DNA from: an uncultured Chromatiaceae bacterium
GTDB taxonomy: Bacteria; Pseudomonadota; Gammaproteobacteria; JAADHS01
Assembly (NCBI GenBank): GCA_945787615.1
Contig: CALZJI010000181.1
Span: forward strand, 1 to 42,052
Length of the DNA stretch: 42,052 nucleotides
Direction of reading: 5' to 3'
Shown: piece after piece, positions 1 to 42,052 of the stretch
Layout of the letters: each line of letters begins with the position of its first letter
Numbering within the stretch: the stretch's first letter is position 1
Translations under genes and position numbers: made by a program
Notes under the pieces: generated by a model
What the model saw: only the letters and a program-made list of their open reading frames with translations
Database searches by the model: none
What the model was told of the DNA's origin: nothing

Positions 1-20
1 CATGATTCTGTTGGTTTAGG
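1..20. other. Left tip; dyad if the two window ends are joined
   Basis: The first bases (CATGATTCTGTTGG) are the reverse complement of the last bases of the window, so joining the ends gives a dyad centred on ATG/CAT. This is what a covalently closed left hairpin would look like when read through. The sequence does not match the right tip apart from TG/CA at the very centre. Confidence 0.6.
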
Positions 21-512
21 TCACAACCTTAATTTTACCAACAACGAACCAGGCACACCCTCATATTTTGGCCTCGAATTGCCAAGATATTCGCTGGTTT
101 TGAGAGTTTTGCAAGAGGCTCCCGTGACACCAATTTTTGCGTCAACGTACGACGACGTGGCGCGCTCAGCACCCTGGGGCAGGAAGATGTCCCGCCACGA
201 AAAACGCTTCTAGCGGGAAACGGAGCGGTTGAGCGCTCGTATGCACGTCGATGAACGGCACGTTTTTCGCCGTCGTGGTGCACAGCCATTGTCGTGTTCG
301 ATTAGGTTGATGGCTTTGCCTCGCATGGCGTCCAGATAGCCCAACACCTGGATGAGTCCCTGGGCGCGACAACGAGTCCATACCGACGTTGACGGTCATG
401 TTCGAGACAGCCTTAAGCTAACTCGGCGCTGCCGAAACACGATCGAACCGCCCGCCCCTGCCCGACTTCTCTCGACATTTATGCATCATGGCCTCGCCTC
501 TTCGGGTTACCG
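1..512. other. Gene-free left-terminal region
   Basis: I recognise no gene here. Frames on the minus strand read into one another with stops and resemble decayed coding sequence; one short stretch around 260-370 looks protein-like, but I cannot name it. The region lies downstream of the leftward ParB gene and ends at the left tip. Confidence 0.5.
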
Positions 513-1334
513 CTAAGATTCCCCGCGATAACCCATTCGTTCGAGCAAGCCTTGCAGGATCTCTAAATTTGCATAACCAATACTGAGTGTACCGTTTCCA
601 GCATCATGATGCTCAATCGTCACCGGCGAACCGACGATCGCTGACACTTCAGCCTCGAGGCGCACGAGGTCCGCATCCTTTTCAGAGGAAGACGAATTGG
701 CGTTCGGGGAACCCGCGACCGCGCCTGCCACACGCCCCCCAGCCCGAATGGTTCTCGCCAGCCGCTCCAGCGCCCGGGCTGATAAACACTCGCGCACGGC
801 TTGATGTGCGAGGGCGCGTTGCGTCTCCCGGGGCAGACCCACCAATGGCTTGGCATGGCCCAAGCGCAGTTGCCCCGCGGCTACGAGTTCCTGGACCGCG
901 GGATCCAACCGCAATAACCGCAAACGATGAGAAGCCCCATCCACGGTAAATCCCAGCATCCGCGCGGCCTCGGTAAGGCTGAAATCTCCCTCCTCGGTAA
1001 AGCGTAGAATGTCTCGTGCTTGCATAAGGGGATTGTCTCCGCTACGGGGCGACGCCCCCTCCTCCTTGAGCAAACGCCGAGCATCGTCATCCGCAATATC
1101 ATCGCGCACCACAACCGGCGCCGCACCCAGGCCCGCCATCTGCGCCAAACGCCAGGTTTTCTCACCTCGCAGGATTTCGTAACGTTGGGGCTGGCTATCC
1201 GCAAGCGGGCGAACCAAAAGGGGTGGAAACGGCCCCACTTTGGCGGTCAACGCCACCTCTTCAGGGGTTACCAAAGGCATCGGCCCATTTGGACGTAGTG
1301 GACTCAGCTCCAGTAAATCGAGATCCATTTCCAT
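513..1334 (-). CDS. Stand-alone ParB-family DNA-binding protein
   Basis: This is a ParB/Spo0J-type protein of about 273 residues. It has the N-terminal ParB fold with the box II-like GEKTWRLAQ. A central helix-turn-helix follows (SLTEAARMLGFTVDGASHRLRLL), then the family motif GQLRLGHAKPLVGLP. The open frame extends upstream to 1457, but I choose ATG 1334 (or 1328): AAGGA lies about 11 bases upstream, and the longer version would translate through two parS-like palindromes and has a cysteine-rich, non-ParB composition. No ParA gene is adjacent. ParB proteins load at parS as CTP-dependent clamps; whether this one works with the ParA at 4845-5720 is unknown. The gene reads leftward towards the tip. 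Confidence 0.85.
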   Translation of the reverse strand: MEMDLDLLELSPLRPNGPMPLVTPEEVALTAKVGPFPPLLVRPLADSQPQRYEILRGEKTWRLAQMAGLGAAPVVVRDDIADDDARRLLKEEGASPRSGDNPLMQARDILRFTEEGDFSLTEAARMLGFTVDGASHRLRLLRLDPAVQELVAAGQLRLGHAKPLVGLPRETQRALAHQAVRECLSARALERLARTIRAGGRVAGAVAGSPNANSSSSEKDADLVRLEAEVSAIVGSPVTIEHHDAGNGTLSIGYANLEILQGLLERMGYRGES

Positions 1335-1348
1335 TTGCGTAGGATTCC

Positions 1349-1362
1349 TTGTCACGTGACAA
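1349..1362. promoter_or_regulatory. parS: parS-like palindrome, proximal copy
   Basis: The 14-base perfect palindrome TTGTCACGTGACAA lies 15 bases upstream of the chosen ParB start. Its core CACGTG and the flanking GT/AC match the architecture of chromosomal parS (consensus TGTTTCACGTGAAACA), with shorter outer arms. It overlaps the ribosome-binding region, so ParB binding could also repress its own gene. Confidence 0.75.
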
Positions 1363-1408
1363 AAAAACTTAGCATGTTCGGCTCTAATGCACAAACGGGA
1401 GTGAAAGT

Positions 1409-1422
1409 TTGTCACGTGACAA
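1409..1422. promoter_or_regulatory. parS: parS-like palindrome, distal copy
   Basis: This is a second identical TTGTCACGTGACAA, 60 bases from the first, centre to centre. Two exact copies flanking the probable promoter of the ParB gene point to a partition or autoregulation site. A further half-site (CGTGAC) lies just upstream at about 1433. Confidence 0.75.
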
Positions 1423-1488
1423 CATTTCCGTTCGTGACATGGAGATAACCTTTCCACTTAAGATTAAATAACGTTCAAATTGACCCCA

Positions 1489-1755
1489 TCCGGAGGGTGC
1501 AGCCCTGAAGCTGCCATTCGTGTCAAAATCCCATTACCTTCCCGAACGTCTTATATTTTATCCATACACAAGCGCTCGCCGAACTTTTTGCATACAAGCC
1601 AATTTTACTTACGTATTTCGAACGGTTATCACGTGCGAATTATCCAAACACACCTATAAAAAGTAGCAAAAGCCGGTTGCCTCTTTTGCGTGCTTCGGAC
1701 ATCGACAAAAAATGTGGGGTTCGAATGGCAGTTCCGGGGCTGCACCCCATCCGGA
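1489..1755. repeat. MITE-like element bounded by ~33-bp inverted repeats
   Basis: An imperfect inverted repeat occurs at 1489-1520 and 1722-1755 (shared pieces TCCGGA, GGTGCAGCCC and CTGCCATTCG; three mismatches and a two-base gap). It encloses about 200 bases with no convincing gene. This is the shape of a small non-autonomous transposon or of a long-range stem. The element sits between the ParB promoter region and the RES pseudogene. Confidence 0.45.
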
Positions 1756-1881
1756 GCCGATACGCACCCTGACCAAGGCGGCGCGCACCACATTGAAACC
1801 GTTGAGCGCGGTAAGTCCGCTGGCTTAAAACGCGGGAGATGCTAAAACGTCGGTAACACGGCAATTATCGCGCCGATTTTC

Positions 1882-2579
1882 TCACCCCGCCGGATAAGTG
1901 GCATAAATCAGACCTGGTTCCCGTTCGACACCCACCCTCCGTGATATCGGGTCGAAGCGATAAGTCAGATAGAAAAGCAGACGGGGCGCGCTTAACACAT
2001 TCGGATTGAAGATTACGGTGTTAATGCCCTCCCGATGTCGGGCGGAGGGAGCCAGCCAGCAGCCCCGGCTGCCCCTCATGAGTAAGGCGTCGGCCAATCT
2101 GGTGTGTCAAGCCATAATCGTCTGCGATAAGCCCAGGATGGCTCTCCGCTTTCGCAGAGAGATCAACCAACACCGCGCGACAGAAGACGGCGTAGACGGC
2201 GCGCTCGCGGACAATGATCTCCTCCAGCCCCTCGATATTGCTTTCATCTTGAATCATGTGGTGAGCCGTCTCGGCAACCGTGGTATCGATGTCTAACGAT
2301 CCATACCAGAGGCCGTACGTGCCATCGCCGTAACGGGATACCAGGTAGGGCTCACTCTCGAAGGGATAGGTGATAGCCGTGGTGTAGTGAAAGCCGCGCT
2401 CAATGGGCCCTGGGGGTAATTCTTACCTTTACCCGCATCTCCGCCGCCGCAGCCACTGTCGAGAGTTCAGCGTCTCCCTCTGCCAATTCTTCGTACAGAT
2501 CGATGGATTGACGTAGAGAAACGATGTTTCTAAACACGTCCTCACTGACGTCGCGACTGGTGTCGAACAGTGCATCCAT
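1882..2579 (-). pseudogene. RES-domain toxin (NAD+ phosphorylase family), two frameshifts
   Basis: The reading starts at an ATG overlapping the antitoxin stop (TAATG). It covers an N-terminal part (MDALFDTSRDVSEDVFRNIV...), then after a +1 shift near 2413-2425 the RES core (RYGDGTYGLWYGSLDIDTTVAETAHH and LVDLSAKAESHPGLIADDYG). After a second +1 shift near 2044-2062 comes the C-terminus (SARHREGINTVIFNPNVLS). With the two extra bases removed it would be about 231 residues, the usual length for this family. Intact relatives degrade NAD+ and arrest growth. As written the toxin is broken, either truly or by two single-base sequencing errors. Confidence 0.8.
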
Positions 2580-2992
2580 TACCTGCCACGCTGATAATCC
2601 AGGTAGCGCGCCACCCGTGCGATGCCGATCAAGCCATGCTCTGTCATTTCCTCAAGCGGCGTACGGTTGGTAAACGCGCGATTCCTGAGCTTAACCCACT
2701 GGGTGCGGAACTCTTGATTGTAAGGGTACAGTAGGCGCAGCGCTTTATGGATCGCCAGCAACCACCCTACCCTGTCCAAGGTGTCGCGGTTTGGGGATAA
2801 GGGCTCACCCCGACGGTACTTGCCCAGCAATGCTCGACTCGATTTGCTCAAGCCTAGGAGATTCAACTGGGTGGCCGTATCCAGGCCCCAGTGTTCAAAC
2901 AAACGGGTAACCAGCTTGGCCATCGCCTTACGGGATTCCAGCGTCTCCAGATCGGGGGCAGCGTCTGTTTGTCGTACGGAACTGATAGCCAT
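2579..2992 (-). CDS. Xre/MbcA/ParS-type antitoxin
   Basis: This protein of 137 residues has an Xre-like helix-turn-helix at about 34-60 (GLDTATQLNLLGLSKSSRAL). The C-terminal DUF2384 (MbcA/ParS/Xre toxin-binding) domain runs from about 75 to 137, with the typical IHKALRLLYP, PLEEM and RVARYLDY. The open frame reaches 3082, but ATG 2992 is preceded by AAGGA at good spacing and begins the family-like sequence. It is the partner of the RES toxin, to which it is translationally coupled through TAATG. Such antitoxins repress their own promoter; a dyad suited to that lies at 3021-3040. It looks intact although the toxin is broken. Confidence 0.87.
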   Translation of the reverse strand: MAISSVRQTDAAPDLETLESRKAMAKLVTRLFEHWGLDTATQLNLLGLSKSSRALLGKYRRGEPLSPNRDTLDRVGWLLAIHKALRLLYPYNQEFRTQWVKLRNRAFTNRTPLEEMTEHGLIGIARVARYLDYQRGR

Positions 2993-3020
2993 AACAAGCT
3001 TCCTTGATATGTTTAATAAT

Positions 3021-3040
3021 AAACTATATCGGTTTAGTTT
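3021..3040. promoter_or_regulatory. Candidate antitoxin operator
   Basis: A dyad with arms AAACTA and TAGTTT lies 29 bases upstream of the antitoxin start and includes a TATAGT -10-like element. This position suits autorepression by the Xre-type antitoxin. The assignment rests on symmetry and location only. Confidence 0.4.
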
Positions 3041-3173
3041 TCTGCCTTTTGACGTCTGGCAAAAGCACAAGGTAACAATCAAACAGGCGTTTTGGCATTA
3101 AAAAAGCGGATCTTAATCGCGCAAGCGTTACCTCGAAACGAAAAATTTGGGTTATATACACGAGGCTGGGCTC

Positions 3174-3210
3174 TCGTGTTTTGAGATAGCATTATCGTGT
3201 TATGAAGTAG
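3174..3210 (+). repeat. Two outlying TrfA-type iterons
   Basis: TCGTGTTTTGAGATAG (3174-3189) and TCGTGTTATGAAGTAG (3195-3210) match the 16-base iteron of the origin array. The second is identical to the copy at 6899. They are 21 bases apart, the same phasing as the main array, and lie between the antitoxin promoter and the partition operon, about 3.7 kb from oriV. In iteron plasmids such satellite iterons can titrate or handcuff the initiator. Confidence 0.85.
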
Positions 3211-3490
3211 ATCGTTTGCGTTAAGAAAATGCGTAGCGCGTGGTCCGCTTCCTAGTAAATCCAAGCTGTAGCACTCGGATAGCCTGGGACTACCGCATCC
3301 GTTTCAGCACATTGGGATTAGGAACAACGTAACGGGTCATTTGGCGTTACCAAAAACATCTGGATCACATCCACCGTTTGTGGTTAGGCGGATTTTTTCG
3401 ATCTCCCAGTCAACTTGACCGCGTCTTTAACAGACTGATTTTTGCTTTATTTTTTAAAAATTATTCTGTTATAATTCTATGTGTTACAAC
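3211..3490. other. AT-rich intergenic region downstream of the par operon
   Basis: I see no gene here. It contains an AT-rich stretch at about 3435-3485 with an AACAG/CTGTT inverted pair. A 13-base palindrome, TTCGGTGACCGAA (3495-3507), lies just inside the end of the neighbouring small gene. Either could be a partition site or a transcription end; nothing in the sequence decides. Confidence 0.35.
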
Positions 3491-3859
3491 CTATTTCGGT
3501 GACCGAAGTAGGCGTCGCGTAATCGCGGCGCGGATAATCGCGCTCTGTGGGCCTGTCATGAGTGGATCGCGCTTTCTTAGTTCCAACACAGCGCCCTCCA
3601 TGCGATCCTTTAGTCCCGGTGTGAGCGAGAAAACTTCGCGCTCCGGACTGCGCGTGAGCCCCTCCCCTGTACCCACGCTTGCGAGCCACTCTTCGTGGTG
3701 TAAAAACTCATCGACGGCTTCGGCGATCCAAGCGCTCTTGCCCCGCATACCGTACCCGTCTCGAAGAACAGCGGCCAACATTTCCTTACGCATCTTCGTC
3801 GGTAGCAACACCGTTGTTCGTACTTTGTTTGCATTTCGACTTAGCGTCTGTGGACTCAC
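3491..3859 (-). CDS. Small third protein of the parAB operon
   Basis: This 122-residue protein of unknown function starts at GTG 3859, whose GTGA overlaps the upstream parB stop. An ATG at 3898 would overlap parB further and is less likely. The N-terminal half (NKVRTTVLLPTKMRKEMLAAVLRDG) resembles a ribbon-helix-helix DNA-binding segment. The tail is basic, ending in ITRRLLRSPK. Its tight coupling to parA and parB suggests an accessory partition protein or an operon repressor, but no family is recognised. Confidence 0.7.
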   Translation of the reverse strand: MSPQTLSRNANKVRTTVLLPTKMRKEMLAAVLRDGYGMRGKSAWIAEAVDEFLHHEEWLASVGTGEGLTRSPEREVFSLTPGLKDRMEGAVLELRKRDPLMTGPQSAIIRAAITRRLLRSPK

Positions 3860-4848
3860 GCGCTGCGCTCCTCTTGGCGTTTCCAAAACTGTTTCCACGC
3901 TTTGGTGACACTAGCCAAGTCGTCCCAATCGACATCTCCGAAATCATCGCCCTCTTCTCTCACAACAATCTCCATGACGCGGCGTACGGCAGCGACGTTA
4001 CCCGTGCTCCCCAATGCGATTTTTTTTGGAGGCCGCCCTGCCCTTTTCGGTCCCGTCGCCTCCGTATCGTGGGAAACCGTTCTTTTCTTGCCCGCTAGCT
4101 GCCGTAATGCATCCAGACCCGCTCCGGCACGGCACGCGTCGATCGCCGCAAGACGTCGCGACGTATCGGACAAACGAGCGATCAACGCGGCTTTATCGAG
4201 ATTACCGATGTCCCCTTCTTTCAGTGCCTGACAAACGTCCTCCGGCGCTTTGACGAGATGGACGTACATACTGGCTTGAGACATTGCAAAACCGGTTTCT
4301 TCCGCCAGTAATGTCGGCGTGATTTGTGTGCCGTGTTGCCGTTCATAGGCGTCAACAAGTGCGCGAATATTCTGAACACGCTCCCACGCCGTTAGATCAA
4401 GCCGTTCAACATTCTCGACATATTGTAGTAACCGCAAATCGTAGTCATCGGGCCGTTTCGGCCATATCCGGGCCGGGACGTGATCCTTACCCGCGAGAAT
4501 CGATGCCAAGAACCGGCGTTCCCCCATCGCGATCCGAAACCGCTCGCCGTGGCGATACACGACGATGGGCTGCTGAACGCCACTGCGCTTGATACTGATG
4601 GCGAGACTCTCGAGCTGTTGTTTCTCCGCGCGTTTACGCTGTATTTGCGGGTCTTGCGGATCAGGTTCGGGCAAATCGTGGCGCGTGAGAATCATGTCGC
4701 GGGGATTGTCAGGATCCGGTTCCAAGCGCGAAACGGGCACTATCTCGAAATGCAACTGCCCAACGTGTTCACGCCCTTGTTCCAGTACTTGACCAATACC
4801 TTGCGTCAGCGAACGATCTACTGAAAAACGTTTCTTTTTCCCACTCAT
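3856..4848 (-). CDS. parB: ParB-family partition protein of the parAB operon
   Basis: This 330-residue centromere-binding protein has VSRLEPDPDNPR at about 39-50, ParB box I-like QQPIVVYR at 92-99 and box II GERRFLA at 109-115. ENVERLDLTAWER (145-157) follows, then a helix-turn-helix at about 178-200 (TLLAEETGFAMSQASMYVHL). A basic linker (GPKRAGRPPKK) precedes an acidic C-terminal region probably used for dimerisation. The N-terminus carries basic residues of the kind that stimulate ParA ATPase. ATG 4848 overlaps the parA stop by four bases, so the pair is co-translated. It differs clearly from the ParB proteins at 513-1334 and 8711-10093. Confidence 0.92.
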   Translation of the reverse strand: MSGKKKRFSVDRSLTQGIGQVLEQGREHVGQLHFEIVPVSRLEPDPDNPRDMILTRHDLPEPDPQDPQIQRKRAEKQQLESLAISIKRSGVQQPIVVYRHGERFRIAMGERRFLASILAGKDHVPARIWPKRPDDYDLRLLQYVENVERLDLTAWERVQNIRALVDAYERQHGTQITPTLLAEETGFAMSQASMYVHLVKAPEDVCQALKEGDIGNLDKAALIARLSDTSRRLAAIDACRAGAGLDALRQLAGKKRTVSHDTEATGPKRAGRPPKKIALGSTGNVAAVRRVMEIVVREEGDDFGDVDWDDLASVTKAWKQFWKRQEERSA

Positions 4849-5720
4849 CCGAACACCCTCTCTTCCACATAAGCTACCAATATTTCCGCTTCCTTTCTCA
4901 CATCGTCACTTTTCGGCCGATCGAAAACGGACGCCGGATGGGTTCCCGGCACATCCGGCTCGGCGTACCCCACGCGTTGATGTAGTTGCATGGGAATCAT
5001 GTAGGGCTTAATCGAAGGATCATTCATGAGACTGCCATAAAGACCTTCATGAAGGCTCACCCCCTTGCGCACCTTGTTCGGAAGAATCCCAATAAGGTTC
5101 ACTTCGGATTGGTCCGCGCGCGCGAAGTTTTCCCGTTTCCACAACTGCAACATGTTAACGAGCCCTTCGATAGACTGTTGCTCCATCTCCGTTGGAATGA
5201 GTACATGGGTCGCGGCACGCATGGCGCTGACTGTTAAGGGTCCTTTTGAGGGCATGGTGTCGATGAGCACTAGATCGTAAGCCTCGTTCACCTCCGGATA
5301 AGCGAGCCAGCGCTGTAAGGCGTTATGTACGCGCTGTTGAACGTCGTCTCGCCGCACCCGCTCGACTTCGTCTAATAGCGCCGCATGACCAGGCAAGATA
5401 TCTAATCCTTTCAAATGCGTCGCATACGGTACGACCAACTGGCCGGTATAAATGGCGGCGCTGCTGCTACGACCGCCCCACGTGGGGTCTTCGTCCGGGT
5501 CGTTCGGGTCGAAATCGGGATGAATAGGTGGCAATATTCCATGTGGATCGGTGGGATCCAATTCCATAGTAAGAAACCGACGCGAGAAGTTACATTGCGG
5601 ATCGAGATCCAGTGCCAGAATGCGTTTTTTTTCGTGTCGGCTAAACCACTCCGCAAGCATTTTTGTAATGGTCGTCTTTCCAACACCGCCTTTATTTTGC
5701 ACGACCGCAATGATCTTCAT
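4845..5720 (-). CDS. parA: ParA partition ATPase
   Basis: This 291-residue deviant Walker-type ATPase moves plasmid copies over the nucleoid. The Walker A motif KGGVGKTT is at 10-17, the A' motif LDLDPQCNF at 37-45 and the Walker B-like VLIDTMP at 151-157. No N-terminal helix-turn-helix precedes the ATPase fold, so it resembles Soj or type Ib more than P1 ParA. A loop rich in Asp and Pro (about 55-82) enlarges it. A GGGAGAGA ribosome-binding site precedes ATG 5720. It heads a parA-parB-small-gene operon and shares a short divergent promoter region with trfA. Confidence 0.95.
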   Translation of the reverse strand: MKIIAVVQNKGGVGKTTITKMLAEWFSRHEKKRILALDLDPQCNFSRRFLTMELDPTDPHGILPPIHPDFDPNDPDEDPTWGGRSSSAAIYTGQLVVPYATHLKGLDILPGHAALLDEVERVRRDDVQQRVHNALQRWLAYPEVNEAYDLVLIDTMPSKGPLTVSAMRAATHVLIPTEMEQQSIEGLVNMLQLWKRENFARADQSEVNLIGILPNKVRKGVSLHEGLYGSLMNDPSIKPYMIPMQLHQRVGYAEPDVPGTHPASVFDRPKSDDVRKEAEILVAYVEERVFG

Positions 5721-5734
5721 GATCTCTCCCTATC

Positions 5735-5796
5735 GCATATCGTATGCTTAATCATTCGCTATGCTTGAATTATAACGGCTAGGCGACTATGATCAA
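5735..5796. promoter_or_regulatory. Overlapping divergent promoters for trfA and parA, with operator repeats
   Basis: Rightward, TTGAAT (5765-5770), 17 bases and TATGAT (5788-5793) form a good promoter for trfA. Leftward, TTGATC (5791-5796), 16 bases and TATAAT (5769-5774) form one for parA. The two occupy the same DNA, so polymerase cannot sit on both at once. The parA leader holds the inverted repeat GCATA-TCG-TATGC (5735-5747) and a second AAGCATA copy, a likely ParA/ParB operator. Confidence 0.65.
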
Positions 5797-5824
5797 TACA
5801 ATCGTGCGGAAATAAAGGTATAAA

Positions 5825-6715
5825 ATGGCACAGACCGACCCGCTTCAGCGTAAACTCAAACAAGCGGAAAAGTCGCTTAAAGAAAAGATCTCGCGGCGGG
5901 AAAAGACCGCTACCCAAGCTGCGGCGTCGCCGACAGCCAAATCCGCCTCCGTTGTCCAACTTCCGCTCTGGGGAGAAGAGCGTCGCGGCGTTCCCAATGA
6001 CCTTGTGCGCTCAGCGCTCTTCACCGTTGGTAACAAGAGAAATAAACGCTCCTACTTGAAAGAGGCCATCATCGCCGCACTTGGTGACGTAAGAATCACG
6101 TACACCGGTGAAGAGCTGCGCCAAGATGACGAGGATGTCTTTTTGCAGATTCTTCACCTAGCAAGATTGACACCACTTGGAGAGCTGGTCGAGGTTACGG
6201 CCTACGCGCTGCTTAAGTCCCTGGGCTGGCCAACCGATGGCCGCACATACGCACGGCTCAAGAAATCACTCATTCGACTTAAAGCAACAAGCCTCAGTGT
6301 TAGTAATGGGCCGAGGGGCTATAGCGGTTCGCTGATTCGTTCGTTTGAATGGCGTGACATGGAACATCAACAATCACGAACATGGAAGATCTGTCTTGAG
6401 CCACGCATTATTGCACTTTTCGGTCATGTCGCTTATACACAAATCGTCTGGGAGCAGCGCCAGCAGCTAGGTCCGCTAGCAAAATGGCTACACAGCTTTT
6501 ATTTTACGCATGCCAATCCGTACGCGTTAAAGGTCAAGACGCTGAAAACCCTGTGCGGTTCGACCGTAAAGGACCTTTATAAATTTCGCCAAAATCTCAA
6601 AAACGCTTTGGCGGAACTAGAAAACGTGGGGTTTCTTGATAGCTGGCGAATTGATCAAAATGATAATGTACATGTCGTACGCATCGCCACGTCTAGGAAA
6701 TTGTCCCAATCATAG
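5825..6715 (+). CDS. trfA: TrfA-family plasmid replication initiator
   Basis: This 296-residue initiator binds iterons and opens the origin. Highly typical TrfA segments run in order: LPLWGEERRGVPNDLVRSAL (46-65), the TGEELRQDDEDVFLQILHLA region (94-113), TAYALLKSLGWPTDGRTYARL (125-145) and the winged-helix C-terminal half, including GPLAKWLHSFYFTHANPY. The first 45 residues are a charged coil. Length is within the family range. AAGG lies seven bases before ATG 5825. The iteron array lies directly downstream, so initiator and origin form one replicon. Confidence 0.95.
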   Translation: MAQTDPLQRKLKQAEKSLKEKISRREKTATQAAASPTAKSASVVQLPLWGEERRGVPNDLVRSALFTVGNKRNKRSYLKEAIIAALGDVRITYTGEELRQDDEDVFLQILHLARLTPLGELVEVTAYALLKSLGWPTDGRTYARLKKSLIRLKATSLSVSNGPRGYSGSLIRSFEWRDMEHQQSRTWKICLEPRIIALFGHVAYTQIVWEQRQQLGPLAKWLHSFYFTHANPYALKVKTLKTLCGSTVKDLYKFRQNLKNALAELENVGFLDSWRIDQNDNVHVVRIATSRKLSQS

Positions 6716-6727
6716 CAATAGGGGAGG

Positions 6728-6761
6728 GCGGTGGGTCTTAAACCAAATGGATTCCCACCGC
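6728..6761. terminator. Stem-loop after trfA
   Basis: GCGGTGGG (6728-6735) and CCCACCGC (6754-6761) form a perfect eight-base stem with an 18-base loop just past the trfA stop. There is no T-run, so it may be a rho-dependent end or RNA-stabilising structure rather than an intrinsic terminator. Confidence 0.4.
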
Positions 6762-6898
6762 GGGCCGCGCGTTTAACGTGATGAGGGTTTCCGAAAAAAG
6801 GGAGTACCGGTTCACCCCTCCTTGGTCGACTCCCACACGGTATCTTAGCTCGTTGACGAGATATCCTACATCTTATCAAGCCCGTCGCGGCAGAACTC

Positions 6899-7385
6899 TC
6901 GTGTTATGAAGTAGGCTGGTGGCGGTAATCCAGCATGGAATAAAGCGTCTTAGTTCAACGATTCTTCTCTTTTCTCCTTTAAAATAGAGTAACTTAGGTC
7001 AGTATCCCTCGCACAAACCACTATCGTGTTAAGAGGTAGAACTGGCAAGCACGCTCAGCCAATTTCTTGGAGGAAATAGCTACAGCGTTGTTGTTTTTTC
7101 TTAGTCGATTGGCGTAATAAACCGAGATGGACGGGAGTCATCGAGAAGCTTAGTATTTCTGTGGGCGAAGTCCCCCCGGTAGCAACCGAGGATCGTGTTA
7201 TGAGGTAGGATTATCGAGTTAAGAAGTAGGGGGGTATCGTGTTTTGAGGTAGACGATGGGGACGCTTATCGACAAAGCGTATCGTGTCATGAGGTAGATC
7301 GACTCGTGCGTTGGGGTAGGGCACATAGTGTTTTGAGGTAGATTCCGTCGCGTTATGAAGTAGCGTGAGTCGTGATTTGAGGTAG
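6899..7385 (+). repeat. oriV: oriV iteron array
   Basis: There are ten copies of a 16-base iteron, consensus TCGTGTTnTGARGTAG, all in one orientation. Eight are clustered, starting at 7193, 7214, 7237, 7282, 7304, 7326, 7348 and 7370, with two outliers at 6899 and 7024. The 21-23-base spacing puts them on one face of the helix. One slot near 7260 is occupied instead by ACGCTT...AAGCGT containing TTATCGACA (7266-7274), one mismatch from the DnaA box TTATCCACA. Position after trfA and before an AT-rich block is classic for an iteron origin. Confidence 0.9.
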
Positions 7386-7410
7386 CTTGACGAAGAGGTG
7401 AAGACGTAAT

Positions 7411-7500
7411 ATGATATATTTTTCATGCACTTAAAAATCCTCTTTACTTACTATAATCTTTTTTATAATCATTAAATAATCTTTTCTTTAAAAACCCTTT
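7411..7500. other. AT-rich DNA unwinding element of oriV
   Basis: This stretch is very AT-rich and starts about 25 bases after the last iteron. ATAATC recurs at 7453, 7465 and 7476, that is every 11-12 bases, and ATAATCTTTT is repeated twice, like the 12- to 13-mers melted in iteron origins. Confidence 0.7.
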
Positions 7501-8130
7501 TCACCTTTTCTATCCATTTAAAAAACGGGTTGAAATCCGCCCAGCCCGTATTCCTCACAGCGACGTGCAAGACTCGCGTAGGATCCCGAGCGAAAAGCGG
7601 GCTAGCAGAGCGTTTTGGATTTTCATCTTGAGGCAACCGAATTGGAGATGCCCGCTTTTAATCGGAAAACGCGTTAATGTCCTCGACATCGTTGTTGGTC
7701 TTTCTCGAAGTGTGGTCAATGTAGTGTCGTCAATGGTGTTGATGATTTTCACGAGGCGTCAGTGTGCTCACGGATCATCCAGCGTGGCCGCTGGCCAGAC
7801 GGTCTTGATTAACGCACTAAAAAGAACCAGCCCGAGGATGGAGTTCTTATCAACCTACCGGTGTCGCCCGTGGAAGTGCTGTTGACACGGCCACGTTTGA
7901 ATCGTTAACGTACTCTTGCGGTAAAATCCGTCGGTTCGGTCAAACGGCTCAATCTATATTTCGCTACCGCTTACCACATTACGTCTCTTAAGTCGCGTGG
8001 GATAACGTCTATTCGGAGAAACGAATATCGCGCGTAGCTGCCTATCGTTTCAACGGAAAACGCTGCTTTTCTCCCCAACGCTCACCGTGAATGGCTCTCG
8101 TCTAGGCGCGACGCGCTTTCCCTTATCAGA
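7501..8130. other. Region without a convincing gene between oriV and DUF2857
   Basis: Short open frames exist on both strands (about 106 codons at 7565-7885 plus, 65 at 7555-7752 minus). They overlap one another, lack ribosome-binding sites and have no protein-like composition. I see no recognisable element. The position next to the unwinding element suggests origin-flanking DNA. Confidence 0.45.
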
Positions 8131-8682
8131 TTAATTTAGTACCTCGTGTTCCCATTGTTTAAGCAGTGACCAGACGTCTCGCAAGGGAACGGTGACGCCA
8201 CGACCAATCTCGAGTATGCGTAAACGGGTAGGGAGGTGGAGATGCGCCTGAAACAGACACCACGCCTCCGTTTGTACGTCCTCCGGAGGCAGTCGGGCAC
8301 GGCCCCGATAGGGTGCGACACTCAATAACATACACCTATCCCGAAACTGGTGATCGGTCAAGCCGAAGCAGTAGCGGACCAATGGGTAAGAGGCGCCAAG
8401 CATGATGAATTCGTCTAATTGTTGCAGTTCTTCTCGATTTTCTCGAACATTTTTTTTCCACATTTTGATGCGTTCTTTGTGCACTGTTGGGCGCCAACCC
8501 ATTACCGGAAACGGCGTTGTCGTGATGCGCTTTAGTTCCTCGGGGTTGAGGCTCTGTAACCACCTCACGTCGTCACCTGAAAAACCCATCGCGAATAGAT
8601 GGTCAATTTTGTTATTGGCCAGGATGGCCATCAAGAGTTGATAACAGAGGGTGCCGTAATTTTGATCGTATCTGTTGTCCAT
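8131..8682 (-). CDS. DUF2857-type protein, partner of PFGI-1-class ParB
   Basis: This 183-residue protein has the layout of DUF2857 proteins: an N-terminal helical part (LLMAILANNKIDHLFAMGF), then LNPEELKRI, then FGLTDHQFRDRCMLL followed by GRARLPPEDVQTEAWCLFQ, then a C-terminal helical part ending in LLKQWEHEVLN. In PFGI-1/pKLC102 integrative elements such proteins sit beside the ICE-type ParB, exactly as here. The function is not established; the FGLTDHQF helix looks like a helix-turn-helix. GGGAGG precedes ATG 8682, and 28 bases separate it from the upstream ParB stop. Confidence 0.75.
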   Translation of the reverse strand: MDNRYDQNYGTLCYQLLMAILANNKIDHLFAMGFSGDDVRWLQSLNPEELKRITTTPFPVMGWRPTVHKERIKMWKKNVRENREELQQLDEFIMLGASYPLVRYCFGLTDHQFRDRCMLLSVAPYRGRARLPPEDVQTEAWCLFQAHLHLPTRLRILEIGRGVTVPLRDVWSLLKQWEHEVLN

Positions 8683-8710
8683 AGGGCGCCTCCCGATGCG
8701 CGTTGCCGAT

Positions 8711-10093
8711 TTAGTCGTCCCAAAGCAGTCCGCCGCGTCGTTTTAAAAACGCGCGTATCTGTCGGCGATGGGTAAGTAGCAAAACAAAGTCATTGAATTC
8801 ACAATCTGTGAGCGTGGTGGCAACGAAAAACCAGTAAAAACCAACCTCTGCCTGACCGGTCGCGGAGTAAACATTCTTGGGTCTTGCCCCCAGGCGGATG
8901 TTCCTAACTAGCTTCCCGTCGCTTAGTCGAGTCAATTTGTCCAGGTGGTCTTGTTCGGAACAGATCAACAAAGTCCACCAGGCCGGCTTTTTTTTATTGC
9001 TAACGGGCACCACAGGCAAGTCGACGAGGTAGCCCACACCGAGGGCGTATGCGCTGACGCAAGTGGCCAGTTTATGCCGTTCGCTGATCCGCGGTGCAAT
9101 CTCATAGGTTCGCCGTCGCAATGACGCGAGGTCTTCTGGCGGCGTAGTCCGGGGGCGCGAACCGGGATCAGCTTGCGCTTCGCGCGTATTCGGTCGCGTT
9201 TCGGTGTCCGCGCGTGGCGTCGAGGCGAGCGGGTCTACTAGGGGAGGGGGGTCGGCGATCCCGCCTTTGTGACCGATCGCGTTGTTGCTGATACGCGCGT
9301 TCATCGTGGGGGTGTCGGTTATCTTCGCGATTTTTTCGTTCTGCTCATTGGCTAAGGCGGCGAGCGAGAAGTGTTCACCGTAAAGTTGCGATAAGCAGTC
9401 GAGATACATGTCCTCAAAAATGTGTTTTCTATCCGCAAACGCAATTCCTCGCCCATATTTCCCGTGGCGCGCACGTAAGGTGCGAAGCGACTCGATGTCG
9501 CGAAGAGTTAACCGGTTCATCGCCCGCGCCTCGGGTAGGTACGTTGCCAGCGTAGACCATTCATACTCATGCCGGAAAAGCATGGGTTGAGTAATTGTGT
9601 AGCCGGCTTTGGCGAATCCCTTGACGAACTGGCTCTGTGATAGATGCGCATTCAGCTCCACTTCGAGCAGTTCTTTTTGCTTCTTAAGTCGGTAGGCTTT
9701 ATCCAGTAACGTAAGGGGGCTTCGCTTTTCGTTTTCGATGAGGTGTGCGCAATGGCCACGTGACTCGCTGGACCACGGGATGTAAAGGCAATAGACTTCG
9801 AGGAACCGTGGATACCGTATTCCTTGACAAAGCGCTTGAAGAATCTCAAGGCGCGTGTTGCAGCCGAAACGGACCGTATACGGAGATGCGTTCGGGCGAC
9901 GGGTGACGGTCAAGGGGCTATCGATGCCTCCGGTGGCGCGTATTGACGCGCGAAGGTCCTCGTAGCGTTCGTTTCGGGTATGGCGAGGATTGAGGTCGTA
10001 CAGGTCGATGTCGGTGACCTTCAGCAGCAACGGTGACCGACCGTTGGTTGGCCGCTCATGCGATGGCTTAGACGTATCGTGTTGTGTCAGCAC
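8711..10093 (-). CDS. ParB-family protein of the PFGI-1 integrative-element class
   Basis: This 460-residue protein has the ICE-type ParB N-terminus: VTDIDLYDLNPRHTRNERYE (26-45), SPLTVTRRP (59-67), GCNTRLEILQAL (77-88, in place of GERR) and AHLIENEKR (116-124). A helical DNA-binding region follows at about 150-200. A long Pro/Asp/Arg-rich disordered linker (about 275-325) leads to a C-terminal domain of unknown fold with many aromatic residues. Start codon GTG 10093 has AGGA about six bases upstream. In relatives this gene belongs to the maintenance module of integrating elements, but no integrase or relaxase is seen here, so it may have been adopted for plasmid maintenance. Confidence 0.85.
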   Translation of the reverse strand: MLTQHDTSKPSHERPTNGRSPLLLKVTDIDLYDLNPRHTRNERYEDLRASIRATGGIDSPLTVTRRPNASPYTVRFGCNTRLEILQALCQGIRYPRFLEVYCLYIPWSSESRGHCAHLIENEKRSPLTLLDKAYRLKKQKELLEVELNAHLSQSQFVKGFAKAGYTITQPMLFRHEYEWSTLATYLPEARAMNRLTLRDIESLRTLRARHGKYGRGIAFADRKHIFEDMYLDCLSQLYGEHFSLAALANEQNEKIAKITDTPTMNARISNNAIGHKGGIADPPPLVDPLASTPRADTETRPNTREAQADPGSRPRTTPPEDLASLRRRTYEIAPRISERHKLATCVSAYALGVGYLVDLPVVPVSNKKKPAWWTLLICSEQDHLDKLTRLSDGKLVRNIRLGARPKNVYSATGQAEVGFYWFFVATTLTDCEFNDFVLLLTHRRQIRAFLKRRGGLLWDD

Positions 10094-10172
10094 GAGAATC
10101 CTTCGAGCGATGTATTAGACGATGCCCTGCCAAAGTTTACTTTCCGAAAGGGAATCCGGACCACGTTTAAAA

Positions 10173-10223
10173 ATAGGAAACTTACACGAAATAAATAGGA
10201 AAAACAATAATAACGTATAGGAA
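10173..10223 (+). repeat. Three phased ATAGGAA repeats in a divergent promoter region
   Basis: ATAGGAA occurs at 10173, 10195 and 10217, exactly 22 bases apart (two helical turns). The first two are longer copies, AAATAGGAAA. They lie between the leftward ParB and the rightward response regulator. They could bind the ParB protein or the response regulator itself. Confidence 0.6.
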
Positions 10224-10304
10224 TGTCGAACCTAAGTGGCAGAGACACCAACCGGTGCAGAAAATTCGGTAATGAAGAGGCCTAAAATGGTTGTCATAAG
10301 GTGC

Positions 10305-10337
10305 TATATGCGCTGGCCAGGACGGACCGCATATAAT
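10305..10337. promoter_or_regulatory. Candidate promoter and operator of the response regulator gene
   Basis: The perfect inverted repeat TATATGCG (10305-10312) / CGCATATA (10328-10335) overlaps a consensus -10 TATAAT (10332-10337). The -35 position is poor, which suggests regulation by a dimeric factor. The TATGCG core recalls the motifs at the right tip. Confidence 0.45.
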
Positions 10338-10364
10338 GGCGTAATTATCTGATATTAAATAAAT

Positions 10365-11039
10365 ATGAACATGGGCGCTGAGACGAACAAAAAAATTAAA
10401 GTGGTTTTAGCGGATGATCACCCTCTATTAAGGGCAGGATTCGCGTCCATTCTCCAGGATACCCCGGACATCCAGGTCGTCGGCGAAACGGATAACGCGC
10501 GTGACGCCGTTGAAAAATATAAATCCCTACGGCCAGACGTGATTTGCCTGGATCTTTTATTCGTGGAAAAGACGACAGGATTGGACGCCACGAAAGAAAT
10601 CATCGAATACGACCAGGACGCGAAAATCGTCATTCTTTCTCAGCATGATCAGGATAATTTGATTAAGGAAGCGTATAAATACGGCGCGAAAGCCTTTGTC
10701 ACCAAACGAAGTCGACCCGGAATATTGATAGAGGCGATTAAGAAAGCATCGAGCGGTGAGCTTTATTTTCCCCCTGACATTGCGGAACGACTCGCTTTTT
10801 TAACTACACAAGAAGGTCCGTCGCCCATCGATTCCTTCACGAAGCGAGAGTATGAAGCGTTTAAATTGATCGCGAGCGGGCGAAGCACGCGGGAAATTGC
10901 CGAGGAATGGGGCGTCTCGGTTAAGACCGTCAATAACATCTTACTGGCGGTCAAAGAGAAAGCGGGTTATACCCGCGTTGCGGACTTAACGCGATTGGCG
11001 CTCCAGTATGGGGTTATCGACAAAGAACCCGGTGGTTGA
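10365..11039 (+). CDS. NarL/FixJ-type two-component response regulator
   Basis: This 224-residue regulator has a receiver domain at 11-125 with acidic pair D17-D18, phospho-acceptor D63 (VICLDLLF), S92 and K114. The C-terminal LuxR-type helix-turn-helix lies at about 157-215 (FTKREYEAFKLIASGRSTREIAEEWGVSVKTVNN). The helix motif departs slightly from the usual KTVxxH, having KTVNNI. No strong ribosome-binding site precedes ATG 10365, and ATG 10371 is possible. Its natural partner is the HisKA_3-type kinase at 16582-18186 on the same strand, although five kilobases of other genes separate them. Confidence 0.93.
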   Translation: MNMGAETNKKIKVVLADDHPLLRAGFASILQDTPDIQVVGETDNARDAVEKYKSLRPDVICLDLLFVEKTTGLDATKEIIEYDQDAKIVILSQHDQDNLIKEAYKYGAKAFVTKRSRPGILIEAIKKASSGELYFPPDIAERLAFLTTQEGPSPIDSFTKREYEAFKLIASGRSTREIAEEWGVSVKTVNNILLAVKEKAGYTRVADLTRLALQYGVIDKEPGG

Positions 11040-11048
11040 GCCGCCGGG
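11028..11048. terminator. GC-rich hairpin at the end of the response regulator
   Basis: CCCGGTGG and CCGCCGGG pair around TTGAG at the stop codon. No T-run follows, so it is a weak candidate for transcription termination. Confidence 0.35.
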
Positions 11049-11340
11049 CCGCGCCAGCCTAATCACCGTTTGTGTTGAGCGAAAAGTGCGGACGAGTAAG
11101 GGAAGTGATGATGCGTGTCGGTAGCCGGTACCAACGGGACGTCGTCGGAAACGCGCCTGTAGTTGCCGCATACAGAGGCGTGTATTCATGACGGAAGACC
11201 GACGTAAGTTTGAAAACTCGGTACAGCACAGACGCTTTGTCGCGAAGCAGTTGATTACCCGTCAATACAAGTAACAACGGCGGAGTTTACGGGCGTTGCC
11301 GGTTCAGGACTAGTACTCGAAACACGGCTTACAACAGCCA

Positions 11341-11775
11341 TTAAGCGGATTCAACGAGCCATCTTTTAACGCGTACGGGCGAAGGAGAGGGCGTGTAGTC
11401 TCTCCAAAATATTGTTTCGTGGGACATGAAATCGCGTAGTCGCATCGTAAGGGAATTCCATTGGGTACGGCCGTTGAACACGCGATAAAAAAAACAGGGC
11501 ATCGTCGCCACCCGGTTTATAAACTCGTCCTGGCGTTTTTCCAGAGGGTCGCTGCCCCACGTGCGCATGACAATACGATGTAAATACGGGTAGGGCATTT
11601 CGATTTCGTCCTCGATAACCGTTTCAAGCCCATCAAAGTTCTCAATAAGGACTATAAATTTAGGAATCAAGCGAGTAAACCCCAAATCCGTGAGATCGGC
11701 AATACACGCATTTTCCGTGAGTCGCTGTGCGTAGATAGTTTTACCTCGCAATGGCGAGAACATATATGGCAACAA
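11341..11775 (-). CDS. Hypothetical protein of 144 residues
   Basis: No family is recognised. The composition is protein-like, with hydrophobic strands (RLIPKFIVLIENFDGL), an acidic stretch (ETVIEDEIEMPYPYLHRIV) and a basic-aromatic C-terminal half. The longest frame uses a TTG start at 11775; ATG 11763 gives 140 residues and is the alternative. Neither has a clear ribosome-binding site. It stands alone between the response regulator and a gene-free stretch, transcribed towards the regulator. Confidence 0.5.
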   Translation of the reverse strand: MLPYMFSPLRGKTIYAQRLTENACIADLTDLGFTRLIPKFIVLIENFDGLETVIEDEIEMPYPYLHRIVMRTWGSDPLEKRQDEFINRVATMPCFFYRVFNGRTQWNSLTMRLRDFMSHETIFWRDYTPSPSPVRVKRWLVESA

Positions 11776-12405
11776 ACATAGGTTCCGAAAATACGCAAAA
11801 TATCGAGAGAATCAACAATAAATGCTGTTTTGCTCATTGAGCTATTTAACGCGCTCCGAAACCGTTCAATGAACGAGGCGAGTTCATTAGGCGGCGATGC
11901 TGAACCTCAAGCGTGCCCGGGTCATGTGTATCGAAACGCGGTCTCGAAGTAAATACAAAAAATCGGGAGATGTGAACGGCGAGGAGTGGCGCTTTCAAGA
12001 AGACGGTCGAGACCCCAGTTATCGTTAGGGAATGTAGTTCAGCGGATCGGGAGACGCGCCGACGGGGCGGCTCACTGCGTGGCCCGAAGATCATCGGGCC
12101 CCCTCTTATGTGGAACTCAATCTAAAGGCGAGGGGGAGCGTACTGTGGGCTCCCGCGCCCACAAAAACGCCTAAGCGTGAATGGTGTCTATCAACGGTAG
12201 GGAACGGCTCGAACGTACCCGAGCTCGCGATCCTCAGGGGGCATGAGTTTTTCCACCGTATGGGTTATTCTATGTTACTTGTGAATAAAATAATGAAACA
12301 GCATCGCACCGCTCGTCGGTACGAATGTGTCGGGCAAAGCAGGTGCTACAACAACAATAAGTCATAGAGCAAGCCATCTTATGCCGTCGTACGGCGAGGG
12401 AGGGA
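11776..12405. other. 630-base gene-free region with two GC-rich hairpins
   Basis: Small open frames here look non-coding. Two perfect stems stand out: GGCCCGA/TCGGGCC (12081-12100, six-base loop) and GTGGGC/GCCCAC (12145-12162). A short dyad GCCGT-CGT-ACGGC (12383-12395) sits just ahead of the methyltransferase ribosome-binding site. A structured RNA or long leader is possible, but I recognise no known RNA family. Confidence 0.4.
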
Positions 12406-13305
12406 ATGATGAGGCATGGAAAGCACAGTAGGACTGCAGAAAGCGCTGCCGCGTTCCGGGCAGCGCATTTTATATATGATAAGGATCATATTTTCGAAGA
12501 CCCCTTCGCTATAGAAATGGTTGGCTCGACATTACGAATTATTCTCTCTAACCGGGTGCTGTTTTCTGTTTTTTTTACCAAACTATTACGAAGCGTTTAT
12601 CGGCCTGCACAAGCGCAGATATTGAGCCGGTGCCGTTACGCGGAGGATTGCCTCGAGGAGGCCATTAAAGAGGGCATTGATCAGTATATTATCATCGGTG
12701 CGGGTTTGGATACCTTTTGTCTACGCCGCGCGGATCTACTCGATTCCCTGCATGTTTATGAAATAGACCATCCTGCAACCCAGCAATATAAACGGTCAAA
12801 GCTTAAAAGAATGGGCGAAAACGATGTCCATAACGTCCGCTATGTTTCCGTAGATCACGAGAACGAGGCTTTCGCCACCGCACTACAGCGTTCCGGCTTT
12901 GATCAACACAGACCGGCATTCATTTCGTGGTTAGGCACGACACCTTATTTAACTCAATCGGCAATAATGCAAACCTTGCAGGCGATTTCGTCTTCGTGCG
13001 CGCCCGGATCCATTATCGTTTTTGACTATGGCGTATCCTCGAAGCTCATTACGCCCGAGGACGCGCAAATATTAAAGAAAGTGCAACGACTTACGGCTTT
13101 GATGGGCGAGCCACTCAGATTTGAAATCATTCCCGAGGACTTCATAAATGAGTTAAGGAAGCTCGGATTCGAATGTCTCGACGACTTAGCGGTGGGTGAC
13201 TATATACAACGATATTTTGCTGAGCGAAACGACGACTTAAAACCCATAGACGGTTCACGATACTGTCGTCTGAGAATCGCGAGCCCGCCCGATAGCAGTG
13301 AATAG
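12406..13305 (+). CDS. SAM-dependent methyltransferase, LCMT/TIGR00027-like
   Basis: This 299-residue class I methyltransferase has the leucine carboxyl methyltransferase-like layout. HSRTAESAAAFRAAH (7-21) and FEDPFAIEMVG (30-40) open the protein. The SAM-binding motif YIIIGAGLDTF is at 94-104, the acidic VYEIDHPATQQYKRSKL at 117-133 and SWLGTTPYLT at 174-183. Bacterial members methylate small molecules or unidentified acceptors, so the substrate cannot be read from sequence. AGGGAGG directly precedes ATG 12406 (a second ATG follows). It converges on the TonB receptor gene. Confidence 0.88.
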   Translation: MMRHGKHSRTAESAAAFRAAHFIYDKDHIFEDPFAIEMVGSTLRIILSNRVLFSVFFTKLLRSVYRPAQAQILSRCRYAEDCLEEAIKEGIDQYIIIGAGLDTFCLRRADLLDSLHVYEIDHPATQQYKRSKLKRMGENDVHNVRYVSVDHENEAFATALQRSGFDQHRPAFISWLGTTPYLTQSAIMQTLQAISSSCAPGSIIVFDYGVSSKLITPEDAQILKKVQRLTALMGEPLRFEIIPEDFINELRKLGFECLDDLAVGDYIQRYFAERNDDLKPIDGSRYCRLRIASPPDSSE

Positions 13306-13338
13306 TGCCTAGCCCGCCGGTGATACGTACGACCCGTA

Positions 13339-15363
13339 TTAGGATTTATCCCAGACGTACTCGGCTTCTATATAAAGGCTCCGGCCCTCGAGCGGAAAGT
13401 CATTCGGGATGTTAAGCCCGGGAGCGGGACTCGGATCGCGTGCGTCGACGTCAAAGATATTTCGTCCGAGCAGTGAAATGCTAAATTCAGGATTAAAGAA
13501 ACGCCTTATCACAACATTTGTTGTCGTGTACCCATCAAGGGGAGGCCGACTGTCCGCTGGACCGCGACGCCGATTACCGACATTTTTGAATTCCAATCCG
13601 GTTAACCACTGCGGTTTTGCCCGCCAATTCAAGCGTAAGTATGTGGTATGTTTAGGTGCGTATCCGGGGTATTGCCCCGTATCTTTTCGTTCAGCGTCTA
13701 ATTGAGTGTGGTTAACAACAACCCGCCAATTGTCATTCACGCGCCATTTCAGTTCTGCCTCGACGCCGTAGCCCGTTTGCCCTTCATAATTTTGTGACAA
13801 CTTACGATTCAATGGATCGTCTGTATCAACATCCTCTATCGGATTCTTCATGTCATATGAAAACGCAGTCAATGCTGTGGACAAGTTTTTGTTGAGCCGA
13901 TAAATATTCGCGATTTCGTAGGTGTCGATCCGACTGACCAATAGATCGCCTCCTTCTACTAACGCCGGGGGTTGAAATGCGCGACCGTATAGGATTTTCC
14001 ATGTCGAATCAAGCGTTGGAAACCAAACAAGGCCCATGCGAGGGCTGACTTTGCTGCCGTACGTATTGAAATGGTTTAAACGGCCGCCGGTGGTTAATGT
14101 CCAGTCGGGCAAAAAGTTCCAATTGTGTTGAAAAAATACATAGCTATTTTCTCGTTCATTAGCGATCAGTCCATCAATGTTTACTGTACTGGTAAAATCA
14201 AAAGGTAAAATGTTGCCGTTAAAATCGAGGTAATTCCGTTCGATGCTCGCATCGCGAACTTTCAAAATGTTATATCCGAACCCATAGTCGATTGTCGCAT
14301 GGTCGAAACCGGAGTATAAGAACTTAGCGTCTACGGCAAGGTATTTTTCTTTAAATCGCAGCGTATCGATGATACCGATCGTTGCCGCTCCTCCAAGGGC
14401 GCCCGGTGGACTCAATTTCGCTTCATTCGGGTTAATCTCATTCTGATTAAGTCGAAGCGTATACAACGCTTTCGTATTCGGTGTCAGGGACTGTTCATAC
14501 TTTCCGATGAGCCCAAGTTCAGTGGACTCTCCGCGATTATCCTTAGGCTGTAGCGATTCTCTAAAACCGGCACCCCATCCAGCATGAAATTTCTCATAGT
14601 TTGCGGAGATATTGAAACCGTTTCCTTTAGCGGCGAATACCAGCGCGCTTGCTCTCCTCCAAGCCCTAGCGTCACCGGGTGCTAACGACGCGGTCGTATT
14701 AAGGAGGCTATCGTGACGAGTTTGCGCGTCGCTATCGATCAATAGGTCGTCTCCGTCACTGTCGGCACTGTACGCAGCAAAATAGGTTTTAAATCCACCG
14801 AATTCCTCGCCATGTATCAACCAGCCAAACTGACTATCAAAAGACCCTATTTGTCCGCCTAGGCGCGTTTGCTGCAATTCTAAAGGCGGTTTTGTGATTA
14901 AATTGATGACACCAGAGAACGCATCTGCGCCGTAAATGGCCGACCCGGGACTTCGTTGAATTTCGATTCGTTTAAGCCGCCGCATTAGGGTACGTTGCGA
15001 TACGGGACTTAACCGTGGGCCGAAAAACGCCGCGGGTTCGTCCGTCCCGTTATTTAGAAACAAGAGCGTCTGGCTGAAGGGAGAACTTAATCCGCGAATA
15101 GAGTAGATTTGGTTATATAAGGAATCGACCGCCTGGTGAATCCCGACGGCTTGAAATAGAATATCGTCTAATGTTCTCGCCGGAACGCCGAGGATATCGT
15201 CTTCCGTCAAGACGGTCGCAACAATCGGCGATGAACGTACCGACTGTTGTTTCCCGAGGGCGATATTGAGTAATTCCGTATCGCCGTAGACGTCCATTAT
15301 GTCATACGCAACAGATGAAAGAGGAAGAAGTAGTAACGTAATACTCGCGAATAGTCGCGTCAT
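13339..15363 (-). CDS. TonB-dependent outer-membrane receptor
   Basis: This protein of 674 residues (from ATG 15363; the frame opens three codons earlier at GTG 15372) has an N-terminal signal peptide, MTRLFASITLLLLPLSSVA. A plug domain follows (LTEDDILGVPARTLDDILFQAVGIHQ, YSIRGL, RIEIQRSPGSAIYGADAFSGVINLIT), then a long barrel of alternating aromatic strands ending YIEAEYVWDKS. The GGGG before ATG 15363 supports that start. The ligand is unknown. It is divergent from the periplasmic binding protein gene, suggesting that the two handle the same compound. Confidence 0.93.
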   Translation of the reverse strand: MTRLFASITLLLLPLSSVAYDIMDVYGDTELLNIALGKQQSVRSSPIVATVLTEDDILGVPARTLDDILFQAVGIHQAVDSLYNQIYSIRGLSSPFSQTLLFLNNGTDEPAAFFGPRLSPVSQRTLMRRLKRIEIQRSPGSAIYGADAFSGVINLITKPPLELQQTRLGGQIGSFDSQFGWLIHGEEFGGFKTYFAAYSADSDGDDLLIDSDAQTRHDSLLNTTASLAPGDARAWRRASALVFAAKGNGFNISANYEKFHAGWGAGFRESLQPKDNRGESTELGLIGKYEQSLTPNTKALYTLRLNQNEINPNEAKLSPPGALGGAATIGIIDTLRFKEKYLAVDAKFLYSGFDHATIDYGFGYNILKVRDASIERNYLDFNGNILPFDFTSTVNIDGLIANERENSYVFFQHNWNFLPDWTLTTGGRLNHFNTYGSKVSPRMGLVWFPTLDSTWKILYGRAFQPPALVEGGDLLVSRIDTYEIANIYRLNKNLSTALTAFSYDMKNPIEDVDTDDPLNRKLSQNYEGQTGYGVEAELKWRVNDNWRVVVNHTQLDAERKDTGQYPGYAPKHTTYLRLNWRAKPQWLTGLEFKNVGNRRRGPADSRPPLDGYTTTNVVIRRFFNPEFSISLLGRNIFDVDARDPSPAPGLNIPNDFPLEGRSLYIEAEYVWDKS

Positions 15364-15377
15364 AAACCCCACGCTTT

Positions 15378-15400
15378 CGTTCTACTGGTTACGTAGAACG
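15378..15400 (-). promoter_or_regulatory. Perfect hairpin in the receptor leader
   Basis: CGTTCTAC and GTAGAACG pair perfectly around a seven-base loop, ending about 15 bases upstream of the receptor start. It could be an operator or an RNA hairpin affecting translation. No riboswitch class is recognised. Confidence 0.45.
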
Positions 15401-15550
15401 TCTATTCCGCAGTAGAGTTTAGGCGCTATACTATCCGCGCAAACCACATCCCTTTGATTTGTTGAGATTTATAAAACCGCCAAGCGGCACCTAACAATCA
15501 ACTGCTATTATTATATTATTTGGTATTTAAACCTATTTTCCGACCCGGCG

Positions 15551-16585
15551 ATGCGCGACCAAACACTTATCAATGATTCCGTCCTAACGATAGGCATAGG
15601 AAAATCCTCGGGTAAAACGGGTCGTTGTTATCACTGCTTACGATACTATCACAAGTTCTTAACACTCAGCATAGTGCTTTTCATTATCAGCGTTGTCCCA
15701 AGCGAAGCGTACCCAGAATCTGACAAATACTCTCTGGTAGTCTACCCGCCCCATCTCGCCGAGCAGCGCACGGTGTTTCTAGACGAGATTTTAAGAGGGA
15801 TCGCATCGACTAATCGTCGCTTCAATCTAAAGACATTTGCTGTTGACGTTAACGACCCTAATCTGAGTAAGCTCATTAATGACGAACGCCTTATCAATGC
15901 AATCTCAATCGGCAACACGTTTTTTCGTACGCGTTCGCTTAATCGGAACGTAAAGCACGTTTTTTGCGCATCGTTTCCGTCCACCGTGCTGCAGGAGATC
16001 GACGACCATTCCGGAATACTCTTTACACCTGATCCGGCTTATGTGTTCCAGAAACTCGTGCAGACGTTAGGTTCGTGGAAACGCCGTACGATTAAACGGG
16101 TACACGTCGTATACAGTGACGCGATATCTCACTGGGTGATAACTCAAGCAGACGTCGCGGCTAGCGAAGTTGGACTTGAATTAGCGAAACACCCGGTCTC
16201 TACGGTTTCTGAGGCCGGCACGACGTACTCAACTTTAATTCCTTCGCTATCGCCGCATGATAGTCTTTGGTTAATTAACGATCCATTTTCGAACAATGAC
16301 ACGTTTATAGAGCTGATAGTCCGTCTCGCTTGGATTCATCAGATACCAATTATCTCTAACAAGCTCTCCGATGTCGAAGCGGGCGTGTTGTTTGCGGTTT
16401 ATCCGAATCTCGAAGCAACAGGTAATCGGCTAGCGGAACTCGCGTTGGGCGAAAAACAACAGATTATAACGATTACTGAATTGTCAGCGGCAATTAACAA
16501 GCGTGTTGCGGTACATTTGGGCGTTCCCATCGATGCAGTAAATGATGAGTTTTCACTGACGTATCCGTCACACATAACAGAATGA
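15551..16585 (+). CDS. ABC-type periplasmic binding protein (PF04392-like), no transporter partner
   Basis: This 344-residue protein has a hydrophobic export segment at about 37-53 (LTLSIVLFIISVVPSEAY), preceded by an unusually long basic N-terminus, so the true start may lie later. The mature part has the two-lobed layout of ABC substrate-binding proteins of the ABC_sub_bind type: VEVVYP-like YSLVVYPPH, NAISIGNTFF, KHVFCASFPSTVL, KRVHVVYSDA and PIISNKLSDVEAGVLFAVYPNLEATGNRLAEL. No permease or ATPase gene is nearby. Its stop overlaps the kinase start (ATGA), so it is probably a sensory rather than a transport subunit. Confidence 0.8.
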   Translation: MRDQTLINDSVLTIGIGKSSGKTGRCYHCLRYYHKFLTLSIVLFIISVVPSEAYPESDKYSLVVYPPHLAEQRTVFLDEILRGIASTNRRFNLKTFAVDVNDPNLSKLINDERLINAISIGNTFFRTRSLNRNVKHVFCASFPSTVLQEIDDHSGILFTPDPAYVFQKLVQTLGSWKRRTIKRVHVVYSDAISHWVITQADVAASEVGLELAKHPVSTVSEAGTTYSTLIPSLSPHDSLWLINDPFSNNDTFIELIVRLAWIHQIPIISNKLSDVEAGVLFAVYPNLEATGNRLAELALGEKQQIITITELSAAINKRVAVHLGVPIDAVNDEFSLTYPSHITE

Positions 16586-18186
16586 AACGCGTGACCAATA
16601 GAATGCGATTCTCGTTTTACAAGACATCAACAAATCCGGCTAAGCGGTCTTTTAGGGATTATTTTATCCTAACGTTTTCGGTCGCATTTATAGTATTCGC
16701 CTCAATCTTAGTCATCCTCGCCAATATGTCGACGAGTCGCGTTATCAATCATTCCTTAGAGGATATGGCCTCCGCGATCCTCATGCAATTGCGCGACGAT
16801 ATCGATCTCGCAATTGTTACGAATAGCGAAGTGTTTGCAAAAATGCCGCTCGAATCGGCATATTCGGTACCGGATGTCGTTTATGTTGAAGTGCTCAACA
16901 CTAAACGAGAGCGTCTGTTCTCTACCCCTTTTAAAGGAAGTAATGCAACAATTAAAACTAGTGAGGTAGTCAATAAAATCAGTTTTAGCGAATCTGACCA
17001 ACACAGCATTCTCTATTATGAAGACGACGATTATTGGTATTTTACGGCTAACGTGTTTTTTAAAAACCTAAGACGAGAGGCCGCATTAACCGATCGCTCT
17101 TCGAAGATTACAGCCGATACCGTTGATCTTCTCAACATGGACACCTTTAATAAAGACGAACATATTGGGTATGTCGATATCGTTTTCTCTAAGAAACGTG
17201 CACGAGATTCACTGTGGAGGCTATCGTTACAATTATCGGCTGTAACGATACTGTACGTATTGATAACTATTATTGTACTGGGATTCGTCGCTTCCCATTT
17301 CTCTAGACCTCTGTTAACACTTTCATCAAAAATGAACACGGCTAAATCCGATTTATCCCTGGCGACACCCTACCGCGAGCATACCACGGTTAGCGAACTC
17401 GCTACGATCGGCGAAGCATACAATACCTTGTTGCAATCGATAGCCGCTCGCGATAATAGGTTAAAAGAACACACGAGACAATTAGAAGACGAGGTCGAGA
17501 GACGCACGGAAAAGCTATCAATACTTAATGAACAAAATCGCGCACTTATCCGAGCGATGAATCAACGGCTCGAGGATGAGCGAAAGTATATTGCGAGAGA
17601 AATTCACGATGAGCTCAATGCAACGCTCGTTGCGGCGAAATTACAGGCGTGGCGTGTGCAAGAACTGCTTGATAACGCAGCCCGCGATGATGACCTTAAC
17701 GAGTTGAAACGTTGTGCGAACTCGACGGTGGAAATGATCGAACGCGTCTACGAGGTAGCTCGTAATATCATCCGTCGGCTGCGGCCAGAAGTCATCGATA
17801 CGTTAGGATTGATAGGCGCCATCGAGGATATTGTTAACACCTTTAATGTGCTTCACCCAGAATGTCATTTTGAACTCGACCCGAGCGGCAGTTTTGACGC
17901 GCTCGGGGATGAGTTGAACATGGCCATCTATCGGATAATTCAGGAAAGCCTAACCAACGTCGTTAAACATTCGAACGCGGCTCAGGTACGTATCGCATTA
18001 GTTCAACAACTGGAGCACATTAGTATATCGGTATCTGATGACGGCGACGGTTTTGATCCCGAGCGCGTGGGGAATGGGGTGGGCATACTGAGTATGCGCG
18101 AGCGTGCCCACGTGTTGGGTGGAACGCTATCGGTTAAGTCGGGGGGCACCGGAACCACCGTCTACGCCAAAATTCCAGTCCAATAG
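16582..18186 (+). CDS. Membrane sensor histidine kinase (HisKA_3/NarX-UhpB type)
   Basis: This 534-residue kinase has two membrane helices (about 28-48 and 214-237) that flank a periplasmic sensor region of about 165 residues. HAMP-like and coiled-coil parts follow (about 238-335). The phosphorylation helix YIAREIHDELNATL carries H342. The ATPase domain has the N box IIQESLTNVVKHSNA (452-466), DDGDGF (486-491) and GVGILSM (499-505). Kinases of this class signal to NarL/FixJ regulators, matching the gene at 10365-11039. The four-base overlap with the binding-protein gene implies co-translation and direct contact in the periplasm. Confidence 0.94.
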   Translation: MKRVTNRMRFSFYKTSTNPAKRSFRDYFILTFSVAFIVFASILVILANMSTSRVINHSLEDMASAILMQLRDDIDLAIVTNSEVFAKMPLESAYSVPDVVYVEVLNTKRERLFSTPFKGSNATIKTSEVVNKISFSESDQHSILYYEDDDYWYFTANVFFKNLRREAALTDRSSKITADTVDLLNMDTFNKDEHIGYVDIVFSKKRARDSLWRLSLQLSAVTILYVLITIIVLGFVASHFSRPLLTLSSKMNTAKSDLSLATPYREHTTVSELATIGEAYNTLLQSIAARDNRLKEHTRQLEDEVERRTEKLSILNEQNRALIRAMNQRLEDERKYIAREIHDELNATLVAAKLQAWRVQELLDNAARDDDLNELKRCANSTVEMIERVYEVARNIIRRLRPEVIDTLGLIGAIEDIVNTFNVLHPECHFELDPSGSFDALGDELNMAIYRIIQESLTNVVKHSNAAQVRIALVQQLEHISISVSDDGDGFDPERVGNGVGILSMRERAHVLGGTLSVKSGGTGTTVYAKIPVQ

Positions 18187-18655
18187 CGTGATCGTTCCTC
18201 AGGTCACGCAATGTGGATAGTGTCCTGATGCGGACATGCGGAGAAGCCGGCGAAACCGTAATAGCCGCGGCTTGATCCTGGGCTTGCAGGTCCTCCACGG
18301 CGCGCAAGGCGAGACTGGTCTTACCATACCATCCACCAGGAGATTTTCCGTCAACCGTGCGCGTACATCAACACAGTTGCAGAATTCATCCCCGGCGAGT
18401 CTAGAGGAAACGCGTGCATGCGCTCGGCTTTCATAATGTACGAATCATAAACTATGATTCGTAGCCACGATAAACTGAACATAGCAAGGTGTGTAACCCT
18501 ATGTTTGTCATATTAATCATAGGGTTAAAAATATAGGTCTCGATAGTCCGCGCGTCGGTGGTGATGGCAGACGTATCAAGGGACTGTTTTGGGATGAATA
18601 TGAGTGATTCGCCACCCCGTGGTGAGCATCTCGTTAGACGGGTTATCTTCCAGCA
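18187..18655. other. Convergent intergenic region with two strong inverted repeats
   Basis: This region lies between the rightward kinase and the leftward WGR gene. It begins with a weak stem, GCGTGA/TCACGC (18186-18209). The main features are an 11-base stem with a three-base loop, TACGAATCATA/TATGATTCGTA (18439-18463), and a 10-base stem, TAACCCTATG/CATAGGGTTA (18494-18527). Neither is followed by a T-run. They may act as two-way transcription barriers or protein-binding dyads. Confidence 0.6.
18190..18365 (-). pseudogene. Possible remnant of a P-loop (RecA-like) ATPase
   Basis: One minus-strand frame reads GKTSLALRAVEDLQAQDQAA, close to the Walker A helix region of RecA proteins, after a shift from TENLLVDG in another frame. 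Only about 50 residues are readable, with stops and frame breaks around them. This may be a decayed fragment or chance. Confidence 0.25.
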
Positions 18656-18928
18656 TCAATCAGAATAACTGTAAACGAGTAAATAACGGCGCTGGCGGCG
18701 GCGTTTTTGTATCGCTTCCAAAAGCGCGAGGCCGTCTTCATAGCTGTCTACAAGGATATCGGCGACTCGGCCGGAAGCGGTGCTGATGCGCCCATTGACA
18801 CGGGTGACGACCCACTGTCCCCATAGGTTTTGATGAAGATGCGCTTCGTAGTAACGGCGTTCGGTCTCCTCGATTCGGTGCCAACGCCGGCGCTGCCAAC
18901 GGGCCGTTTCAAAAATGATCTCTTCCAT
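18656..18928 (-). CDS. Small WGR-domain protein
   Basis: This 90-residue protein is little more than one WGR domain: RRYYEAHLHQNLWGQWVVTR, then VNGRISTASGRV, then a helix with DGLALLEAIQKRRRQR. WGR domains bind nucleic acid ends in PARPs and occur in small bacterial proteins of unknown role. GAGGGA precedes ATG 18928. It follows the 129-residue gene by 40 bases, probably in one transcript. Its position next to the right tip is notable for a domain known to contact DNA ends. Confidence 0.75.
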   Translation of the reverse strand: MEEIIFETARWQRRRWHRIEETERRYYEAHLHQNLWGQWVVTRVNGRISTASGRVADILVDSYEDGLALLEAIQKRRRQRRYLLVYSYSD

Positions 18929-18968
18929 CGTGTCCCTCAGTCTAGTTTCAGATTATGTTCAAACCAAT

Positions 18969-19358
18969 TCAACAATGTTTCTGCCACTCGTCTTCAAGAT
19001 TCTCTTCCAGCCATTCCGATATCGTGATGCCATCACGCATTGAAAGATTGCTTAACATAAGCCAAGCGCGATGGGTTAATGAAATGTGTTTCCGCCCTTC
19101 GCCGGCGAGGGCGGCGCGCCGCTTTCGCGTGGCCCGAACGGCGTTTTTAAGCTGTGTCCACTGCTCGGCGGTAAGCCATTTTTCACACCACGCGTTGAGT
19201 GTCGTCACGTCTGTTGTCCTTTTGAAGCTGCGCTCAGCTCTAATGCTCTCAAGATCGTCTTCCGCCGGCCACGACGCATTCTGAAAAAACTTGCGTGCAA
19301 TATAGTCCCGCGCCGTTTTGTAGTCGGACTTCGTGATGGTGTAACGTGGACGCGGCAT
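18969..19358 (-). CDS. Hypothetical basic protein, possible ribbon-helix-helix C-terminus
   Basis: This 129-residue protein has a helical, charged N-terminal part (SDYKTARDYIARKFFQ), a basic middle (VRATRKRRAALAGEGRK) and a C-terminal segment, KHISLTHRAWLMLSNLSMRD then ITISEWLEENL. That segment has the strand-helix-helix pattern of ribbon-helix-helix repressors. No named family is recognised. ATG 19358 is first in its frame after a well-formed promoter with inverted repeats, consistent with autoregulation. It is upstream of the WGR gene in the same direction. Confidence 0.65.
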   Translation of the reverse strand: MPRPRYTITKSDYKTARDYIARKFFQNASWPAEDDLESIRAERSFKRTTDVTTLNAWCEKWLTAEQWTQLKNAVRATRKRRAALAGEGRKHISLTHRAWLMLSNLSMRDGITISEWLEENLEDEWQKHC

Positions 19359-19376
19359 ACCCTAGGGCCTCAATAA

Positions 19377-19421
19377 CGTGATGAGGTCACATTACCATAA
19401 AAACATGATGACATCACGCAA
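19377..19421 (-). promoter_or_regulatory. Promoter and operator of the 129-residue gene
   Basis: On the minus strand TTGCGT, 16 bases and TATGGT form a plausible promoter. It is framed by CGTGATG and CATCACG, a seven-base inverted pair, with an extra 11-base palindrome TGATGTCATCA inside the spacer. This arrangement suits repression by a small dimeric protein. Confidence 0.45.
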
Positions 19422-19629
19422 TAATATGAGCACGATGGGGATAATGCGCACGTGGTGGAGAGTGCCGATTCAACACAAGCGGTTTCGGCTATTGATAATC
19501 TCAACCCATCGCGCAGCTCGTGGAAAAAGAGGTGAATGAAGCGAGTAGGGCGGTAGAAGAAATCGTGACGCATTCGGCAATGGATCGACAACACGGCCCG
19601 AGGTGCGGGTGATGGACGTGTTGGAGGCG

Positions 19630-19785
19630 TTAAGGTTCGGTGACTATGATGCGGAGCGCGCTATCTTCATCGTCGGTCATTCCCACGGCAACAGCGCCGT
19701 GGGAATAGGAAAACGTGCCCAACAGTAAACCGAGAACCATTTCGATTTCTTCACCCAACAGGGTTTTGATCCCGCGTGAATACAT
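19630..19785 (-). CDS. Small hypothetical protein of 51 residues
   Basis: From ATG 19785 the minus strand reads MYSRGIKTLLGEEIEMVLGL, then a hydrophobic LLGTFSYSHGAVAVG and an acidic end DDEDSALRIIVTEP. The frame stays open about ten codons further upstream without a start. There is no clear ribosome-binding site. A perfect 10-base stem (TTCCCACGGC/GCCGTGGGAA, 19680-19705) lies inside the coding sequence. It follows the HicB-like gene by 60 bases on the same strand. Coding status is uncertain. Confidence 0.4.
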   Translation of the reverse strand: MYSRGIKTLLGEEIEMVLGLLLGTFSYSHGAVAVGMTDDEDSALRIIVTEP

Positions 19786-19845
19786 CGTTTCGCGGCTTGG
19801 GACCGCAAGGTTATCTTAGCAGGCGATGGGCGGGCTTGGCATCCT

Positions 19846-20121
19846 CTAATGGCCTTGATTCGGGATGGACGATTGAAACAGATCCGTTAAGGCATCCACG
19901 GAATTGGCGTGAAAGTGCGCGATCGACACTACGTTGTCCGCACACGCGTCAGTATAGTCATCGCGTTGCGTGATCTGCCTGACGGAATCGGCGAAAGACG
20001 CCTTGAGCGCTTCGAGGGTGTGGCCGTAGAAAAGCGCGCCGTCATAACGGCCTCTCACTTCACCAAAATACCGTTTCTTCTCGTTGTCGTAGTCAATGTA
20101 ACAGCTGTAGTTCTCCGTCAT
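19846..20121 (-). CDS. HicB-like antitoxin-type protein
   Basis: This 91-residue protein begins with YSCYIDYDNEKKRYFGEVRG and continues FYGHTLEALKASFADSVRQI, the degraded RNase H-like fold of HicB proteins (substrate-like strand, G-x-T/S-x-E-L, then helix). HicB usually neutralises the HicA mRNA interferase and often has a C-terminal DNA-binding domain; here that domain is absent and no HicA gene was found next to it. AAGG lies about ten bases before ATG 20121. It may be an orphan or pair with an unrelated toxin. Confidence 0.65.
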   Translation of the reverse strand: MTENYSCYIDYDNEKKRYFGEVRGRYDGALFYGHTLEALKASFADSVRQITQRDDYTDACADNVVSIAHFHANSVDALTDLFQSSIPNQGH

Positions 20122-20134
20122 ACGTGTTTGGCCT

Positions 20135-20449
20135 TCATATGCGTTGTTGAGTCGGTGGTTTGCGTCGTCCTTGCCCGGTGGTTGATGGCGCCGTCCCGGC
20201 GTTGAACGACAGTATGCCGTAGGCGGCGTCGATGACGTAGCGGAGAATGGTTACAACGCATGTAAGAAAATGTCGACTCAACGCGTGAGCGTGGCGATGG
20301 CGAATGAGATAAAGCACGAGGGTTTGCCTCGTTGATGTCCCGAGCCATAAAATACCTACACCAAGAAGTGAAAATATCCGACAACGATTAACGCAGGCCG
20401 CCGATTCTCGCACCTGCCAGGCATCGCTAAGCTGTGTCGGCGATGTCAA
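20135..20449 (-). CDS. Possible small hydrophobic protein upstream of the HicB-like gene
   Basis: A 104-codon frame with a hydrophobic segment (RIFSLLGVGILWLG) and an amphipathic helix-like stretch (LTCVVTILRYVIDAAYGILSF), ending just before the HicB-like gene. It has no recognised family and overlaps the start of the IS91-type fragment on the other strand. An overlapping 88-codon frame that runs into the HicB-like start is Ser/Arg-rich and looks non-coding. Confidence 0.25.
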   Translation of the reverse strand: MTSPTQLSDAWQVRESAACVNRCRIFSLLGVGILWLGTSTRQTLVLYLIRHRHAHALSRHFLTCVVTILRYVIDAAYGILSFNAGTAPSTTGQGRRKPPTQQRI

Positions 20450-20736
20450 CGAAGCCCTGTCCTAGCCACGATTCTCCAAAGCCGAGGATTCACTACGAAC
20501 GGCGCCGTCCGGAAGAGACGGCGTTGTACCGTATTGTTCAGGAGAATGTCGACACGTTTTTCGCCCAAGTCGAAGCGGAATCGGGTACGTCACTGCCGGC
20601 GTTTGTGAAAGAAGAATTCGATGCGTTTTTGGGCTGCGGAGTCTTGGCGCATGGCTTTACGCGCCTTAAGTGTGGGAGCTGCCGCCATGAAAAAGTTGTC
20701 GCCTACAGCTGTAAAAAAAGGGGATATGCGGAGTAA
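20434..20736 (+). pseudogene. IS91-family transposase, N-terminal fragment
   Basis: About 96 residues match the N-terminal zinc-binding region of IS91 transposases: ETALYRIVQENVDTFFAQVE, LPAFVKEEFDAFLGCGVLAHGF and LKCGSCRHEKVVAYSCKKRG. The next expected residues (a second cysteine pair and the HUH-type catalytic domain) are missing. After CKKRG the sequence switches to the terminal block, and the frame stops after YAE. It could be mobile-element debris at the plasmid end, or the point where the end was formed. It cannot be active. Confidence 0.85.
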
Positions 20737-20738
20737 AT
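20724..20738 (+). repeat. TATGCGG motif, copy 1
   Basis: ATATGCGGAGTAAAT, overlapping the outer end of the terminal block. The motif recurs at 20928-20942 with the same sequence. Confidence 0.6.
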
Positions 20739-20927
20739 GAATATGCAAAGCTACAAATTCAATAGATTGAAAACAAAGTGTTTTCAAGACGATTCGCTAA
20801 GCATATTCATGACGCTACTCCGGCGAACATATGCAGCAACGATGCTCAATATCGAGGTATTCTTGGCTTAGAATTGGCATCAAAGTGTCTCAAACCAATC
20901 CACTTGTAGGAACGTGAGACGTCAATA

Positions 20928-20942
20928 ATATGCGGAGTAAAT
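20928..20942 (+). repeat. TATGCGG motif, copy 2
   Basis: Exact second copy of ATATGCGGAGTAAAT, 204 bases from the first and in the same orientation. Confidence 0.6.
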
Positions 20943-20978
20943 CTATGCTATACCTCTGATTAATAGGGCATCTCGGTC

Positions 20979-20993
20979 ACTTACACCGCATAT
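20979..20993 (-). repeat. TATGCGG motif, copy 3 (inverted)
   Basis: The minus strand reads ATATGCGGTGTAAGT. Its TATGCGGTG is identical to the nine bases that abut the dyad centre. Confidence 0.6.
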
Positions 20994-21000
20994 TTTAGAA

Positions 21001-21052
21001 CTTCGCATATCCCCTTTTATGCGGTGCACCGCATAAAAGGGGATATGCGAAG
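21001..21052. other. Right tip: central dyad of the window
   Basis: TATGCGGTG (21018-21026) meets its inverse CACCGCATA (21027-21035) at the exact symmetry centre, flanked by CGCATATCCCC and GGGGATATGCG. In a linear molecule this would be the right hairpin tip. The tip is built from the same motif that is scattered through the preceding 300 bases. Confidence 0.7.
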
Positions 21053-21337
21053 TTCTAAAATATGCGGTGTAAGTGACCGAGATGCCCTATTAATCAGAGG
21101 TATAGCATAGATTTACTCCGCATATTATTGACGTCTCACGTTCCTACAAGTGGATTGGTTTGAGACACTTTGATGCCAATTCTAAGCCAAGAATACCTCG
21201 ATATTGAGCATCGTTGCTGCATATGTTCGCCGGAGTAGCGTCATGAATATGCTTAGCGAATCGTCTTGAAAACACTTTGTTTTCAATCTATTGAATTTGT
21301 AGCTTTGCATATTCATTTACTCCGCATATCCCCTTTT
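21035..21337. repeat. Right-terminal block, arm 2 copy
   Basis: Mirror of 20716-21018, with the same AAAAGGGGATATGCG ends. The motif copies lie at 21060-21074, 21111-21125 and 21315-21329. Confidence 0.6.
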
Positions 21338-21619
21338 TTTACAGCTGTAGGCGACAACTTTTTCATGGCGGCAGCTCCCACACTTAAGGCGCGTAAAGCC
21401 ATGCGCCAAGACTCCGCAGCCCAAAAACGCATCGAATTCTTCTTTCACAAACGCCGGCAGTGACGTACCCGATTCCGCTTCGACTTGGGCGAAAAACGTG
21501 TCGACATTCTCCTGAACAATACGGTACAACGCCGTCTCTTCCGGACGGCGCCGTTCGTAGTGAATCCTCGGCTTTGGAGAATCGTGGCTAGGACAGGGCT
21601 TCGTTGACATCGCCGACAC
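21317..21619 (-). pseudogene. IS91-family transposase fragment, arm 2
   Basis: Mirror of 20434-20736; truncated after CKKRG at the junction with the terminal block, facing the dyad centre. Confidence 0.85.
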
Positions 21620-21918
21620 AGCTTAGCGATGCCTGGCAGGTGCGAGAATCGGCGGCCTGCGTTAATCGTTGTCGGATATTTTCACTTCTTGGTGTAGGTA
21701 TTTTATGGCTCGGGACATCAACGAGGCAAACCCTCGTGCTTTATCTCATTCGCCATCGCCACGCTCACGCGTTGAGTCGACATTTTCTTACATGCGTTGT
21801 AACCATTCTCCGCTACGTCATCGACGCCGCCTACGGCATACTGTCGTTCAACGCCGGGACGGCGCCATCAACCACCGGGCAAGGACGACGCAAACCACCG
21901 ACTCAACAACGCATATGA
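21604..21918 (+). CDS. Possible small hydrophobic protein, arm 2
   Basis: Mirror of 20135-20449; weakly supported frame ahead of the HicB-like gene. Confidence 0.25.
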   Translation: MTSPTQLSDAWQVRESAACVNRCRIFSLLGVGILWLGTSTRQTLVLYLIRHRHAHALSRHFLTCVVTILRYVIDAAYGILSFNAGTAPSTTGQGRRKPPTQQRI

Positions 21919-21931
21919 AGGCCAAACACGT

Positions 21932-22207
21932 ATGACGGAGAACTACAGCTGTTACATTGACTACGACAACGAGAAGAAACGGTATTTTGGTGAAGTGAGA
22001 GGCCGTTATGACGGCGCGCTTTTCTACGGCCACACCCTCGAAGCGCTCAAGGCGTCTTTCGCCGATTCCGTCAGGCAGATCACGCAACGCGATGACTATA
22101 CTGACGCGTGTGCGGACAACGTAGTGTCGATCGCGCACTTTCACGCCAATTCCGTGGATGCCTTAACGGATCTGTTTCAATCGTCCATCCCGAATCAAGG
22201 CCATTAG
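21932..22207 (+). CDS. HicB-like protein, arm 2
   Basis: Mirror of 19846-20121; 91 residues, no HicA neighbour. Confidence 0.65.
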   Translation: MTENYSCYIDYDNEKKRYFGEVRGRYDGALFYGHTLEALKASFADSVRQITQRDDYTDACADNVVSIAHFHANSVDALTDLFQSSIPNQGH

Positions 22208-22267
22208 AGGATGCCAAGCCCGCCCATCGCCTGCTAAGATAACCTTGCGGTCCCAAGCCGCGAAACG

Positions 22268-22423
22268 ATGTATTCACGCGGGATCAAAACCCTGTTGGGT
22301 GAAGAAATCGAAATGGTTCTCGGTTTACTGTTGGGCACGTTTTCCTATTCCCACGGCGCTGTTGCCGTGGGAATGACCGACGATGAAGATAGCGCGCTCC
22401 GCATCATAGTCACCGAACCTTAA
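22268..22423 (+). CDS. Small hypothetical protein of 51 residues, arm 2
   Basis: Mirror of 19630-19785; hydrophobic core and acidic tail, coding status uncertain. Confidence 0.4.
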   Translation: MYSRGIKTLLGEEIEMVLGLLLGTFSYSHGAVAVGMTDDEDSALRIIVTEP

Positions 22424-22631
22424 CGCCTCCAACACGTCCATCACCCGCACCTCGGGCCGTGTTGTCGATCCATTGCCGAATGCGTCACGATTTCTTCTAC
22501 CGCCCTACTCGCTTCATTCACCTCTTTTTCCACGAGCTGCGCGATGGGTTGAGATTATCAATAGCCGAAACCGCTTGTGTTGAATCGGCACTCTCCACCA
22601 CGTGCGCATTATCCCCATCGTGCTCATATTA

Positions 22632-22676
22632 TTGCGTGATGTCATCATGTTTTTATGGTAATGTGACCTCATCACG
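22632..22676 (+). promoter_or_regulatory. Promoter/operator of the 129-residue gene, arm 2
   Basis: Mirror of 19377-19421; TTGCGT (22632-22637) and TATGGT (22654-22659), framed by CGTGATG and CATCACG. Confidence 0.45.
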
Positions 22677-22694
22677 TTATTGAGGCCCTAGGGT

Positions 22695-23084
22695 ATGCCG
22701 CGTCCACGTTACACCATCACGAAGTCCGACTACAAAACGGCGCGGGACTATATTGCACGCAAGTTTTTTCAGAATGCGTCGTGGCCGGCGGAAGACGATC
22801 TTGAGAGCATTAGAGCTGAGCGCAGCTTCAAAAGGACAACAGACGTGACGACACTCAACGCGTGGTGTGAAAAATGGCTTACCGCCGAGCAGTGGACACA
22901 GCTTAAAAACGCCGTTCGGGCCACGCGAAAGCGGCGCGCCGCCCTCGCCGGCGAAGGGCGGAAACACATTTCATTAACCCATCGCGCTTGGCTTATGTTA
23001 AGCAATCTTTCAATGCGTGATGGCATCACGATATCGGAATGGCTGGAAGAGAATCTTGAAGACGAGTGGCAGAAACATTGTTGA
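22695..23084 (+). CDS. Hypothetical basic protein, possible RHH, arm 2
   Basis: Mirror of 18969-19358; first of a two-gene unit with the WGR gene. Confidence 0.65.
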   Translation: MPRPRYTITKSDYKTARDYIARKFFQNASWPAEDDLESIRAERSFKRTTDVTTLNAWCEKWLTAEQWTQLKNAVRATRKRRAALAGEGRKHISLTHRAWLMLSNLSMRDGITISEWLEENLEDEWQKHC

Positions 23085-23124
23085 ATTGGTTTGAACATAA
23101 TCTGAAACTAGACTGAGGGACACG

Positions 23125-23397
23125 ATGGAAGAGATCATTTTTGAAACGGCCCGTTGGCAGCGCCGGCGTTGGCACCGAATCGAGGAGACCGAACGCCGTT
23201 ACTACGAAGCGCATCTTCATCAAAACCTATGGGGACAGTGGGTCGTCACCCGTGTCAATGGGCGCATCAGCACCGCTTCCGGCCGAGTCGCCGATATCCT
23301 TGTAGACAGCTATGAAGACGGCCTCGCGCTTTTGGAAGCGATACAAAAACGCCGCCGCCAGCGCCGTTATTTACTCGTTTACAGTTATTCTGATTGA
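23125..23397 (+). CDS. Small WGR-domain protein, arm 2
   Basis: Mirror of 18656-18928; single WGR domain of 90 residues with a GAGGGA ribosome-binding site. Confidence 0.75.
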   Translation: MEEIIFETARWQRRRWHRIEETERRYYEAHLHQNLWGQWVVTRVNGRISTASGRVADILVDSYEDGLALLEAIQKRRRQRRYLLVYSYSD

Positions 23398-23866
23398 TGC
23401 TGGAAGATAACCCGTCTAACGAGATGCTCACCACGGGGTGGCGAATCACTCATATTCATCCCAAAACAGTCCCTTGATACGTCTGCCATCACCACCGACG
23501 CGCGGACTATCGAGACCTATATTTTTAACCCTATGATTAATATGACAAACATAGGGTTACACACCTTGCTATGTTCAGTTTATCGTGGCTACGAATCATA
23601 GTTTATGATTCGTACATTATGAAAGCCGAGCGCATGCACGCGTTTCCTCTAGACTCGCCGGGGATGAATTCTGCAACTGTGTTGATGTACGCGCACGGTT
23701 GACGGAAAATCTCCTGGTGGATGGTATGGTAAGACCAGTCTCGCCTTGCGCGCCGTGGAGGACCTGCAAGCCCAGGATCAAGCCGCGGCTATTACGGTTT
23801 CGCCGGCTTCTCCGCATGTCCGCATCAGGACACTATCCACATTGCGTGACCTGAGGAACGATCACG
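23398..23866. other. Convergent intergenic region with strong dyads, arm 2
   Basis: Mirror of 18187-18655; the stems lie at 23526-23559 and 23590-23614. Confidence 0.6.
23688..23863 (+). pseudogene. Possible RecA-like ATPase remnant, arm 2
   Basis: Mirror of 18190-18365; short GKTSLALRAVEDLQAQ stretch between frame breaks. Confidence 0.25.
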
Positions 23867-25471
23867 CTATTGGACTGGAATTTTGGCGTAGACGGTGGTT
23901 CCGGTGCCCCCCGACTTAACCGATAGCGTTCCACCCAACACGTGGGCACGCTCGCGCATACTCAGTATGCCCACCCCATTCCCCACGCGCTCGGGATCAA
24001 AACCGTCGCCGTCATCAGATACCGATATACTAATGTGCTCCAGTTGTTGAACTAATGCGATACGTACCTGAGCCGCGTTCGAATGTTTAACGACGTTGGT
24101 TAGGCTTTCCTGAATTATCCGATAGATGGCCATGTTCAACTCATCCCCGAGCGCGTCAAAACTGCCGCTCGGGTCGAGTTCAAAATGACATTCTGGGTGA
24201 AGCACATTAAAGGTGTTAACAATATCCTCGATGGCGCCTATCAATCCTAACGTATCGATGACTTCTGGCCGCAGCCGACGGATGATATTACGAGCTACCT
24301 CGTAGACGCGTTCGATCATTTCCACCGTCGAGTTCGCACAACGTTTCAACTCGTTAAGGTCATCATCGCGGGCTGCGTTATCAAGCAGTTCTTGCACACG
24401 CCACGCCTGTAATTTCGCCGCAACGAGCGTTGCATTGAGCTCATCGTGAATTTCTCTCGCAATATACTTTCGCTCATCCTCGAGCCGTTGATTCATCGCT
24501 CGGATAAGTGCGCGATTTTGTTCATTAAGTATTGATAGCTTTTCCGTGCGTCTCTCGACCTCGTCTTCTAATTGTCTCGTGTGTTCTTTTAACCTATTAT
24601 CGCGAGCGGCTATCGATTGCAACAAGGTATTGTATGCTTCGCCGATCGTAGCGAGTTCGCTAACCGTGGTATGCTCGCGGTAGGGTGTCGCCAGGGATAA
24701 ATCGGATTTAGCCGTGTTCATTTTTGATGAAAGTGTTAACAGAGGTCTAGAGAAATGGGAAGCGACGAATCCCAGTACAATAATAGTTATCAATACGTAC
24801 AGTATCGTTACAGCCGATAATTGTAACGATAGCCTCCACAGTGAATCTCGTGCACGTTTCTTAGAGAAAACGATATCGACATACCCAATATGTTCGTCTT
24901 TATTAAAGGTGTCCATGTTGAGAAGATCAACGGTATCGGCTGTAATCTTCGAAGAGCGATCGGTTAATGCGGCCTCTCGTCTTAGGTTTTTAAAAAACAC
25001 GTTAGCCGTAAAATACCAATAATCGTCGTCTTCATAATAGAGAATGCTGTGTTGGTCAGATTCGCTAAAACTGATTTTATTGACTACCTCACTAGTTTTA
25101 ATTGTTGCATTACTTCCTTTAAAAGGGGTAGAGAACAGACGCTCTCGTTTAGTGTTGAGCACTTCAACATAAACGACATCCGGTACCGAATATGCCGATT
25201 CGAGCGGCATTTTTGCAAACACTTCGCTATTCGTAACAATTGCGAGATCGATATCGTCGCGCAATTGCATGAGGATCGCGGAGGCCATATCCTCTAAGGA
25301 ATGATTGATAACGCGACTCGTCGACATATTGGCGAGGATGACTAAGATTGAGGCGAATACTATAAATGCGACCGAAAACGTTAGGATAAAATAATCCCTA
25401 AAAGACCGCTTAGCCGGATTTGTTGATGTCTTGTAAAACGAGAATCGCATTCTATTGGTCACGCGTTTCAT
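23867..25471 (-). CDS. Sensor histidine kinase, arm 2
   Basis: Mirror of 16582-18186; H342 kinase with periplasmic sensor region. Confidence 0.94.
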   Translation of the reverse strand: MKRVTNRMRFSFYKTSTNPAKRSFRDYFILTFSVAFIVFASILVILANMSTSRVINHSLEDMASAILMQLRDDIDLAIVTNSEVFAKMPLESAYSVPDVVYVEVLNTKRERLFSTPFKGSNATIKTSEVVNKISFSESDQHSILYYEDDDYWYFTANVFFKNLRREAALTDRSSKITADTVDLLNMDTFNKDEHIGYVDIVFSKKRARDSLWRLSLQLSAVTILYVLITIIVLGFVASHFSRPLLTLSSKMNTAKSDLSLATPYREHTTVSELATIGEAYNTLLQSIAARDNRLKEHTRQLEDEVERRTEKLSILNEQNRALIRAMNQRLEDERKYIAREIHDELNATLVAAKLQAWRVQELLDNAARDDDLNELKRCANSTVEMIERVYEVARNIIRRLRPEVIDTLGLIGAIEDIVNTFNVLHPECHFELDPSGSFDALGDELNMAIYRIIQESLTNVVKHSNAAQVRIALVQQLEHISISVSDDGDGFDPERVGNGVGILSMRERAHVLGGTLSVKSGGTGTTVYAKIPVQ

Positions 25472-26502
25472 TCTGTTATGTGTGACGGATACGTCAGTGA
25501 AAACTCATCATTTACTGCATCGATGGGAACGCCCAAATGTACCGCAACACGCTTGTTAATTGCCGCTGACAATTCAGTAATCGTTATAATCTGTTGTTTT
25601 TCGCCCAACGCGAGTTCCGCTAGCCGATTACCTGTTGCTTCGAGATTCGGATAAACCGCAAACAACACGCCCGCTTCGACATCGGAGAGCTTGTTAGAGA
25701 TAATTGGTATCTGATGAATCCAAGCGAGACGGACTATCAGCTCTATAAACGTGTCATTGTTCGAAAATGGATCGTTAATTAACCAAAGACTATCATGCGG
25801 CGATAGCGAAGGAATTAAAGTTGAGTACGTCGTGCCGGCCTCAGAAACCGTAGAGACCGGGTGTTTCGCTAATTCAAGTCCAACTTCGCTAGCCGCGACG
25901 TCTGCTTGAGTTATCACCCAGTGAGATATCGCGTCACTGTATACGACGTGTACCCGTTTAATCGTACGGCGTTTCCACGAACCTAACGTCTGCACGAGTT
26001 TCTGGAACACATAAGCCGGATCAGGTGTAAAGAGTATTCCGGAATGGTCGTCGATCTCCTGCAGCACGGTGGACGGAAACGATGCGCAAAAAACGTGCTT
26101 TACGTTCCGATTAAGCGAACGCGTACGAAAAAACGTGTTGCCGATTGAGATTGCATTGATAAGGCGTTCGTCATTAATGAGCTTACTCAGATTAGGGTCG
26201 TTAACGTCAACAGCAAATGTCTTTAGATTGAAGCGACGATTAGTCGATGCGATCCCTCTTAAAATCTCGTCTAGAAACACCGTGCGCTGCTCGGCGAGAT
26301 GGGGCGGGTAGACTACCAGAGAGTATTTGTCAGATTCTGGGTACGCTTCGCTTGGGACAACGCTGATAATGAAAAGCACTATGCTGAGTGTTAAGAACTT
26401 GTGATAGTATCGTAAGCAGTGATAACAACGACCCGTTTTACCCGAGGATTTTCCTATGCCTATCGTTAGGACGGAATCATTGATAAGTGTTTGGTCGCGC
26501 AT
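25468..26502 (-). CDS. ABC-type periplasmic binding protein, arm 2
   Basis: Mirror of 15551-16585; overlaps the kinase start by four bases. Confidence 0.8.
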   Translation of the reverse strand: MRDQTLINDSVLTIGIGKSSGKTGRCYHCLRYYHKFLTLSIVLFIISVVPSEAYPESDKYSLVVYPPHLAEQRTVFLDEILRGIASTNRRFNLKTFAVDVNDPNLSKLINDERLINAISIGNTFFRTRSLNRNVKHVFCASFPSTVLQEIDDHSGILFTPDPAYVFQKLVQTLGSWKRRTIKRVHVVYSDAISHWVITQADVAASEVGLELAKHPVSTVSEAGTTYSTLIPSLSPHDSLWLINDPFSNNDTFIELIVRLAWIHQIPIISNKLSDVEAGVLFAVYPNLEATGNRLAELALGEKQQIITITELSAAINKRVAVHLGVPIDAVNDEFSLTYPSHITE

Positions 26503-26652
26503 CGCCGGGTCGGAAAATAGGTTTAAATACCAAATAATATAATAATAGCAGTTGATTGTTAGGTGCCGCTTGGCGGTTTTATAAATCTCAACAAATCAAA
26601 GGGATGTGGTTTGCGCGGATAGTATAGCGCCTAAACTCTACTGCGGAATAGA

Positions 26653-26675
26653 CGTTCTACGTAACCAGTAGAACG
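26653..26675 (+). promoter_or_regulatory. Receptor leader hairpin, arm 2
   Basis: Mirror of 15378-15400; CGTTCTAC/GTAGAACG. Confidence 0.45.
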
Positions 26676-26689
26676 AAAGCGTGGGGTTT

Positions 26690-28714
26690 ATGACGCGACT
26701 ATTCGCGAGTATTACGTTACTACTTCTTCCTCTTTCATCTGTTGCGTATGACATAATGGACGTCTACGGCGATACGGAATTACTCAATATCGCCCTCGGG
26801 AAACAACAGTCGGTACGTTCATCGCCGATTGTTGCGACCGTCTTGACGGAAGACGATATCCTCGGCGTTCCGGCGAGAACATTAGACGATATTCTATTTC
26901 AAGCCGTCGGGATTCACCAGGCGGTCGATTCCTTATATAACCAAATCTACTCTATTCGCGGATTAAGTTCTCCCTTCAGCCAGACGCTCTTGTTTCTAAA
27001 TAACGGGACGGACGAACCCGCGGCGTTTTTCGGCCCACGGTTAAGTCCCGTATCGCAACGTACCCTAATGCGGCGGCTTAAACGAATCGAAATTCAACGA
27101 AGTCCCGGGTCGGCCATTTACGGCGCAGATGCGTTCTCTGGTGTCATCAATTTAATCACAAAACCGCCTTTAGAATTGCAGCAAACGCGCCTAGGCGGAC
27201 AAATAGGGTCTTTTGATAGTCAGTTTGGCTGGTTGATACATGGCGAGGAATTCGGTGGATTTAAAACCTATTTTGCTGCGTACAGTGCCGACAGTGACGG
27301 AGACGACCTATTGATCGATAGCGACGCGCAAACTCGTCACGATAGCCTCCTTAATACGACCGCGTCGTTAGCACCCGGTGACGCTAGGGCTTGGAGGAGA
27401 GCAAGCGCGCTGGTATTCGCCGCTAAAGGAAACGGTTTCAATATCTCCGCAAACTATGAGAAATTTCATGCTGGATGGGGTGCCGGTTTTAGAGAATCGC
27501 TACAGCCTAAGGATAATCGCGGAGAGTCCACTGAACTTGGGCTCATCGGAAAGTATGAACAGTCCCTGACACCGAATACGAAAGCGTTGTATACGCTTCG
27601 ACTTAATCAGAATGAGATTAACCCGAATGAAGCGAAATTGAGTCCACCGGGCGCCCTTGGAGGAGCGGCAACGATCGGTATCATCGATACGCTGCGATTT
27701 AAAGAAAAATACCTTGCCGTAGACGCTAAGTTCTTATACTCCGGTTTCGACCATGCGACAATCGACTATGGGTTCGGATATAACATTTTGAAAGTTCGCG
27801 ATGCGAGCATCGAACGGAATTACCTCGATTTTAACGGCAACATTTTACCTTTTGATTTTACCAGTACAGTAAACATTGATGGACTGATCGCTAATGAACG
27901 AGAAAATAGCTATGTATTTTTTCAACACAATTGGAACTTTTTGCCCGACTGGACATTAACCACCGGCGGCCGTTTAAACCATTTCAATACGTACGGCAGC
28001 AAAGTCAGCCCTCGCATGGGCCTTGTTTGGTTTCCAACGCTTGATTCGACATGGAAAATCCTATACGGTCGCGCATTTCAACCCCCGGCGTTAGTAGAAG
28101 GAGGCGATCTATTGGTCAGTCGGATCGACACCTACGAAATCGCGAATATTTATCGGCTCAACAAAAACTTGTCCACAGCATTGACTGCGTTTTCATATGA
28201 CATGAAGAATCCGATAGAGGATGTTGATACAGACGATCCATTGAATCGTAAGTTGTCACAAAATTATGAAGGGCAAACGGGCTACGGCGTCGAGGCAGAA
28301 CTGAAATGGCGCGTGAATGACAATTGGCGGGTTGTTGTTAACCACACTCAATTAGACGCTGAACGAAAAGATACGGGGCAATACCCCGGATACGCACCTA
28401 AACATACCACATACTTACGCTTGAATTGGCGGGCAAAACCGCAGTGGTTAACCGGATTGGAATTCAAAAATGTCGGTAATCGGCGTCGCGGTCCAGCGGA
28501 CAGTCGGCCTCCCCTTGATGGGTACACGACAACAAATGTTGTGATAAGGCGTTTCTTTAATCCTGAATTTAGCATTTCACTGCTCGGACGAAATATCTTT
28601 GACGTCGACGCACGCGATCCGAGTCCCGCTCCCGGGCTTAACATCCCGAATGACTTTCCGCTCGAGGGCCGGAGCCTTTATATAGAAGCCGAGTACGTCT
28701 GGGATAAATCCTAA
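26690..28714 (+). CDS. TonB-dependent receptor, arm 2
   Basis: Mirror of 13339-15363; the start is placed at ATG 26690 rather than GTG 26681. Confidence 0.93.
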   Translation: MTRLFASITLLLLPLSSVAYDIMDVYGDTELLNIALGKQQSVRSSPIVATVLTEDDILGVPARTLDDILFQAVGIHQAVDSLYNQIYSIRGLSSPFSQTLLFLNNGTDEPAAFFGPRLSPVSQRTLMRRLKRIEIQRSPGSAIYGADAFSGVINLITKPPLELQQTRLGGQIGSFDSQFGWLIHGEEFGGFKTYFAAYSADSDGDDLLIDSDAQTRHDSLLNTTASLAPGDARAWRRASALVFAAKGNGFNISANYEKFHAGWGAGFRESLQPKDNRGESTELGLIGKYEQSLTPNTKALYTLRLNQNEINPNEAKLSPPGALGGAATIGIIDTLRFKEKYLAVDAKFLYSGFDHATIDYGFGYNILKVRDASIERNYLDFNGNILPFDFTSTVNIDGLIANERENSYVFFQHNWNFLPDWTLTTGGRLNHFNTYGSKVSPRMGLVWFPTLDSTWKILYGRAFQPPALVEGGDLLVSRIDTYEIANIYRLNKNLSTALTAFSYDMKNPIEDVDTDDPLNRKLSQNYEGQTGYGVEAELKWRVNDNWRVVVNHTQLDAERKDTGQYPGYAPKHTTYLRLNWRAKPQWLTGLEFKNVGNRRRGPADSRPPLDGYTTTNVVIRRFFNPEFSISLLGRNIFDVDARDPSPAPGLNIPNDFPLEGRSLYIEAEYVWDKS

Positions 28715-28747
28715 TACGGGTCGTACGTATCACCGGCGGGCTAGGCA

Positions 28748-29647
28748 CTATTCACTGCTATCGGGCGGGCTCGCGATTCTCAGACGACAGTATCGTGAAC
28801 CGTCTATGGGTTTTAAGTCGTCGTTTCGCTCAGCAAAATATCGTTGTATATAGTCACCCACCGCTAAGTCGTCGAGACATTCGAATCCGAGCTTCCTTAA
28901 CTCATTTATGAAGTCCTCGGGAATGATTTCAAATCTGAGTGGCTCGCCCATCAAAGCCGTAAGTCGTTGCACTTTCTTTAATATTTGCGCGTCCTCGGGC
29001 GTAATGAGCTTCGAGGATACGCCATAGTCAAAAACGATAATGGATCCGGGCGCGCACGAAGACGAAATCGCCTGCAAGGTTTGCATTATTGCCGATTGAG
29101 TTAAATAAGGTGTCGTGCCTAACCACGAAATGAATGCCGGTCTGTGTTGATCAAAGCCGGAACGCTGTAGTGCGGTGGCGAAAGCCTCGTTCTCGTGATC
29201 TACGGAAACATAGCGGACGTTATGGACATCGTTTTCGCCCATTCTTTTAAGCTTTGACCGTTTATATTGCTGGGTTGCAGGATGGTCTATTTCATAAACA
29301 TGCAGGGAATCGAGTAGATCCGCGCGGCGTAGACAAAAGGTATCCAAACCCGCACCGATGATAATATACTGATCAATGCCCTCTTTAATGGCCTCCTCGA
29401 GGCAATCCTCCGCGTAACGGCACCGGCTCAATATCTGCGCTTGTGCAGGCCGATAAACGCTTCGTAATAGTTTGGTAAAAAAAACAGAAAACAGCACCCG
29501 GTTAGAGAGAATAATTCGTAATGTCGAGCCAACCATTTCTATAGCGAAGGGGTCTTCGAAAATATGATCCTTATCATATATAAAATGCGCTGCCCGGAAC
29601 GCGGCAGCGCTTTCTGCAGTCCTACTGTGCTTTCCATGCCTCATCAT
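28748..29647 (-). CDS. SAM-dependent methyltransferase, arm 2
   Basis: Mirror of 12406-13305; LCMT-like with GAGLDTF motif. Confidence 0.88.
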   Translation of the reverse strand: MMRHGKHSRTAESAAAFRAAHFIYDKDHIFEDPFAIEMVGSTLRIILSNRVLFSVFFTKLLRSVYRPAQAQILSRCRYAEDCLEEAIKEGIDQYIIIGAGLDTFCLRRADLLDSLHVYEIDHPATQQYKRSKLKRMGENDVHNVRYVSVDHENEAFATALQRSGFDQHRPAFISWLGTTPYLTQSAIMQTLQAISSSCAPGSIIVFDYGVSSKLITPEDAQILKKVQRLTALMGEPLRFEIIPEDFINELRKLGFECLDDLAVGDYIQRYFAERNDDLKPIDGSRYCRLRIASPPDSSE

Positions 29648-30277
29648 TCCCTCCCTCGCCGTACGACGGCATAAGATGGCTTGCTCTATGACTTATTGTT
29701 GTTGTAGCACCTGCTTTGCCCGACACATTCGTACCGACGAGCGGTGCGATGCTGTTTCATTATTTTATTCACAAGTAACATAGAATAACCCATACGGTGG
29801 AAAAACTCATGCCCCCTGAGGATCGCGAGCTCGGGTACGTTCGAGCCGTTCCCTACCGTTGATAGACACCATTCACGCTTAGGCGTTTTTGTGGGCGCGG
29901 GAGCCCACAGTACGCTCCCCCTCGCCTTTAGATTGAGTTCCACATAAGAGGGGGCCCGATGATCTTCGGGCCACGCAGTGAGCCGCCCCGTCGGCGCGTC
30001 TCCCGATCCGCTGAACTACATTCCCTAACGATAACTGGGGTCTCGACCGTCTTCTTGAAAGCGCCACTCCTCGCCGTTCACATCTCCCGATTTTTTGTAT
30101 TTACTTCGAGACCGCGTTTCGATACACATGACCCGGGCACGCTTGAGGTTCAGCATCGCCGCCTAATGAACTCGCCTCGTTCATTGAACGGTTTCGGAGC
30201 GCGTTAAATAGCTCAATGAGCAAAACAGCATTTATTGTTGATTCTCTCGATATTTTGCGTATTTTCGGAACCTATGT
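29648..30277. other. Gene-free region with GC-rich hairpins, arm 2
   Basis: Mirror of 11776-12405; hairpins at 29891-29908 and 29953-29972. Confidence 0.4.
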
Positions 30278-30712
30278 TTGTTGCCATATATGTTCTCGCC
30301 ATTGCGAGGTAAAACTATCTACGCACAGCGACTCACGGAAAATGCGTGTATTGCCGATCTCACGGATTTGGGGTTTACTCGCTTGATTCCTAAATTTATA
30401 GTCCTTATTGAGAACTTTGATGGGCTTGAAACGGTTATCGAGGACGAAATCGAAATGCCCTACCCGTATTTACATCGTATTGTCATGCGCACGTGGGGCA
30501 GCGACCCTCTGGAAAAACGCCAGGACGAGTTTATAAACCGGGTGGCGACGATGCCCTGTTTTTTTTATCGCGTGTTCAACGGCCGTACCCAATGGAATTC
30601 CCTTACGATGCGACTACGCGATTTCATGTCCCACGAAACAATATTTTGGAGAGACTACACGCCCTCTCCTTCGCCCGTACGCGTTAAAAGATGGCTCGTT
30701 GAATCCGCTTAA
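30278..30712 (+). CDS. Hypothetical protein of 144 residues, arm 2
   Basis: Mirror of 11341-11775; TTG 30278 or ATG 30290 start. Confidence 0.5.
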   Translation: MLPYMFSPLRGKTIYAQRLTENACIADLTDLGFTRLIPKFIVLIENFDGLETVIEDEIEMPYPYLHRIVMRTWGSDPLEKRQDEFINRVATMPCFFYRVFNGRTQWNSLTMRLRDFMSHETIFWRDYTPSPSPVRVKRWLVESA

Positions 30713-31004
30713 TGGCTGTTGTAAGCCGTGTTTCGAGTACTAGTCCTGAACCGGCAACGCCCGTAAACTCCGCCGTTGTTACTTGTATTGACGGGTAATC
30801 AACTGCTTCGCGACAAAGCGTCTGTGCTGTACCGAGTTTTCAAACTTACGTCGGTCTTCCGTCATGAATACACGCCTCTGTATGCGGCAACTACAGGCGC
30901 GTTTCCGACGACGTCCCGTTGGTACCGGCTACCGACACGCATCATCACTTCCCTTACTCGTCCGCACTTTTCGCTCAACACAAACGGTGATTAGGCTGGC
31001 GCGG

Positions 31005-31025
31005 CCCGGCGGCTCAACCACCGGG
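31005..31025. terminator. Hairpin at the end of the response regulator, arm 2
   Basis: Mirror of 11028-11048; strong stem without a T-run. Confidence 0.35.
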
Positions 31026-31688
31026 TTCTTTGTCGATAACCCCATACTGGAGCGCCAATCGCGTTAAGTCCGCAACGCGGGTATAACCCGCTTTCTCTTT
31101 GACCGCCAGTAAGATGTTATTGACGGTCTTAACCGAGACGCCCCATTCCTCGGCAATTTCCCGCGTGCTTCGCCCGCTCGCGATCAATTTAAACGCTTCA
31201 TACTCTCGCTTCGTGAAGGAATCGATGGGCGACGGACCTTCTTGTGTAGTTAAAAAAGCGAGTCGTTCCGCAATGTCAGGGGGAAAATAAAGCTCACCGC
31301 TCGATGCTTTCTTAATCGCCTCTATCAATATTCCGGGTCGACTTCGTTTGGTGACAAAGGCTTTCGCGCCGTATTTATACGCTTCCTTAATCAAATTATC
31401 CTGATCATGCTGAGAAAGAATGACGATTTTCGCGTCCTGGTCGTATTCGATGATTTCTTTCGTGGCGTCCAATCCTGTCGTCTTTTCCACGAATAAAAGA
31501 TCCAGGCAAATCACGTCTGGCCGTAGGGATTTATATTTTTCAACGGCGTCACGCGCGTTATCCGTTTCGCCGACGACCTGGATGTCCGGGGTATCCTGGA
31601 GAATGGACGCGAATCCTGCCCTTAATAGAGGGTGATCATCCGCTAAAACCACTTTAATTTTTTTGTTCGTCTCAGCGCCCATGTTCAT
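31014..31688 (-). CDS. NarL/FixJ-type response regulator, arm 2
   Basis: Mirror of 10365-11039; receiver D63 and LuxR-type helix-turn-helix. Confidence 0.93.
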   Translation of the reverse strand: MNMGAETNKKIKVVLADDHPLLRAGFASILQDTPDIQVVGETDNARDAVEKYKSLRPDVICLDLLFVEKTTGLDATKEIIEYDQDAKIVILSQHDQDNLIKEAYKYGAKAFVTKRSRPGILIEAIKKASSGELYFPPDIAERLAFLTTQEGPSPIDSFTKREYEAFKLIASGRSTREIAEEWGVSVKTVNNILLAVKEKAGYTRVADLTRLALQYGVIDKEPGG

Positions 31689-31715
31689 ATTTATTTAATA
31701 TCAGATAATTACGCC

Positions 31716-31748
31716 ATTATATGCGGTCCGTCCTGGCCAGCGCATATA
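31716..31748. promoter_or_regulatory. Response regulator promoter/operator, arm 2
   Basis: Mirror of 10305-10337; TATATGCG/CGCATATA overlapping TATAAT. Confidence 0.45.
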
Positions 31749-31829
31749 GCACCTTATGACAACCATTTTAGGCCTCTTCATTACCGAATTTTCTGCACCG
31801 GTTGGTGTCTCTGCCACTTAGGTTCGACA

Positions 31830-31880
31830 TTCCTATACGTTATTATTGTTTTTCCTATTTATTTCGTGTAAGTTTCCTAT
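31830..31880 (-). repeat. Three phased ATAGGAA repeats, arm 2
   Basis: Mirror of 10173-10223; exact 22-base period. Confidence 0.6.
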
Positions 31881-31959
31881 TTTTAAACGTGGTCCGGATT
31901 CCCTTTCGGAAAGTAAACTTTGGCAGGGCATCGTCTAATACATCGCTCGAAGGATTCTC

Positions 31960-33342
31960 GTGCTGACACAACACGATACGTCTAAGCCATCGCATGAGCG
32001 GCCAACCAACGGTCGGTCACCGTTGCTGCTGAAGGTCACCGACATCGACCTGTACGACCTCAATCCTCGCCATACCCGAAACGAACGCTACGAGGACCTT
32101 CGCGCGTCAATACGCGCCACCGGAGGCATCGATAGCCCCTTGACCGTCACCCGTCGCCCGAACGCATCTCCGTATACGGTCCGTTTCGGCTGCAACACGC
32201 GCCTTGAGATTCTTCAAGCGCTTTGTCAAGGAATACGGTATCCACGGTTCCTCGAAGTCTATTGCCTTTACATCCCGTGGTCCAGCGAGTCACGTGGCCA
32301 TTGCGCACACCTCATCGAAAACGAAAAGCGAAGCCCCCTTACGTTACTGGATAAAGCCTACCGACTTAAGAAGCAAAAAGAACTGCTCGAAGTGGAGCTG
32401 AATGCGCATCTATCACAGAGCCAGTTCGTCAAGGGATTCGCCAAAGCCGGCTACACAATTACTCAACCCATGCTTTTCCGGCATGAGTATGAATGGTCTA
32501 CGCTGGCAACGTACCTACCCGAGGCGCGGGCGATGAACCGGTTAACTCTTCGCGACATCGAGTCGCTTCGCACCTTACGTGCGCGCCACGGGAAATATGG
32601 GCGAGGAATTGCGTTTGCGGATAGAAAACACATTTTTGAGGACATGTATCTCGACTGCTTATCGCAACTTTACGGTGAACACTTCTCGCTCGCCGCCTTA
32701 GCCAATGAGCAGAACGAAAAAATCGCGAAGATAACCGACACCCCCACGATGAACGCGCGTATCAGCAACAACGCGATCGGTCACAAAGGCGGGATCGCCG
32801 ACCCCCCTCCCCTAGTAGACCCGCTCGCCTCGACGCCACGCGCGGACACCGAAACGCGACCGAATACGCGCGAAGCGCAAGCTGATCCCGGTTCGCGCCC
32901 CCGGACTACGCCGCCAGAAGACCTCGCGTCATTGCGACGGCGAACCTATGAGATTGCACCGCGGATCAGCGAACGGCATAAACTGGCCACTTGCGTCAGC
33001 GCATACGCCCTCGGTGTGGGCTACCTCGTCGACTTGCCTGTGGTGCCCGTTAGCAATAAAAAAAAGCCGGCCTGGTGGACTTTGTTGATCTGTTCCGAAC
33101 AAGACCACCTGGACAAATTGACTCGACTAAGCGACGGGAAGCTAGTTAGGAACATCCGCCTGGGGGCAAGACCCAAGAATGTTTACTCCGCGACCGGTCA
33201 GGCAGAGGTTGGTTTTTACTGGTTTTTCGTTGCCACCACGCTCACAGATTGTGAATTCAATGACTTTGTTTTGCTACTTACCCATCGCCGACAGATACGC
33301 GCGTTTTTAAAACGACGCGGCGGACTGCTTTGGGACGACTAA
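31960..33342 (+). CDS. PFGI-1-class ParB protein, arm 2
   Basis: Mirror of 8711-10093; GTG start preceded by AGGA. Confidence 0.85.
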   Translation: MLTQHDTSKPSHERPTNGRSPLLLKVTDIDLYDLNPRHTRNERYEDLRASIRATGGIDSPLTVTRRPNASPYTVRFGCNTRLEILQALCQGIRYPRFLEVYCLYIPWSSESRGHCAHLIENEKRSPLTLLDKAYRLKKQKELLEVELNAHLSQSQFVKGFAKAGYTITQPMLFRHEYEWSTLATYLPEARAMNRLTLRDIESLRTLRARHGKYGRGIAFADRKHIFEDMYLDCLSQLYGEHFSLAALANEQNEKIAKITDTPTMNARISNNAIGHKGGIADPPPLVDPLASTPRADTETRPNTREAQADPGSRPRTTPPEDLASLRRRTYEIAPRISERHKLATCVSAYALGVGYLVDLPVVPVSNKKKPAWWTLLICSEQDHLDKLTRLSDGKLVRNIRLGARPKNVYSATGQAEVGFYWFFVATTLTDCEFNDFVLLLTHRRQIRAFLKRRGGLLWDD

Positions 33343-33370
33343 ATCGGCAACGCGCATCGGGAGGCGCCCT

Positions 33371-33922
33371 ATGGACAACAGATACGATCAAAATTACGGC
33401 ACCCTCTGTTATCAACTCTTGATGGCCATCCTGGCCAATAACAAAATTGACCATCTATTCGCGATGGGTTTTTCAGGTGACGACGTGAGGTGGTTACAGA
33501 GCCTCAACCCCGAGGAACTAAAGCGCATCACGACAACGCCGTTTCCGGTAATGGGTTGGCGCCCAACAGTGCACAAAGAACGCATCAAAATGTGGAAAAA
33601 AAATGTTCGAGAAAATCGAGAAGAACTGCAACAATTAGACGAATTCATCATGCTTGGCGCCTCTTACCCATTGGTCCGCTACTGCTTCGGCTTGACCGAT
33701 CACCAGTTTCGGGATAGGTGTATGTTATTGAGTGTCGCACCCTATCGGGGCCGTGCCCGACTGCCTCCGGAGGACGTACAAACGGAGGCGTGGTGTCTGT
33801 TTCAGGCGCATCTCCACCTCCCTACCCGTTTACGCATACTCGAGATTGGTCGTGGCGTCACCGTTCCCTTGCGAGACGTCTGGTCACTGCTTAAACAATG
33901 GGAACACGAGGTACTAAATTAA
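33371..33922 (+). CDS. DUF2857-type protein, arm 2
   Basis: Mirror of 8131-8682; follows the PFGI-1-class ParB by 28 bases. Confidence 0.75.
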   Translation: MDNRYDQNYGTLCYQLLMAILANNKIDHLFAMGFSGDDVRWLQSLNPEELKRITTTPFPVMGWRPTVHKERIKMWKKNVRENREELQQLDEFIMLGASYPLVRYCFGLTDHQFRDRCMLLSVAPYRGRARLPPEDVQTEAWCLFQAHLHLPTRLRILEIGRGVTVPLRDVWSLLKQWEHEVLN

Positions 33923-34552
33923 TCTGATAAGGGAAAGCGCGTCGCGCCTAGACGAGAGCCATTCACGGTGAGCGTTGGGGAGAAAAGCAGCGTTTTCCGT
34001 TGAAACGATAGGCAGCTACGCGCGATATTCGTTTCTCCGAATAGACGTTATCCCACGCGACTTAAGAGACGTAATGTGGTAAGCGGTAGCGAAATATAGA
34101 TTGAGCCGTTTGACCGAACCGACGGATTTTACCGCAAGAGTACGTTAACGATTCAAACGTGGCCGTGTCAACAGCACTTCCACGGGCGACACCGGTAGGT
34201 TGATAAGAACTCCATCCTCGGGCTGGTTCTTTTTAGTGCGTTAATCAAGACCGTCTGGCCAGCGGCCACGCTGGATGATCCGTGAGCACACTGACGCCTC
34301 GTGAAAATCATCAACACCATTGACGACACTACATTGACCACACTTCGAGAAAGACCAACAACGATGTCGAGGACATTAACGCGTTTTCCGATTAAAAGCG
34401 GGCATCTCCAATTCGGTTGCCTCAAGATGAAAATCCAAAACGCTCTGCTAGCCCGCTTTTCGCTCGGGATCCTACGCGAGTCTTGCACGTCGCTGTGAGG
34501 AATACGGGCTGGGCGGATTTCAACCCGTTTTTTAAATGGATAGAAAAGGTGA
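33923..34552. other. Region without a convincing gene, arm 2
   Basis: Mirror of 7501-8130; only overlapping short frames. Confidence 0.45.
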
Positions 34553-34642
34553 AAAGGGTTTTTAAAGAAAAGATTATTTAATGATTATAAAAAAGATTAT
34601 AGTAAGTAAAGAGGATTTTTAAGTGCATGAAAAATATATCAT
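34553..34642. other. AT-rich unwinding element of oriV, arm 2
   Basis: Mirror of 7411-7500; GATTAT repeats on this strand. Confidence 0.7.
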
Positions 34643-34667
34643 ATTACGTCTTCACCTCTTCGTCAAG

Positions 34668-35154
34668 CTACCTCAAATCACGACTCACGCTACTTCATAA
34701 CGCGACGGAATCTACCTCAAAACACTATGTGCCCTACCCCAACGCACGAGTCGATCTACCTCATGACACGATACGCTTTGTCGATAAGCGTCCCCATCGT
34801 CTACCTCAAAACACGATACCCCCCTACTTCTTAACTCGATAATCCTACCTCATAACACGATCCTCGGTTGCTACCGGGGGGACTTCGCCCACAGAAATAC
34901 TAAGCTTCTCGATGACTCCCGTCCATCTCGGTTTATTACGCCAATCGACTAAGAAAAAACAACAACGCTGTAGCTATTTCCTCCAAGAAATTGGCTGAGC
35001 GTGCTTGCCAGTTCTACCTCTTAACACGATAGTGGTTTGTGCGAGGGATACTGACCTAAGTTACTCTATTTTAAAGGAGAAAAGAGAAGAATCGTTGAAC
35101 TAAGACGCTTTATTCCATGCTGGATTACCGCCACCAGCCTACTTCATAACACGA
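34668..35154 (-). repeat. oriV: oriV iteron array, arm 2
   Basis: Mirror of 6899-7385; eight clustered iterons (34668-34860) and outliers at 35014-35029 and 35139-35154. Confidence 0.9.
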
Positions 35155-35291
35155 GAGTTCTGCCGCGACGGGCTTGATAAGATGTAGGATATCTCGTCAA
35201 CGAGCTAAGATACCGTGTGGGAGTCGACCAAGGAGGGGTGAACCGGTACTCCCTTTTTTCGGAAACCCTCATCACGTTAAACGCGCGGCCC

Positions 35292-35325
35292 GCGGTGGGA
35301 ATCCATTTGGTTTAAGACCCACCGC
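35292..35325. terminator. Stem-loop after trfA, arm 2
   Basis: Mirror of 6728-6761; GCGGTGGG/CCCACCGC. Confidence 0.4.
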
Positions 35326-35337
35326 CCTCCCCTATTG

Positions 35338-36228
35338 CTATGATTGGGACAATTTCCTAGACGTGGCGATGCGTACGACATGTACATTATCATTTTGATC
35401 AATTCGCCAGCTATCAAGAAACCCCACGTTTTCTAGTTCCGCCAAAGCGTTTTTGAGATTTTGGCGAAATTTATAAAGGTCCTTTACGGTCGAACCGCAC
35501 AGGGTTTTCAGCGTCTTGACCTTTAACGCGTACGGATTGGCATGCGTAAAATAAAAGCTGTGTAGCCATTTTGCTAGCGGACCTAGCTGCTGGCGCTGCT
35601 CCCAGACGATTTGTGTATAAGCGACATGACCGAAAAGTGCAATAATGCGTGGCTCAAGACAGATCTTCCATGTTCGTGATTGTTGATGTTCCATGTCACG
35701 CCATTCAAACGAACGAATCAGCGAACCGCTATAGCCCCTCGGCCCATTACTAACACTGAGGCTTGTTGCTTTAAGTCGAATGAGTGATTTCTTGAGCCGT
35801 GCGTATGTGCGGCCATCGGTTGGCCAGCCCAGGGACTTAAGCAGCGCGTAGGCCGTAACCTCGACCAGCTCTCCAAGTGGTGTCAATCTTGCTAGGTGAA
35901 GAATCTGCAAAAAGACATCCTCGTCATCTTGGCGCAGCTCTTCACCGGTGTACGTGATTCTTACGTCACCAAGTGCGGCGATGATGGCCTCTTTCAAGTA
36001 GGAGCGTTTATTTCTCTTGTTACCAACGGTGAAGAGCGCTGAGCGCACAAGGTCATTGGGAACGCCGCGACGCTCTTCTCCCCAGAGCGGAAGTTGGACA
36101 ACGGAGGCGGATTTGGCTGTCGGCGACGCCGCAGCTTGGGTAGCGGTCTTTTCCCGCCGCGAGATCTTTTCTTTAAGCGACTTTTCCGCTTGTTTGAGTT
36201 TACGCTGAAGCGGGTCGGTCTGTGCCAT
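35338..36228 (-). CDS. trfA: TrfA-family replication initiator, arm 2
   Basis: Mirror of 5825-6715; initiator next to its iterons. Confidence 0.95.
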   Translation of the reverse strand: MAQTDPLQRKLKQAEKSLKEKISRREKTATQAAASPTAKSASVVQLPLWGEERRGVPNDLVRSALFTVGNKRNKRSYLKEAIIAALGDVRITYTGEELRQDDEDVFLQILHLARLTPLGELVEVTAYALLKSLGWPTDGRTYARLKKSLIRLKATSLSVSNGPRGYSGSLIRSFEWRDMEHQQSRTWKICLEPRIIALFGHVAYTQIVWEQRQQLGPLAKWLHSFYFTHANPYALKVKTLKTLCGSTVKDLYKFRQNLKNALAELENVGFLDSWRIDQNDNVHVVRIATSRKLSQS

Positions 36229-36256
36229 TTTATACCTTTATTTCCGCACGATTGTA

Positions 36257-36318
36257 TTGATCATAGTCGCCTAGCCGTTATAATTCAAGCATAGCGAATG
36301 ATTAAGCATACGATATGC
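36257..36318. promoter_or_regulatory. Overlapping trfA/parA promoters, arm 2
   Basis: Mirror of 5735-5796; parA TTGATC 36257-36262 and TATAAT 36279-36284. Confidence 0.65.
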
Positions 36319-36332
36319 GATAGGGAGAGATC

Positions 36333-37208
36333 ATGAAGATCATTGCGGTCGTGCAAAATAAAGGCGGTGTTGGAAAGACGACCATTACAAAAATGCTTGC
36401 GGAGTGGTTTAGCCGACACGAAAAAAAACGCATTCTGGCACTGGATCTCGATCCGCAATGTAACTTCTCGCGTCGGTTTCTTACTATGGAATTGGATCCC
36501 ACCGATCCACATGGAATATTGCCACCTATTCATCCCGATTTCGACCCGAACGACCCGGACGAAGACCCCACGTGGGGCGGTCGTAGCAGCAGCGCCGCCA
36601 TTTATACCGGCCAGTTGGTCGTACCGTATGCGACGCATTTGAAAGGATTAGATATCTTGCCTGGTCATGCGGCGCTATTAGACGAAGTCGAGCGGGTGCG
36701 GCGAGACGACGTTCAACAGCGCGTACATAACGCCTTACAGCGCTGGCTCGCTTATCCGGAGGTGAACGAGGCTTACGATCTAGTGCTCATCGACACCATG
36801 CCCTCAAAAGGACCCTTAACAGTCAGCGCCATGCGTGCCGCGACCCATGTACTCATTCCAACGGAGATGGAGCAACAGTCTATCGAAGGGCTCGTTAACA
36901 TGTTGCAGTTGTGGAAACGGGAAAACTTCGCGCGCGCGGACCAATCCGAAGTGAACCTTATTGGGATTCTTCCGAACAAGGTGCGCAAGGGGGTGAGCCT
37001 TCATGAAGGTCTTTATGGCAGTCTCATGAATGATCCTTCGATTAAGCCCTACATGATTCCCATGCAACTACATCAACGCGTGGGGTACGCCGAGCCGGAT
37101 GTGCCGGGAACCCATCCGGCGTCCGTTTTCGATCGGCCGAAAAGTGACGATGTGAGAAAGGAAGCGGAAATATTGGTAGCTTATGTGGAAGAGAGGGTGT
37201 TCGGATGA
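36333..37208 (+). CDS. parA: ParA partition ATPase, arm 2
   Basis: Mirror of 4845-5720; Walker A KGGVGKTT. Confidence 0.95.
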   Translation: MKIIAVVQNKGGVGKTTITKMLAEWFSRHEKKRILALDLDPQCNFSRRFLTMELDPTDPHGILPPIHPDFDPNDPDEDPTWGGRSSSAAIYTGQLVVPYATHLKGLDILPGHAALLDEVERVRRDDVQQRVHNALQRWLAYPEVNEAYDLVLIDTMPSKGPLTVSAMRAATHVLIPTEMEQQSIEGLVNMLQLWKRENFARADQSEVNLIGILPNKVRKGVSLHEGLYGSLMNDPSIKPYMIPMQLHQRVGYAEPDVPGTHPASVFDRPKSDDVRKEAEILVAYVEERVFG

Positions 37209-38197
37209 GTGGGAAAAAGAAACGTTTTTCAGTAGATCGTTCGCTGACGCAAGGTATTGGTCAAGTACTGGAACAAGGGCGTGAACACGTTGGGCAGTTG
37301 CATTTCGAGATAGTGCCCGTTTCGCGCTTGGAACCGGATCCTGACAATCCCCGCGACATGATTCTCACGCGCCACGATTTGCCCGAACCTGATCCGCAAG
37401 ACCCGCAAATACAGCGTAAACGCGCGGAGAAACAACAGCTCGAGAGTCTCGCCATCAGTATCAAGCGCAGTGGCGTTCAGCAGCCCATCGTCGTGTATCG
37501 CCACGGCGAGCGGTTTCGGATCGCGATGGGGGAACGCCGGTTCTTGGCATCGATTCTCGCGGGTAAGGATCACGTCCCGGCCCGGATATGGCCGAAACGG
37601 CCCGATGACTACGATTTGCGGTTACTACAATATGTCGAGAATGTTGAACGGCTTGATCTAACGGCGTGGGAGCGTGTTCAGAATATTCGCGCACTTGTTG
37701 ACGCCTATGAACGGCAACACGGCACACAAATCACGCCGACATTACTGGCGGAAGAAACCGGTTTTGCAATGTCTCAAGCCAGTATGTACGTCCATCTCGT
37801 CAAAGCGCCGGAGGACGTTTGTCAGGCACTGAAAGAAGGGGACATCGGTAATCTCGATAAAGCCGCGTTGATCGCTCGTTTGTCCGATACGTCGCGACGT
37901 CTTGCGGCGATCGACGCGTGCCGTGCCGGAGCGGGTCTGGATGCATTACGGCAGCTAGCGGGCAAGAAAAGAACGGTTTCCCACGATACGGAGGCGACGG
38001 GACCGAAAAGGGCAGGGCGGCCTCCAAAAAAAATCGCATTGGGGAGCACGGGTAACGTCGCTGCCGTACGCCGCGTCATGGAGATTGTTGTGAGAGAAGA
38101 GGGCGATGATTTCGGAGATGTCGATTGGGACGACTTGGCTAGTGTCACCAAAGCGTGGAAACAGTTTTGGAAACGCCAAGAGGAGCGCAGCGCGTGA
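37205..38197 (+). CDS. parB: ParB partition protein, arm 2
   Basis: Mirror of 3856-4848; overlaps parA by four bases. Confidence 0.92.
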   Translation: MSGKKKRFSVDRSLTQGIGQVLEQGREHVGQLHFEIVPVSRLEPDPDNPRDMILTRHDLPEPDPQDPQIQRKRAEKQQLESLAISIKRSGVQQPIVVYRHGERFRIAMGERRFLASILAGKDHVPARIWPKRPDDYDLRLLQYVENVERLDLTAWERVQNIRALVDAYERQHGTQITPTLLAEETGFAMSQASMYVHLVKAPEDVCQALKEGDIGNLDKAALIARLSDTSRRLAAIDACRAGAGLDALRQLAGKKRTVSHDTEATGPKRAGRPPKKIALGSTGNVAAVRRVMEIVVREEGDDFGDVDWDDLASVTKAWKQFWKRQEERSA

Positions 38198-38562
38198 GTC
38201 CACAGACGCTAAGTCGAAATGCAAACAAAGTACGAACAACGGTGTTGCTACCGACGAAGATGCGTAAGGAAATGTTGGCCGCTGTTCTTCGAGACGGGTA
38301 CGGTATGCGGGGCAAGAGCGCTTGGATCGCCGAAGCCGTCGATGAGTTTTTACACCACGAAGAGTGGCTCGCAAGCGTGGGTACAGGGGAGGGGCTCACG
38401 CGCAGTCCGGAGCGCGAAGTTTTCTCGCTCACACCGGGACTAAAGGATCGCATGGAGGGCGCTGTGTTGGAACTAAGAAAGCGCGATCCACTCATGACAG
38501 GCCCACAGAGCGCGATTATCCGCGCCGCGATTACGCGACGCCTACTTCGGTCACCGAAATAG
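38194..38562 (+). CDS. Third protein of the parAB operon, arm 2
   Basis: Mirror of 3491-3859; GTG start inside GTGA overlap with parB. Confidence 0.7.
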   Translation: MSPQTLSRNANKVRTTVLLPTKMRKEMLAAVLRDGYGMRGKSAWIAEAVDEFLHHEEWLASVGTGEGLTRSPEREVFSLTPGLKDRMEGAVLELRKRDPLMTGPQSAIIRAAITRRLLRSPK

Positions 38563-38842
38563 GTTGTAACACATAGAATTATAACAGAATAATTTTTAAA
38601 AAATAAAGCAAAAATCAGTCTGTTAAAGACGCGGTCAAGTTGACTGGGAGATCGAAAAAATCCGCCTAACCACAAACGGTGGATGTGATCCAGATGTTTT
38701 TGGTAACGCCAAATGACCCGTTACGTTGTTCCTAATCCCAATGTGCTGAAACGGATGCGGTAGTCCCAGGCTATCCGAGTGCTACAGCTTGGATTTACTA
38801 GGAAGCGGACCACGCGCTACGCATTTTCTTAACGCAAACGAT

Positions 38843-38879
38843 CTACTTCATAACACGATAATGCTATCTCAAAACACGA
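38843..38879 (-). repeat. Two outlying iterons, arm 2
   Basis: Mirror of 3174-3210. Confidence 0.85.
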
Positions 38880-39012
38880 GAGCCCAGCCTCGTGTATATA
38901 ACCCAAATTTTTCGTTTCGAGGTAACGCTTGCGCGATTAAGATCCGCTTTTTTAATGCCAAAACGCCTGTTTGATTGTTACCTTGTGCTTTTGCCAGACG
39001 TCAAAAGGCAGA

Positions 39013-39032
39013 AAACTAAACCGATATAGTTT
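39013..39032. promoter_or_regulatory. Candidate antitoxin operator, arm 2
   Basis: Mirror of 3021-3040; AAACTA/TAGTTT dyad. Confidence 0.4.
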
Positions 39033-39060
39033 ATTATTAAACATATCAAGGAAGCTTGTT

Positions 39061-39474
39061 ATGGCTATCAGTTCCGTACGACAAACAGACGCTGCCCCCG
39101 ATCTGGAGACGCTGGAATCCCGTAAGGCGATGGCCAAGCTGGTTACCCGTTTGTTTGAACACTGGGGCCTGGATACGGCCACCCAGTTGAATCTCCTAGG
39201 CTTGAGCAAATCGAGTCGAGCATTGCTGGGCAAGTACCGTCGGGGTGAGCCCTTATCCCCAAACCGCGACACCTTGGACAGGGTAGGGTGGTTGCTGGCG
39301 ATCCATAAAGCGCTGCGCCTACTGTACCCTTACAATCAAGAGTTCCGCACCCAGTGGGTTAAGCTCAGGAATCGCGCGTTTACCAACCGTACGCCGCTTG
39401 AGGAAATGACAGAGCATGGCTTGATCGGCATCGCACGGGTGGCGCGCTACCTGGATTATCAGCGTGGCAGGTAA
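39061..39474 (+). CDS. Xre/MbcA/ParS-type antitoxin, arm 2
   Basis: Mirror of 2579-2992; 137 residues, TAATG overlap with the toxin start. Confidence 0.87.
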   Translation: MAISSVRQTDAAPDLETLESRKAMAKLVTRLFEHWGLDTATQLNLLGLSKSSRALLGKYRRGEPLSPNRDTLDRVGWLLAIHKALRLLYPYNQEFRTQWVKLRNRAFTNRTPLEEMTEHGLIGIARVARYLDYQRGR

Positions 39475-40171
39475 TGGATGCACTGTTCGACACCAGTCGC
39501 GACGTCAGTGAGGACGTGTTTAGAAACATCGTTTCTCTACGTCAATCCATCGATCTGTACGAAGAATTGGCAGAGGGAGACGCTGAACTCTCGACAGTGG
39601 CTGCGGCGGCGGAGATGCGGGTAAAGGTAAGAATTACCCCCAGGGCCCATTGAGCGCGGCTTTCACTACACCACGGCTATCACCTATCCCTTCGAGAGTG
39701 AGCCCTACCTGGTATCCCGTTACGGCGATGGCACGTACGGCCTCTGGTATGGATCGTTAGACATCGATACCACGGTTGCCGAGACGGCTCACCACATGAT
39801 TCAAGATGAAAGCAATATCGAGGGGCTGGAGGAGATCATTGTCCGCGAGCGCGCCGTCTACGCCGTCTTCTGTCGCGCGGTGTTGGTTGATCTCTCTGCG
39901 AAAGCGGAGAGCCATCCTGGGCTTATCGCAGACGATTATGGCTTGACACACCAGATTGGCCGACGCCTTACTCATGAGGGGCAGCCGGGGCTGCTGGCTG
40001 GCTCCCTCCGCCCGACATCGGGAGGGCATTAACACCGTAATCTTCAATCCGAATGTGTTAAGCGCGCCCCGTCTGCTTTTCTATCTGACTTATCGCTTCG
40101 ACCCGATATCACGGAGGGTGGGTGTCGAACGGGAACCAGGTCTGATTTATGCCACTTATCCGGCGGGGTGA
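39474..40171 (+). pseudogene. Frameshifted RES-domain toxin, arm 2
   Basis: Mirror of 1882-2579; +1 shifts near 39628-39640 and 39991-40009. Confidence 0.8.
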
Positions 40172-40297
40172 GAAAATCGGCGCGATAATTGCCGTGTTAC
40201 CGACGTTTTAGCATCTCCCGCGTTTTAAGCCAGCGGACTTACCGCGCTCAACGGTTTCAATGTGGTGCGCGCCGCCTTGGTCAGGGTGCGTATCGGC

Positions 40298-40564
40298 TCC
40301 GGATGGGGTGCAGCCCCGGAACTGCCATTCGAACCCCACATTTTTTGTCGATGTCCGAAGCACGCAAAAGAGGCAACCGGCTTTTGCTACTTTTTATAGG
40401 TGTGTTTGGATAATTCGCACGTGATAACCGTTCGAAATACGTAAGTAAAATTGGCTTGTATGCAAAAAGTTCGGCGAGCGCTTGTGTATGGATAAAATAT
40501 AAGACGTTCGGGAAGGTAATGGGATTTTGACACGAATGGCAGCTTCAGGGCTGCACCCTCCGGA
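40298..40564. repeat. MITE-like element, arm 2
   Basis: Mirror of 1489-1755; inverted ends at 40298-40331 and 40533-40564. Confidence 0.45.
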
Positions 40565-40630
40565 TGGGGTCAATTTGAACGTTATTTAATCTTAAGTGGA
40601 AAGGTTATCTCCATGTCACGAACGGAAATG

Positions 40631-40644
40631 TTGTCACGTGACAA
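40631..40644. promoter_or_regulatory. parS: parS-like palindrome, distal copy, arm 2
   Basis: Mirror of 1409-1422. Confidence 0.75.
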
Positions 40645-40690
40645 ACTTTCACTCCCGTTTGTGCATTAGAGCCGAACATGCTAAGTTTTT

Positions 40691-40704
40691 TTGTCACGTG
40701 ACAA
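40691..40704. promoter_or_regulatory. parS: parS-like palindrome, proximal copy, arm 2
   Basis: Mirror of 1349-1362. Confidence 0.75.
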
Positions 40705-40718
40705 GGAATCCTACGCAA

Positions 40719-41540
40719 ATGGAAATGGATCTCGATTTACTGGAGCTGAGTCCACTACGTCCAAATGGGCCGATGCCTTTGGTAACCCCTGAAGAGGTGG
40801 CGTTGACCGCCAAAGTGGGGCCGTTTCCACCCCTTTTGGTTCGCCCGCTTGCGGATAGCCAGCCCCAACGTTACGAAATCCTGCGAGGTGAGAAAACCTG
40901 GCGTTTGGCGCAGATGGCGGGCCTGGGTGCGGCGCCGGTTGTGGTGCGCGATGATATTGCGGATGACGATGCTCGGCGTTTGCTCAAGGAGGAGGGGGCG
41001 TCGCCCCGTAGCGGAGACAATCCCCTTATGCAAGCACGAGACATTCTACGCTTTACCGAGGAGGGAGATTTCAGCCTTACCGAGGCCGCGCGGATGCTGG
41101 GATTTACCGTGGATGGGGCTTCTCATCGTTTGCGGTTATTGCGGTTGGATCCCGCGGTCCAGGAACTCGTAGCCGCGGGGCAACTGCGCTTGGGCCATGC
41201 CAAGCCATTGGTGGGTCTGCCCCGGGAGACGCAACGCGCCCTCGCACATCAAGCCGTGCGCGAGTGTTTATCAGCCCGGGCGCTGGAGCGGCTGGCGAGA
41301 ACCATTCGGGCTGGGGGGCGTGTGGCAGGCGCGGTCGCGGGTTCCCCGAACGCCAATTCGTCTTCCTCTGAAAAGGATGCGGACCTCGTGCGCCTCGAGG
41401 CTGAAGTGTCAGCGATCGTCGGTTCGCCGGTGACGATTGAGCATCATGATGCTGGAAACGGTACACTCAGTATTGGTTATGCAAATTTAGAGATCCTGCA
41501 AGGCTTGCTCGAACGAATGGGTTATCGCGGGGAATCTTAG
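40719..41540 (+). CDS. Stand-alone ParB-family protein, arm 2
   Basis: Mirror of 513-1334; start at ATG 40719 after AAGGA. Confidence 0.85.
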   Translation: MEMDLDLLELSPLRPNGPMPLVTPEEVALTAKVGPFPPLLVRPLADSQPQRYEILRGEKTWRLAQMAGLGAAPVVVRDDIADDDARRLLKEEGASPRSGDNPLMQARDILRFTEEGDFSLTEAARMLGFTVDGASHRLRLLRLDPAVQELVAAGQLRLGHAKPLVGLPRETQRALAHQAVRECLSARALERLARTIRAGGRVAGAVAGSPNANSSSSEKDADLVRLEAEVSAIVGSPVTIEHHDAGNGTLSIGYANLEILQGLLERMGYRGES

Positions 41541-42052
41541 CGGTAACCCGAAGAGGCGAGGCCATGATGCATAAATGTCGAGAGAAGTCGGGCAGGGGCG
41601 GGCGGTTCGATCGTGTTTCGGCAGCGCCGAGTTAGCTTAAGGCTGTCTCGAACATGACCGTCAACGTCGGTATGGACTCGTTGTCGCGCCCAGGGACTCA
41701 TCCAGGTGTTGGGCTATCTGGACGCCATGCGAGGCAAAGCCATCAACCTAATCGAACACGACAATGGCTGTGCACCACGACGGCGAAAAACGTGCCGTTC
41801 ATCGACGTGCATACGAGCGCTCAACCGCTCCGTTTCCCGCTAGAAGCGTTTTTCGTGGCGGGACATCTTCCTGCCCCAGGGTGCTGAGCGCGCCACGTCG
41901 TCGTACGTTGACGCAAAAATTGGTGTCACGGGAGCCTCTTGCAAAACTCTCAAAACCAGCGAATATCTTGGCAATTCGAGGCCAAAATATGAGGGTGTGC
42001 CTGGTTCGTTGTTGGTAAAATTAAGGTTGTGACCTAAACCAACAGAATCATG
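41541..42052. other. Gene-free terminal region and left tip, arm 2
   Basis: Mirror of 1-512; its last 20 bases are the reverse complement of the first 20 of the window. Confidence 0.5.

Follow-up and report, generated by a model that had tools for sequence, protein, structure and literature searches.

The window, i.e., the whole stretch of 42,052 bp that was analysed, corresponds to one entire contig (G000:C181) of a host genome that is a MAG of 616 contigs with 85% completeness. This contig is a perfect reverse-complement palindrome (2 x 21,026 bp), so each gene of the window is present twice; the two copies do not represent independent evidence, and one copy was counted. The gene set at 10365-18186 is mirrored at 23867-31688. 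A TrfA replication protein and ParA/ParB are encoded in the window, which fits a plasmid replicon. An earlier note on this DNA had assigned a response regulator (RR), a methyltransferase, a TonB-dependent receptor (TBDR), a binding protein (SBP) and a membrane sensor kinase (HK) to the locus, with the regulator on the same plasmid as the kinase. All of these parts were recovered from the ORF coordinates, with Pfam domains for all but the SBP, and they are arranged as follows:

10365-11039, + strand: NarL/FixJ-type RR (Pfam Response_reg + GerE), which probably partners the HisKA_3 kinase; mirror copy 31014-31688, - strand
12406-13305, + strand: LCM/TIGR00027 SAM-dependent methyltransferase (Pfam LCM), an adjacent gene whose membership in the module has no support
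13339-15372, - strand: TBDR with Plug and barrel (Pfam), with an ATG at 15363 as its likely start; mirror copy 26681-28714, + strand
15373-15550, no strand: intergenic region between the divergent TBDR and SBP-HK genes, from its sequence a putative shared promoter region
15551-16585, + strand: orphan periplasmic SBP, putative divergent PF04392 (ABC_sub_bind) member (family of its relatives, PDB profile matches, AF2 model, Foldseek); mirror copy 25468-26502, - strand
16582-16585, + strand: ATGA shared by the SBP stop and the HK start (ORF coordinates), with the geometry of translational coupling
16582-18186, + strand: HK (Pfam HisKA_3 + HATPase_c); mirror copy 23867-25471, - strand
16720-17232, + strand: periplasmic sensor domain of the HK, proposed docking site of the SBP (sensor profile, blind search, co-divergence in relatives)

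Kinase, receptor and binding protein of the window

The HK has two transmembrane segments (residues 28-46 and 218-236) that enclose a periplasmic part of about residues 47-217, followed by HisKA_3 (333-403, 39 bits in Pfam) and HATPase_c (448-533, 50 bits). The motif IAREIHDE lies in HisKA_3, with its His at about residue 341. The overlap of 4 bp that had been described between the SBP and HK genes is confirmed, and the same -4 spacing was also seen in several relatives, in which the gaps between the SBP and sensor genes are mostly -4 to +20 bp. The TBDR gene is divergent from the SBP gene, as had likewise been noted. In the window TBDR, Pfam finds Plug and barrel alone and no STN signalling domain, and neither FecR nor a sigma factor was found among the scanned window proteins. 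In FecA, signalling to FecR and a sigma factor proceeds through an STN domain at the N-terminus; the window TBDR resembles such transducers as a receptor involved in cross-envelope signalling, but it differs in the absence of a detected STN domain, and the signal carrier would here be the SBP. A blind search with the window TBDR gave mostly receptors of SBP-module loci as the top matches, and some of the best matches came from genomes without a detected SBP of this clade (G034, G178, and G118). The module L097 is the nearest to the window in both the TBDR tree and the SBP tree.

The SBP carries a hydrophobic segment (residues 36-54) in the predicted signal peptide region. No convincing match for the window SBP was obtained in Pfam, NCBIfam or PDB sequences, and it did not match the PF04392 profile at E<=0.1; it is the sole exception among the alignment members, 25 of 26 of which match PF04392. 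Its homologues occur in 25 further genomes from the initial sample, and it is only about 20-30% identical to other SBPs of the module, in line with the divergence of the window proteins. A PDB profile search with the SBP alignment retrieved 3lkv, 3lft, and 6hni. The same three structures (6hni, 3lft, and 3lkv) were the best Foldseek matches (prob 1.00, TM about 0.5-0.6) of an alignment-based AF2 model with a pLDDT of 84, while a single-sequence AF2 model (pLDDT 32) was discarded. The moderate TM values may originate from differing hinge states of a two-domain protein. LuxP ranked 30 among the fold matches of the model, and XylFII-LytSN complexes were also matched; LuxP and XylFII are both binding proteins with an action on kinases. 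The assignment of the window SBP as a divergent PF04392 protein with a predicted type I periplasmic binding protein fold is thus supported by relatives, profile search and model, and so is the label of binding protein, at first a guess. No relatives were found in viral contigs, and plasmid records gave one distant Methylomonas match per search and nothing closer. The closest solved structures by both profile and fold belong to the transport SBPs TrpX and CD0873 of PF04392 (3lft, 6hni), from which the window clade differs in its gene neighbours, since classical members adjoin a permease and an ATPase and the window clade adjoins a sensor. The 3lft structure was solved with L-Trp.

Neighbourhoods of related binding proteins

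Gene neighbourhoods were examined in 28 loci from sampled genomes, 80 loci from named genomes, and the host contig C90, altogether covering 91 non-redundant SBPs; the contig scan used a 6-sequence SBP alignment, as a 17-sequence alignment was too divergent. The same-strand gene directly downstream of the SBP encodes a sensor-domain-family kinase or diguanylate cyclase in 85 of the 91 cases, and the periplasmic part of the window HK matches the profile of SBP-adjacent sensors with 48 bits despite its HisKA_3 rather than HisKA output; since this profile was derived from SBP neighbours, both the count and the match are partly circular. One of the six SBPs without a labelled downstream sensor is located at a contig end, and three are followed by a very long opposite-strand ORF, which, judging from its length and position, probably masks the true sensor gene. 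The outputs attached to the sensor domain in the relatives are HisKA kinases, hybrid kinases with Hpt, and GGDEF-EAL proteins.

Less circular are the blind searches with the HK N-terminus and the TBDR, and the phylum-wide SBP scan. When the N-terminus of the window HK was searched against 369 genomes, the best matches were kinases with the sensor domain right behind such an SBP; the sensor domain was found in 21 of the 29 examined non-self loci, and 20 of these 21 have an SBP directly in front. The remaining eight loci, matched via HAMP or kinase parts alone, contain neither the sensor domain nor an SBP. In the phylum-wide scan, SBPs scoring above about 115 bits are followed by a sensor gene in nearly all cases, often with a TBDR or TPP-like match as well, whereas the classical PF04392 proteins, which score lower, mostly precede a permease with 7-9 TM and an ABC ATPase.

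The earlier note had described the SBP as lacking a permease or ATPase, and had named a binding protein that always occurs with its own ABC permease as the observation that would count against its proposal. The window proteins that were scanned yielded neither an ABC permease nor an ABC ATPase, and the relatives have no conserved neighbour of this kind. An ABC ATPase lies within six genes of the SBP in seven of 91 cases, and the one whose domains were checked with Pfam proved to be a two-ATPase protein of the ABC-F-like kind rather than the partner of a transporter. The search for conserved permeases therefore did not refute the proposal: the signalling clade adjoins a sensor, and the classical PF04392 proteins adjoin permease and ATPase genes. 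These data also bear on the explanation that the SBP takes part in ordinary transport, serving an ABC permease encoded elsewhere, with the adjacent kinase gene being a matter of regulatory convenience. The annotation of PF04392 as ABC substrate-binding and the transporter genes beside its classical members speak for it, but the sensor gene that follows most SBPs of the signalling clade makes it very improbable. On the other hand, three SBPs of P. aeruginosa encoded near AgtS/AruS gave no sign of action on those kinases (PMC11113362), so the adjacency of SBP and kinase genes alone is no proof of activation.

Co-divergence, canonical loci and the ligand

The canonical gene order comprises a TPP enzyme, two citryl-CoA-lyase-like proteins (1 and 2), the TBDR, the SBP, and the sensor; Dechloromonas, Noviherbaspirillum and Malonomonas are among its cultured carriers. 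The acetolactate synthase models come nearest to the TPP protein, which also scores with ScyA-related ones; its two partners are nearest to short citryl-CoA lyases, and all of these matches are below the family cut-offs. By mirror-tree comparison of 54 loci, the SBP co-diverges with the sensor (r=0.91) and with the TBDR (r=0.93), values that are owed in part to the common inheritance of the cluster because the TPP enzyme reaches 0.88 with the SBP and the cluster enzymes also track it. Within the 36 loci with HisKA kinases alone, the SBP correlates with the periplasmic domain at 0.89 and with the kinase core at 0.44, the latter comparison being restricted to homologous HisKA domains. This contrast inside one polypeptide argues for a unit of three extracytoplasmic parts.

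It also weighs against a kinase that binds the ligand itself, as a BarA-type sCache sensor would, with the SBP tuning or sequestering the ligand without docking. Several homologous sensors do score as sCache_4, a class able to bind small ligands; however, given the near one-to-one pairing of SBP and sensor and the closer co-divergence of the SBP with the sensor than with the kinase core, we consider direct sensing hardly likely. A more serious alternative is that the SBP and the kinase form a periplasmic sensor, and the TBDR is merely a gene for nutrient or metal uptake, whose expression is controlled by the two-component system and whose product does not feed the sensor. The TBDR is within three genes of the SBP in 71 of 91 cases, and the 20 SBPs without one in this range, although some are at contig ends, are compatible with such an arrangement, as are the divergent orientation of the TBDR here, its opposite strand in several canonical loci, and the host contig C498, which carries an SBP-HK pair without a TBDR but is short. 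However, the TBDR co-diverges with the SBP as strongly as the sensor does, and an inner-membrane transporter is absent from the cluster: no protein with at least five predicted TM helices was found inside the enzyme block in 57 loci with TPP/citryl-CoA-lyase-like genes. A receptor for uptake only is therefore regarded as unlikely. Trans-envelope sensing by the TBDR, the SBP, and the sensor, as predicted from neighbourhoods, the blind sensor search, and co-divergence, is well supported.

An imported nutrient needs an inner-membrane carrier, and since the enzyme block contains none, a self-made ligand or one confined to the periplasm (e.g., a metal complex) fits better, although a carrier may be encoded outside the cluster. 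The ligand of the canonical loci may thus be self-made. The window module lacks the TPP enzyme and both citryl-CoA-lyase-like proteins. The second lyase-like protein is present in 20 of the 25 other SBP-bearing genomes and was not found in a search of the host genome of the window; therefore, the window copy would serve as a receiver, or its ligand would be another one. We tentatively propose, as a possibility that is rather doubtful at present, that the canonical module is an unrecognised self-signalling system, in which the cytoplasmic enzymes would make an exported small molecule, the TBDR would recover it, and the SBP-sensor pair would read it; the window plasmid would then carry a receiver-only copy with a swapped output.

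Output, proposed relay and known systems

The RR gene is located about 5.5 kb from the HK gene and outside its operon. The RR consists of a receiver (residues 13-126, Response_reg 76 bits) with Asp63 and a GerE HTH (156-211, GerE 34 bits), and with the HATPase-containing HisKA_3 kinase both components of a HisKA_3/NarL system are present. In searches of the MAG, HisKA_3 kinases and full-length NarL-type RRs were each found twice, with one pair on C181 and one on C90. From the match of classes and their scarcity in the genome, the pairing of the window HK and RR is plausible. The contig C90 encodes a module of TBDR, SBP, and hybrid kinase together with a NarL-type regulator and a REC-HisKA_3 kinase resembling the window HK; we infer that the window HK plausibly arose when the sensor of a module became fused to a HisKA_3 output like that of C90. 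A motif scan of SBP-linked sensors in the examined loci found the HisKA_3 core in no other module member. The window module thus appears to be an atypical variant, in which the sensor half was retained and the cytoplasmic output replaced by a HisKA_3/NarL pair. Accordingly, the expected co-occurrence of four families holds for the TBDR-SBP-sensor trio, which is widespread, but not for the NarL regulator with its HisKA_3 output, which is specific to the window copy. The methyltransferase had been suggested to modify the ligand or respond to it, but no homologue was found near any of the 91 related SBPs, and it was rejected as a module component.

We hypothesize, with a probability of roughly 0.68, that the locus encodes a sensing-only trans-envelope relay ending in the HisKA_3 kinase and the NarL-type RR of the plasmid. 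The TonB receptor would carry a scarce or bulky ligand over the outer membrane, and the orphan PF04392 SBP would capture it in the periplasm. The SBP, in its bound or free form, would dock on the periplasmic domain of the HK and set its activity; the HisKA_3 kinase would phosphorylate the NarL-type regulator encoded on the same plasmid, and the phosphorylated regulator would act on DNA targets, among them probably the promoter region between the divergent TBDR and SBP genes. The LuxPQ-like order of receptor, binding protein, and kinase put forward earlier is upheld in its gene trio, by conservation, the blind sensor search, and co-divergence, while ligand entry and capture by the SBP are steps that we infer.

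If this relay operates, a transport-type binding protein serves a signalling protein in place of a transporter, in a module that is widespread in Gamma- and Betaproteobacteria and also occurs in Desulfuromonadales. The TonB receptor appears dedicated to sensing, not feeding, and the same input unit is combined with many different outputs (kinase, hybrid kinase, and diguanylate cyclase/phosphodiesterase). Moreover, the adjoining enzymes of the canonical loci offer a direct route to the ligand. No description of the TBDR-SBP-sensor arrangement was found in the open-licence literature, which is weak evidence.

Among known systems, LuxP/LuxQ, the AI-2 receptor of Vibrio, is similar in combining a binding protein of the type I PBP fold with a membrane kinase and no transport partner, and the genes suggest a comparable action on the kinase here. 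LuxP/LuxQ has a hybrid kinase as output, and to our knowledge it has no dedicated TBDR. The window differs in its PF04392 SBP, another periplasmic sensor domain, the HisKA_3 kinase with a NarL-type RR, and a dedicated TBDR; neither the LuxQ periplasmic domain nor another LuxQ match was found in the HK with Pfam and NCBIfam. XylFII-LytS and TorT-TorS also pair an SBP with a sensor kinase, a pairing known in the window from the genes, but their SBPs are of the sugar or TMAO type, their sensor domains differ, and we know of no TBDR partner for them. YfiR/YfiN (DUF4154 protein and diguanylate cyclase) is similar in that the gene of a periplasmic protein immediately precedes that of a membrane signalling protein of the HAMP type; however, the YfiR domain is small and unrelated, and no DUF4154 match was obtained for the window proteins. 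A DUF4154-kinase, a GGDEF protein, and a TBDR are encoded on the host contig C27.

Enzyme genes adjoining the receptor module

The genes for a TPP enzyme and two short citryl-CoA-lyase-like proteins adjoin those of the TonB-dependent receptor (TBDR), orphan periplasmic binding protein (SBP) and sensor, and this arrangement is conserved in loci L034, L040, L043, L050 and about 50 more. The TPP / citryl-CoA-lyase-like block was located in two of them at:

L034:1881-5330
L040:3-3186

No inner-membrane transporter was found within the blocks of those loci. The enzyme genes possibly serve in ligand synthesis.

Other receptor-sensor layouts in the genome

A second module of the window's own genome, TBDR-SBP-hybrid kinase, is located on another contig (L268, G000:C90:1-12700). 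Genes for a NarL-type regulator, which is divergent, and for a REC-HisKA_3 kinase lie close to it. On contig C27 (L246:179-8237), the gene for a DUF4154 (YfiR-like)-kinase-REC protein stands in one row with genes for a GGDEF protein and a TBDR. This layout is parallel to the SBP module, with a different periplasmic domain (DUF4154).

Palindrome and other features of the contig

The full contig (1-42052) is a perfect palindrome with zero mismatches, centred at 21026/21027. It is either an artefact of assembly or a replicon, the latter with hairpin ends or in the form of an inverted dimer. Comparison of the two ends of the palindrome unit revealed no common sequence, and no telomere-resolving enzyme was detected among the window proteins scanned. 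Three ParB-like proteins are encoded per 21 kb unit, together with other features:

513-1457, ParB-like protein 1
2579-3082, antitoxin-like protein, Xre/MbcA/ParS-type
3856-4848, ParB-like protein 2
8711-10093, ParB-like protein 3, matching the ICE PFGI-1 ParB family, with DUF2857 coming after it
18969-19358, MatP-like protein (macrodomain Ter protein), weak similarity
20434-20736, IS91-type transposase zinc-binding fragment, close to the palindrome centre

DNA related to the transposase fragment (90-95%) is also present on contigs C428 and C531.
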